A stretch of DNA of 44,362 nucleotides. Source: an uncultured Alphaproteobacteria bacterium. GTDB lineage: Bacteria > Pseudomonadota > Alphaproteobacteria > Parvibaculales > Parvibaculaceae. Position 1 is the first letter of the stretch. Each line of letters starts with the position of its first letter. Made by a program: the position numbers and the translations under genes. Under the pieces are notes generated by a model. That model did no database searches. It saw only the letters and a list, made by a program, of their open reading frames with translations, and had not been told where the DNA came from. Below, in pieces: positions 1-44,362 of the stretch. Where the stretch lies: positions 1-44,362 of the forward strand of contig CAISYL010000221.1 of assembly GCA_903889655.1 (NCBI GenBank), written 5' to 3'.

Positions 1-282
1 AAGGAAGAAGCCGCCACGCCTCCCGGCAAGACGTTCATTGCGCCGAAGCCCGAACAGGACGTCGAGAACCTCGAACCGCAGAAGACCACAAAGGTCGAAA
101 CCGAGGTCACCTATCAGGCTCCCATCGAGCCGGCCCGGTTCTCCAAGCCGCGCGCGCGGCAGATCAGCGTCGCTCCGGCATCCATCGCACCGCAGCCGGC
201 GCCAATGGTCCAGTCCGCGGAGCAGAACCTCGTGCCTGACGCCATCGCCGCGCCGGCACCCGCGAAGAAGAGGTACTTCTGA
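1..282 (+). CDS. C-terminal tail of a probable DotC/TraI-like lipoprotein (5' end outside window)
   Basis: An open frame enters from the left edge and stops with TGA at 280-282, overlapping the next ATG by one base. The visible 93 residues are rich in Pro, Ala, Lys and Glu and end in Lys-Lys-Arg-Tyr-Phe; they look like a disordered tail and show no catalytic motif. The assignment is positional: in IncI/Dot-Icm transfer loci dotD, dotC, dotB and icmT follow one another, and dotB and icmT come next here. DotC is an outer-membrane core-complex lipoprotein in that system. The tail alone cannot confirm the family, so another transfer protein is possible. Confidence 0.5.
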   Translation, partial: KEEAATPPGKTFIAPKPEQDVENLEPQKTTKVETEVTYQAPIEPARFSKPRARQISVAPASIAPQPAPMVQSAEQNLVPDAIAAPAPAKKRYF

Positions 283-1478
283 TGAATGCACCCAGCATGC
301 CGGGGCATTTCGCGACCGGTCACGACGGCTCCTACTTCGTCTATGACGGACGCATGGTCGAAAACACATTCGACGAAATGCTGACATGGTGTGCCCAGCG
401 CAAGGCGTCCGACATCAATATCCAGTCCAACATGGCTGTCATCGCTGAAATCGGCGGCCATAACGTGCAGGTCACCAAGCGGATCGTCAGCCCCGCCGAC
501 GTCGAGGACATCACCCGCTATATCTACGGCTCCAACGGTACCGGCGAGATCAAGAGCGGCTACGACCTCGATCCCTCCTATGAGGTTCGCGGTCCACAGG
601 GCACCAAACGCTTCCGCGTCAACATCACAGCCATGCGATCCGGCAAGACGGACGGCGCCCAGATCACCCTGCGCGTGCTGCCCGCCGAGCCCGTTCCCAT
701 TTCCGACCTCGGCATCGAGCCGGAGATCATCGAGAATTTCCGGCCGTCGAACGGGATGTTCATCGTCTCGGGGCCGACCGGCTCGGGTAAGTCCACCCTT
801 CTGAGCTCCGGCATCCGGATGCTCATCGAACGGGAGGGCGCCCACGAGAAGATCCTCGAATATTCGAGGCCCATCGAATACGTCTATGACGGGGTGAACA
901 GCCCCGACAGCATGATCTTCCAGCACGAGGTGGGGCGCCACCTCCGTCCCCGCCATGGAGACGGCACGGAAGAAAGCGAATTCGCCTATTGCGTCCGGAA
1001 CGCCCTGCGCCGGAAGCCCAGCGTCATTCTCATCGGCGAGGCGCGCGACAAGGCGACCATCGAAGCGTCGATCGAAGCGGCACTCACCGGTCACGTGCTC
1101 TACACGACCACCCACTCCATTGGCGTCGCGGAGACGCTTCGTCGCCTTGTTCGTCCCTTCTCCGCCGACCAGCAGCGCGCCATTGCCGTCGACCTCATGG
1201 AGGCCATGCGCGGGATCGTCACCCAGTATCTTCGCCCGAGGCTCGGCGGCGGCAAGGTCGCGATCCGGGAATACATGATCTTTGACGACGATATCCGCGC
1301 CGACCTCCTGAAGCGCGATGCCGACGACTGGGGGCCGCGCATCAGGGAGATGTTCGAATCCCGCAATGTGATCTGCAAGAGCATGAAGCAGTCCGCGCTC
1401 GACCTCTATGAGCTGGGGTTGATCGCCCAGCATGACCGCGACCATGCGGTCGCCCGTATCGAAAGGTCGGCAGCCTGA
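282..1478 (+). CDS. dotB: DotB/TraJ-type secretion ATPase of a type IVB conjugation system
   Basis: This is a 398-residue member of the PilT/VirB11-like hexameric ATPases that power type IVB (Dot/Icm, IncI Tra) secretion from the cytoplasmic side. The Walker A loop GPTGSGKST lies near residues 164-172, an Asp/Glu-rich box with IEYVYD near 203, the Walker B segment ILIGEARD near 249-256, and a His box (TTTHS) near 275. The N-terminal part (DINIQSN near residue 44) has the usual ASDIH-like helix. Length fits DotB. The ATG at 282 overlaps the upstream stop, and the TGA overlaps the icmT ATG (ATGA), so this is a translationally coupled operon. PilT-type retraction ATPases are the nearest alternative, but the neighbours IcmT and DotM favour DotB. 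Confidence 0.93.
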   Translation: MNAPSMPGHFATGHDGSYFVYDGRMVENTFDEMLTWCAQRKASDINIQSNMAVIAEIGGHNVQVTKRIVSPADVEDITRYIYGSNGTGEIKSGYDLDPSYEVRGPQGTKRFRVNITAMRSGKTDGAQITLRVLPAEPVPISDLGIEPEIIENFRPSNGMFIVSGPTGSGKSTLLSSGIRMLIEREGAHEKILEYSRPIEYVYDGVNSPDSMIFQHEVGRHLRPRHGDGTEESEFAYCVRNALRRKPSVILIGEARDKATIEASIEAALTGHVLYTTTHSIGVAETLRRLVRPFSADQQRAIAVDLMEAMRGIVTQYLRPRLGGGKVAIREYMIFDDDIRADLLKRDADDWGPRIREMFESRNVICKSMKQSALDLYELGLIAQHDRDHAVARIERSAA

Positions 1479-1756
1479 TGGCCCATTGGAGAGATACGTT
1501 CCGATCCCCGAGGTTCCTCATGCTCGATGCGCGCGCCGCTATCCCGGTGCTCGTCTCCCTCCTCCATGTCGCATGGTGGACCGTCGTGCCGGCCCTCCTG
1601 GTCATCGCCATCTTCTTCTGGCTCGAGCGGATCGGGCTCGACTTCCTGTCCGCCATGCGCGCCCTCAGGGCGAACTTCGCCGGCAAACACCGGCCCGCCT
1701 TGTCGGGCGCGAAGACGCGCAAACCCATCGATTACGACCGGAGGCCGATGCCGTGA
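1478..1756 (+). CDS. icmT: IcmT/TraK-like small inner-membrane protein
   Basis: The 92-residue product starts with AHWRDTFRSPRFLMLDARAA, close to the start of Legionella IcmT, followed by two hydrophobic stretches (about residues 23-36 and 40-55) and a basic tail. IcmT/TraK is a conserved small membrane component of type IVB systems with poorly defined biochemistry. It directly follows dotB with an ATGA overlap, the same order as traJ-traK in IncI plasmids. The match of sequence start, size, topology and position makes this call fairly secure. Confidence 0.88.
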   Translation: MAHWRDTFRSPRFLMLDARAAIPVLVSLLHVAWWTVVPALLVIAIFFWLERIGLDFLSAMRALRANFAGKHRPALSGAKTRKPIDYDRRPMP

Positions 1757-1883
1757 AGGCTCCCTCAAGTCCGGTCAATTTTCTTTCCGCAGGGAACGTC
1801 GCGAAAAACGTCGCCGTCGGAATGGAATGTCCGAAATCCGAGTGCACCTCTCAGGCAGCAACACCAACCAGCAGGTTCTCTCA

Positions 1884-2906
1884 ATGAACAAGTCCCCCGC
1901 ATTCGTCGCCGTCGATGATGGCTACGCTCAGACCAAGCTCTATGGCGACGGTCCCGACGGCAAGCCGGTGAAGCTTGCCATCCGCACGTCGGTCCGCGCC
2001 GGCCGCTACGGTCTCGGTTCGATCTCCGGCGAAGCCGTGATCGGCTCATACGATACCGAGGAAGGCGACCAGTTCACGATCTCCGACGACATTGCCGCCG
2101 AGAACACCCAGTTCGACAGCTTCCACACCTCGTCGATGAACCGCGCGCTCGTCAATCACGTTCTGATCCAGGGCGGCTATTCCGGCCGGGACGTCAAACT
2201 GATCGCCGGTCTGCCCGTCGCCGATTTCTTTCTCGCCGACGGCAAGGATGAAGAGAAGATCGCGGCGAAGACGGCGAACCTGCTCAAGAAGGTCACCAGC
2301 GTCTCCGCCAACGCACCGGTCGCCAACCTGCGCGATGTGCGCATCGGTTGCCAGGCCGTCGCCGCCTTCGTCGATCATGTCCTCGACGACGACCTCAAAG
2401 AGACGGCCGACATGGACGCGACCATCGCTGTCGTCGACATCGGCGGGCGGACGACCGATATCGCTGTCGTCGTCCGCGGGAACAGCATCGATCACGAAAA
2501 GTCCGGGACGACCAATATCGGCGTGCTCGACGTGTACAAGGCGCTCTCCAAGGAAATCCGCGCCAAATTCAAGACGCGCGACGAGTTCCCCCTCTCCCAG
2601 ATGGATCAGGCCGTCCGCACCGGCAAAATCCGGCTCTGGAACGAGGAAAACGACGTTTCGGCTGAAGTCGCTTCCATTGTCCGCGAACATGAAACGCGCA
2701 TCGCCCGTGAGGTCGAGCGGCGTCTCGGTTCGGCGTCCAACATCAGCGGCGTCCTCTTCGTCGGCGGCGGCTCCGCCCTGTTCAAGGGTATCTCGGCCCG
2801 CTTTCGCAATGGGATCATGCACGACGACCCCGAATTCGCGAATGCGCGCGGCCTTCACAAATACGGCCGCTACATGGCCGTCGACACTGCCCAGGCCGCC
2901 GAGTAA
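1884..2906 (+). CDS. ParM/StbA-like actin-family ATPase
   Basis: This 340-residue protein carries the actin-fold signatures: phosphate 1 loop VAVDDGYAQTKL near residue 6, phosphate 2 loop VVDIGGRTTDIAVV near 182-195, and the adenosine loop VLFVGGGSALFKG near 292-304. The family includes plasmid ParM/StbA, which form filaments that push sister plasmids apart, and archaeal Ta0583-like actins. It sits alone between icmT and the next transfer genes, 127 bp after icmT, and I see no ParR-like DNA-binding partner next to it. A classical ParM normally sits before parR with a repeated parC, so a role in positioning DNA or the transfer machine is also possible. The ribosome-binding site before the ATG at 1884 is weak. 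Confidence 0.8.
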   Translation: MNKSPAFVAVDDGYAQTKLYGDGPDGKPVKLAIRTSVRAGRYGLGSISGEAVIGSYDTEEGDQFTISDDIAAENTQFDSFHTSSMNRALVNHVLIQGGYSGRDVKLIAGLPVADFFLADGKDEEKIAAKTANLLKKVTSVSANAPVANLRDVRIGCQAVAAFVDHVLDDDLKETADMDATIAVVDIGGRTTDIAVVVRGNSIDHEKSGTTNIGVLDVYKALSKEIRAKFKTRDEFPLSQMDQAVRTGKIRLWNEENDVSAEVASIVREHETRIAREVERRLGSASNISGVLFVGGGSALFKGISARFRNGIMHDDPEFANARGLHKYGRYMAVDTAQAAE

Positions 2907-2981
2907 CCGGTCCGGGCAATACAGCCGGGCATCGGCGTCTCATCCCCGCCGGTGTCCGGCTCCCATATCGAGCAGAGAGCA

Positions 2982-3491
2982 ATGATCCGAAACGTGATCG
3001 CAGTGTTGATGGCCGCAAGCGCCGCCGCCGAGTTTATCGGCTGGTTCGCGCTCGCCATCTTCTTTCTCCAGGGCGTCATCACCCGTGCTGAGAGCGGTCG
3101 CGGATGGGTGGTCGCCAATCCGCTGACATGGATCATTCATGGCGGGAAGCGCAATCCGATCGCCGACTACGTGCTGGCGACGACCTGCCTTGCCTTCTGG
3201 AGCCTCGGACTTGCGCTCTTCCTTCCGGTCGCCATGTTCGCGTTCCACACCGGGGCGGCGAGCGTCGTTCTCCAGTGGAAGAACCTCCTGCCGTTGATCG
3301 TCGTCATTGTGGCTGCTTCAGGTTTGCGCCGCGCCGGCATCAGCTCGAAGGACGCCGACAAGTATTTTTCTCGTGCCATCTACGCTCTGGCAGCGATCTA
3401 TCTGCTCATTTCCGCCGTCATTTATCCCTCGATATCAACGCAACTCGCCGCCGACCCTCGGATCGCGGCGATGGAGGGGCCCGCGAGATGA
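2982..3491 (+). CDS. Multi-pass membrane protein of the transfer block, function unknown
   Basis: The 169-residue product has about four hydrophobic segments: residues 3-25, 53-76, 87-106 and 124-142, with a short basic loop before the last. I do not recognise a family. Its place between the ParM-like gene and a lytic transglycosylase/DotM pair, and its overlap with the next gene (ATGA-type at 3488-3491), suggest a small inner-membrane part of the type IVB apparatus. ATG 2982 was chosen because a purine-rich GAGAG precedes it; an in-frame GTG at 2952 would add ten residues. Confidence 0.65.
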   Translation: MIRNVIAVLMAASAAAEFIGWFALAIFFLQGVITRAESGRGWVVANPLTWIIHGGKRNPIADYVLATTCLAFWSLGLALFLPVAMFAFHTGAASVVLQWKNLLPLIVVIVAASGLRRAGISSKDADKYFSRAIYALAAIYLLISAVIYPSISTQLAADPRIAAMEGPAR

Positions 3492-3856
3492 GCAGACCCC
3501 CGATCAAAGGTGGCGGCCTGGCGAAGGATGGACGCGTCCAGATGCTCCTCCGTAAGACAATTCCGCGCGAGGCCGCGCTTCTCGAAATATGGCAGGCCGA
3601 TATATCGAGCGCGCTGCGTCAGGACATATTCCGGACCGCGCTCGCCATCGGTATTGCGGAGCTCATTCGAACCGGCCGTCTGCCCCTCAGTCTCGACAAC
3701 CCAGAACGCTCACTCGATCAGCTTGGGGGCCTCCCCGTCGACATACCGCCGACTGCGGCGCCGACGCACTATGTGCCGAGCGCGCAACCCGCGCCGCGGC
3801 CCTCCCCCTCACCGAAGCCAGAGCAGCGCAAGCGCGCTCTTTCAGGGATCATGTAA
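3488..3856 (+). CDS. Small basic, Pro-rich protein, function unknown
   Basis: This 122-residue protein has an N-terminal helical region (about residues 15-65) and a tail of alternating Pro, Ala and Ser with Lys/Arg at the end. No signal peptide or membrane segment is visible. It overlaps the gene before it by four bases and its TAA overlaps the next ATG (TAATG at 3854-3858), so it is surely translated as part of the same operon. I cannot name a family; a small cytoplasmic adaptor of the transfer system is a guess. Confidence 0.6.
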   Translation: MSRPPIKGGGLAKDGRVQMLLRKTIPREAALLEIWQADISSALRQDIFRTALAIGIAELIRTGRLPLSLDNPERSLDQLGGLPVDIPPTAAPTHYVPSAQPAPRPSPSPKPEQRKRALSGIM

Positions 3857-4320
3857 TGGCCGGCGTCGTTCCCCTTACCGTTGCCTGCCTCCTTCAGGCA
3901 GCCCAACTGCAGCATGTTCCCCCGGCAGTGATCCTCACCGTGCTCAAGGTAGAGGGCGGGCATGTCGGCACCGTATCGAAGAACACAAACGGGTCGGAAG
4001 ACCTCGGCCCCATGCAGGTCAACACCAGCGCCTGGTTGAAACCGGTAGCGTCGATGCACTTCGGCGGCGACACCAAGGCTGCCTACGAAGCCCTTCGGGA
4101 CAACGGCTGCTACAACATCCATGTCGGGACCTGGATACTGCGTCAGGCGATCGATGAAGCCGGCGGCAACATCTACGAGGGCATCGGCCTCTATAACTCC
4201 CACACCACCAAGTACAAGGTTCGCTATCAAAGCCTCTTCCGGAAGCACTTCTGGGAAATGTTCGGTCCGCAAAGAACCGTGACGGCGGACGCCAGCGCGG
4301 ACCAGAAGGAAAAGAGGTGA
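3856..4320 (+). CDS. Lytic transglycosylase (VirB1/IagB-like, SLT domain)
   Basis: The 154-residue protein has the soluble lytic transglycosylase fold: VPPAVILTVLKVEGG carries the expected catalytic Glu near residue 33, DLGPMQVNTSAWL near 48-60 is the G-x-MQ-x-N motif, and YNSHTTKY near 112-119 is the C-terminal substrate motif. Such enzymes cleave peptidoglycan glycan strands to let a secretion channel or pilus pass. There is only a short hydrophobic N-terminus and no clear signal peptide, which is unusual for a periplasmic enzyme. It is coupled to the gene before it and is followed four bases later by dotM, so it is most likely the conjugation muramidase. Confidence 0.88.
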   Translation: MAGVVPLTVACLLQAAQLQHVPPAVILTVLKVEGGHVGTVSKNTNGSEDLGPMQVNTSAWLKPVASMHFGGDTKAAYEALRDNGCYNIHVGTWILRQAIDEAGGNIYEGIGLYNSHTTKYKVRYQSLFRKHFWEMFGPQRTVTADASADQKEKR

Positions 4321-4323
4321 GCG

Positions 4324-5565
4324 ATGGCCGAAGGTAAACCCCAAGGGGCGGGACGAGCCGGCGAGTCCGCCTTCGTCGCGGCACTTGTTCTCCTCGCCAT
4401 GGCCGCCGGAGGCCTCTGGCTCGGCGCGCGCTGGGTGGTCGTGAAATTCCTGTTCGCGCCGGCATGGGTCGAAATGCATGCGATCCGCCTCACGATCGGC
4501 ATAGGCGAGAAAGGACGTCAGTTCCTCGAATTCGTCACGGCGACCTATGACGGGCGCGTCGATCCCAACTCTGTCTATTGGGCCGATATCGTTGCCGTCC
4601 TTTCGACCGTCGGCGGCATCATGCGATGGCCGATCGCCGCGATCATCATCGTGATGACCGTCACCGTGATGTTCAAGATGAAAGGCGGCGGATTCACCCG
4701 GCGCTTCAGTCTCGTGTCGCGGAAGGGCACAGGCATTTCTTTCGTCGCCTACCAATCCTCCCTCTGGAAGGCGATCAAGCCCGTTCTCACCTTCAATCCG
4801 GACAACATCGGCACCAACGAGGATCCCGCGCGCACACCGCTCGAGTGGCTGCGCGATCACAACATCTCGCCAGTGCAGACCGTGCGCGGCGGTCCCATCA
4901 CCCTTCCGATCTCCGAGACCGAAGCGGCCTTGTCCCGTCAGCTCGGCCCGGTCTGGACTGGCCTGCTCGAGGCCCCGGTTCACGTTCAATTCCTGGCCGT
5001 AATCGCCGCCCTCAATTACAGCTGGTCGTCCGCGCGCCGGAAACTCGGTGAGGATGCCGCGACCATCATGTCGCAGAAGGCACCCCGCGAGAGACAGGAA
5101 GTGCTGCTTGCGAGGCTCATCAAGCCTCATCTCGAGAATCGCGCCCTCGTCACGGCCGTCAACACCGTCGCCGGGCGGCATCACTACCAAAGCACAGCGA
5201 TCTGCGCCCTCTACGAGTGGTCGCGCCGCAAGGGCGCCGTGCTGGCCAGCGCCGAAGTTCGGTGGCTGAAGCGGATCGATCGCGTGATGTGGTATTCGAT
5301 CAACAATCTCGGCCGTCGTGCTTTTCACGTCGAGGCCGGTGGCGTCATTGCTCACTACTTTGCTGAATGCGTGAACTTCGAGCGCATCGACAAGCCCTAC
5401 GTCCTTCCGGCAATCGAAGGCTTGCAGTCCACCGTCAATGAGATGGGCATCAGCAACCTCGACGCATATTTCAGGGAAACCGACGACTTCAAATTGGCGG
5501 AGAAGTCGCTTCGGGAGGCTGACCTTCTGGCTCAGTCCCAGCAGCCAAAGAGGCGACGGAAATGA
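4324..5565 (+). CDS. dotM: DotM/IcmP (TrbA)-like coupling-complex protein
   Basis: The 413-residue product has two N-terminal membrane segments (about residues 16-45 and 82-117) and a long cytoplasmic domain, the layout of DotM/IcmP and IncI TrbA. The C-terminal half contains the family's conserved region around HHYQSTAICALYEW and RVMWYSINNLGR, ending in a His-rich HVEAGGVIAHYFAE segment. In type IVB systems DotM joins the DotL (TrbC) ATPase in the coupling complex that receives substrates. DotL itself is not in this window and should lie elsewhere on the element. The stop overlaps the next ATG (ATGA at 5562-5565). Confidence 0.87.
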   Translation: MAEGKPQGAGRAGESAFVAALVLLAMAAGGLWLGARWVVVKFLFAPAWVEMHAIRLTIGIGEKGRQFLEFVTATYDGRVDPNSVYWADIVAVLSTVGGIMRWPIAAIIIVMTVTVMFKMKGGGFTRRFSLVSRKGTGISFVAYQSSLWKAIKPVLTFNPDNIGTNEDPARTPLEWLRDHNISPVQTVRGGPITLPISETEAALSRQLGPVWTGLLEAPVHVQFLAVIAALNYSWSSARRKLGEDAATIMSQKAPRERQEVLLARLIKPHLENRALVTAVNTVAGRHHYQSTAICALYEWSRRKGAVLASAEVRWLKRIDRVMWYSINNLGRRAFHVEAGGVIAHYFAECVNFERIDKPYVLPAIEGLQSTVNEMGISNLDAYFRETDDFKLAEKSLREADLLAQSQQPKRRRK

Positions 5566-6056
5566 CCCATGCGGTGATGAAAAGCGACGACCGCGACCTT
5601 TCCGAGCATCTCAATCTCGAGAGCTTTCTCGAAACCGTCGGCAGCGTCTCGCTCGTGAGCTCACTCTCGGACAGCGAGGTGCGTTTCTGCCGGAATAGCG
5701 ACCTGCGCCCCATCCGGCTCATTCGCCAGGACGACCGCGACGGGAAATGCAGAATTGAGATGGTCGACGAACCCTACCGGACCACGGTATCCCTCGGAAG
5801 CCAGGGGCTGATCGATGAAGATTGGGGCCGCCTTCTCTCCGCTCTTGGTCGGCCACAGCATGATCGTCAGATGGAAGCGGCGACGCATATCTGGCTGCTC
5901 ATTATAGCGGCGTTTCCACCACTCATCGTTTTCGGCATCACGATTCTGTCGCTGTGGTTGTCGCCCCCTCTCCAGAGGTCATCTTTTCTGCAGTTGCCGC
6001 ATCACGTCTTGGAGTCAGCAAATGAAATTCCTGCCAACAGCCAGCCGGATCGATAG
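5562..6056 (+). CDS. Unknown protein with one central-to-C-terminal membrane helix
   Basis: A 164-residue protein with a charged N-terminal domain of about 105 residues and a strong membrane helix near residues 107-132, followed by a short tail. It is coupled to dotM by ATGA and its end overlaps the next gene by 35 bp. The N-terminal part (CRNSDLRPIRLIRQ, SLGSQGLIDEDW) shares a general plan with the following protein: a small globular domain, then one membrane helix. The two may be diverged relatives. No family recognised; the operon context suggests a transfer role. Confidence 0.6.
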   Translation: MTHAVMKSDDRDLSEHLNLESFLETVGSVSLVSSLSDSEVRFCRNSDLRPIRLIRQDDRDGKCRIEMVDEPYRTTVSLGSQGLIDEDWGRLLSALGRPQHDRQMEAATHIWLLIIAAFPPLIVFGITILSLWLSPPLQRSSFLQLPHHVLESANEIPANSQPDR

Positions 6057-6735
6057 GGACGTTATCGCTCCGATCCTGGCGGCAATTGGAAGCTTCGACC
6101 GCGTCGAGATCGTCGGTTCCGGTCGACAGATGCTGATCTTCGACGGCGTCGAGCCCAAGGCGATCGAATTGATCAGCCGGGATGCGACCTCGGAGATTTC
6201 CTTCTGCGCGCGGGATGGGCTGAAGGAGACGCTTGTTGCCGCCAGGCAGGATATCGTCGCGCCGATCTGGAGGGCGCTCACCATCGAGCTGATCGCCAAG
6301 GAACGCCAGCAGCGCTCTCAATGTCCACTCCCAGTCATTCTGGCGAAAGCAGCCGACAACTCCCGTCCGCTCGTCGTCGCCGGCGCTCTTCTGCTCATGA
6401 TCGTTGCGGCCTATTCGTTTAATGGTCACGGAGCGAAAACGGCTTCAACTCCTACGGTCGCCACGGCGACGCAAACGCGATCGAGACTTGAAACGTTGAA
6501 GATGGCGGAAGAGCTCCTGAAGGAACTCGGTCAGGCGCCGGCCGGAATGACGTCGACCGGCCCGCTCGCGCTTCCACCCGCGGCCATCAATCCTGGTACT
6601 CCGAACCGCTATGGCATTTCCGACGTGCCGGCGGCCGACAGCTGGGCGGCACGCTCAAAGATCATCCTACCTCTGCCCGGCGGCGGCGACATCAAGAGCC
6701 CGGCCGACTTCGCTCAATTTGGGTTGCAACCCTGA
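6022..6735 (+). CDS. Unknown single-pass membrane protein of the transfer block
   Basis: The 237-residue protein has a mixed alpha/beta N-terminal domain (IVGSGRQMLIFDGVEPKAIEL), a membrane helix near residues 113-132 (PLVVAGALLLMIVAAYSF) and a periplasmic Pro/Gly/Thr-rich tail. The ATG is preceded by GGAG at seven bases, which supports this start even though it lies inside the previous gene. The stop lies close to a 12-base palindrome (GGGTTGCAACCC, 6721-6732). It is the last gene of the left transfer operon. I do not recognise the family. Confidence 0.62.
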   Translation: MKFLPTASRIDRDVIAPILAAIGSFDRVEIVGSGRQMLIFDGVEPKAIELISRDATSEISFCARDGLKETLVAARQDIVAPIWRALTIELIAKERQQRSQCPLPVILAKAADNSRPLVVAGALLLMIVAAYSFNGHGAKTASTPTVATATQTRSRLETLKMAEELLKELGQAPAGMTSTGPLALPPAAINPGTPNRYGISDVPAADSWAARSKIILPLPGGGDIKSPADFAQFGLQP

Positions 6736-6760
6736 TCCTTACCCGCCTTGCATCTGTCTG

Positions 6761-6794
6761 CCTCACTATCGTTCGAAACCGTAACGTAGTGAGG
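6761..6794 (+). promoter_or_regulatory. Inverted repeat overlapping the ribosome-binding site of the DUF7007 gene
   Basis: CCTCACTA (6761-6768) and TAGTGAGG (6787-6794) are perfect 8-base inverted repeats separated by 18 bases. The right arm contains the GAGG that serves the ATG at 6800. As DNA it could be an operator; as RNA it could form a stem that hides the ribosome-binding site. Which applies cannot be told from sequence. Confidence 0.4.
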
Positions 6795-6799
6795 TCACG

Positions 6800-7372
6800 A
6801 TGAGCGAATGGACACCCGATCGGTCCGGCAACCAGGTGTTGGATGGCGGACCCCATGGCGTTTTCCGGCTGCGCCCTGAAGGTGCGCTCTGGATCGCGGA
6901 GTCCAAATACTTCAGTTCATGGCTGCAGATCGACGGGCGGACACCGGTAGCCGAAGCGAAGGCGAAGGCCATGTGCGAGGAATTCCTTGAACATCGACGC
7001 GATCTGCATGTCCTTGGTCGACGCGAAGAGCGATTTACCCACGGACGCGGCACAAGCACCCCGTGGGGCCCGACACAGTGCATTAAAACCTATGCCGACG
7101 GCGTCGTTTCCCATTCAACCGCGGGTCATGGCGGTTTCCATCTCTCTGCGGCGCGCAATGCCAAAGTGCCGGCGGCGATCCGCGACGAGGAGGGATGGTA
7201 CGAGGAAGATTGCGCCTGGGCGTGCGTCGCGATCACTTTCCCGTCGCTCTTCACGAATTTCGAGCGGCGCCACGCCGAGCGGACCATGCAGCTTTACTAC
7301 GGAGAGGTGTGGGATGCGCTGAGGGAGAATCTCGAAATGGCTTTCGAAGCATCTCCCTCGCCTTCGATGTGA
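6800..7372 (+). CDS. DUF7007-domain protein
   Basis: The 190-residue protein contains the pattern I associate with DUF7007 proteins of rhizobial plasmids: TPWGPTQ near residue 76, then HSTAGHGGFHLS near 97-108, VPAAIRDEEGWYEEDCAW near 115-132 and FPSLF. The biochemical role of the family is unknown. The conserved His, Gly and Trp-Tyr-Glu-Glu-Asp positions are all kept, so it is probably intact. It is a single gene with a good GAGG site six bases before the ATG and possible control by the inverted repeat just upstream. Confidence 0.75.
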   Translation: MSEWTPDRSGNQVLDGGPHGVFRLRPEGALWIAESKYFSSWLQIDGRTPVAEAKAKAMCEEFLEHRRDLHVLGRREERFTHGRGTSTPWGPTQCIKTYADGVVSHSTAGHGGFHLSAARNAKVPAAIRDEEGWYEEDCAWACVAITFPSLFTNFERRHAERTMQLYYGEVWDALRENLEMAFEASPSPSM

Positions 7373-7405
7373 CGCGCCTGGAGGTTTAACCGAATTGGCG
7401 AGATC

Positions 7406-7771
7406 CTAATTCGTCCTCTTCGTGAGCGTTTTCCACCGCAGCGCGACCAGCGCGAGCATCCCGATTGGCCAGATACTGATAAGTGTCGTCTGCCAAAATT
7501 CGAATGCCTGATACTCGGCAAGCGAATGTGGCTGCCCCTGCTTTCCGCAATAGCCTGTGGGCCCGCTGCACGGGTGAATAGGGGCGTCCGGATACCGGAG
7601 CATTCCATATGAGAACACCCCCGCCATAACCAGAATAATGCCCGTCGTAAGAACAGCCCTCGGTTTGACGTACTTGATGCCCCATCGGCCGGAGCGCTTC
7701 GCCCTGACAACGCCCACGGCGAGAGACAAAATCACCCAGCCAGCGATGGCGCCGATGTACCACCAGATCAT
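7406..7771 (-). CDS. Small membrane protein with three hydrophobic helices, unknown
   Basis: A 121-residue protein with hydrophobic stretches at about residues 2-20, 37-55 and 88-110, a cysteine pair in the loop between the second and third (HPCSGPTGYCG) and a basic C-terminus. The extracytoplasmic Cys pair could form a disulphide. ATG at 7771 is chosen for an AGGGG about nine bases upstream; ATG 7789 and GTG 7804 are in-frame alternatives. It lies downstream of the toxin-antitoxin pair in the same direction, 86 bases after it. Function unknown. Confidence 0.5.
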   Translation of the reverse strand: MIWWYIGAIAGWVILSLAVGVVRAKRSGRWGIKYVKPRAVLTTGIILVMAGVFSYGMLRYPDAPIHPCSGPTGYCGKQGQPHSLAEYQAFEFWQTTLISIWPIGMLALVALRWKTLTKRTN

Positions 7772-7857
7772 GGCTTCGACCCCTGACATTGCATCACAAG
7801 ACACGGCCTCCAGCCTTGACTGGAACGTTACCGCGCACTGCGTCGATAGCAGGTATT

Positions 7858-8526
7858 CTATCTGAAACCGTAGGCCTCGGGCGAAATCTCCGACAGAAGC
7901 GTTTCCGCATCCTTTTCGGAGACGTCAAGTTCCGCGAAGGCCTTTGCCAATTCAGCCACCTGATTTTCATCAGCATCGCTGAGGTCGATGTCGTCAGGAT
8001 CCGGCACCCACACGTCCTTGTGACGGTAGGCGTCGGCAAGTGCATATTGGGGCGCAAGGACTTTCAGGCCATAAGGCCCGTCGGAAACGTGACCGGCAAT
8101 TTTCTGATACCACGAGAGGGGCCGCGGCACGACGATCGCCCCGTCGATCTTCATGAAGCGTCGACGCCTGCGTGTGACCGGCACGGCAACCTCGAGAACA
8201 CGCGGCATCTGCGTCGTCCATCCGAAATGATGGATGGCGGATGCTCCGACAACGATCGGCGTCGCATATTCGCGGATGAGAAGCTCACCGAGATGCGCCG
8301 CCGCGCCGCGGTTATCCCTGACCAGATTGTAATAGATACCGGATCTCGGACCAGCCGGTTTCAGCATGCCAGCTCGCGCCCACATGGAAGCCTGAAGGCG
8401 CGCCGATCCACGCGTCAACCCCTGGCGCTCGAGCATCCTGAGATCGATGATCGCCGGCAGAGCCATCAACCGTTGGACGCCCGGCACATACGTCTTCGGG
8501 CGAGTGGTCTTCACATCGTCAGGCAT
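7858..8526 (-). CDS. AbiEi-like antitoxin / transcriptional regulator
   Basis: The 222-residue protein resembles type IV antitoxins of the AbiEi family: a winged-helix-like N-terminal part (LERQGLTRGSARLQASMWARAGMLKP, split here for length at residues 33-58), then a segment (PIVVGASAIHHFGW...VLEVAVP) matching the family's central 'YYSALSALSLHG' region. In AbiE systems this protein binds the operon promoter and blocks the nucleotidyltransferase toxin. Its ATG lies inside the toxin gene (16-base overlap), so it is translated after the toxin from one message. Normally the antitoxin gene comes first, so the order is reversed here. No cysteine or catalytic motif is visible. Confidence 0.72.
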   Translation of the reverse strand: MPDDVKTTRPKTYVPGVQRLMALPAIIDLRMLERQGLTRGSARLQASMWARAGMLKPAGPRSGIYYNLVRDNRGAAAHLGELLIREYATPIVVGASAIHHFGWTTQMPRVLEVAVPVTRRRRRFMKIDGAIVVPRPLSWYQKIAGHVSDGPYGLKVLAPQYALADAYRHKDVWVPDPDDIDLSDADENQVAELAKAFAELDVSEKDAETLLSEISPEAYGFR

Positions 8527-9398
8527 GGTTCGCCGCCGATCATATCGCGAGCGCGCTCGATCTCATTGCGAGTGGCCGCCAGCATCGTGGCGAAGAAGCC
8601 TGTGCGGTCGAAGCCTTCGAACAGTTTTGGCTCGAGCCATTTTTTCATGTCCAGACGAAACGCTTCAACATCCTCGAGCGCACCGCTCGCCAGGAGCGAC
8701 GTGAGCCCGGCGCCGACAGAATGGGAATCGTGCCCGTAGAGACTGGCGACCTTCTCGATTGCGCAGACCGCGTCCTGCCCGTCCGGCGCAGGACGAATCT
8801 GCTGAAGCAGGAACCAGATATCGTAGACGTCGCGGTATTTCATGTGGTCGCGTGTGGCCATCGCCTTGATCTTGTCGGCCCAGGCATAGATGAGCTTCGG
8901 CACCGGGATGGGCGCCTTGAAACTGACGGCCACATCGGGGATCTGCGTCGGCAGCACATCTTCCGCCGAATAGGATGCCTGCAATGCTCGCGGGACCCGA
9001 TAGAACTCCGCCTTCACCCGAACCGCGCCCATGCGCATCGGATGTTCCCATCGCACCGTGTAGCCGATAACGGCGCTGCCTTCTTTGCCGCGGCTCTCCT
9101 TGATCGTGATCTGGGAGCCGGGAAGACGCAGGGCGAGACGCGTCAAAAGACCTTCGCGAACTTTCGCCATGGCCGATTGCAGCTGTTCGGCTTCCTCCGG
9201 CGCAATGAGAAAATCCAGATCCTCGGAATATCGGTCGCTTCGCCGAACCACGCGCAGGGATGTTCCGCCATGAAAGACTGCCTGGTCTCCCCGCCATCGT
9301 GTCGCGTCGAAGAGCTCGGTAAGCACCCCGTAATGGAGCAGCTCGGCGACTTCCCGCAGCTCCTCCTCGGTCAGCGCGGACTTTCGGCTCAAATCCAT
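8511..9398 (-). CDS. AbiEii/AbiGii-family nucleotidyltransferase toxin
   Basis: The 295-residue protein has the DNA polymerase beta-type nucleotidyltransferase motifs of AbiEii: GGTSL at residues 44-48, then the metal-binding SEDLD at 58-62, and the distal K-x-K ... YRDVYD motif at about 176-193. AbiEii-like toxins (for example MenT) transfer nucleotides to tRNA or other targets and arrest growth. ATG 9398 was chosen over an upstream in-frame TTG-type start because it opens directly on the family's N-terminus (TEEELREVAELLHYGVL) and follows the palindromic operator. It overlaps the antitoxin gene and together they are likely a plasmid stability or phage-defence module. Confidence 0.85.
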   Translation of the reverse strand: MDLSRKSALTEEELREVAELLHYGVLTELFDATRWRGDQAVFHGGTSLRVVRRSDRYSEDLDFLIAPEEAEQLQSAMAKVREGLLTRLALRLPGSQITIKESRGKEGSAVIGYTVRWEHPMRMGAVRVKAEFYRVPRALQASYSAEDVLPTQIPDVAVSFKAPIPVPKLIYAWADKIKAMATRDHMKYRDVYDIWFLLQQIRPAPDGQDAVCAIEKVASLYGHDSHSVGAGLTSLLASGALEDVEAFRLDMKKWLEPKLFEGFDRTGFFATMLAATRNEIERARDMIGGEPCLTM

Positions 9399-9419
9399 GC
9401 AGAAACTCCAATAGTGCGC

Positions 9420-9449
9420 AATGATGTTATAAAAATATATAACATTATT
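9420..9449. promoter_or_regulatory. Palindromic operator candidate of the AbiE-type operon
   Basis: AATGATGTTATA (9420-9431) and TATAACATTATT (9438-9449) are inverted repeats matching at 11 of 12 positions around a six-base A+T-rich centre. The site lies 21 bases upstream of the toxin start in an unusually A+T-rich patch. AbiEi-type antitoxins bind inverted repeats before their operon, so this is a natural autoregulation site. Confidence 0.6.
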
Positions 9450-9580
9450 TGACGCTCTGAGGCAATAGGCCCGCTTGGACCGGGTCGAACCATAGGCCGC
9501 GGGCCTGCAAGAAACCCGCTCGCCGCGATCTCTTGCACCCACTTCGGCGATCAATGAAGGAGTGCTCCCCGGAGGCTTCG

Positions 9581-9868
9581 ATGGATCTGCCCTGGTTCCT
9601 TTACATGCTCGAATGCGCCAATGGAGCGATCTACACCGGCATCACGAATGATGTCGCCGCACGCTTTCAAGCTCACTGCGACGGGCGCGGCGCGAGGTAT
9701 ACGCGGGCAAATCCACCTCGTCGGATACTGGCCGTTGTCGAATATGAGAACAGGTCATCCGCGGCGAGCGCGGAATATCTGGTGAAGAAGATGTCTCTCT
9801 CGGAGAAGCGATCCTTCATTGAAGACGCGACACCCGGCGCGACTTCCTCCTTGCAGCGTGGTCGTTGA
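9581..9868 (+). CDS. GIY-YIG nuclease-domain protein (UPF0213/YhbQ-like)
   Basis: The 95-residue protein is essentially a single GIY-YIG domain: FLYMLECANGAIYTGIT gives the two-strand motif (here Y-M-L ... Y-T-G), followed by a helix with R-x-x-x-H and the metal-binding Glu in SAASAEYLVKK. Members of this small subfamily are thought to act on DNA with weak nuclease activity. ATG 9581 is preceded by GGAGG at 9571-9575, a better site than the in-frame GTG/ATG codons upstream. The next gene follows 25 bases later, suggesting joint transcription. Confidence 0.83.
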   Translation: MDLPWFLYMLECANGAIYTGITNDVAARFQAHCDGRGARYTRANPPRRILAVVEYENRSSAASAEYLVKKMSLSEKRSFIEDATPGATSSLQRGR

Positions 9869-9893
9869 GGCTTCCTTCGAACAGGAGAATCTC

Positions 9894-11198
9894 ATGCCGC
9901 AATATCGAAGCCTTCATCTCTTTCTCGGGCACATCACCGTCCAGGACCTCGGCCGGCTGGAAAGAGGCAACATTGAGGAGGAAGATTCCGCCCTTGCGGA
10001 TATTCTGATCGTCGAGGAAAGCGAAATTGGCTACGACATCTACCCGCCGGCCCCGGCCCTGATGAACGACACCGATCTCGAAGCGGCGCTTCTTCGCCTG
10101 GGCCACAGCGACTATTTCGTCACCATCATGCGGACTGCACGGCGAGAAGGTGTCGACCTTGTCCGCTTCAGCAAGAATTTCGGCATCGAGACCCGCTTCC
10201 CGCTCCCTGATCGACCCGCCGAGAATCCGCAATCCGTCAGCGATATCACCAAGGGCACAAATTTCGCCCGGATCGAGCTTCACGACGAGCGCGACCACTC
10301 GGCGCCGCCAACGATTATCGGCATCCAGAGCGACAGCGAAAACCTCCTCGTTCTTGAAATCGCGACCGAAGACGGACCCGTGCAAGTCGGCATCACCCCT
10401 GACGGAGGCGGCGTGAAGCTGACGACCTTCTCGCCGACAAGTGCAGGTGAGATGAATGACCTCTATGACGCTCTCATCACGGTGAACAAGAGCGGCACGA
10501 CCGTGGAGGGGCAGTCTGGTCGCGGCGTCGTCTTCGCTGCCGACCGTCCCGCGATCATTCGGTACCGCAAGCTCGTCGATATTCAGGCGCCGGGCACCCA
10601 TGGCGCCTATTCCCGCATGGTGGCTGCCGGCCGGGACGCCATCATGTCGGCTATCGCCGTTTACGGCGTCGTCGAAGGCTATCGTCGCGCCGAGGGCGAA
10701 ACCCCGATGTCCATCGATGCGGTCGAACAGGGCGATGGGTGCGTGCCGGAAGGCGTTTCTGCCGACGAGATCGCTTCGGCCGCCGCCGCATTTTACGACG
10801 ATGAGGGCAACACCGGGCTTGACGTCCAATCCATTCAGGACAGAGCTCTGGCGGCGGGGGAACGTCTTCATCGCATCAAGAACGACGTAACCGTGCAAGA
10901 CGTCCATGAACGCATGATGGAAGCGGGTTACGGGGAAATCATCTCGATGATCGCCGTCTATGGCCTGGTCGAGGGATACAGGCGTGCGTCTGGCGAGGCG
11001 CCGAGCACTTATTCCGATCTCAGGAAAGGCGACGTCGGCCTGCCCGAAGGATTGCCGGTCGACGTGTTGATGAACGAGGCGATCGAATTTGCCGACGGCG
11101 TCAATATCAGTGTCGGCATGAATGAGGTGCAGCTTCTATCAATTGATCGCGGGACAGAAATCTATCGCACGCTGCATTCGGCGCCCGGGCCGCGTTGA
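9894..11198 (+). CDS. Unknown 434-residue protein with a C-terminal tandem duplication
   Basis: The N-terminal 100 residues (LHLFLGHITVQDL, EESEIGYDIYP) and the middle (FARIELHDERDH ... VQVGITPDGGG) look like mixed alpha/beta domains of unknown type. The last part holds two related copies of about 90 residues: residues 238-330 and 337-425 share R-M-x-x-A-G near their start and A-V-Y-G-x-V-E-G-Y-R-R in the middle, each ending near a Pro-Glu-Gly segment. No membrane segment or signal peptide is present. ATG 9894 follows CAGGAGAA. The duplication suggests a binding surface used twice. I cannot assign a function. Confidence 0.65.
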   Translation: MPQYRSLHLFLGHITVQDLGRLERGNIEEEDSALADILIVEESEIGYDIYPPAPALMNDTDLEAALLRLGHSDYFVTIMRTARREGVDLVRFSKNFGIETRFPLPDRPAENPQSVSDITKGTNFARIELHDERDHSAPPTIIGIQSDSENLLVLEIATEDGPVQVGITPDGGGVKLTTFSPTSAGEMNDLYDALITVNKSGTTVEGQSGRGVVFAADRPAIIRYRKLVDIQAPGTHGAYSRMVAAGRDAIMSAIAVYGVVEGYRRAEGETPMSIDAVEQGDGCVPEGVSADEIASAAAAFYDDEGNTGLDVQSIQDRALAAGERLHRIKNDVTVQDVHERMMEAGYGEIISMIAVYGLVEGYRRASGEAPSTYSDLRKGDVGLPEGLPVDVLMNEAIEFADGVNISVGMNEVQLLSIDRGTEIYRTLHSAPGPR

Positions 11199-11271
11199 CA
11201 CACCGGTTCTGGCTCCAACTTGAAAGTCGCGCAGGCGGGCGCACTTCTCGGTCCAGACAATCGAGGTTTAC

Positions 11272-12009
11272 GTGTCAGCAATATCCGCCCCATTCGCCCC
11301 TCCGCCGAAGTTCGTGCCAAAGGTCGACCCCTTCGCTCTGGAGGGATTTACGCGCATCGATCACATCAACAAGCCGAAGGTCAAAGGCCTTTCGAACGAC
11401 GTCTGGCGCGGAATCTTTCCGCCACTTCGGGAGCAGGTGCTTCGTAAAGCGGCCGCCTATTATTACAGGCATCGAGAAGAGATCAATTGCGCCGTGCGCC
11501 GCGCCGATGACGAAGTCGACGCGGAGATCTGGCTGTTTGGAACGCATCTGGAAGCTCGCGCTTTCCAAGCGTTGATGCCGTTCTTCCCCGATTGCGGATT
11601 GCGAAACGGCGCGCCGTCGCCAGAAGTCGTTCGATTCGCAAAAGCTGTCGCTCCGGCCGCGAAGAGATGGAAAGACATCCTGTCGTCGGACAACGCCTAT
11701 GCCGCCGCATGGTTCTCGGCGGGAATCGCGCCGATCGCCGGCGCGTGCATTATCAGCGGGCAGCCTCTGTCGTCATGGAGTGTCGACGACCACGACAGCT
11801 TCGTACGGCCGGAATTCGCCTCGAATTTCTCGGAAGCAGGAAGCGTGCTTTGCGCACTGATCGTTGCCGAGGCCGAACGGAATGCCGACGAAGCAAAGAG
11901 GCTCGAATGCGATTCGAAGCCGGAACTCGATCCTTTCGTAAATCCGGATGATCCCTCGACCTACAATGACCTTTACGAACACGAGAAGGCCGGCGCCGCG
12001 CTTCATTGA
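11272..12009 (+). CDS. Unknown cytoplasmic protein next to the origin
   Basis: A 245-residue protein starting with GTG at 11272, with no membrane segments. It has a Pro-rich start, a helical middle (FPPLREQVLRKAAAYYYR, DEVDAEIWLFGTHLEARAF) and an acidic C-terminus. Codon use resembles the neighbours. It ends only 30 bases before the first iteron, so its transcript may run into the origin unless stopped; I see no strong terminator between them. No family recognised. It may be co-transcribed with the preceding gene (73-base gap). Confidence 0.6.
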   Translation: MSAISAPFAPPPKFVPKVDPFALEGFTRIDHINKPKVKGLSNDVWRGIFPPLREQVLRKAAAYYYRHREEINCAVRRADDEVDAEIWLFGTHLEARAFQALMPFFPDCGLRNGAPSPEVVRFAKAVAPAAKRWKDILSSDNAYAAAWFSAGIAPIAGACIISGQPLSSWSVDDHDSFVRPEFASNFSEAGSVLCALIVAEAERNADEAKRLECDSKPELDPFVNPDDPSTYNDLYEHEKAGAALH

Positions 12010-12038
12010 CGGCGACGGCCTCATCATTACGGCCGGAG

Positions 12039-12286
12039 TTCGTGCTTTCACCCTCCCGGTGACCTGTCCGATTCGTGCTTTCACACGCCGCCAGGCGAAG
12101 AGGGTTTCAGCCCCTCGTTCGTGCTTTCACCCTCCTGCCACCCAGCTACCCCCAAGACCGCTCGTGACGGCGCCGATTCGTGCTTTCACACGCCGGCGCC
12201 TCGTGCTTTCGCCATCCACGACCTCGTGCTTTCACAAACCCTGGGGCTCGTGCTTTCACCCCTGTTTCCTCGTGCTTTCACACGCC
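12039..12286 (+). repeat. Left iteron array of the replication origin (eight copies)
   Basis: Eight copies of an 18-base unit with core TCGTGCTTTC start at 12039, 12072, 12118, 12177, 12200, 12223, 12247 and 12269. Most continue with AC plus one of two suffixes, CCTCC or ACGCC. The first four alternate strictly between these suffixes; copies 5-7 are more diverged. Such direct repeats before a RepA gene are iterons, the binding sites of the initiator, which also set copy number by handcuffing. Confidence 0.85.
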
Positions 12287-12291
12287 AATTG

Positions 12292-12370
12292 CGTTCGATT
12301 TGGCTGATATTTCAATAAGTTAGACGGCCCGTAACCTTCTAACAGACCTTATTTAACCCTCTAACGCTGT
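12292..12370. other. A+T-rich candidate DNA-unwinding segment of oriV
   Basis: Between the two iteron arrays lies the only strongly A+T-rich stretch of the region, with TGATATTTCAATAAGTTAGA and two related direct repeats, CCTTCTAAC and CCCTCTAAC (about 12333-12364). Iteron origins usually place the melting region beside the initiator sites. A DnaA-box-like TTATCCCCA (8 of 9 to TTATCCACA) lies at 12548-12556. Confidence 0.55.
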
Positions 12371-12441
12371 CCGTGGTGTGGGTAACCTCATTCCCGCCGG
12401 TAGAGCTCAAAACCCAGCGAAACAGGACTTGCAGGCGATAG

Positions 12442-12604
12442 GGAGGGTGAAAGCACGAGCTCGGCGCAGGTACGAATGGTGGAGGGTGAAAGCACGAGCC
12501 CCGGAGTCCGTTGTTCTGGCGGAGGGTGAAAGCACGAGCTGCGCCGCTTATCCCCAACAGCGTTTTGGCTCCCAATGACGCAAAGAGGCGTGTGAAAGCA
12601 CGAA
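12442..12604 (-). repeat. Right iteron array, opposite orientation (four copies)
   Basis: Four copies of the same 18-base iteron occur as reverse complements at 12442-12459, 12481-12498, 12521-12538 and 12587-12604. The first three carry the CCCTCC suffix exactly; the fourth carries ACGCC. Spacing is about 40 bases for the first three and 66 for the last. Together with the left array this gives a head-to-head layout around the A+T-rich centre. Confidence 0.85.
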
Positions 12605-12697
12605 TCGTGCGGGCCGTCGCGGTCCAACCGCTTGGAATGCGGACGGTGGCCACGAAGGCATGACATTCCGGCCTCCGATGCCGGCAATCAGGACAAA

Positions 12698-12738
12698 TGT
12701 TCGTGCTTTCACCCTCCCGGCGTGTGAAAGCACGAACA
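12698..12738. promoter_or_regulatory. Inverted iteron pair upstream of repA, likely autoregulatory operator
   Basis: A forward iteron (12700-12717) and a reverse one (12719-12736) meet head to head and form a perfect 15-base inverted repeat (12698-12712 and 12724-12738), starting TGTTCGTGC on the left arm. It lies about 70 bases before the repA ATG. In iteron plasmids such an inverted pair commonly binds initiator dimers and represses rep transcription. Confidence 0.65.
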
Positions 12739-12806
12739 TGGGGCCTTGCGAGAATCGGCGCGCGCCACAAAAGCTACACCGAAGCGCGGAAAGACGGTCA
12801 CGTTCG

Positions 12807-13709
12807 ATGTCAAAGCAGGTTCATCAGATCGAATTATTCGACAGCCCTCTCACGACCGCCGTGAAGGGCGAAACCTCCCTCATGGAGTACCCATTCTTCG
12901 ATCTGTCGAAAAATGGTCGCGCCCAGGGCATGCACTTCAACGACGGCAAAGTGAAGATCGACATCAAGGCCGCCAACGGCTCCGTCGCCACCATCTACGA
13001 CAAAGACGTCCTGATCTATCTCGCCTCCATCATGGTCGGAAAGATCAACAACGGCGAGACACCCTCTCAGACCTTCACCTTCACGGCGCACGATTATTTC
13101 CGCGTAACGAATAGAAACCGGTCCGCTCGCAGCTATGAGAGGATCGCGAGCGCCATCGAACGTCTGCAGGGCACGCAGATCAAGACGAATATCGAAACAG
13201 GAGGCGAAGGCGTCACCGGCTTCTTCTCCTGGCTCGAGAAGGCCGAGATCAACTACACCGTTGATCGTAGCGGCAAGAAGGTGATGCGATCGATCACCGT
13301 GCGCGTATGCGATTTCATCTACCGTACTGTTCTTATGGACCGCAGGTTCCTCACCTATCACCCGGCATATTTCGACCTCTCGCCGCTCGAACGACGCGTG
13401 TACGAGATCGCGCGCAAGCATTGCGGCCGGCAGGAAGGCTTCAAAATCTCCCTCGACAAACTTCACAAGAAAACCGGATCGGATGCGAGCCTGAAAAGCT
13501 TCAAACGCTCGCTCTACGATCTCATCGAGGCTGACAATGTGCCCGAATATATGATCGGAATCGTTGGAGATGATCGCAGCGCACTCACCAAGTCCTTGAA
13601 AGCCGACGGCATCGTTCCCCGCAACAAGATCACGGCCACGAAAGACCAGATGGTGGTGATCATGCCTCGCGGCGCCAAACGAACGGCAAGGCTTTGCGCC
13701 ATCACATGA
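12807..13709 (+). CDS. repA: RepA-type plasmid replication initiator (RPA family)
   Basis: The 300-residue protein matches the replication initiator protein A family of alphaproteobacterial plasmids. Recognisable parts are MEYPFFDLSKNGR near residue 25, a winged-helix stretch with YDKDVLIYLASIM near 63-75, FTAHDYFRVTNR, and the second winged helix near YFDLSPLERRVYEIARKH (about 188-205). It binds the iterons and opens the origin. ATG 12807 is the first codon giving the family's N-terminus; upstream in-frame codons read through the inverted iteron pair and are not coding. It converges on recJ, with ends overlapping by eight bases. Confidence 0.92.
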   Translation: MSKQVHQIELFDSPLTTAVKGETSLMEYPFFDLSKNGRAQGMHFNDGKVKIDIKAANGSVATIYDKDVLIYLASIMVGKINNGETPSQTFTFTAHDYFRVTNRNRSARSYERIASAIERLQGTQIKTNIETGGEGVTGFFSWLEKAEINYTVDRSGKKVMRSITVRVCDFIYRTVLMDRRFLTYHPAYFDLSPLERRVYEIARKHCGRQEGFKISLDKLHKKTGSDASLKSFKRSLYDLIEADNVPEYMIGIVGDDRSALTKSLKADGIVPRNKITATKDQMVVIMPRGAKRTARLCAIT

Positions 13710-15408
13710 GCGCGAGATCCTCGGGGAAAATGACGACTCGCGTGATGCCGCGATAAACGTTCGTTCCCAGTTTCCCGTAGAGATCGACGCGGCGCCCGAC
13801 TGCGGATAGCAGCGCGTCGCCGATTACCTGCCCGACGCCGTTCCAGACAATGACCTCGACTTCAGCCTCACCGCTTCGCATGCGCGCCTTCACATGCTTG
13901 TCCTTGATCGTGAAGCTGTCGATCAGGCGAGCGCCGTGAAGGATCACTCGCGGCTCGTGGTTGCCGGCGCCGAAGGGGGCCAGCAGCTGCAGATCGTCGA
14001 CCAGACCCGGCGTCAGCGCCTCGCATGAGACGAGAAGGTCGGCCGGCAATGGCGGCCTGATCAGACCATGGATGAGGTTCGAAAGGTATTCGGCAAATGC
14101 TGGTATCTTGGCTTCCTCGATCGTCAACCCTCCAGCCATTGCGTGCCCGCCGCCCTTTGCCAGCAGCCCGGCGGCGACAGCGCCCAGAATGGCTTTACCG
14201 ATGTCGAACCCTTCCACCGATCGCGCCGATCCCTTCCCATCTTGGCCGATCACGACGACAGGTCGATCAAACGCATCCTTCAGCCTCGCCGCTGCGAGGC
14301 CGATCAGCCCAGGGTGATAGGCCGGATTGTAGACGACGAGAACGCCGCTTTCTCGCTGCTCCTTCGCCAGCATCATGGCATCGGCCACAACAACATCCTG
14401 CATCTCACGGCGCTCTCCGTTCAGCTCCGTCAGGCGTTCAGCAACCGACCGGGCCTGATCCTGATCGTCGGCCAGAAGAAGCTCGGTTCCGAGCCGCGTG
14501 TTATCGATCCGGCCGGCGGCGTTGATGCACGGCCCGAGGACAAAGCCGCACGTCTTCGCCGACAGCTCGCTGACGTCCGTGGCCGCAAGCAAGGCCCGAA
14601 GCCCAGGATTGTCCGGGATCCGGCTCAATCCGAGTTTGACGTACGCCCTGTTCAATCCAACCAACGGCACCACATCGGCCACCGTGCCGAGGGCAACGAT
14701 GCCGAGAAGAGAGCTCAAATCCGGCTCGGTCGTATCCGTGAAATATCCCTCCGACCTCAGCAGGCGGTTGAGAGCGACGATGAAGAGGAAGGCCAGGCCC
14801 GCGGTGCACAGATAAGAGAACTCGCCAGTCTCATCGAGACGCTTGGGGTTCACGACGATGCCAGGCGGGAGCATTTCTTCCGCTTGATGGTGGTCGATTA
14901 CAATCGTCTCAAATCCAATCTCCGCGGCGACCGTCAACGGTCCGAATGCCGTCGTGCCGCTATCGGCAACGATGAGCAGATCGTGACCCGCTTCACGAAG
15001 TTTCCGAATGGCATCGGCGTTAGGGCCGTACCCCTCCTTCATTCGATCCGGTATGTAGAAAGACCAATTGTCGTAGCCGATCATCCGGAAATAACGACAC
15101 AGCACGGCGCTCGATGTCGCCCCGTCGACGTCATAGTCCCCGAAGACCACGATCCGCTTCCCGTCGCGCAACGCCTTCCGGCACAGGTCGACCGCCTCCT
15201 CCATGCCTTTCAACACGAACGGGTCCGGCATGAACTGCTGGAAAGACGGCTTGAGCCACGATGCGACGCTACTGACACCGCGCCGCACGGCGATCTCTGC
15301 GACCATGGGCGGCAGCCCGGCAGCGTCCGTCGGCAAGCTGGATACCGGAGCGATATCCCACTGCTTACCCCTGACCGATGCAGCCCCTTCCAGAAATGGT
15401 GCACCCAT
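13702..15408 (-). CDS. recJ: RecJ-like single-strand DNA exonuclease
   Basis: The 568-residue protein is a DHH-family phosphoesterase of the RecJ type. Motif I DYDVDG is at 91-96, VADSG at 147-151, the DHH motif IDHHQAEE at 171-178, LGTVADVVPL near 245, and the DHHA1 Gly-rich GGGHAMAGGLT in the C-terminal half, followed by the OB-type domain. RecJ degrades 5' ends of single strands in recombination and repair. One difference from the consensus is Ser-Gly-Thr-Thr after motif II where Cys-Gly-Ile-Thr is usual. It is the last gene of a three-gene run (icmB, UvrD-like, recJ), with a one-base gap to the gene before it. Confidence 0.93.
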   Translation of the reverse strand: MGAPFLEGAASVRGKQWDIAPVSSLPTDAAGLPPMVAEIAVRRGVSSVASWLKPSFQQFMPDPFVLKGMEEAVDLCRKALRDGKRIVVFGDYDVDGATSSAVLCRYFRMIGYDNWSFYIPDRMKEGYGPNADAIRKLREAGHDLLIVADSGTTAFGPLTVAAEIGFETIVIDHHQAEEMLPPGIVVNPKRLDETGEFSYLCTAGLAFLFIVALNRLLRSEGYFTDTTEPDLSSLLGIVALGTVADVVPLVGLNRAYVKLGLSRIPDNPGLRALLAATDVSELSAKTCGFVLGPCINAAGRIDNTRLGTELLLADDQDQARSVAERLTELNGERREMQDVVVADAMMLAKEQRESGVLVVYNPAYHPGLIGLAAARLKDAFDRPVVVIGQDGKGSARSVEGFDIGKAILGAVAAGLLAKGGGHAMAGGLTIEEAKIPAFAEYLSNLIHGLIRPPLPADLLVSCEALTPGLVDDLQLLAPFGAGNHEPRVILHGARLIDSFTIKDKHVKARMRSGEAEVEVIVWNGVGQVIGDALLSAVGRRVDLYGKLGTNVYRGITRVVIFPEDLALM

Positions 15409-15409
15409 G

Positions 15410-16198
15410 TCAGGCGACCGTCGCTCGATAGAGCGGTGCCGAAGGAAGAAGATCCCGGGTGACCTCGGAATGACGACTGTCGCCGATGGAGGTGAAGGCG
15501 AGCATGGTCGAGCCGCTCGCGATCAGACCCTTGAGGAGACGAGCCTCGGTCGGAGAGGAGATGCCATTCACATCGACCAGGATGTGTGGATACAGGCGCG
15601 CTACTTCGGCCCCTACAACAGGCAGCGTTGTGATCGCGTCGGAAACCAGCGCGATCACATCCTGATAATCGAGCAGATCGAGGACGCTCATCTCTGCCTG
15701 ATACTTTTCAAACCACTGGGCAAGCTCGATGGCGACATCGTTCTTGACGCGTTCGGCCGCCGCGCGGACGACTTCGGGATCGAGGCGAGCCGACTTCCAA
15801 CGGTTGATGAAGTCGACAATGGCGCGAGGGCGATCGGTCTGGGAAGCTCCGATCGTCTCCAGCACCAGTGCCTGATCCTCGGGTCCGATGATCTCGACGT
15901 CTTCCGGCAGGGCGATATGCCGCGTGAGCATAAAGAGGAGATGAATAACGACCGAAGAGAGCGTGCCGGCGACGATCCAGCCGTCTGTCAGCAACCCCTC
16001 GAAACTCGGGTCGCCTTCGAGGCTCGTCTTCGCTGCGACACTTTCCCGGGCATCACCGAAGATCGCGAGGGTCCCGCGGCCTCGAAGAGCCCCAATCATG
16101 CTGATCATCACCGCCGACGCTGGAACCTGACTATCCAGCAGATAGACCGCCTCTCCGTCTGGCAGCTCCATCTCGGCAATTGAAACACTCTTCGTCAA
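15410..16198 (-). CDS. Degenerate UvrD/Rep-like helicase fragment, probably inactive as ATPase
   Basis: The 262-residue protein matches the 1A/1B region of SF1 UvrD helicases: FINRWKSARLDP near 130-141, WFEKYQ near 162, LLDYQDVIALV at 175-185 (compare 'LLDFDDLL'), HILVDVNGISS at 205-215 where UvrD has VDE-x-QD, and SIGDSRHS at 237-244 where UvrD has VGD-x-DQS. No Walker A lysine motif is present in the N-terminus, and the Walker B Glu and Gln-Asp are replaced. Motifs IV-VI are absent, so it cannot be a normal helicase. It starts with TTG at 16198 after GGAGAG. It lies between icmB and recJ and may be a structural or regulatory partner. Confidence 0.6.
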   Translation of the reverse strand: MTKSVSIAEMELPDGEAVYLLDSQVPASAVMISMIGALRGRGTLAIFGDARESVAAKTSLEGDPSFEGLLTDGWIVAGTLSSVVIHLLFMLTRHIALPEDVEIIGPEDQALVLETIGASQTDRPRAIVDFINRWKSARLDPEVVRAAAERVKNDVAIELAQWFEKYQAEMSVLDLLDYQDVIALVSDAITTLPVVGAEVARLYPHILVDVNGISSPTEARLLKGLIASGSTMLAFTSIGDSRHSEVTRDLLPSAPLYRATVA

Positions 16199-16256
16199 CT
16201 CGCTCTCCCATGTTTGCGCTCATATGGGAGATGTCATCAATTCTCGTGGCCTCAAC

Positions 16257-19244
16257 TCAGAACCGGCCTTCGATCAATTCTTTTGCCAGAACCTCGAGCA
16301 CGCCGTTCCGGCTTTCCTCGGAATCCTGGCCGCTCTCGGCCAGTTCTGCGAAGCGCCGGCGGACCTCCTCTTCGGCACTTCCATTCGGGAATCTGGCCGC
16401 CAGGCGACGACGCGCCTCCGTCGAACCGAGTTCCTTGTAGAGGAAATTGCGCAGAACCGTATCGCGAGACGTCGTCGAAAACGCCCAAATTTCCTGAGGC
16501 CCAAGCGTATTCATCAGCAAATGCTCATGCTGACCGCTCTTCAGTTTCAGAAGCGCCATGAATGGCGCGCCGCCAGGTCCGGGGCCATTGAGTTTCTGGC
16601 TGATGGCGTTGGTCGCGGTGTCCGAAAGTCCGAACAATGCCTGCGCCTGCTTCGCGCTGCGGTCGCTGCCGACGCCCATTACCCAGATGCCGGAAGCCAG
16701 CTCGACCATATCCTGGTCGAAGTCCTCGAGCAGCTGGCTGGCGAGGACAATCTGAACGCCCCACTTCCGGCCTTCTCTCATGTCGATGATGACCTGATCG
16801 CGGACTGCAGGGGACGAGCGGGTACGATGAAACTCGTCATAGACAAGCCGCTTGGGCGTTTCTCGCAGACGGCGAATGCGTTCACGATGGTGCTCGACAT
16901 ATGCCCCTGAGAAATACTGGACATCGTCCTCGCTCAGATAGAAGTCGCGCGCCAGGATGAACCGGGCGAGCATATAGACGAGTGCCGTTTGCTTGTCGGC
17001 GGGCCCGCCGCCTCGCGGCGCCGCATCGTTCAGATCGAGCGAAACCACGCGACTGTCGCCGATGTCAAATCGCGTTGGCAGCGTCAGGATGGGGTATTCC
17101 CGAAGCGCGGAGGAAATTTTCTGCTGGAACACAGCGAGAAGACTCTCGCCCTGTGACGTCCTCGACTGCCCAAATGTGTCCTCGATGGACTTGATGTGGA
17201 TGATCGCTTGCAGGTCCTCGAGCCGAGGGACCGCGAATGTCTGAGCGACCGATGCAACATGGATGTCGCCCATCTCGAACATCTTGTCGACGATGGACCA
17301 CCACGTCGCGCCCTGATCGAGTGTAATCCCGCGCTTCAGAAGCGCTTCGTCCACGAGAGTGCTCTCTCCCGGAGAATACTGCCGTGGATTTCCCTGCCGC
17401 GAACGATCGTCGTACTGCTCGTAGAGCTCGTCCACAGCGGCGCCGGCCAGATCGGACAGCCCCTCTGGCGGGCGGGCGGCGCCGACCGATGTGCCAAGAA
17501 CCGTGAGGAAATTGACGAGAAAAGCACGCTCCAGATAAAGCGGGCGCCGAGATCCAAGCTGCGTATCGAATGGATTGATAGCATGATCCTTCGTCATCCT
17601 AAGACGGCGATACTGCGCCTCATGCCGGCGCTCGGGCGGAAGCGCCTCTTTCAGCAGCGAAATGAGACCTGCCGACGACGGCCCGATATCGATAATAGCG
17701 ATCCTCGGCAGCTGCGCGCCGCCGGACCCGGATGTCGCGGCCGCCGACAAGCACATTGCGAGGTTCGTCGTGTTCATCCATACGCTCTTGCCCTTGCCGG
17801 GCGGCGCGGAGACGAGATCGATGAATGCATCCTGCAGGTTCGAACCCGGCTCATAGGGCCATGGGCGTCCATCGAATGTCCGGAAGAGAACTGAGCCGGT
17901 TCGCCAAGGCGACGCGTCGCGATTCCATGGAAGCAGAAAGAATGCGTCGCCGAGCGGCGGGATGCCGGCCGGCGCAGTCGACCTCACATCGAGGCCGAGT
18001 GCGCTCGACATCACCCCGGCGAGCGGATCACCGATCGCGGATGAGACGCCGCAATACCCCCAGCCTTCGATCGTCTTGGCAAGTTGACTGGCCCGCTCCT
18101 CTATAAGAGACGGCTGGTCCGCCGGCGCCCAGGTAGCGAAAGAGACGCGCAGCCGGGCCACCACGGCCCCGTCCGCCACCTCCTGGCGGAGTCCCTTGAC
18201 CGCTTCACTGATCAGTCGATTGTCCGAGTTCGAAAAGGCCATGATGGAGGCCATGAAGCTCTTGAAGCTAACCGAACCCAAGCCGCTTCCTTCAAGCAGG
18301 AACGACACCCTCCACGGAAATTCGTCGAGCTGCATCATCCGTTGCACGAGGGCGTCGAACGGCTGAAGCTCCTGCGGCCCGAGCGACATGTCCACGGCAG
18401 AGAACAGGTAGGCGCCGATGCGCACAGCACGCGGCGAAACGATTTCAGCCTCCTTCGAGAAAAGCTGATCCTCCAGCCGCGGCCATAGGAAATGCGAGTT
18501 GTCTCCAGGTGCGACAGGTCCGCGCGTCGGCACCCGGCCGCCGGGAATGACCGGTTTCCACTTCGAATTGAGGCTGTCGGGATAGATCGAACACCGTAGC
18601 GCCTGTAGCGCCTCACCGTTGTCCAGAAGTTCGGTTCGGAAATTCACATTCTTCAGTTCGGCGATGAAAGCCCGGACGAAGGCCTTATGGCGATCGAACA
18701 GTTTCCGCGATGCGCGATGGATATTCTGGGTGTCCATCGCGCTCGGCCACAGCGGCGGCGTCTGGGTCTCAGCACCGATAGCCTTGAGTTCCGGCTTGGT
18801 CAGAATGGACAGCCTCGTCCACAGCACCATGTAGAAACCTTCCCAGACGAGGAACTTGGACAGGAAGGATTCACGCTCCTCGAAGAGATCGGTCAGATTG
18901 AGGCCGACGCTCTCCGCAATCCGCTTCGCCGGACGGTTGAGGTCGGCCGTCATCTGGCGCGACATATCCGGGTCTCGGGCAAACCAAACTTGAATTGCAT
19001 GGCCTGGTCGACTGAAATGGGATGCCATGTTGATCTCGAGGCGCTTGGTCAGCGCCTGCAAATCCTGCGGCCCCATCATCCGGCTGATGCCGTCGATCCG
19101 GACGATGGAGCACAGAGACCCATCCTTCGCAATGAGCGTTTTCTGGCCGTCGCCGGTCTCGATGAAATTGAAGGACGAAAGAGGCTTCTTCGTCATCGAG
19201 GAGAACGCACCTTCGATCGTGTTGACGAGACCACCGAAACCCAT
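16257..19244 (-). CDS. icmB: DotO/IcmB (TraU)-type secretion ATPase
   Basis: At 995 residues this matches the large VirB4-like ATPases DotO/IcmB of Legionella and TraU of IncI plasmids. The Walker A loop PPGKGKS lies near residues 480-487 within LVSAPPGKGKSVWMN, a Walker B segment (LVYDEFHR) near 800, and the Arg/Gln-rich IVLASQLLEDF near 830. The N-terminal half (SLCSIVRIDGISRMMG) is the usual VirB4-type domain. It supplies energy at the inner membrane for substrate transfer or channel assembly. It is the first gene of a minus-strand run and is separated from the left transfer block by the origin, so the transfer genes are split over at least two clusters. Confidence 0.92.
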   Translation of the reverse strand: MGFGGLVNTIEGAFSSMTKKPLSSFNFIETGDGQKTLIAKDGSLCSIVRIDGISRMMGPQDLQALTKRLEINMASHFSRPGHAIQVWFARDPDMSRQMTADLNRPAKRIAESVGLNLTDLFEERESFLSKFLVWEGFYMVLWTRLSILTKPELKAIGAETQTPPLWPSAMDTQNIHRASRKLFDRHKAFVRAFIAELKNVNFRTELLDNGEALQALRCSIYPDSLNSKWKPVIPGGRVPTRGPVAPGDNSHFLWPRLEDQLFSKEAEIVSPRAVRIGAYLFSAVDMSLGPQELQPFDALVQRMMQLDEFPWRVSFLLEGSGLGSVSFKSFMASIMAFSNSDNRLISEAVKGLRQEVADGAVVARLRVSFATWAPADQPSLIEERASQLAKTIEGWGYCGVSSAIGDPLAGVMSSALGLDVRSTAPAGIPPLGDAFFLLPWNRDASPWRTGSVLFRTFDGRPWPYEPGSNLQDAFIDLVSAPPGKGKSVWMNTTNLAMCLSAAATSGSGGAQLPRIAIIDIGPSSAGLISLLKEALPPERRHEAQYRRLRMTKDHAINPFDTQLGSRRPLYLERAFLVNFLTVLGTSVGAARPPEGLSDLAGAAVDELYEQYDDRSRQGNPRQYSPGESTLVDEALLKRGITLDQGATWWSIVDKMFEMGDIHVASVAQTFAVPRLEDLQAIIHIKSIEDTFGQSRTSQGESLLAVFQQKISSALREYPILTLPTRFDIGDSRVVSLDLNDAAPRGGGPADKQTALVYMLARFILARDFYLSEDDVQYFSGAYVEHHRERIRRLRETPKRLVYDEFHRTRSSPAVRDQVIIDMREGRKWGVQIVLASQLLEDFDQDMVELASGIWVMGVGSDRSAKQAQALFGLSDTATNAISQKLNGPGPGGAPFMALLKLKSGQHEHLLMNTLGPQEIWAFSTTSRDTVLRNFLYKELGSTEARRRLAARFPNGSAEEEVRRRFAELAESGQDSEESRNGVLEVLAKELIEGRF

Positions 19245-19358
19245 AAGCCGACCATCCAGTTCAAAAGAAGGGTTGTATTCGTCCGATCATAAGTCGCATC
19301 GGATACTATTGCGAGATACTTTTCGCGCCGAACTTGTAATGACTACAAGTCCAAGAAG

Positions 19359-19386
19359 AAAAAGGGGGCCGAATGACCCCCTTTTT
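19359..19386 (-). terminator. Rho-independent terminator after nrdJ
   Basis: A ten-base stem (AAAAAGGGGG at 19359-19368 with CCCCCTTTTT at 19377-19386) closes an eight-base loop. It lies 42 bases past the nrdJ stop and has T runs on both strands, so it can work in either direction. It separates the nrdJ operon from icmB. Confidence 0.85.
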
Positions 19387-19428
19387 AACTGTACATAGCC
19401 CTCTGTCACCGAACTTATTACTTCACGG

Positions 19429-21777
19429 TTAGGAGCACTTACTCGCCTGGCAATCGAGGCATTTCATGCATCCTTCTTCGCGGATGACTGCCGGGGAACC
19501 GCATTTGGGGCAGGTTTCGCGGGCAACGATCGTCGCCGTGGACAACACAGCCTGCTCGGCTTCCGGCGTCGACTCGCTCACCTGACCCATCTCGCTAAAG
19601 TGCTGACGCAAGACATGCGCGATGAGGGCGGCCCGGCTGGGGATCAGCCGCTGATTGTAGAACGACTGCTGATCGACTGACTGCACGGCCGAGAGATGTT
19701 CGAAGAGGAAGCTCATGTCGCCGCCCTCGCCGAAGACTTCATGCTGCTTGAGCGTCGCGGTCTGCCTCAACAGAGCAGTGATGGTGAGCGCGAGAGCATC
19801 CATCATCTCCATGTCGCTTGGCGACGTCGGCTTGATGAAGATCTCGATCGGCCAGACAAATTTGCTGCCGTTGACGGTCTCGACTTCGGTGTTGTTGATC
19901 GTGATGTAGAAGTTGCCGTTGGTCCACGTCACCTTGTGGGTGCGACCGGAGAGCGTCGTGGGCCGCCGGAACTTCGGAGGAGCCGACCGCTCCGCCTTCG
20001 CTGCGGACTTGTCGGTAGCGGATTCCGCGACGAGAACGGCACCCCTGCTGGCTGTCGGCCGATAAGTCGTGCAGCCCTTGCACCCTTCCTCCCACGCCTG
20101 CTCGTATACGCGCTCGAAGTCCTGAAAGCTCATGTCTTCCGGACAGTTGATCGTCTTCGAAATCGACGCGTCGACGAACTCCTGGCACACAGCCTGAATG
20201 GCGAGGTGATCGTCGACGCTCAATTCCAGCGCCGTCGCCATATAGGGAGGCAGGTTGTCGAGCGAATGAGACTCCGGATCGAACCCGTTGACCCGGCAGT
20301 AGTCCGCCCAACCCTTGTCGACGGCCGCATATTGCGCCGTCGAGTTGTCGGGCTGACGCACGTTCCGGATGTATCGCAGGCTGAATGCTGGTTCCAGACC
20401 GCCCGACACGTTGCCAGCATAGATCGCCGTCGTGCCGGTGGGCGCGACCGTCAACAGCACGCCATTCCGAATGCCGTGTTTCTTGATCAGCTTTTGCACG
20501 GCGGCGGAGCGCCTCCCGACATTGTAACCCGCCAGGAACCCCTCGCGTTCATAGGCGGGGAAAGCGCCACGTTCGGCAGCGAGCAGCGCCGACGCTCCAT
20601 ACGCCGTTTCCGCCAATTCCATCATGACTTCGCGCACCAGCGGGACTGCCGCTCTGCCGTAGCGCACTCCCATCATCATGAGCATGTTACCGAGCCCCAT
20701 GATGCCGAGGCCGATCCGGCGCTTCTGGTGGGCCTCGTGATGCTGCTCCGGCAACGGGAACTTCGTGATATCGAGCACGTTGTCGAGGAAGCGAACCGAT
20801 TCCGCGACGACTTCGCGAAAGCGAGGCGTGTCAAATCTCGCCTTTTCCGTAAACGGATCGAGCACGAAATTGGCGAGGTTCACGGCGCCGAGATTGCAGT
20901 CGCCATAGGGCGGCAGCGGCTGCTCACCGCAGGGATTTGTCGCCCGGATCGTCTCGCAGTAATGAAGGTTGTTCCGCTGATTGACCCGGTCGATGAAGAT
21001 GAGTCCGGGCTCCGCATGCTCATAGGTATTGCGGATGATCATCTCCCAGAGATCGCGCGCCGGAAGCCGCTTGTAGACGTACCAAGGCTTGCCGTCGCGT
21101 TCGAGAACTTCGACGTGCTGACCGTCGCCGCGAGGAATGTGGAAGCCCAGATCCCACGTCTCGCCGGCGGCGAGCGCGCCCATGAAGCTGTCCGTAATCA
21201 TGACGGAGAGGTTGAACTGGGTCAGCCGGTTCGGCGTCCGCTTCGCAATGATGAAGTCCAGGACGTCCGGATGGTCGCACATCATGGTCGCCATCATGGC
21301 GCCGCGGCGGTTGCCTGCGGATTCGATTGTCCGGCAACCGGCATCCCACGTGTCCATGAAGCTGAGCGGACCCGATGAGGTGCTGCCCGCACCCTTCACG
21401 ATCGCGCCATTCGGACGCAACGTCGAGAAGTTCATCCCGATGCCGCCGCCCTTCTGCATGGTGAGCATCGCCTCGTTGAAAGCTTTGAGGATGCCAGGCA
21501 GGGAGTCTTCGATATCGCAGCTGACAAAGCAGTTGATCAGCGTCACGAAATGCGGCGAACCCGCGCCGGCGAGAATGCGCCCGCCAGGCACGAAGTCTTT
21601 CCGGCGCAGCATCGCGGCGGCAGCGGCTTTGTGCTCCTCCGAAGTGTCGTGAATGTAGACGGCGGAAACCACGCGTCGCGTGGTGTCTTCGTCCGTAACG
21701 TCAATCGGAGAGCCGTCGGCACTCCGCAGGCGATATTTTTTTGCCCAGACGTCTTCCGTCAGATTCATCAACGCCAT
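19429..21777 (-). CDS. nrdJ: Class II (adenosylcobalamin-dependent) ribonucleotide reductase
   Basis: The 782-residue enzyme reduces ribonucleotides to deoxyribonucleotides using B12. Visible signatures are NCFVSCDIEDS near the first substrate Cys, KGGGIGMNFSTLRP, the active-site NPCGEQPLPPYGDCNLGAVN region, LTVAPTGTTAIYAGNVSGG, and a Cys-rich tail CPKCGSPAVIREEGCMKCLDC with CSK-like redox cysteines at the end. It has the compact size seen in phage and plasmid NrdJ rather than the longer chromosomal alphaproteobacterial form. ATG 21777 has GGAG at six bases; an in-frame TTG at 21876 would add 33 residues. It is the last gene of an operon with a prepilin peptidase and two unknowns. It would supply dNTPs during transfer or replication without oxygen dependence. 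Confidence 0.94.
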   Translation of the reverse strand: MALMNLTEDVWAKKYRLRSADGSPIDVTDEDTTRRVVSAVYIHDTSEEHKAAAAAMLRRKDFVPGGRILAGAGSPHFVTLINCFVSCDIEDSLPGILKAFNEAMLTMQKGGGIGMNFSTLRPNGAIVKGAGSTSSGPLSFMDTWDAGCRTIESAGNRRGAMMATMMCDHPDVLDFIIAKRTPNRLTQFNLSVMITDSFMGALAAGETWDLGFHIPRGDGQHVEVLERDGKPWYVYKRLPARDLWEMIIRNTYEHAEPGLIFIDRVNQRNNLHYCETIRATNPCGEQPLPPYGDCNLGAVNLANFVLDPFTEKARFDTPRFREVVAESVRFLDNVLDITKFPLPEQHHEAHQKRRIGLGIMGLGNMLMMMGVRYGRAAVPLVREVMMELAETAYGASALLAAERGAFPAYEREGFLAGYNVGRRSAAVQKLIKKHGIRNGVLLTVAPTGTTAIYAGNVSGGLEPAFSLRYIRNVRQPDNSTAQYAAVDKGWADYCRVNGFDPESHSLDNLPPYMATALELSVDDHLAIQAVCQEFVDASISKTINCPEDMSFQDFERVYEQAWEEGCKGCTTYRPTASRGAVLVAESATDKSAAKAERSAPPKFRRPTTLSGRTHKVTWTNGNFYITINNTEVETVNGSKFVWPIEIFIKPTSPSDMEMMDALALTITALLRQTATLKQHEVFGEGGDMSFLFEHLSAVQSVDQQSFYNQRLIPSRAALIAHVLRQHFSEMGQVSESTPEAEQAVLSTATIVARETCPKCGSPAVIREEGCMKCLDCQASKCS

Positions 21778-21868
21778 AACTCGCTCCAGAACAATTGATT
21801 GCGATAAATTGCTTAGAGAAAGATCGGCGCTATGCGGAAATTCCAACTGCCAGAAGAACTTTTTTTCT

Positions 21869-22528
21869 TCAGGCAAAGGTTGGCCACCAGTTGATCACTG
21901 CAAGTCCGACAATTGCGCAGGCGAAGGCCGGACCCATCGGAAAACCCTCTTCTTTAGCAAGGACTTGGTTCGCATACGCCATGATTGTGAAGATGCTCGC
22001 GGCGCAGAAAAGAGCGAACAGAACGTTTGGGAAGCCGAACCATGCGCCGCAGATCGCCGCGAGCACGACATCCCCGCCGGCCTGCAGTTGCTGACCTTTC
22101 ACTCGACTCATGATCTCCATGAGCCCCCAAATAAGTGATCCGCCAACCATCAGGCCGATGCCGCGGTCCACTACGTCCGGACAAAAGGGCGAGGCCAGTA
22201 ATCCCAGGCAGAGCAAGGGAATTGACATGCATTCGGGCACCAGGTGCTCGGCGAGGTCGATCCATGCAATGGACAATGTCGTCAGAACGAGCGATCCGAC
22301 GAGGAGCGACGGAATGCCCAAGCCGTACTTCGCAACTACCCACCCCATCATCCCGGCGGTCAGGGCCGCGAATCCATATCTGAAGAAGGGAATCCTGGTG
22401 CTCCGGCTCGCTACCCCAATCTCCTCTTCTTCCCAACCGATATATCGCGGAAGCCGCTCAAGAGTTGGCAGAAGAAAACAATATACGGCGATGGCCGCCA
22501 CGACCGCGGCAATGACGACCTCGGTCAT
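21869..22528 (-). CDS. Type IV prepilin peptidase (A24 family)
   Basis: The 219-residue polytopic protein has about seven hydrophobic segments and the two aspartates of A24 aspartic peptidases: D91 in AWIDLAEHLVPE and D153 in QAGGDVVLAA, the Gly-x-Gly-Asp-type motif. The N-terminal methyltransferase domain with paired CxxC is absent, as in shorter family members such as IncI PilU. These enzymes cut leader peptides of type IV pilins in the inner membrane. IncI plasmids use a type IV pilus for mating in liquid, so a pilin operon may lie elsewhere on this element. It is coupled to the upstream gene by ATGA. Confidence 0.85.
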   Translation of the reverse strand: MTEVVIAAVVAAIAVYCFLLPTLERLPRYIGWEEEEIGVASRSTRIPFFRYGFAALTAGMMGWVVAKYGLGIPSLLVGSLVLTTLSIAWIDLAEHLVPECMSIPLLCLGLLASPFCPDVVDRGIGLMVGGSLIWGLMEIMSRVKGQQLQAGGDVVLAAICGAWFGFPNVLFALFCAASIFTIMAYANQVLAKEEGFPMGPAFACAIVGLAVINWWPTFA

Positions 22529-23364
22529 GGCGATGGCGCCGCGGCCGGGGCGGTCGCTTGCAGCGTCCCGCTCCAGTAGCTGTTAGCTGCAGAAGTCCAG
22601 TATTTGACCCACTGATCGAAGCTCGCGAGGACAGCGTCGACGCGATCGGCGCGCGCAAGCTCGCCGACGACGTGATCCTCCGGCTTTCCCCGCAAAGCCA
22701 ATGCGGTCTCATGAACGGAACGCTCATAGACGGCGGCCATGATGTCCGTGGCCCGATTTGAAAGGGTTTGGAGGAGCGATCGATTGACGTATTCGTCGGC
22801 GCTCTTCATCTCGTCTGCCCATGCCAATGCGGCATCGAGGACGGCATTGGTTAAGCGCATAAGCACGGCGGACGGATCCTGCCGGAAGGAATAGACAATG
22901 ACTGCGGAAGACAACCTGCCGGCAACGCTGGCGGCGGTCAGCGCCAACGAAGTGCTTGGCGAGAACTCTGGATATCGCTCGTGACTGGTCTCGCGCCCCT
23001 CGTTGCGCGCCACCATGTCGAGGACATGCGACAGATAGCTCTCAAAAGCCTCGCCCGAGAGACATCTATCCATCGCATCGGATACGACACGCGCTGCGAG
23101 GCCCCGGTACAACCTGGCAGGCAGATCTACCGATTGGTCCGCGGGCGATAGCCGACCCGCGATCCTCAGGGCGAGATCGTCCACTTCCTTGAGCAAATCC
23201 AAGCCTACAGGCGCCTGTTCGTTCGCCCGCGCCAATGCGGAGAGGACCGGGGAAAGGTCATTGAGAAACTGCTGAACGTTTACCCGCCGCTGAAATGCGC
23301 CATCAGCTACGACTGTGTCGGCAAGCTCTCTGCTCGCCTTTGCGCGTAAGTCCGCGATGCTCAT
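22525..23364 (-). CDS. Unknown helical protein of the pilin-peptidase operon
   Basis: A 279-residue protein predicted mostly helical, with no signal peptide or membrane helix. Segments such as LSALARANEQAPVGLDLLKEV and DAALAWADEMKSADEYVN are amphipathic, and the tail is Ala/Pro-rich. It overlaps both neighbours by four bases (ATGA), showing tight translational coupling between the gene upstream and the prepilin peptidase. I do not recognise the family. The context hints at a role in pilus or transfer biology, but this is weak. Confidence 0.6.
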   Translation of the reverse strand: MSIADLRAKASRELADTVVADGAFQRRVNVQQFLNDLSPVLSALARANEQAPVGLDLLKEVDDLALRIAGRLSPADQSVDLPARLYRGLAARVVSDAMDRCLSGEAFESYLSHVLDMVARNEGRETSHERYPEFSPSTSLALTAASVAGRLSSAVIVYSFRQDPSAVLMRLTNAVLDAALAWADEMKSADEYVNRSLLQTLSNRATDIMAAVYERSVHETALALRGKPEDHVVGELARADRVDAVLASFDQWVKYWTSAANSYWSGTLQATAPAAAPSP

Positions 23365-24395
23365 GCCGCACTACCCTCTCCACCTACCGTTGAGCGGACG
23401 CCGGTCATATCGAGCCACGAAGAATAGATGTCGATAAGCGTGTCGATGTTGCAGTCGCCCTGTGCATCGGTATTTGGCTGCAAAACCTGCAAGACGGAAA
23501 GGGCGAGGCTCGCAGGGGAATTGCTATGAATCCCGTCGATGCGAAATTCGAGTGCGGCGCCCGGATCCGTCCTCAAGCGAATGAAGAAGCCAGGCATGTT
23601 CGGTCGATCAACGAGGATCAGCCCCCAACGCTGGGCCGCTGCAATGACGATCGCCGGGAACACGCCGGCCGGCGTTAGCAGCTCGTCCACATCGATCGAC
23701 TCCGAACCGCAGGAAAAGCTGGTTATCCCAACGGAGGTCAGCGCCATACGGATAATGTCGCGCATGGCGGCATCGTAGACGTTCGGTATCCGAAGGATCC
23801 GCTCCAGCGAAAGCTGATCGCCGCCAGCCGAGACAATGACTTCATTCGGAGGACTCTCCGCCGTAAGGCTCGCGACCCCACCCTCCGGCCGGTCATTGGC
23901 GCCGTCCCGACCTTCGCTGATCCGTCTTGCCATGCGGTCCAGTGTGGCCGCGTCAGTATTCGCGATGTCGACTCGCGCTTCCGATTCGATCGCCTGCGCG
24001 ACAGCCATCGGGTCCGCTCCGACGACCGGCCATGCGCTGAAAGACTGCTCCTCCCCCAATGGCTCTTCATCGACCACATGGATGACGTTGACGTCGATAT
24101 CCGGTTGGCCAACTGAAGCGGCAGTGTCCCGCATCAAAGCAATCGCCGTCGAGGCGAGGTCGTCGATATCGTATGCCTCACCGTTCTTCCGCCAGCCGCC
24201 GATATCGTAGCGAAGGTTCGAATGGCAGCAGATCATCTGCGGCCGCTCCGAATCCGAGAAAACCGCAAAAATATGCGGGAACGCTCGGCTTTGAACCAGA
24301 ACGCACTGCGGCCCAAAGCTTCCGACAACCCCGGCGACCACTGCCTGCTGGGCAACCGTCTCCACGAGAGGCTCCGGGGGCATTTTTTCCGCCAT
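23361..24395 (-). CDS. Unknown cytoplasmic protein heading the nrdJ operon
   Basis: The 344-residue protein has an N-terminal alpha/beta domain (VVGSFGPQCVLVQSRAFPHIFAVF split at residues 23-46) and a C-terminal domain (FPAIVIAAAQRWGLILVDR, GFFIRLRTDPG) of similar mixed type, joined by an acidic, polar linker near 150-185. No membrane segment is visible. It starts an apparent four-gene run that ends with nrdJ, each gene overlapping the next by four bases up to the peptidase. The 131-base space before it is A+T-rich and probably holds the promoter. No family assigned. Confidence 0.6.
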   Translation of the reverse strand: MAEKMPPEPLVETVAQQAVVAGVVGSFGPQCVLVQSRAFPHIFAVFSDSERPQMICCHSNLRYDIGGWRKNGEAYDIDDLASTAIALMRDTAASVGQPDIDVNVIHVVDEEPLGEEQSFSAWPVVGADPMAVAQAIESEARVDIANTDAATLDRMARRISEGRDGANDRPEGGVASLTAESPPNEVIVSAGGDQLSLERILRIPNVYDAAMRDIIRMALTSVGITSFSCGSESIDVDELLTPAGVFPAIVIAAAQRWGLILVDRPNMPGFFIRLRTDPGAALEFRIDGIHSNSPASLALSVLQVLQPNTDAQGDCNIDTLIDIYSSWLDMTGVRSTVGGEGSAA

Positions 24396-24526
24396 TACGA
24401 TGCTCCAACTATCTCCACATCAATACAGATAGCCGGTTTACTGTAAAAGCCAACAATAAATGCGGCCGTAATTTGCGTTAAAGGCTGCGGACTTATAATG
24501 GCTTAAAGTTTTCTCGCCCCGGCTCA

Positions 24527-26155
24527 CTATTCGAACCGCGCACGACCCGCCAGATGTCCAGGTTCGTGACAATCCTTTCGCACGGTCAGGATCATCGTGT
24601 TGCAGTAGGTTCCGACTTCTGCGAACGAGCCCGGCGGCAGGTCTTGGAAGCGCGCGCGCATCGACTTCATCAGAGCGCGGAACGCGGTCGACTTCTTCGT
24701 GCCGCGAAACTCCGTCCCGGCTGACATGACGGCGACCAGAGTGCCGCTCGGCTCCAAGAACTTAAGCGCGTGCATGACGTGGTCGATGTCCCGCTCGCGG
24801 TCGAACGGCGGGTTCATCACGACATAGTCGTAAAGCCCAGTGACCTCGGGAGAGAGCGCGAGAAAGTCGAGGTTGTAGACCTTGCGATAGATGCCCTCGG
24901 CGTCCAACGCCTGCGCAAGCGCGGGCTGGATTTCGACGCAATCCACCTGATTATCGAAGCGGTACTCATTCTTCCAACGCGCCCGGCCGCCGGACCAGTC
25001 GTCCAGAGTGCCGATGGTTTTCACGCAGCGCCGGGCAAGGTTGCCAGTGCCCGCGCTAGGTTCAAGAATGCGAAGGCGCGGCTCGTCGCGGCGAGCGAGC
25101 AGGGGAAGGCCGCGCACCACTTGATCGGCTGCGCTGTCCGGTGTGGGAAAGAAGCCGTACCGCTTCGCGGGTGTCGTCTTCACATTGTCGAGCGGTTCTT
25201 CTTCCTGCGTCTGGCCGTCGCCGAGGACTTCGCCGTAGTGCTCGGCGAGCACCTTGTTCACCTTCTCGACCAGATCGTCGCGCAAGAACCAAAGGTGCGC
25301 GTTGCCGTTCTTGTAGCCCCGGATTTTGAAGTATTCCGTCTCGACTTCACTCTGTCTCGGGCCGCCGAACCCGCGCCTATCATATTCCAGCGCGCCGAGG
25401 GCCGAGCGGAACGTGGCCTCGGCCTCCCCGTCCAGAACCGCGAAGACGCGCTCGATGTCGATCAGAACGTCGCGCGTGCGGCCATATTCAAGGCTGCCAT
25501 ACTCGTTGAACACGCGGGTCAGGATCACGCGCGAGCCGATCTTGAAGCCATCATGCGAGCGGAAGCGCCGGTCCAGTTGCGAGAACGCATTGGCTAGGCC
25601 GCGCCGGAAGATCATCCCGGCATCGAGCCGGAAGCGTTCGAGCGTCGCCATGATGTTCTCGACCGTGATCTGCGGCAGGCCCTTCTCGATCTCGTCCGCG
25701 TTGATAAGTGCCCCTTGCCGGTCGGTGCGCTCCGGTACATAGGCCATCTGGTCCCGCAGCGTCTTCTTCGCCTCGTAATCCATCAACCGCTCAAGGTCGG
25801 TGCGCTCGATGATCCAAGCCCAAATGTTGATGTCGAGCAGGCGGCGCGCTGTGCGCAGGTATCGCTCACGGTCGGGAAGTCGAACCGCGTTGGCAAACGC
25901 TTTGATCTCGTCGGCCTGCGAATAGTTGTAGCCGTTGATGCCAGGGCTGGCGCGCTGCGCCATCTCGTGCGCGGCCTTTACGGCCTTGTCCGCCGCGCCG
26001 ATTGCCTCGTAAGCCTCGGCATAGAGTTCGAGCGCGCGGTTGCGGTAGCGGACAACTTCTTCGATTGTCGCCCGATGAACGAGCGCGGTTCCGGCGCCGT
26101 TGCCGCAGCCATCGCCACGCTCGTCCGCGTTAACAGTTTCGCAATCTTCGAGCAT
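24527..26155 (-). CDS. DUF4942/SAM-dependent methyltransferase protein
   Basis: The 542-residue protein has an N-terminal region of the DUF4942 type (WIIERTDLERLMDYEAKK, FKIRGYKNGNAHLWF) and a C-terminal Rossmann-type methyltransferase. Motif I ILEPSAGTGNLA lies near residues 369-380 and the catalytic NPPF near 454-457. The NPPF motif marks N6-adenine or N4-cytosine DNA methyltransferases. Between the parts is an FFPTP motif near residue 340, also typical of plasmid methyltransferases. It follows gapR by 18 bases in the same operon. It may be an orphan DNA methylase that protects the plasmid from restriction in new hosts. Confidence 0.8.
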   Translation of the reverse strand: MLEDCETVNADERGDGCGNGAGTALVHRATIEEVVRYRNRALELYAEAYEAIGAADKAVKAAHEMAQRASPGINGYNYSQADEIKAFANAVRLPDRERYLRTARRLLDINIWAWIIERTDLERLMDYEAKKTLRDQMAYVPERTDRQGALINADEIEKGLPQITVENIMATLERFRLDAGMIFRRGLANAFSQLDRRFRSHDGFKIGSRVILTRVFNEYGSLEYGRTRDVLIDIERVFAVLDGEAEATFRSALGALEYDRRGFGGPRQSEVETEYFKIRGYKNGNAHLWFLRDDLVEKVNKVLAEHYGEVLGDGQTQEEEPLDNVKTTPAKRYGFFPTPDSAADQVVRGLPLLARRDEPRLRILEPSAGTGNLARRCVKTIGTLDDWSGGRARWKNEYRFDNQVDCVEIQPALAQALDAEGIYRKVYNLDFLALSPEVTGLYDYVVMNPPFDRERDIDHVMHALKFLEPSGTLVAVMSAGTEFRGTKKSTAFRALMKSMRARFQDLPPGSFAEVGTYCNTMILTVRKDCHEPGHLAGRARFE

Positions 26156-26173
26156 CCGCGCGATCCGGCCGCC

Positions 26174-26479
26174 TTAGTCCGTCATACCAAGTGCATGCAG
26201 ATAGAGTTCCAGGATGGCTTCCTGTTCCTGCCGCTCGGCCTTGTCCTGCTTGCGGAGGCGCACGACCTGGCGCAGCGTCTTGGTGTCGTAGCCGTTGGCT
26301 TTCGCCTCGGCATAGACTTCCTTGATGTCGGTGGCCGTCGCGGCCTTCTCCTCCTCGAGCCGCTCGATGCGCTCGACGATTGAGCGGAGCTGATCCTGCG
26401 CGAGCGAGGCATCTCCAGCTTTCGAGTTGTCGTGAGGCACCGCGCGCGGGTTCTCCGGACTTTCACCTTCACTCAACAT
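26174..26479 (-). CDS. gapR: GapR-family (DUF2312) nucleoid-associated protein
   Basis: The 101-residue protein has a polar N-terminus, a coiled-coil ([18 protein letters not shown]) and the hallmark C-terminus [20 protein letters not shown] followed by LYLHALGM. GapR of Caulobacter binds overtwisted A+T-rich DNA ahead of replication forks and helps topoisomerases. Plasmid copies are common in this group of bacteria. ATG 26479 is preceded by AGGAGAA; a longer reading start has no support. A plasmid copy beside a topoisomerase gene could help manage supercoils during replication. Confidence 0.92.
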
Positions 26480-26811
26480 GCATTTCTCCTGTGTTCGATT
26501 AGCCGCCTTATATCGGCCACCCCCAAAAGCTGCGCTCGCTCGCCAGAACCCCAAGTGCGGCGGTCTATTATTTGTCGCCTCGATCAAAGAGAGGCCGAAG
26601 CCGCTGGCGCGGGAGACCGTCGGATAGTTTTAACCATTACAAGTTATGCGCGGTAATACGCACGATTACTTGCTCCAATTCCTAGAATTGCGGCACTTCC
26701 CGTGTATTTTACTTTCCAAATGAACGGTTTGAGGACATAAAGGACTTGCGATGGTTCCTTGCAAAGTCGTCCATTACTTTGTCCGCCGAGGTATAAAGCG
26801 AAGAGCTGAAC
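26480..26811. other. Intergenic region with divergent promoters expected
   Basis: This 332-base gap separates gapR (leftward) from a rightward operon. It becomes A+T-rich after about 26620. A TATAAA at 26792-26797 lies close to the next ATG, but no convincing -35 element stands at the right distance. I see no conserved RNA, no terminator and no repeat. Confidence 0.4.
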
Positions 26812-27273
26812 ATGATCGATTTGCGAAATGAGGCGATTGCCAAGTGGTTCGCGCTTCTGCCGCCCGATTTCCAGGAGGCGATCGGCGGCGAAACGCGAGG
26901 CGACGCGACCACATTGCAGACGCTTTCAACGCGAATCTCGACTTGCACGACGGGTCAAGAGATCGCGCTCGCTCGCGAGATCGCCGGCGAAGTAGCCTTC
27001 CTGGCGAGGGTGCAGAGAATTCGTTGGCTTGCCTGGCTCGCAGCCAACTGCACCCACAGGCAATTCGCCATGATGATGCACGAGCTGAACCGACTCGGCG
27101 TCGACGAAGAAGGTTCGGGTGAGGGCGGACTGTACGTTTTCCGTCAGGATTATCTCTGCGTCGCCACACTAGCCGCGCGCCGGGCCCTCCATCTTCAGTC
27201 TATTTCCGCGGCCTTGGCCGCCATCTCGGAAGCTGCTCAGCGCGTCGAGTCAGCTCCGGAGCTCCTTTCATAA
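26812..27273 (+). CDS. Unknown helical protein, first gene of an exported-protein operon
   Basis: A 153-residue protein, predicted all-helical, with a hydrophobic but not clearly membrane-spanning stretch near 70-80 (IRWLAWLAANCTHRQF). It has no signal peptide. The next gene begins 10 bases after its stop, so it is part of the same operon as two exported proteins and a topoisomerase. I do not recognise the family. A cytoplasmic chaperone or a transfer-regulating role would fit but is not shown. Confidence 0.55.
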   Translation: MIDLRNEAIAKWFALLPPDFQEAIGGETRGDATTLQTLSTRISTCTTGQEIALAREIAGEVAFLARVQRIRWLAWLAANCTHRQFAMMMHELNRLGVDEEGSGEGGLYVFRQDYLCVATLAARRALHLQSISAALAAISEAAQRVESAPELLS

Positions 27274-27283
27274 GGTGGTCGAT

Positions 27284-27793
27284 ATGCCCAAACTTACGCT
27301 TACCCTGCTGCTGTCTTGTTCATTTGTGGTCGCGAGCGCGGCGGATGCGGCAACTTCGTCCAGAGGAGATTGCCTCTCAGCTGTTCAGACGCAGCAGGAG
27401 GACATTCTTCGCCAGCACATCGACGACCAGGTCAACTTGGCCACGAACACTTATCCGAAGAAGTCCCAGAGCTTCAGCGACCTGTCTTGCCTCGATAACC
27501 TCATGAACTCGGGAATGGACATCTTCTTTTCGCCGCCAGGTCTCGGCGACCTCATGAGCAAGCTCAAGAGCTACGCCTGCAACGCGGTCGACTCTCAATA
27601 TAGCCAGCTGACCAGTTCGATTTCGAGCGGCGCGAATTCGTCGCTTTCGATCGGTGAAGTCGTGCCCGGTCTCAATCTGGGCTCCATCGGCGGCGGCTTC
27701 GGAACGACGCCGGGTTCGGGAACTTCATTCTCGAATGTGAGCGCCAATGCGAACAAGGTGACCAACGATTTCAACTCGATCCTCGGCAACTGA
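27284..27793 (+). CDS. Exported protein of unknown function (signal peptide)
   Basis: The 169-residue precursor begins MPKLTLTLLLSCSFVVASA with likely cleavage after ADA near residue 23. The mature part has three cysteines (GDCL, LSCLD, YACNAV), an amphipathic middle and a Gly/Ser-rich end (SIGGGFGTTPGSG). ATG 27284 follows AAGGTGG; an in-frame GTG at 27275 is an alternative. The following gene also encodes an exported protein, 13 bases on. Such pairs occur in conjugation loci as periplasmic or pilus-tip parts (VirB5-like), but I see no decisive motif. Confidence 0.65.
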   Translation: MPKLTLTLLLSCSFVVASAADAATSSRGDCLSAVQTQQEDILRQHIDDQVNLATNTYPKKSQSFSDLSCLDNLMNSGMDIFFSPPGLGDLMSKLKSYACNAVDSQYSQLTSSISSGANSSLSIGEVVPGLNLGSIGGGFGTTPGSGTSFSNVSANANKVTNDFNSILGN

Positions 27794-27806
27794 AGGAACA
27801 CCCATC

Positions 27807-28937
27807 ATGAACTTCGCCCGTAAAGGCCTTTCAGTCGCCCTCCTCGCCGCGGCTTCGTCCCTCTCCATGTCGCAGGCCCTCGCGAACGACTACGATTATG
27901 GGTTCGAACAACAGAAGACACAGGAGATCAACGCCAACACCAGCAGCGTGGTCTCCGCCGCCGAGGACGCGATCGTTCAAGCATTGAAGCTCGCCACCGG
28001 TCAGCTGTCGGGAAATCTCAATCAGCAGACGGCCGCCGACACGAAGGTGGCCGACGCCCAGGACGACCAGGAGACCAAGCGGCGCATCGAGGATGCGAAG
28101 TATCAGGCCACCCGCGAAGCAATGCCCACGGTGTCGCGCTGCATCAGCACCACGTCGGCGATCACTGCCGCGCCCCTCGAGACCAACGCCGGGGCCGTGC
28201 GCACTGCTGTTTCGCAGCAGCTCGTGAACTGGGATCTTGGGGCAGGTAACGTCCAGCGGGCGGAGGCCGCCCGGCGGCAGGTGGCCGCGCATTGCGGCAA
28301 GTTTTCAACAGCGGCCGACGTTCAGGCTGGTCTTTGCTCAAGTGCGACCGCATCGTCCGATCTCGCTTATGCGGACGTCGATGCCAGTCGATCGCTTTTC
28401 GCCGCCGAGACGTTGCCCGCCGACAACGCGGAGGCATCGAACCTTCTGATCACCAATATTGTTGGATCTGACCCTTGGCGAGCGATCCCCTCAGACCAGG
28501 CGTCCACTGTTGAAGGTCGCGCCGAAATCGCCAAGCGCAACCAGATTGTCGCGAAGCGGTCGGTCGCGACGGAGGCGCTTTCCTACCTCCGCAGCAACAA
28601 GGAGGCGATGGAATCGACCGAGCTCACGAATTGGGCGAACGCTCGGGCCGCCGCCACCGGACTGCAGCGCGGCGACAGCAGCGAAAGCTTGAGCGTTGAC
28701 GGTCACATCGAACTGCAATCTCGCTCTTGGTTCTTCGATCAGGATTGGCTCAAAAGCCTTCAGGACAAGCCCATGGACGCCAAGGTCGCCGATCTGGCCG
28801 ATATGCAGGCTTTCCAAGTTTATCAGAACTTCAAGAACTATCAGCTTCTTGAGCGGATCACGTCCATTCTCGCAACCTCGCTTGCGATCACCGTGGATCA
28901 GGAGAAGGCGCGCGTCATCAATGTGGCAGCCAACTGA
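27807..28937 (+). CDS. Exported helical protein, probable conjugation accessory
   Basis: The 376-residue precursor has a clear signal peptide (residues 1-26, ending ALA before NDYDYG). The mature protein is helix-rich with heptad-like stretches (EDAIVQALKLATGQL, ETKRRIEDAKYQATRE) and three conserved-looking Cys residues (SRCIS, AHCGKF, GLCSS). This architecture is seen in TrbJ/VirB5-like and TraW-type periplasmic transfer proteins, yet I cannot name the family with certainty. It lies between another exported protein and a type IA topoisomerase gene that starts seven bases after its stop. Confidence 0.65.
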   Translation: MNFARKGLSVALLAAASSLSMSQALANDYDYGFEQQKTQEINANTSSVVSAAEDAIVQALKLATGQLSGNLNQQTAADTKVADAQDDQETKRRIEDAKYQATREAMPTVSRCISTTSAITAAPLETNAGAVRTAVSQQLVNWDLGAGNVQRAEAARRQVAAHCGKFSTAADVQAGLCSSATASSDLAYADVDASRSLFAAETLPADNAEASNLLITNIVGSDPWRAIPSDQASTVEGRAEIAKRNQIVAKRSVATEALSYLRSNKEAMESTELTNWANARAAATGLQRGDSSESLSVDGHIELQSRSWFFDQDWLKSLQDKPMDAKVADLADMQAFQVYQNFKNYQLLERITSILATSLAITVDQEKARVINVAAN

Positions 28938-28943
28938 TCCTAG

Positions 28944-30560
28944 ATGGGCGACACGATCTTCATCATAGAAGCACCAGGAAAGCGTGAGAAGCTTGAGGCG
29001 ATACTGAGTGAGATGGGTCAGAACGCACGAGTGTTCGCGACCAAGGGCCACCTCTTCGAGCTTCCACCCATCCTGTCGGCGCCCGCCATCGACGTTCGAT
29101 TTCGCGAGATAGCACGAGCGCCCCGTGACAAGGATCGTCTCGACCAATTGCTGGCTGCGGCTCGAGAGGCAAAGCAGGTAGTCATTGCGACGGACGCCGA
29201 CAGCGAGGGCGACGTCATCGCCTGGGATGTTGCGGAAGCCATCGCATCATTTTGCCCTCGCCCTCTTCGGATGCGGCTTCGAGGTTTGGATGCCGCGTCG
29301 GTTTCATCGGCGCTGGCATCGGCGACAGAAGTTCGCAAAGACGACGCCATCCCTGGCAGAACCCGAGCGATCATCGATCGCCTCATCGGCCAAACGTTCT
29401 CGCAGAACGGAATTGCAGTCGGCCGCGTCAGCACGGCCCTGCTGGGGGTCGTCGCCGGCCATCGTCCATCGCCTTACAAGCTCGTCCTGGCGGCGCCGGA
29501 CAAAGATGGCGGCCGGCCGTGGCGGGCGGAAACTCACGTCCGTTCGCCGCTTACACTCGATGTCTGTCGAAAAATTGCCGACCTCGATCTCCCGCCACTT
29601 TCATTTCAGCAAAGGACCGGGCGGTCCCGCCTTGCGGCGAATCTGGGAGACATCCTCGTTCGTTCGAGTGACCAACTTGGTCTGTCTCCCCGCGAAGCTG
29701 ACCGCAGTATGCAGAAACTCTACGAGACTGGCGTAATGTCCTATCCGCGCGCCGGTGCCCGAGGAGTCAGCAACTTCGTTTCCCAGTATCTGGATGAAAT
29801 GGCGAAAAGTCAGGGATTGACGACTTCGTCGGACGGCCTTTGCACGAAGAGGGAAGAAGACGTGCATGACGCCCCCTTCCCTCTCCATCCGGTGGATGCC
29901 AAACGTGATCCTTCAAAACTCGGCACAGACGACGCTGTCGCAACCCTCGTTACGCGAGGGCTCTTCGCGGCGATGAGCGACACCGAGAAAGAGCTGGGCA
30001 TTGGCGGCATCCTCACTCCATTTTTGATTGAGGCGGGCTTTTCCAAGGAGATTGCCGATTTCATCGCGTCGCTGGAATGGTCCCGCGAAACTGGTCCTCG
30101 ATATCCAGGGCAAAATTCTTGGGCTTCGTCCGAGGTCGTCCGACGTCGCCCAGACGCCGCATTGCTCGAGGCCGCCGTCGACATGGGACTCGGCAGGCCC
30201 TCGACATGGGCAAATCACATCGAGACCTTCATGAGCCGCGGTCTTGTCGACGATGACCTGCATCCCACGGAAAAGGGCCGTGCGTGGATAAACTCCAGTC
30301 CTCGCGAACTTCTCAACCCGGCGACGTCAATTGCAATCGAGAGGGTCTGCGATTCAGCCCGACCGGTTACCGTGGACGCCACGCGAGAGCCATGGGAGCT
30401 GTTGGCGGCCGAAATTGTGCATGCCCTCCCCGAAGCGCTGAAGAAGCCAATCCTGGATCTTGTCGCATGCACTCCGCAGCATATGCCGGTGGCCAGCGAA
30501 GCCGCTCGACGGGTCGAGTCAACCGCACACCGATTTGAGAGCCTTCGCCGGAAGAGCTGA
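28944..30560 (+). CDS. Compact type IA DNA topoisomerase
   Basis: The 538-residue protein has an N-terminal TOPRIM domain with the catalytic Glu in IIEAPGKREKL (residue 9) and the acidic motif TDADSEGDVIAWDV at 83-96, where the usual form is TDPDREGEAIAWH. The active-site Tyr is likely Y267 in GVMSYPRAGAR. The region PLHPVDAKRDPS stands for the usual His-Glu-Ala-Ile-Arg-Pro. No C-terminal zinc fingers are present. Plasmid topoisomerases of this kind relax or decatenate DNA in replication and transfer. It is the last gene of a four-gene operon. The altered motif positions leave some doubt about catalytic vigour. Confidence 0.85.
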   Translation: MGDTIFIIEAPGKREKLEAILSEMGQNARVFATKGHLFELPPILSAPAIDVRFREIARAPRDKDRLDQLLAAAREAKQVVIATDADSEGDVIAWDVAEAIASFCPRPLRMRLRGLDAASVSSALASATEVRKDDAIPGRTRAIIDRLIGQTFSQNGIAVGRVSTALLGVVAGHRPSPYKLVLAAPDKDGGRPWRAETHVRSPLTLDVCRKIADLDLPPLSFQQRTGRSRLAANLGDILVRSSDQLGLSPREADRSMQKLYETGVMSYPRAGARGVSNFVSQYLDEMAKSQGLTTSSDGLCTKREEDVHDAPFPLHPVDAKRDPSKLGTDDAVATLVTRGLFAAMSDTEKELGIGGILTPFLIEAGFSKEIADFIASLEWSRETGPRYPGQNSWASSEVVRRRPDAALLEAAVDMGLGRPSTWANHIETFMSRGLVDDDLHPTEKGRAWINSSPRELLNPATSIAIERVCDSARPVTVDATREPWELLAAEIVHALPEALKKPILDLVACTPQHMPVASEAARRVESTAHRFESLRRKS

Positions 30561-30615
30561 TCGATGCGCCCTCAAGCATCGCATTCTGCAGATGAGCTTT
30601 CTCGTCAACGACAGA

Positions 30616-31917
30616 TCATCCTTTGATCCGTGCGCGCGTCAGGTCATGGACGAGCTTGATCATCTCCTGAAGATGTCCATCGCCTTCGACGCTCGACCAC
30701 GGCTCAACAAGAGCCCCGTGCATCACCGAGTTTCGTATCCGGCTCCAGGTTATGACATGGGCCGGATTCACGGCGCCGTCGGCTCCGAGAGTTCGCATAA
30801 AACTGAGCGCACTACGTTTGCTGATCATTCCGAGGTTGGAAAGCATCCGCTCTCTCAGTTTAGCATCCCCGTCCCACCCCTTGATGTGGGTCTTCATCGA
30901 ATCGAGCGAGGCGTCACCGTATTCGGATTCTCGATCAGCGCCGTTCATGAGGTCGTTGACGATGGACTCGGCGGCGCTCGCCAAAGACAGGGTGAGAATC
31001 CATCGTGATCCACTCAAGGCCTGCGAGAGCTCTTCGTAAAGCCGCGTAATCGGGTTCGCGTCGAACTTGCCCGCCTTGACGATGAAGGTCAGAATATCGG
31101 AGTACAATCTCCAGAAGTCTTCCGTCCGGCCGGCCCCGATCGCAGCGGGATGCAACAGGCCGACAACCGACGCGACCTTTCGTTGCGGTGAAGGTCGTAG
31201 AGACACTTGTGCCTTGCCATCTCCGAAGTTGCGAGCAACAAGGCGCGGATAGACGGGGACGCCGAGCAGTATGCGCAACGGCTCGGTGAGCCAGTTTTCG
31301 GCGTAAGGATGTCTCAGCTCTTCACTGCAGTTGCCGGTGATCCAAAGCGCTTGTCTGGCGGGATCCAGGTCGAACGAGATGGTGGTGCCGAGCACGTTCA
31401 GTTTGTGTTGGCATAAAGCGCCGCTGGACGAAACCTCTTGATCTCCAACATATGATTTCGTCGTCAGTTTCCCGGTCATAGGCAGGGCGACGGGCGGGAT
31501 CAATAGAAGTTCGACGCCGCAGCTCTTGGAAACCCAGTGACCGGTTGCGATCGTCATCAAGGATTCGATTTCTCCGGTGAGCGGCCATCCCCTGTCGTGA
31601 TCAACTGAAAAATTGAGGTTCGTGACGTAGCCACCCAACCACTCCACACCGCGATAGTCGGTCGCCTTCAGGCGAAACCGCTTAATGTGGTCGTAGGGAT
31701 CGGCCTTACTCTCGCGGTATTTTCTGAGCGCTAGCTCGGCATCCCTTGGCGTACCGTGCATGAAAAAGCGGATCTCGGTCTCGCTGCTTATTTCGATCCT
31801 GCCAGGACCGGTGAAGATGTCTCGCTCATCGTCCCGACCGAGGAGTTCCATCCCAGGACATTCTATCGTCCTGGGAGCGTCTCCTAGGTACCGCCTCCAG
31901 TGATCGAGCGTGCGCAA
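30616..31917 (-). CDS. Putative HEPN-domain protein (ApeA-like), candidate defence RNase
   Basis: The 433-residue protein has a beta-rich N-terminal part (FTGPGRIEISSETEIRFF, VEWLGGYVTNLNF) and a helical C-terminal part. Near the end RIRNSVMHG gives the HEPN motif R-N-x3-H at about residues 395-400, the usual catalytic signature of HEPN RNases. The arrangement resembles abortive-infection ApeA proteins, which have an N-terminal beta domain plus a HEPN domain. It is a single minus-strand gene between the topoisomerase operon and a repeat-rich region, with no evident partner. The family call is an inference from the motif and layout. Confidence 0.55.
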   Translation of the reverse strand: MRTLDHWRRYLGDAPRTIECPGMELLGRDDERDIFTGPGRIEISSETEIRFFMHGTPRDAELALRKYRESKADPYDHIKRFRLKATDYRGVEWLGGYVTNLNFSVDHDRGWPLTGEIESLMTIATGHWVSKSCGVELLLIPPVALPMTGKLTTKSYVGDQEVSSSGALCQHKLNVLGTTISFDLDPARQALWITGNCSEELRHPYAENWLTEPLRILLGVPVYPRLVARNFGDGKAQVSLRPSPQRKVASVVGLLHPAAIGAGRTEDFWRLYSDILTFIVKAGKFDANPITRLYEELSQALSGSRWILTLSLASAAESIVNDLMNGADRESEYGDASLDSMKTHIKGWDGDAKLRERMLSNLGMISKRSALSFMRTLGADGAVNPAHVITWSRIRNSVMHGALVEPWSSVEGDGHLQEMIKLVHDLTRARIKG

Positions 31918-31980
31918 TTTGCTTCTCCCGAGAAGGTCCTCACCAAAGACCCGTGGCCCTCTTCGACGCTAAGAGGAAAC

Positions 31981-32084
31981 GCATGAGGCGCGACTGGCGC
32001 CGGCGACCGTGAGGCATAAGTTGCGACTGAGGTGCACCATAAACTGCGACTGGCTTCAAACGATGCACCATAAACTGCGACTGG
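31981..32084 (+). repeat. Left repeat array with CATAAACTGCGACTGG units
   Basis: Two identical copies of CCATAAACTGCGACTGG (32037-32053 and 32068-32084), one variant GCATAAGTTGCGACTG (32014-32029) and one weaker copy (31981-31997) stand in direct order. Both exact copies are preceded by TGCA. They are matched by five opposite-strand copies at 32473-32623. Confidence 0.75.
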
Positions 32085-32190
32085 CACCTCATTGTGAGGC
32101 TTCTGGGACGGGACGGCGAAGGGTGACAGCCGGCCTACGGATTTTCGACTTCGCGCAAGAAGCAATCTCGCGTGCGCATTCCGAATAAGG

Positions 32191-32290
32191 TACAATTGCT
32201 CTTGTCACGTCGCTTGTGTCAGAAGCGCACGTGTCCGACCCTACGGGTCACACCGCTCGGCAGTTACAGCTGTCGGGCGGTTTGTTTTTT
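32191..32290 (+). ncRNA. Possible small RNA between the inverted repeat arrays
   Basis: A TACAAT -10-like element (32191-32196) and, about 55 bases on, a strong Rho-independent terminator bracket a non-coding stretch of about 85 bases that includes a small hairpin (GACCC...GGGTC near 32237-32249). No open frame of note covers it. The -35 region is weak. A counter-transcribed or antisense control RNA would fit a replication locus, but this is inferred from layout only. Confidence 0.35.
32253..32290 (+). terminator. Strong Rho-independent terminator
   Basis: An 11-pair stem (CCGCTCGGCAG at 32253-32263 with CTGTCGGGCGG at 32270-32280, two G-T pairs) with a six-base loop is followed by TTTGTTTTTT. 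No protein gene on the + strand ends just before it, so it must serve a short transcript or block read-through. Confidence 0.85.
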
Positions 32291-32472
32291 GTGGCCCCAG
32301 AAATCGCCCCACCTCTGTCTCTGACATATGCTGAACGCGGATAGCGCTCTGCCGGAAGCGTCCGCGCCGGCTACCCGAGAAGGTGGTGTGTTGGGCGCCT
32401 TGCCATCGCCCCCCCAGACGGAAGACCACCGGGAAGCCAAGAGGTTGAGATGGACCTCTTCGCATCCGACCG

Positions 32473-32623
32473 CAGTCGCACCTTATGCTCTCTTTTTTGC
32501 GTTTCCAGTCGCAGCTTATGGTCGATTTTCTGCTCGTAGTCGCAGCTTATGGTCGATCTCATGAACGCAGTCGCAGCTTATGCTGCGCCTCTGGCCATAT
32601 CGTGCGCCAGTCGCAGCTTATGC
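32473..32623 (-). repeat. Right repeat array, opposite orientation (five copies)
   Basis: Five copies of CAGTCGCAGCTTATG-type units start at 32473, 32506, 32537, 32568 and 32608, nearly all about 31-33 bases apart (three helical turns). They are the reverse complement of the left array with one consistent change (GCTTATG for GTTTATG). Regular phasing suggests cooperative protein binding to one face of the DNA. Confidence 0.78.
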
Positions 32624-32791
32624 GTTCCGTCGCATTCACTTTGACTCACACAAAAAGGATAGAGCCCGGCCAGCCTAGGGTGAAACTTTCGGGTTACCGC
32701 TTCATTGGAAGCTAACTTGTAATTAGCTTCACCTGATCTTACGTTTGGACAGGTATAGCAAGCGCCGAATCACTGATCCAGCGGGTATCAT

Positions 32792-33934
32792 ATGGCCGGA
32801 AAACATGAACAAATACAAGCCGTTGAGGTGGCCGCGCTGGCATTGGGCCGATTGCGAGCCCAAGCGGAAAACTACCCTCTCCGTTCTGCGTTCGAATTTC
32901 GCCGGAAATTGGTCGAATGCGTCGCGTCGGCGTCGCTGGAAGGCCGAATGACAGACCTGTTCACCGTGCTCGGGACGGTGGCCGGATTGCCCATACGACG
33001 GCAGCGGGACTTCGGCGGCCTATCGCTTGCGCTCGATATTTTTGCGGGCCTCGAAGATGTCGACCGAGACGATCATCCGAAAGGCCTTCAGCGGGACGTA
33101 GCGACCCTGGCGGCCGGCTTTAAGAGTGAGGGCGGGAACCTCCTCAAGCTGGCGGAATTCGTCTCTGACCTTCAGAACGATGACGCGATCGGGCCGGCTG
33201 GGCGGGCGCTGGCATGCCGAATCCTTGCTGGGCCGCAGTATCTAAACGGGTTCTTGCTCTCCGTTTCAGAGGGGCTGAAGGGGGCGCCCGGATATCGCTC
33301 CATATCAGAACCCTCTGATCGGGCTGTGCACGTCCTCAGGCGCTTCGCGCGCGCCGCAGATACCAGCCGAGCGGCCCTCTCGGCCTTCCAGCAGGAGCGG
33401 GATCTGTGGTTGACCAAGACGGCCTATACAGCGGAACGAGATGCTTCCGGACAGATCGTGTACGGGCAAAAGAGACGCAGCAATTCGAAGCTGCCGCGGC
33501 TGGTGGATCTGATGCTCACGATCAACGTGCTCACGGCGTCGCAAGTTGCCCGGCTTCTCGGCATCTCCCCTCGGGGGGCTACGGACCTTCTCAAGGAGCT
33601 CGCTGACCTCGATCTTGTGGTGGAGGTGACTCACCGGAGCAACTGGCGGGCTCATGTTTCAAGGGAATTCGCCAAAGGAAACCTTGACGCCCTAAGCCCG
33701 CAAAAGCGATCCAGGAGCGGCCGCCGGCTGGCGGCCGCTGCTCGGTTGGAAGTAGCCGCGCTTGCCGGAATGACAGCAAAGGCGCCCTCCCCTACTTCGG
33801 AACAGGATGCCAAAACGCCGGTGATCGAGGTGGATGAGGAGGCAGAAAACGTGGTCGTGGACGGCGATATCGAAGATCTAGTGCGCTCCATCAACGATGC
33901 TATAGCGCGCAGCACCAAGGTTTTGGATCGTTGA
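32792..33934 (+). CDS. DUF1612 / RHE_PE00001-family DNA-binding protein
   Basis: The 380-residue protein matches the RHE_PE00001-type proteins of rhizobial plasmids, which join a DUF1612 region (FEFRRKLVECVASASLEGRM near residue 26, then a helical middle) to a C-terminal helix-turn-helix. The HTH is seen at about 247-275, LTASQVARLLGISPRGATDLL. The tail is acidic and polar. The family's function is unknown; these genes often lie beside plasmid replication or partition genes. Here it lies between a double repeat array and the TGCTAGCA centromere-like sites, so it is the natural candidate to bind one of them. The ribosome-binding site is weak. Confidence 0.78.
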   Translation: MAGKHEQIQAVEVAALALGRLRAQAENYPLRSAFEFRRKLVECVASASLEGRMTDLFTVLGTVAGLPIRRQRDFGGLSLALDIFAGLEDVDRDDHPKGLQRDVATLAAGFKSEGGNLLKLAEFVSDLQNDDAIGPAGRALACRILAGPQYLNGFLLSVSEGLKGAPGYRSISEPSDRAVHVLRRFARAADTSRAALSAFQQERDLWLTKTAYTAERDASGQIVYGQKRRSNSKLPRLVDLMLTINVLTASQVARLLGISPRGATDLLKELADLDLVVEVTHRSNWRAHVSREFAKGNLDALSPQKRSRSGRRLAAAARLEVAALAGMTAKAPSPTSEQDAKTPVIEVDEEAENVVVDGDIEDLVRSINDAIARSTKVLDR

Positions 33935-33976
33935 AAAATGTCTGTAATACCAATGGGTTGCGGCCAGATAGGCGCG

Positions 33977-34252
33977 TTAATGCTAGCATTAACTGCTTAT
34001 TATTGCTGTCATCTTACTAGCATTATGCAGACGATTGGCAAGACTGTCTGCTAGCATTATTATTTCTGCACCAGCTCCGACGAGTTCGAATTTCCCATGC
34101 GCGAGGCGTCCTCGCAGATTCTCACATGCTTCCTTTATGCTAGCAGCCAATTACCACCGGAACTTATTCTTAATGCTAGCAGGTATATTCATTTATCTGT
34201 GACAATTGTGCTAGCAGATACACTTGATTTCCGCCGCGAGTTAATGCTAGCA
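33977..34252. repeat. Centromere-like array of seven TGCTAGCA sites (candidate parC/parS)
   Basis: TGCTAGCA palindromes start at 33981, 34049, 34138, 34174, 34209 and 34245, with a one-mismatch copy (TACTAGCA) at 34015. Within the two groups the spacing is 34-36 bases, with 89 bases between groups. The first site extends to a perfect 16-base palindrome, TTAATGCTAGCATTAA. The array fills the A+T-rich region just before parA, the usual place for the centromere and operator of type Ib partition systems. Confidence 0.82.
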
Positions 34253-34288
34253 CTTAGTTGGTTCTGAGATTCACCTGTGGGGACGAGT

Positions 34289-35044
34289 ATGCCGGTCATC
34301 TTTTTTGCATCTACGAAGGGTGGGGTAGGGAAGAGCACCACGCTGCTCAACCTCGCGCATGCCTTCGTCCATCATGGCGCCAAAGTGACGATCCTCGACG
34401 TCGACGAGAACGCCTATTGCGCAGACTGGGCGCAGACCTACCCGGCTCATGTCCCCGACGGTCTGCGGGTGATCGCCGAACTGAATCCGAAGTCGTTGCC
34501 CGGCCTCATTCAACGCGAGACCGAAAACCGCCGGGTCGTACTCATTGATACGGAGGGCACCGCAAATCGGGTCTTCGGCGAAACCGCTCACCTTGCCGAC
34601 CTGGTCATCGTGCCTCTTCGCCCCAACAGACCGGACCTCAAAGCGGCAATGCGTGTGGTCTCGCTCATCGAAGACCAGAAGAAGGCGACGGGCGCGCAAA
34701 CGAGGGTTCGGCTTCTCTTCACCTTTACCAGAGAAGCCATCGTGCCTCGCTCCCAGGTTGAGTTCCATCAGGCCATCGTCGAGAACAACATCCCAATTTT
34801 CCGAACCCAGATGCGTGAACTGAATGCTTTCACCCATCCTGTGAACAGAGGCTATCGCCTCGACAATCTGCCGCCGGCACTTGCGAAGAAGGCGGAATCA
34901 GCCATCGCAAACATCAACGCCCTGGCGAGCGAGATCGCCCTCGTTCTGACCGATCAGGAACTCGACGAGCAAGACGAGAAAGAACTCCAACAAATGGCCC
35001 AAGGCGGCGGTGAAGAACGCCTTGCCGATGCCGAGCAGGCATGA
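34289..35044 (+). CDS. parA: ParA-type partition ATPase
   Basis: The 251-residue protein is a deviant-Walker ATPase: KGGVGKST at residues 10-17 with the signature first Lys, ILDVDEN near 35-41 and VVLIDTEG at 83-90. It lacks an N-terminal HTH, which places it with small type Ib ParA/ParF proteins. Such proteins bind DNA non-specifically and move plasmids along gradients with a centromere-binding partner. ATG 34289 has GGGGA six bases upstream; the GTG at 34277 is weaker. The centromere-like repeats lie directly before it and the small partner gene starts 41 bases after it. Confidence 0.92.
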   Translation: MPVIFFASTKGGVGKSTTLLNLAHAFVHHGAKVTILDVDENAYCADWAQTYPAHVPDGLRVIAELNPKSLPGLIQRETENRRVVLIDTEGTANRVFGETAHLADLVIVPLRPNRPDLKAAMRVVSLIEDQKKATGAQTRVRLLFTFTREAIVPRSQVEFHQAIVENNIPIFRTQMRELNAFTHPVNRGYRLDNLPPALAKKAESAIANINALASEIALVLTDQELDEQDEKELQQMAQGGGEERLADAEQA

Positions 35045-35085
35045 GCCCCGCCCTTCATTTATCATCAGAATGCGACGTGTGACGT

Positions 35086-35532
35086 ATGACTGCAGGAAAG
35101 CCCACTGGTACGAAAGACCCATCTCTTGCGGTTATGCTCAAAGGCATATTCCCGACCCAGCAGCCCGCGGCGCCAGCTGCTCATGACGAAGACCAGACGC
35201 AAAAAGCATCTGGGGACGAAGTTTCGTCTCGCGATGACGATCTCGACCAATCCAAGGCGCCGACTGCTCCGGCCAGAAAGTTGCGAACCACAAGTGAAAC
35301 GGCAGCTGCCATCGCCAAGCAGCACGGATTCACCGATCGCGTTGATGGTCGCAAACTTCGCCAGCGCGGCGCACAGCTCAACATCCGCGTCCGTGAAGCA
35401 GATCGCCAACGCTATTTTCTTCATATGAAGGAATCGGATTATCCCACCAGTCAGCTTTTCGTCACCGCGCTTCTGGATCTTTGGGAAGAGGCGCAAGCGA
35501 CCAAGCGGCGACGGCGCACCTCCGAGAACTAA
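35086..35532 (+). CDS. parB: Small centromere-binding partner of ParA (ribbon-helix-helix-like)
   Basis: The 148-residue protein has a flexible, polar N-terminal half (residues 1-75, rich in Asp, Gln, Ala, Pro and Thr) and a folded C-terminal part. The C-terminal GAQLNIRVREADRQRYFLHM followed by SQLFVTALLDLWEEA looks like a ribbon-helix-helix: a beta strand and two helices. The flexible arm is typical of ParG-like partners, which use it to stimulate ParA and hold a dimer on repeated sites. Position, size and domain order fit. It probably binds the TGCTAGCA repeats and represses the operon. Confidence 0.72.
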   Translation: MTAGKPTGTKDPSLAVMLKGIFPTQQPAAPAAHDEDQTQKASGDEVSSRDDDLDQSKAPTAPARKLRTTSETAAAIAKQHGFTDRVDGRKLRQRGAQLNIRVREADRQRYFLHMKESDYPTSQLFVTALLDLWEEAQATKRRRRTSEN

Positions 35533-35540
35533 CCTCTGGG

Positions 35541-36140
35541 TTACGCCGCGAGCATTTCCTCGATCTGCCGGCGATGCTCGATCGCGCTTTCGAACCAAGC
35601 CTCGACCAGGACTTCGACATCCCTTTTGGCTTGGTCCTCGTCGTCCGCGAGCGCGACGGTCACACCGGCGATAGATCCGGACCATCGGGTATCGCCCGGC
35701 ACTGCTTCCACAAGCAGTTCGACGCCAAGGTCATGCCGGCGAAAGAAGGCGCCCCGTCGAGTGGACTGCCAAGTATCCGCGGCATAGTCGGCGAAGAGTA
35801 GGGCAGGGCGCGCGATGAGCAGACGGTTAGCCTGGTCGAGGCATGTCTGAGAAATCTCCAGAAGGGCACCAACCTTCGCTGATGATGCCCGCACCCGGTT
35901 GCATACGGCAGCCACAGCTAGCAGCTCCCGAACGCCGTTTCCGATGGTGGTGAGAAGGGAGAGGCCGAAGCTGTCCTCCTTCCGCTCCATTCGCCTTGCC
36001 GCGCCATCGGCGGAGCAGGACGCAAGAAGCAAAAGGTCGGCCGCCGCAGCTGAGAGCCGACGATCGCCCGCGCAATTTTTGAGGCTACGTGCCGAGCGCC
36101 TCAACGTCCGGACGGTTTGTCGAATGCTGCCATTGCCCAT
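35541..36140 (-). CDS. Unknown helical protein convergent to the partition operon
   Basis: A 199-residue protein with a basic N-terminus (SIRQTVRTLRRSARSLKN), several Ala/Leu-rich helices and an acidic C-terminus. ATG 36140 has AAGGAGA five bases upstream, which is better than the in-frame starts before it. It ends only nine bases from the parB stop, facing it, with a short weak hairpin between. I cannot assign a family. There is no signal peptide. Confidence 0.6.
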   Translation of the reverse strand: MGNGSIRQTVRTLRRSARSLKNCAGDRRLSAAAADLLLLASCSADGAARRMERKEDSFGLSLLTTIGNGVRELLAVAAVCNRVRASSAKVGALLEISQTCLDQANRLLIARPALLFADYAADTWQSTRRGAFFRRHDLGVELLVEAVPGDTRWSGSIAGVTVALADDEDQAKRDVEVLVEAWFESAIEHRRQIEEMLAA

Positions 36141-36275
36141 CGCTATCTCCTTCGAAAAGAGAGATGAGATCGAAATGCGCAGCCTCAATCCGGCGACCCG
36201 CAGATACTTTGTAGAGGTCTCTTGCAGCGTGCCGAATTAACTATCGGAGTCGATTCAATACCGTCGGAGCAGACC

Positions 36276-36425
36276 GTGACCCGCCGCCGCCCAGCCACCT
36301 ATGGACTTCGTGAAGACCCCACTGAAATATGGCGGTCTTACGTCGCGGAGCTGCGCGCACACTTCAACTCCGACGCCGCCAGGAAGCCGCAGGTCGAAGG
36401 CCAGAGACAAACTGAGCCAGCATAA
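36276..36425 (+). CDS. Candidate small protein (49 residues)
   Basis: A short frame starts with GTG at 36276, six bases after GGAG, and stops at 36423-36425 exactly where a strong terminator begins. The product is basic and polar with a helical middle (DPTEIWRSYVAELRAHF). The joint presence of a good ribosome-binding site and a terminator supports it, but it is short and has no recognised family. It fills the otherwise empty space between the divergent unknown gene and mucR. Confidence 0.4.
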   Translation: MTRRRPATYGLREDPTEIWRSYVAELRAHFNSDAARKPQVEGQRQTEPA

Positions 36426-36454
36426 AAAAGGCGCCCACTGGGCGCCTTTTATTT
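36424..36454. terminator. Bidirectional Rho-independent terminator
   Basis: An 11-pair perfect stem (AAAAGGCGCCC at 36426-36436 with GGGCGCCTTTT at 36440-36450) with a three-base loop. It lies at the 3' end of the small rightward frame and directly after the stop of the leftward mucR gene, so it serves both. Confidence 0.88.
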
Positions 36455-36962
36455 ACCGTGCTTTCGCTGTGGTCCGACTTCCGTCCTTCCGTCTCTTGGA
36501 TTTGGTCGAACCCGGCCTGCCGAGTCCAGATCGTTTCGCCATGTCCGACCTCACCTCCGAATAGTTGGGCGCGACCATCGGATAATCCTTCGGCAAACCC
36601 CACTTCTGACGATACGCCTCCGGCGTCATGTTGTAGGTCTGGCGAAGATATCTCTTCAGCATCTTTAGCCGGCGACCGTCTTCGAGACACACCAGGTAAT
36701 CCGGTTTGATGGACTGCGCGACAGGGACCGCTGGTTGAGGCCCAGACTCAACCACGGAGGTATCCGTCGACGCTTTCGCCGCCAGCGGAGCAGCGGTCTC
36801 CCGTCCAAGCGAACCGCTACTCAGCGCATCCCGGATTTGCTTCAAAAGCCCTGGGACGCTTTCAGGGTCAATCTTGCCATTCTCGATTATCGCAACCATT
36901 ACGTTCCCAGCCGCAATGACTACGGACGCGTCCTCTGTTTGATAGCTGTCTTTCCCCGACAT
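36453..36962 (-). CDS. MucR/Ros-family regulator with lost zinc-ligand histidines
   Basis: The 169-residue protein has an N-terminal oligomerisation part (VVIAAGNVMVAIIENGKI), a variable linker and the Ros/MucR DNA-binding domain from about residue 84: PDYLVCLEDGRRLKMLKRYL, then TPEAYRQKWGLPKDYPMVAPNY. In Ros the zinc is held by Cys, Cys/Asp and two His. Here Cys92 and Asp95 remain but the first His is Tyr105 and the second is missing (Thr-Tyr-Asn). MucR proteins silence A+T-rich promoters in alphaproteobacteria. Some rhizobial members fold without zinc, so it may still bind DNA. Start ATG 36962 follows GAGGATC. Confidence 0.87.
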   Translation of the reverse strand: MSGKDSYQTEDASVVIAAGNVMVAIIENGKIDPESVPGLLKQIRDALSSGSLGRETAAPLAAKASTDTSVVESGPQPAVPVAQSIKPDYLVCLEDGRRLKMLKRYLRQTYNMTPEAYRQKWGLPKDYPMVAPNYSEVRSDMAKRSGLGRPGSTKSKRRKDGSRTTAKAR

Positions 36963-37257
36963 AAAGATCCTCAGTTCTGTTGGCGGCCGGCAGGCCACTC
37001 ACACGACGATTCAAAGATCGCGCCATCATATCCGGTCAAGTTTTTTGCGTCATCACGGGATAAAGTAGAATTCCGGGACATTTTGGTCTTTCTAAGTCGA
37101 GGACAGTCTCAAACCGACACCAAACTGCCAGACTTCGGGACATTTACTGTCGGCGGTCGAAATAGTTCGAAACCCATCAGGGTAAAACGACCATTATTCG
37201 TTCCTTGCACTTCGACGGTCTAAGTCCTTTCGACCACATGGCATCGTCGGACCCCAA
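36963..37257. other. Intergenic region with a repeated GGGACATTT element
   Basis: This 295-base non-coding stretch lies between leftward mucR and a rightward operon. TTCCGGGACATTT (37071-37083) and TTCGGGACATTT (37134-37145) form an imperfect direct repeat about 63 bases apart, six helical turns. The rest holds no gene or hairpin that I can support. Confidence 0.4.
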
Positions 37258-38178
37258 GTGTCACGAGAACTCACAATCGCCCAGATCATCGTGTCTCTCG
37301 CCTCCGTGTGCGATGGCGCCCGTCGTCGTGATCATCGGGGATTCTCGAGAGGGCACGCTCAGACCGGCGCCAGGCTCGCCGCGATGGTTAAGTCGGGCCT
37401 CGCCTGGTCTCCAACCGATCTCGAGGCCGCAACTTCGTTGCTATCGGAATACGCCATCCAGGCCGGCAAGCTCCTGTCTCCTCACGACGAATCCAAGGCC
37501 CGTAAGCTTGCCGGGCTATTTCGATCCGGTCGGCTAGGCGCGGGTACAGAACTCACCAGTCAGGAAGAAGGTTGCACCTTTATGGTGCTATCCCCTGGCC
37601 AACGCTGGGCATATCTTCACTTCGAGGCCAGGACAGAGGAATTCGACGGCATCGTCCGCTATCTCAACAGCCTCAAGAACACCGCGCATGGTGACCGTCC
37701 GACCAGAGTGAAGCTGTCCGACCCGCTGTCATTTAACGTGAGCGGCCGTTCGCGACGGGGACGGCGATGGGAAATCAGCCTCAACGGAACGACCCAGCCG
37801 TACATCGCGGATATGGGCAAGAAATTCTCGATCGCAATCGACCCCGCTATCCTGCGCCGTCTGGACCTCGAACATGACGATCTGCTGCGGTCGGCGCGCG
37901 CTGCGTTTCTTCGTCAGCAGCCCACAGAGCGCGGAGATCGCTGGTACGCCGTGTTCGATCTCGACGCGAAGGATGCGGCATTCTCCGACGAGATGAAAAC
38001 CAGGCTGCATGGGCAGTTCACATGCGACAAGCAGGACGACTGGAACTGGGCGGTGCCGCTCACGCGCCGAACGCTCCCTGAGATCTCGAATATCATCAGC
38101 AAATTTCGGTTCTCGACCGACAGGCGCCTTCAGAATTTTCTGGCATCGGTGCAGTCCGACAACGCCCCCAAAAGGTAG
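37258..38178 (+). CDS. Protein with a phage/plasmid helicase-associated CDGA-type N-terminal motif
   Basis: The 306-residue protein starts at GTG 37258. Its N-terminus reads IVSLASVCDGARRRDHRGFS then an Ala-rich helix and LSPTDLEAA-like segment. This resembles the module 'CDGA-x2-RDG-x-GF' found at the front of some phage and plasmid helicases. The rest (FTCDKQDDWNWAVPL, an FSIAIDPAILRRLDLEHDDLL stretch split at 190-210) shows no helicase motifs. It may be a binding domain that was cut from, or works with, a helicase. The next gene begins five bases after its stop and encodes an HNH-like protein, so the two are a pair. Confidence 0.55.
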   Translation: MSRELTIAQIIVSLASVCDGARRRDHRGFSRGHAQTGARLAAMVKSGLAWSPTDLEAATSLLSEYAIQAGKLLSPHDESKARKLAGLFRSGRLGAGTELTSQEEGCTFMVLSPGQRWAYLHFEARTEEFDGIVRYLNSLKNTAHGDRPTRVKLSDPLSFNVSGRSRRGRRWEISLNGTTQPYIADMGKKFSIAIDPAILRRLDLEHDDLLRSARAAFLRQQPTERGDRWYAVFDLDAKDAAFSDEMKTRLHGQFTCDKQDDWNWAVPLTRRTLPEISNIISKFRFSTDRRLQNFLASVQSDNAPKR

Positions 38179-38183
38179 TTCGC

Positions 38184-39542
38184 ATGAGAAAGACCGAGAC
38201 CTCCGTCTTCACAAAGAAGGACCTATCGCAGCTCTGCCGAATTGCCGCGAGGACCCTGCGCACCGCCGTCGACGGTGACCTGCCGGAGGCAGCTTCGCTG
38301 AACAGCCGCGAAGAGAAGCTGAACAACGAACTGTTGATGGACATCTCGCCCTCCGATCGCAAGCGCGTGGAGGGCGAGCTTGCCCGCGTCAACGCTGCTA
38401 TCGCCAATCTGAAGGCCCAATGGCACACGATGAGTGAGCTGCGCGACCGCGTACTCCGGATCGCGCAGCTGTTCTCTGGAACAAAGAGGGCGCCGGACAT
38501 TCTTCAGGGCAGGCTGAACGGACTTCGCTCACGCTTCGAACTCATCAACAGCGGGAGCGGACTTCCGGACAGCGCGGCAGTGACCGAGGCGCTCGAGGCC
38601 CTGTGTCTCCTCGCCCATGACTGGATGACCGCCGAAGCGATCGTCGCCGCCGCAGAGACGCATGCCAAATCGGTGCGTGAAAGAGCGGCGAACCTCCCGT
38701 ACGAGGATCGCATATATCTGATCGGCAACTCTCGGCAACTCAAACAGGCCGTGCGCGTACACAAGGCGCCGGTGGACGAGCGGGGAAGGCCATACATTTC
38801 CGCTGAAATGTACAAACCCGAACTAGAGCCGATGCTTCCGATTATTTATCAACGCCGCAAGGTCTCAATCGATTTCTCGACACACCCGCGCAACGCCGCC
38901 GGCGCAAATATCCACGGCATCTTCACCCCAGAAAGTTGGGACAAGGTATCTGGAGCCGTCATCGACCGAGCGAATGGCTGCGAATATTGCGGCCGTCGCG
39001 GTACGTATGGAGTGACGTCGATTGTGCCATATCCGCCAAGCAACAAGCGCCTCGATGCTCACGAGATGATGAAATTCCGACTGGACGGCGGCGACCATCG
39101 GATCGGCGTGGTGACCCTCGAAAGTATTCGCAGCCTATGCCCTTTCTGCCACTACCAGCACCACGTGGACAAGGCCGCCTATGACGCCCGGCAGCGCGGC
39201 GAGTCTCCCGAGGTACTCCTCGCGCTCCTGCAGGCCCGCAACATGGGCATCAACGGCCAGGGGATCGAGGAATACGAGCAGGAACGAGCCGCTGGCATCG
39301 CCCGCAATCGAGAGTTCGAAGGCAGCGTTGACCATGTGATCCTCGATCTCACGATTCTAGCTCACGATCCGAACCACAAGGACTTCGTTTTCACCCTGAG
39401 GGCAGACGCGGATCCCACATGGGTCGACAGAGTTGCCGGCGTAAGCGTGCGCGACCACGCCGGCGTCGTGCACGAGGCGAGAACGGTCGACGATCTGATC
39501 GAGAAGATGCAGAACGAGATGCTCCAGCAGCGAATCCGCTGA
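38184..39542 (+). CDS. HNH-type zinc protein, putative nuclease
   Basis: The 452-residue protein has helical N-terminal regions (about residues 40-100 coiled-coil-like) and a central HNH-like domain: SWDKVSGAVIDRANGCEYCG (C266, C269), DAHEMMKF with His293-Glu294, and SLCPFCHYQHH with C319, C322, His323 and His327. The four cysteines would bind structural zinc and the His-Glu-His set could form the active site. In related proteins the residue before His-Glu is Cys; here it is Ala. The last 100 residues form a separate domain. It follows the CDGA-motif gene by five bases and converges on a coiled-coil gene (three-base gap). Target unknown. Confidence 0.65.
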   Translation: MRKTETSVFTKKDLSQLCRIAARTLRTAVDGDLPEAASLNSREEKLNNELLMDISPSDRKRVEGELARVNAAIANLKAQWHTMSELRDRVLRIAQLFSGTKRAPDILQGRLNGLRSRFELINSGSGLPDSAAVTEALEALCLLAHDWMTAEAIVAAAETHAKSVRERAANLPYEDRIYLIGNSRQLKQAVRVHKAPVDERGRPYISAEMYKPELEPMLPIIYQRRKVSIDFSTHPRNAAGANIHGIFTPESWDKVSGAVIDRANGCEYCGRRGTYGVTSIVPYPPSNKRLDAHEMMKFRLDGGDHRIGVVTLESIRSLCPFCHYQHHVDKAAYDARQRGESPEVLLALLQARNMGINGQGIEEYEQERAAGIARNREFEGSVDHVILDLTILAHDPNHKDFVFTLRADADPTWVDRVAGVSVRDHAGVVHEARTVDDLIEKMQNEMLQQRIR

Positions 39543-39545
39543 GAC

Positions 39546-39992
39546 CTATTTGCCCGGTTTTGTCAGGTTGGCGGATAAGGTCGGATCGCTTGTGATGACA
39601 GCGGCCTCCAGCGCCGTGACGCGCGCGGTCAGAACGGCCACTTCCTTCTTCAACGCTGCTTCGGAATTCGAGGTCCGCGTAAGGGTCTCGATCTCGTGTT
39701 TCTGCTCGGCCACCTCTGACGACAAGGTCGCAATCTGCGACCGAGTATCATCACCCTTGTCACCGATATCGCCTGAAGGGGAGGGCGAAGCGACGGACGT
39801 CGCCAGCGTCGGCGCAACGGACGAGATCGATGGCGCCGGTGTGTTCGACCGGACGGCGAGCTGACTACCAATGCCCGCGCCGATCACGAGTAGAGCCGCG
39901 GCCGCTCCGATGACGCCAATGATCGTTTGACGACCAAACTTTGACGGACTCTCATCTCGGCTGAATCGACCTACTGCCGTTTTTGCACTCAT
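39546..39992 (-). CDS. Membrane-anchored coiled-coil protein, unknown
   Basis: The 148-residue protein has a basic cytoplasmic N-terminus, a membrane helix near residues 23-45 (TIIGVIGAAAALLVIGAG), a Ser/Pro/Thr-rich linker and a coiled-coil near 85-135 (IATLSSEVAEQKHEIETL). It would be anchored in the inner membrane with the coil outside. No family recognised. Its ATG 39992 faces an A+T-rich space shared with the next rightward gene. Confidence 0.55.
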   Translation of the reverse strand: MSAKTAVGRFSRDESPSKFGRQTIIGVIGAAAALLVIGAGIGSQLAVRSNTPAPSISSVAPTLATSVASPSPSGDIGDKGDDTRSQIATLSSEVAEQKHEIETLTRTSNSEAALKKEVAVLTARVTALEAAVITSDPTLSANLTKPGK

Positions 39993-40147
39993 TCAATTCC
40001 CCAATCATGTCCCGCAGCCGACTTGCGATAGTTACAATTCGCCGGCCGCTATAACTCAGATATGCTTGTCACTCTACAGCATACCTCGGTATTACTGCCA
40101 GTAATATTAGCTTGTTTTCTGTAGTCGCAAGTGTATAGCATAGATTC

Positions 40148-40582
40148 ATGACGAAACCCGACAACACAGACCACGGTTACACCGTCCTGGCTTCTCGCCT
40201 GGAAACGGCGGCGCGCACCCTTCAATCGCACCCGAAATTTGCGCGGTCTGGCTTCATCGATGACCTTCTCAAGGCGATCACCATCCTTAAGCGGTTCGCG
40301 ACGCGATCCCCGAGTCCCATTGCTCAGCGAACCGGGAGCACGGCATTCGATATGACGGACATCGAAAAGCGGCACCGACCATCGGTCGTCAACAAGCGAC
40401 TCGATCTCGCAATTCCGCCGAAATCGAAATCAGGCATCGGGCTGCTTGGTGTCGTCGCAATCCTGGTGGCGATGGTGTGCTTATTCGTTGCCGGAGCCGC
40501 GGCTTTCCAGCGACTTATGCCGTCCCCGCATCGACAAGCGCCCGTTGAGACGCCCGCCGAGGCGCCAATTTCCCTGCAATGA
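40148..40582 (+). CDS. Single-pass membrane protein, unknown
   Basis: A 144-residue protein with a polar, helical N-terminal part (residues 1-95), a strong membrane helix near 98-122 (GIGLLGVVAILVAMVCLFVAG) and a Pro-rich tail. The layout mirrors the coiled-coil membrane gene on the other side of the shared promoter region. It stops one base before the end of the leftward SSB-like gene. No motif gives its role. Confidence 0.5.
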   Translation: MTKPDNTDHGYTVLASRLETAARTLQSHPKFARSGFIDDLLKAITILKRFATRSPSPIAQRTGSTAFDMTDIEKRHRPSVVNKRLDLAIPPKSKSGIGLLGVVAILVAMVCLFVAGAAAFQRLMPSPHRQAPVETPAEAPISLQ

Positions 40583-40583
40583 T

Positions 40584-41297
40584 CTAGAACGGAATGTGTG
40601 AGTCCAGATCGTCTGGACCGCTTGGCAAATCACGCCGCGCCTGGCCGCGACCGTTGTCGGTTGCCACCTCCACGCTACTCCGATCGAGGCGGCCCTGCTG
40701 GGATAGCTTCCCAAAGGGGCTTCTGCCTTCAGCCCCCGGGCCGCTGATCGGTGCCGGCTTTGAGCCGCCGGCCGCAGACGGCGCGGCCGTCGGACTCCGC
40801 GTGAACGAGGGTGCGATTGGTTTTCGTTCCGCTGTGGATTTCGTCGCGACAGGTTCAGACGACGCAACAGCGACGGGCGAAGCGGAAGGTTTGGATGCCG
40901 GCGGTTGCTTGGCACCGAATGCTGCGAACGGCGGCGGCTTGAGCCCACCGGTGGTCGATGGTTGTGAGGAAGCCAGAGCCTGCGTCTGCACGCTGCCGCT
41001 CGCTTCGGGAAGACCAGCCGCGACGGACGCAGCCGGCGCCGGTCGGTCAAGCAGGGCGATCGAACCGTGGCTCGGGCTCACCAGGACCTTGGCGCGGCCA
41101 TCCACAACGGCCAGTGCCCCCATTACCTTCGCGATGACTCCCACCTCGATGTCGAGATCAGCGATCTGCCGAGCGGGGAGGGCAACGCAATGGTGGCTGG
41201 CGATTCCGTCCGAGAACGTCTCGATCGCGACTTCCCCGAGCGCAGGATCGACAGCTGACACGCGGCCAATGATGATGGCTTCTGCAACAGTAAACAT
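40584..41297 (-). CDS. SSB-like protein: OB-fold-like N-terminus and acidic DDLDSHIPF tip
   Basis: The 237-residue protein ends in DDLDSHIPF, very like the C-terminal tip of bacterial single-strand-binding proteins (acidic stretch plus Ile-Pro-Phe), which recruits RecJ, PriA, RecQ, topoisomerases and others. The first 85 residues (AIIIGRVSAVDPALGEVAIE, then VALPARQIADLDIEVGVIAK) read as a small beta barrel like an OB fold, with a long Pro/Ala/Ser linker up to the tip, as in SSB. Sequence identity to ordinary SSB is not evident. ATG 41297 follows AGAGGAAG. If correct it is a divergent plasmid SSB or a decoy for SSB partners. Confidence 0.5.
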   Translation of the reverse strand: MFTVAEAIIIGRVSAVDPALGEVAIETFSDGIASHHCVALPARQIADLDIEVGVIAKVMGALAVVDGRAKVLVSPSHGSIALLDRPAPAASVAAGLPEASGSVQTQALASSQPSTTGGLKPPPFAAFGAKQPPASKPSASPVAVASSEPVATKSTAERKPIAPSFTRSPTAAPSAAGGSKPAPISGPGAEGRSPFGKLSQQGRLDRSSVEVATDNGRGQARRDLPSGPDDLDSHIPF

Positions 41298-41351
41298 TTC
41301 GCTTCCTCTGTAAGTCTCAGAAGAACTGCGCGCGCACGCCGGAATTTCAAC

Positions 41352-41756
41352 CTATCGATGGCCGAGCTTCGCGTTTCGAGCCAGCTCCGACCGCCTTGCC
41401 GAATAGTTCGGGGCGACCATGGGGTAATCTTCGCCCAAACCCCATTTTGCCCGATACTGGTCCGGCGTCAGACCGAACCGTTGGCGGAGGTGGCGCTTCA
41501 GCGAGCGGAAGTGTTTGCCGTCCTCGAGACACACCAGGTAATCCGGCGTAATCGAATTGGCCACATCTTTCGGGGGCAGGCGGGTCGGGCCAGCCTGCTG
41601 GCCGGACGTCTCCGCCAGCGTGGAATGAACCTTCCGGATGAGTTCCGGCAGCTCCTCGGCGGCGAGATTATTTCGCGTCAGAAAAGCGGCCACGATCTGA
41701 CCAGTTGCTTGAGTAACGGAGTGGTCTTCGGAAATGTTCGCGAGCTTCGACTGCAT
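41352..41756 (-). CDS. Second MucR/Ros-family regulator
   Basis: The 134-residue protein has the same layout as the other MucR: a helical N-terminus and the domain PDYLVCLEDGKHFRSLKRHL then TPDQYRAKWGLGEDYPMVAPNY. Cys76, Asp79 and His89 are kept, but the second zinc His is absent (Gln-Arg-Phe-Gly). It is shorter than the other copy and differs strongly outside the core, so this is not a recent duplication. Its regulon is likely the A+T-rich promoters of this region. It lies 54 bases past the start of the SSB-like gene. Confidence 0.87.
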   Translation of the reverse strand: MQSKLANISEDHSVTQATGQIVAAFLTRNNLAAEELPELIRKVHSTLAETSGQQAGPTRLPPKDVANSITPDYLVCLEDGKHFRSLKRHLRQRFGLTPDQYRAKWGLGEDYPMVAPNYSARRSELARNAKLGHR

Positions 41757-41839
41757 TTATTCCATGTCCTGCGCTATACTTGGTCTTGAACCTGAATAAA
41801 TACGGCTTTCTCATTGTTCCCACAAGTCTTCCGTGTGTT

Positions 41840-42430
41840 TCACGGTGAAAGGCTTGGAGCGAGAACCTTCTCTTTACCATTACGCTGATTGTAATACTTG
41901 AGTGCCCCTTCGACTTGGCGAATGATTTCTTCGTCGCCCATGCCCGGCGCGTTCAAAATTACCCCATCGACGACCGATTTGTCGAAGCTGTCGAAATGGA
42001 AGTGCACATCCCGCCCCGGCGACCGCACCTCCAGAACTATGCCTCCTCGCTCGCGATAGAAGACCGGCTGCCGCCCCCGAACTGAGGCGAAGGAGAAACA
42101 CCGGCGAGCTTCTGGATCAAGCCGCGCAATGTGTCGCATGGCTTGCTCGGGGAAGAAGAACTCCCCATGTTTGGCCTCTAACAAGCAACCGAGTTCCCCC
42201 ATTAGTTCGCGCACGGTTGAGATCGCGCCGCAAACCTCGACGCTGGTGCGCTTACCGCTCTGAGTGGAAACCATGTCCCATGTGAGTCCATACAGCGACA
42301 TTGCAGCCCTCCGCAATGGAGCGCTGTCGTCGATCGGGGTGACGCCAAAATGGCGATAAAGAAGCTCCTGGACTGTTGTCTTGCCCGCCTCTGGAGCACC
42401 ACAAATGGCAAATAATGGCGGCAAATACAT
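41840..42430 (-). CDS. P-loop NTP-binding protein, possibly a nucleotide kinase
   Basis: The 196-residue protein opens with LPPLFAICGAPEAGKTTVQE, a Walker A loop (G-A-P-E-A-G-K-T-T) near residues 10-18. The following region (FGVTPIDDSAPLRRAAMSLYG) resembles the NMP-binding part of deoxynucleoside monophosphate kinases of phages. No clear lid or Walker B is visible. ATG 42430 has GGGGAG six bases upstream, so the long in-frame extension upstream is not coding. A nucleotide kinase would match the plasmid NrdJ. This is an inference. Confidence 0.6.
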   Translation of the reverse strand: MYLPPLFAICGAPEAGKTTVQELLYRHFGVTPIDDSAPLRRAAMSLYGLTWDMVSTQSGKRTSVEVCGAISTVRELMGELGCLLEAKHGEFFFPEQAMRHIARLDPEARRCFSFASVRGRQPVFYRERGGIVLEVRSPGRDVHFHFDSFDKSVVDGVILNAPGMGDEEIIRQVEGALKYYNQRNGKEKVLAPSLSP

Positions 42431-42623
42431 CACAACTCCCCGGCAAAGTACGGCCCCAGAAAGCTTGAAGACTCTGCAAACCACAAATTGACAGTGTATG
42501 AGCGGCCGTTCCCGTAACCGCTTCTTTATGCTTGACCTGCAAATCTTCTTGGGGTTGCTGAAATAGTTTTTTTCGAGCTGATCTGTCTGGCAGTCGCTGC
42601 TTGGACCGATTTTGAGGTTTGTA
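42431..42623. promoter_or_regulatory. Divergent promoter region
   Basis: This 193-base space separates the leftward P-loop gene from the rightward HTH/J-domain gene. It is richer in A+T than its surroundings, which makes it a likely MucR target. I see no clear -35/-10 pair or hairpin. Confidence 0.35.
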
Positions 42624-43109
42624 ATGCTTTCGGAGATCTCGCACATCGAATTCAGGGCCGCCATGAAGGCATGTGACCTGATGCAGAAAGACGTCGCAAA
42701 GATGGCCGGCCGAACGATCAGCATGGTCAGCAATTGGGCCACCGGGAGATGCCCGATTCCTCAATACATGGCCACGGTCTTCATTCTCGCCAACCCGGAA
42801 GACGCGCGTCATAATCTTCGGGACTTCGGCGGCGACGCGTTTGCCGCCAGCTTTCTGTTCGAATGGTACGAGGTGCTCGGCCTGGAGCCGACGGCGACCC
42901 TCGACGAGGCGAAAGCGGCGCGCAATGCACTCGCCAAGCTCTATCACCCGGATTCCAAGCAATCGAACTTCGCAAACCACCGGATCATGGCTCGCATATC
43001 TGCGGCGTTCCAGGAAGCGAAAACCATGCTCGAAGAACAACCTCAGCCGGCGGAGCGGCGCGAGCAAAAGGGCCGCAGAGGGCCGAGGTCAACCAGCGCA
43101 GCAGCCTAA
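42624..43109 (+). CDS. HTH and J-domain fusion protein
   Basis: The 161-residue protein has an N-terminal helix-turn-helix of XRE type (residues 6-50, FRAAMKACDLMQKDVAKMAG then TISMVSNWATGRCPIP) and a C-terminal J domain (residues 80-138): WYEVLGLEPTATLDEAKAAR, then the HPD tripeptide at 108-110, then ISAAFQEAKTML. The HPD is essential for stimulating Hsp70 (DnaK) ATPase. The fusion could bring DnaK to a DNA-bound complex such as a repressor or initiator, as DnaJ does for RepA of other plasmids. ATG 42624 has GAGG seven bases upstream; an earlier in-frame TTG is not needed. The tail is basic. Confidence 0.75.
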   Translation: MLSEISHIEFRAAMKACDLMQKDVAKMAGRTISMVSNWATGRCPIPQYMATVFILANPEDARHNLRDFGGDAFAASFLFEWYEVLGLEPTATLDEAKAARNALAKLYHPDSKQSNFANHRIMARISAAFQEAKTMLEEQPQPAERREQKGRRGPRSTSAAA

Positions 43110-43438
43110 ATCGAAACGCTCTGCATTTTCTCTTCGGACGCTGACAACACGATTTCGCCAGCCCGCAACTTTTTGTGCAGCTCGATATTGAGGTTTGCCC
43201 GCGCGTCGATTGGCATCAACGGATTCTCTTTGATCGCTGATGTGAACTGGACAGCAATCTCAGCGTAACCCAAACCCTCGCGGGTCGGCACGAGCTGCCC
43301 GTGATCGTCTCGAGTCAAGAGCCCCTTCTCCTCGAGTTGCCTGAGCACCGGCGCTGAGATGAAGACGGGCGTTTCCTGCACATGCGCCAACCACGTCATG
43401 TGCAGGGTCGAGAGCCAAATGAACTTCTTGCCGGACAT
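43106..43438 (-). CDS. Small unknown protein downstream of the LPD7 gene
   Basis: The 110-residue protein has a winged-helix-like middle (FISAPVLRQLEEKGLLTRDD then LVPTREGLGYAEI), suggesting a small DNA-binding or regulatory fold. ATG 43438 is used; a TTG at 43540 would overlap the upstream gene by 38 bases and has less support. It converges with the HTH/J gene (ends overlap by four bases). No family recognised. Confidence 0.5.
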   Translation of the reverse strand: MSGKKFIWLSTLHMTWLAHVQETPVFISAPVLRQLEEKGLLTRDDHGQLVPTREGLGYAEIAVQFTSAIKENPLMPIDARANLNIELHKKLRAGEIVLSASEEKMQSVSI

Positions 43439-43502
43439 TTCCTGCACCCGCTCCAGTGAACCGAGGGCGACAGAATCCCCGGAGCGTGTGCAAGGAACCA
43501 GA

Positions 43503-44362
43503 TTAGGACGCCGGGTTTGGCTCGCCGACTTCCTGGCCAAGCGGTTCGTCTGCCGGCTTACGATCGTACCAGCTATTCACCGGAGAGAACGAGGTGCCGA
43601 ATGCAACCTTCTTTCCGGCTGGCGCCTTTGACGGCGGCGCTGGTTCTTCAATCGGATCTTCGGCCGACAGTGGAGAGAGATCAGCAGTTTCCGTGGAGAG
43701 CTCTGCTTCCGATACGGATTCACGCACCTCGGGAAGAGGCGAGTTCGCCGGGAAGACGCGAAGATCGGGAGTCTCCTTCCTGGTCTTCTTGAGCCATCCA
43801 CTGATGCGCTGCTCTCTGGCCCACCGACGTGCCAACGAAGCGGATGGTTCGTATCCAACCACTTCAATGCCTCGCCTCTGAGCTTCCAGCCAGCATTGCG
43901 CGACCAACTTGTCGTTGCCTTCCAGACGTAGCGCACCTCCCCAGTCTTCGGCGCTCTTATCCAGAATGGCCGAGATCGCTCTCCGGCCGCCCCTCCCGAA
44001 GAGCTCAAGGGAATTGCCGCTATCACGGAGCGTCGATCCCCCGCCCAGGCGAATCCAAACCGAGCCGTCCTCGGTCCAGGTTCGGCGATAACCGCGCGCC
44101 CACCACCGTTCTTCAACGGATTTGGCGCCGAGCGACGCACCCGCTCCGGATGCGTCGCTCGAGGCTTGTGTATTCACGGCTTCGTTCGCCTGCGGTGCCC
44201 CCGTCCACGGCGAATCTTTGCCCTTCCTGGCGGCAGCAACACGGCGTTGGACTTCGATCGCCTCCGGCCGGTCGCCCCATGGGAAAAACAACTCGGCGGC
44301 GAGCGAGGCAAATTTCCTCGCGTGCCCTTCTTCCTTTGTCAGATAGAGCTTTTGGTCCGTGG
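43503..44362 (-). CDS. C-terminal part of a large LPD7-domain protein (relaxase-type), 5' end outside window
   Basis: The frame is open to the right edge, so only the last 286 or so residues are seen. They contain the LPD7 module (large polyvalent protein-associated domain 7): RTWTEDGSVWIRLGGGSTLRDS, then LELFGRGGRRA and EVVGYEPSASLARRW. LPD7 is common at the ends of MobA/VirD2-type relaxases and other multi-domain plasmid proteins. The last 90 residues are polar and disordered (EEPAPPSKAPAGKK). A TTG inside the frame could mimic a start but the reading continues upstream without a break (it reads KLYLTKEEGHARKF). The missing part should show the relaxase domain. Confidence 0.6.
   Translation of the reverse strand, partial: TDQKLYLTKEEGHARKFASLAAELFFPWGDRPEAIEVQRRVAAARKGKDSPWTGAPQANEAVNTQASSDASGAGASLGAKSVEERWWARGYRRTWTEDGSVWIRLGGGSTLRDSGNSLELFGRGGRRAISAILDKSAEDWGGALRLEGNDKLVAQCWLEAQRRGIEVVGYEPSASLARRWAREQRISGWLKKTRKETPDLRVFPANSPLPEVRESVSEAELSTETADLSPLSAEDPIEEPAPPSKAPAGKKVAFGTSFSPVNSWYDRKPADEPLGQEVGEPNPAS

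Follow-up and report, generated by a model that had tools for sequence, protein, structure and literature searches.

Facing arrays of a 16-nucleotide repeat on an alphaproteobacterial plasmid resemble the ends of Tn7-like elements and enclose a small-RNA-like block

Two arrays of a 16-nucleotide repeat face each other in the window (the whole stretch of 44,362 nucleotides analysed here), and their repeat units resemble the transposase-binding sites at the ends of Tn7-like elements. With a confidence slightly above even, the locus is read as what is left of a Tn7-like element without its tns genes, namely the arrays of transposase sites from both ends. The resemblance to Tn7-like ends is a stronger claim than the assignment to a Tn7-like transposon, because a TG at both tips, a target duplication and tns genes were all looked for and not found. 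If the assignment is true, an apparent second replication origin becomes a fossil mobile element. The locus and its two flanking genes, which are not counted in the element, comprise the following features.

30616–31917, − strand: gene with no Pfam or NCBIfam family assigned
31970–31981, + strand: putative left tip, TAAGAGGAAACG, with TA instead of the expected TG
31982–32084, + strand: left array, four 16-mer copies; proposed TnsB-type sites of one transposon end
32172–32293, + strand: small-RNA-like block, predicted to form three hairpins of which the third is an intrinsic terminator
32297–32464, − strand: eroded IS1182-family transposase-like fragment, its similarity divided among frames
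32472–32622, − strand: right array, five 16-mer copies; proposed TnsB-type sites of the other end
32623–32634, − strand: putative right tip, reading inward TGCGACGGAACG, with TG 12 bp outside CATAA
32792–33934, + strand: HTH_13-domain gene (PF11972, 32.9 bits, cut-off 26.1)

Arrangement of the repeat arrays

The repeat unit is CATAARCTGCGACTGG, of which four plus-strand copies, starting at 31982, 32015, 32038 and 32069 (3, 2, 0 and 0 mismatches), face five minus-strand copies at 32472, 32505, 32536, 32567 and 32607 (2, 0, 2, 1 and 0 mismatches) across a distance of about 390 bp. This agrees with the sequence-only reading of the window, which had described three good copies and one weak copy on the left and five opposite-strand copies on the right. 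The phasing of about 31–33 bases given there holds for five of the seven start-to-start spacings (33, 23 and 31 in the left array; 33, 31, 31 and 40 in the right) but not for the 23 on the left or the 40 on the right. The spacings are near three, two and four helical turns, as worked out by hand. The copies are alike and the spacers between them unlike, and the outermost copies of the two arrays resemble each other past the 16-mer, forming 28-nt arms that are 82% complementary. Both arrays sit between divergent open reading frames and have the same orientation relative to each.

Allowing three mismatches, the 16-mer has 10 matches in the window, nine at the locus and one at 23301, whereas shuffled windows give a mean of 0.56 and a maximum of 3, and none of 100 shuffles reaches 10. 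In the source genome (4.36 Mb), 13 matches with up to two mismatches are found versus 13 in a backwards-read control; eight of the 13 fall in the array locus and the other five are single. A solo copy with one mismatch elsewhere in the source genome (G000:C112:14647) was judged to be near chance. A two-copy array pattern has no match in genome_contigs, viral_contigs or any other genome searched, and plasmid searches with each array return chance-level matches only (best E values 3 and 6). Additionally, a megablast search for near relatives of the plasmid finds no match for 20000–44362 among plasmids.

Resemblance to the ends of Tn7-like elements

According to the passages of PMC8649781 that deal with Tn7-like ends, their hallmark is a pair of inverted-repeat arrays that are intergenic, closely spaced and placed around a tnsB. 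By the array criteria of these passages, which are applied there only near a tnsB, the window contains arrays of repeats of about 20 bp at both ends, inverted between the ends and intergenic, with neighbouring copies at most 75 bp apart. Polar arrays also occur at the plasmid's RepA origin, so layout alone is not decisive.

Ends of Vibrio Tn7-like elements are listed in Table 1 of PMC6360697. When the listed ends are cut as was done here, CATAA lies at base 13 from the tip in 8 of the 15 distinct ends, several of these eight being near-identical to one another, and in 10 of the 15 if up to one mismatch is allowed. The motif model was built on 13 of the ends, with two V. navarrensis ends excluded, and its training set consists of Vibrio I-F CAST-type ends only. 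Among the 88,698 window positions scored, the left copies rank 6 (32069), 7 (32038), 51 (32015) and 5286 (31982), and the right copies rank 9 (32472), 26 (32505), 25 (32536), 69 (32567) and 717 (32607). Seven of the nine copies are therefore within the top 69, while the two outermost score poorly. The best placement of the model puts CATAA on CATAA, and a result as good is obtained with none of 300 column-permuted models and with 4 of 300 random single positions. By this permutation test the copies agree in site sequence with known Tn7-like ends. Because the nine copies share a single motif, the test counts as one observation, and the model fires often in AT-rich DNA. The eight plus-strand iterons of the RepA origin give no comparable fit to it.

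The tips were examined for the remaining properties of such ends. The putative right tip carries TG 12 bp outside CATAA, as does the right end of VchCAST in the portion of PMC12969935 that describes it, whereas the left tip has TA at that distance, so a terminal TG at a fixed distance from the outermost site is found at the right end only. Eight of the 12 letters are equal between the tips, as counted by eye. As an excerpt of PMC10201428 reports for a type I-F CAST, a TG at the terminus, about 8 bp away from the first site, is critical, and integration efficiency oscillates with site spacing at a period of roughly 10 bp, with which the array spacings here are in line. No 5-bp target duplication is present at the inferred tips (GACGC versus TTCAC), and 2,544 tip pairs tried give one exact 5-bp match, about 2.5 being expected by hand calculation. 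No tns gene is found between the ends in tblastn searches of the window with four proteins from a Parvibaculum MAG (G323) and two from a second genome (G211); the best match in the window outside the array locus has an E value of 0.022 over 53 aa. Additionally, neither a TnsA nor a relative of the G323 TnsB is found in the source genome.

Taken against the ends of type I-F CASTs (Tn6677/VchCAST), the window locus thus has in common the arrays at both ends, their inversion between the ends, the CATAA core, a right-end TG at 12 bp and roughly helical spacing. It differs in its lack of tns genes, the TA of its left tip, the missing 5-bp duplication, the GC-rich letters that follow CATAA (CTGCGACTGG) and the short distance between its arrays, about 390 bp.

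If the assignment holds, several TnsB-type subunits would bind the phased sites at each end, pair the two ends and cut at the TG of a tip, 12 bp beyond the outermost CATAA. The IS1182-like fragment would lie within the element, between the RNA-like block and the right array. Such an element would be incapable of moving itself, because no tns gene is found in the window and neither a TnsA nor a relative of the G323 TnsB in the source genome; it could at most be mobilised in trans, and past movement of the segment is itself presumptive.

Similar sites were sought upstream of other tnsA genes. In G211, AAACGACACATAA occurs twice, 75 bp apart, upstream of the open reading frame that precedes tnsB (presumed tnsA), and TG lies 12 bp outside CATAA under one of two choices of the tip. 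On a Vibrio plasmid, an annotated tnsA is closely preceded by two CATAA sites 31 bp apart; this end is identical to one listed in Table 1 of PMC6360697, whose CATAA lies at a base other than 13. No such CATAA pair is present upstream on the inward strand at the tnsA/tnsB loci of Acinetobacter, Comamonas and Halomonas.

The small-RNA-like block and the IS1182-like fragment

The centre of the locus contains two features that the sequence-only reading missed, the small-RNA-like block ending in a terminator and the IS1182-like fragment. The predicted fold of the block, tested on 32197–32295, is more stable than all 200 of 200 shuffles (z −3.55). The strong terminator that had been described between the arrays has its 13-pair stem (32252–32281) and T tract, but the scan finds one such site against a shuffle mean of 1.0. 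A −10-like TACAAT is located ahead of the block at 32191–32196. Transcription of the block is at most presumed, because a promoter scan gave no sigma-70 consensus site.

An Rfam search of the block returns nothing at the gathering cut-off, and an assignment as ctRNA was rejected as a chance-level match (E 0.49, 16.5 bits versus a cut-off of 45). The best match of the block in plasmids has an E value of 5, and none is found in viral_contigs. When 31900–32780 was searched against 41 genomes, six matched; the RNA part is matched only in the source genome and in G323, and the other four match over the IS1182-like stretch. The sole homologue of the RNA found is on the minus strand of the Parvibaculum MAG (G323:C125:24861–24985), and the RNA stem pattern likewise matches one genome_contigs record, the Parvibaculum MAG contig NZ_JAUYUS010000024.1 (80,308 bases). 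A covariance model of the RNA gives matches in 26 of 385 genomes of the class and 10 of 40 of the family (E <= 0.01). None exceeds 41.1 bits except those in the window and in G323:C125, and eight alignments of weaker matches that were inspected have mainly a terminator hairpin in common. The predicted fold is kept in the window and in G323, two sequences being little proof. Two pairs are changed on both sides, and both belong to the helix that covers the −10-like stretch; in the three hairpins every change is one-sided and falls within the terminator.

Directly past the block lies the 168-base fragment with interrupted frames. It matches nine plasmid records (Rhizobium, Agrobacterium and Bradyrhizobium) at 70–71% and four genomes of the genus at 77–78%. 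In one of the nine records the match is within a CDS annotated as an IS1182 transposase, and the other eight list no feature, so the fragment is described as resembling IS1182 on the basis of one annotated record.

The RNA homologue at a Tn7-like locus in Parvibaculum

In G323:C125, the RNA on the minus strand is followed on the plus strand by tnsA, tnsB, tnsC/tniB and tniQ. The RNA is divergent from tnsA and about 90 bp from its ATG, which is placed at about 25076 by frame reading; this position of the homologue is counted in favour of the Tn7-like reading of the window locus. Beyond the RNA, an end-like TGTATTCAGCG is found at C125:24661, and the RNA homologue is accordingly located between a putative end and tnsA. 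This end is weak, with A-rich 20-bp repeats rather than the 16-mer and with TG 15 bp from CGTAA, and no convincing second end is revealed by tip, motif and PWM scans. The two loci agree in the orientation of the RNA, which points toward the putative end in G323 and toward the right array in the window, and they differ in the A-rich 20-mers of the G323 end and in the tnsA, tnsB, tnsC and tniQ genes present there. In short, one genome has a small RNA next to the transposase genes of a Tn7-like locus, and another has it flanked by end-like arrays.

The G323 TnsB is distant from the others sampled: at E <= 1e-40 it is matched in three of 385 genomes of the class, namely in G323 itself and in two more, where identity is 26 and 28%. 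In viral_contigs, six pattern stretches yield no confirmed relative. Beside the G323 locus, the DNA at C125:22911–24383 (L032:8911–10383) is 94% identical to DNA near the TnsA locus of another genome (G396), and this similarity ends short of the RNA. A TnsA is present in six other genomes of the genus, with a score under the family cut-off in one case. Near these tnsA genes, the 16-mer has only isolated weak matches and forms no array, a scan not calibrated on a known end shows no direct-repeat array, and the covariance model finds no RNA match at the six loci. The link between the RNA and a transposon is based on one locus.

A wider proposal is that Parvibaculum harbours a Tn7-like lineage with a dedicated structured RNA between the tnsA-side end and tnsA, that the window holds a mini-element keeping only the ends and the RNA, and that the RNA acts in or regulates transposition or target choice; this proposal is regarded as doubtful. 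Should the RNA be part of the element, the idea of a Tn7-like transposon that has an RNA of its own for regulation or guiding could be put to a direct test.

Alternative explanations

The main rival of the Tn7-like reading is a regulatory array, in which the phased 16-mers would be bound by a DNA-binding protein of the plasmid, either the HTH_13 neighbour or some other one, that controls both divergent genes and the RNA-like block. This is a tangible possibility that is nonetheless considered unlikely. The position of the arrays between divergent reading frames, their equal orientation toward each, the likeness of the copies against unlike spacers and a neighbour with a DNA-binding domain all fit such a role, whereas nine sites across 640 bp are, in our judgement, large for an operator, and the resemblance of the motif to Tn7-like sites exceeds what permuted models give. 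The regions upstream of eight HTH_13 homologues were searched for polar arrays with 20 shuffles each; three of the eight (L104–L106) are based on partial matches, and an internal stop is present in one of these. With 14-mers, a Skermanella homologue gives five copies against a shuffle maximum of four, L104 gives five with shuffles also reaching five, and nothing is seen in the remaining six; with 12-mers, no homologue is above its shuffles, compared with 10 (14-mers) and 9 (12-mers) copies in the window. In the Skermanella case, on plasmid pSM-1 (L019:4166–4716), repeats resembling GTTCATGMGAAAAG form a marginal polar set upstream of the HTH_13 gene, which speaks for regulation. A clear array is present in none of the eight, so a link between the array and the gene is not supported, and the second control locus suggested earlier stays the main rival in the form of a possible private regulatory array.

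A further reading is a second origin of replication or an incompatibility locus, in which the repeats would be iteron-like and the initiator of a non-classical kind; this appears very improbable. The likeness to the iteron origin noted in the sequence-only reading is confirmed: the RepA (RPA) origin at 12024–12605 has eight plus-strand iterons (12040–12286) and then four minus-strand ones (12438–12605) of a different sequence, and its polar arrays of short repeats and overall size are similar to those of the window locus. Its spacings (22–66 bp), its adjacent initiator gene and its lack of resemblance to the Tn7-like end model set it apart. A ParA gene at 34277 with a palindrome cluster nearby, an HTH_13 homologue and a partial HTH_13 match a few kb from repC on two plasmids, and the part of PMC3898782 on etli were also counted in favour of an origin. 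As had been stated before, no classical rep gene is beside the arrays, and neither 30616–31917 nor 32792–33934 has an initiator family; DUF1612, as characterised in a section of PMC2686095 (a fic-like N-terminus plus a winged helix), is not an initiator. The arrays are not conserved with the HTH_13 gene, none of its eight homologues having a clear one, and the plasmid already has the RepA origin. The proposed second replicon is therefore not supported.

Remains of an IS21-family or other multi-site DDE element (Tn5053-like or IS1202-like) are hardly probable. IS21 ends carry multiple terminal repeats, as the window does, and ends with inverted multi-repeats, suggested earlier, are supported in kind. 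Subterminal repeat arrays are ascribed to Tn5053 and Tn552 in an excerpt of PMC8649781, and a second transposase site near each end to the IS1202 family in one of PMC10132070; CATAA in the latter was rejected as an end motif, being located there in target sites and not in ends. IS21 itself is not supported by the collections searched: the two-copy pattern is absent from genome_contigs and viral_contigs, and matches of the arrays in plasmids are at chance level. Furthermore, a scan of 29 of the window's 180 listed ORFs of >=80 aa shows no transposase family. A Tn7-like element is the better fit than IS21.

Neighbouring genes and other features of the plasmid

The product of 32792–33934 had been called a DUF1612/HTH protein. 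Its HTH_13 domain is found, but no DUF1612 model is listed for it, so the DUF1612 name is presumptive; a match to NF040876 is below threshold (54.7 bits versus a cut-off of 250). In viral_contigs, three pattern stretches give no confirmed relative of this protein. Upstream of the gene, an inverted repeat at 32708–32730, GAAGCTAA-N7-TTAGCTTC, is by eye a plausible operator. The gene at 30616–31917 has homologues in six plasmid records, and an Abi-family gene adjoins in two of the three records opened.

Directly upstream of the ParA gene, TGCTAGCA palindromes are clustered at 33978–34253, four of them at intervals of 35–36 bp, and are perhaps a partition site or operator. At 282–5565, genes with T2SSE ATPase, ParM/StbA-like and DotM domains are present, suggesting an I-type transfer system. 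The plasmid additionally encodes a RecJ-like protein (13702–15408) and a ribonucleotide reductase barrel domain (19429–21876).
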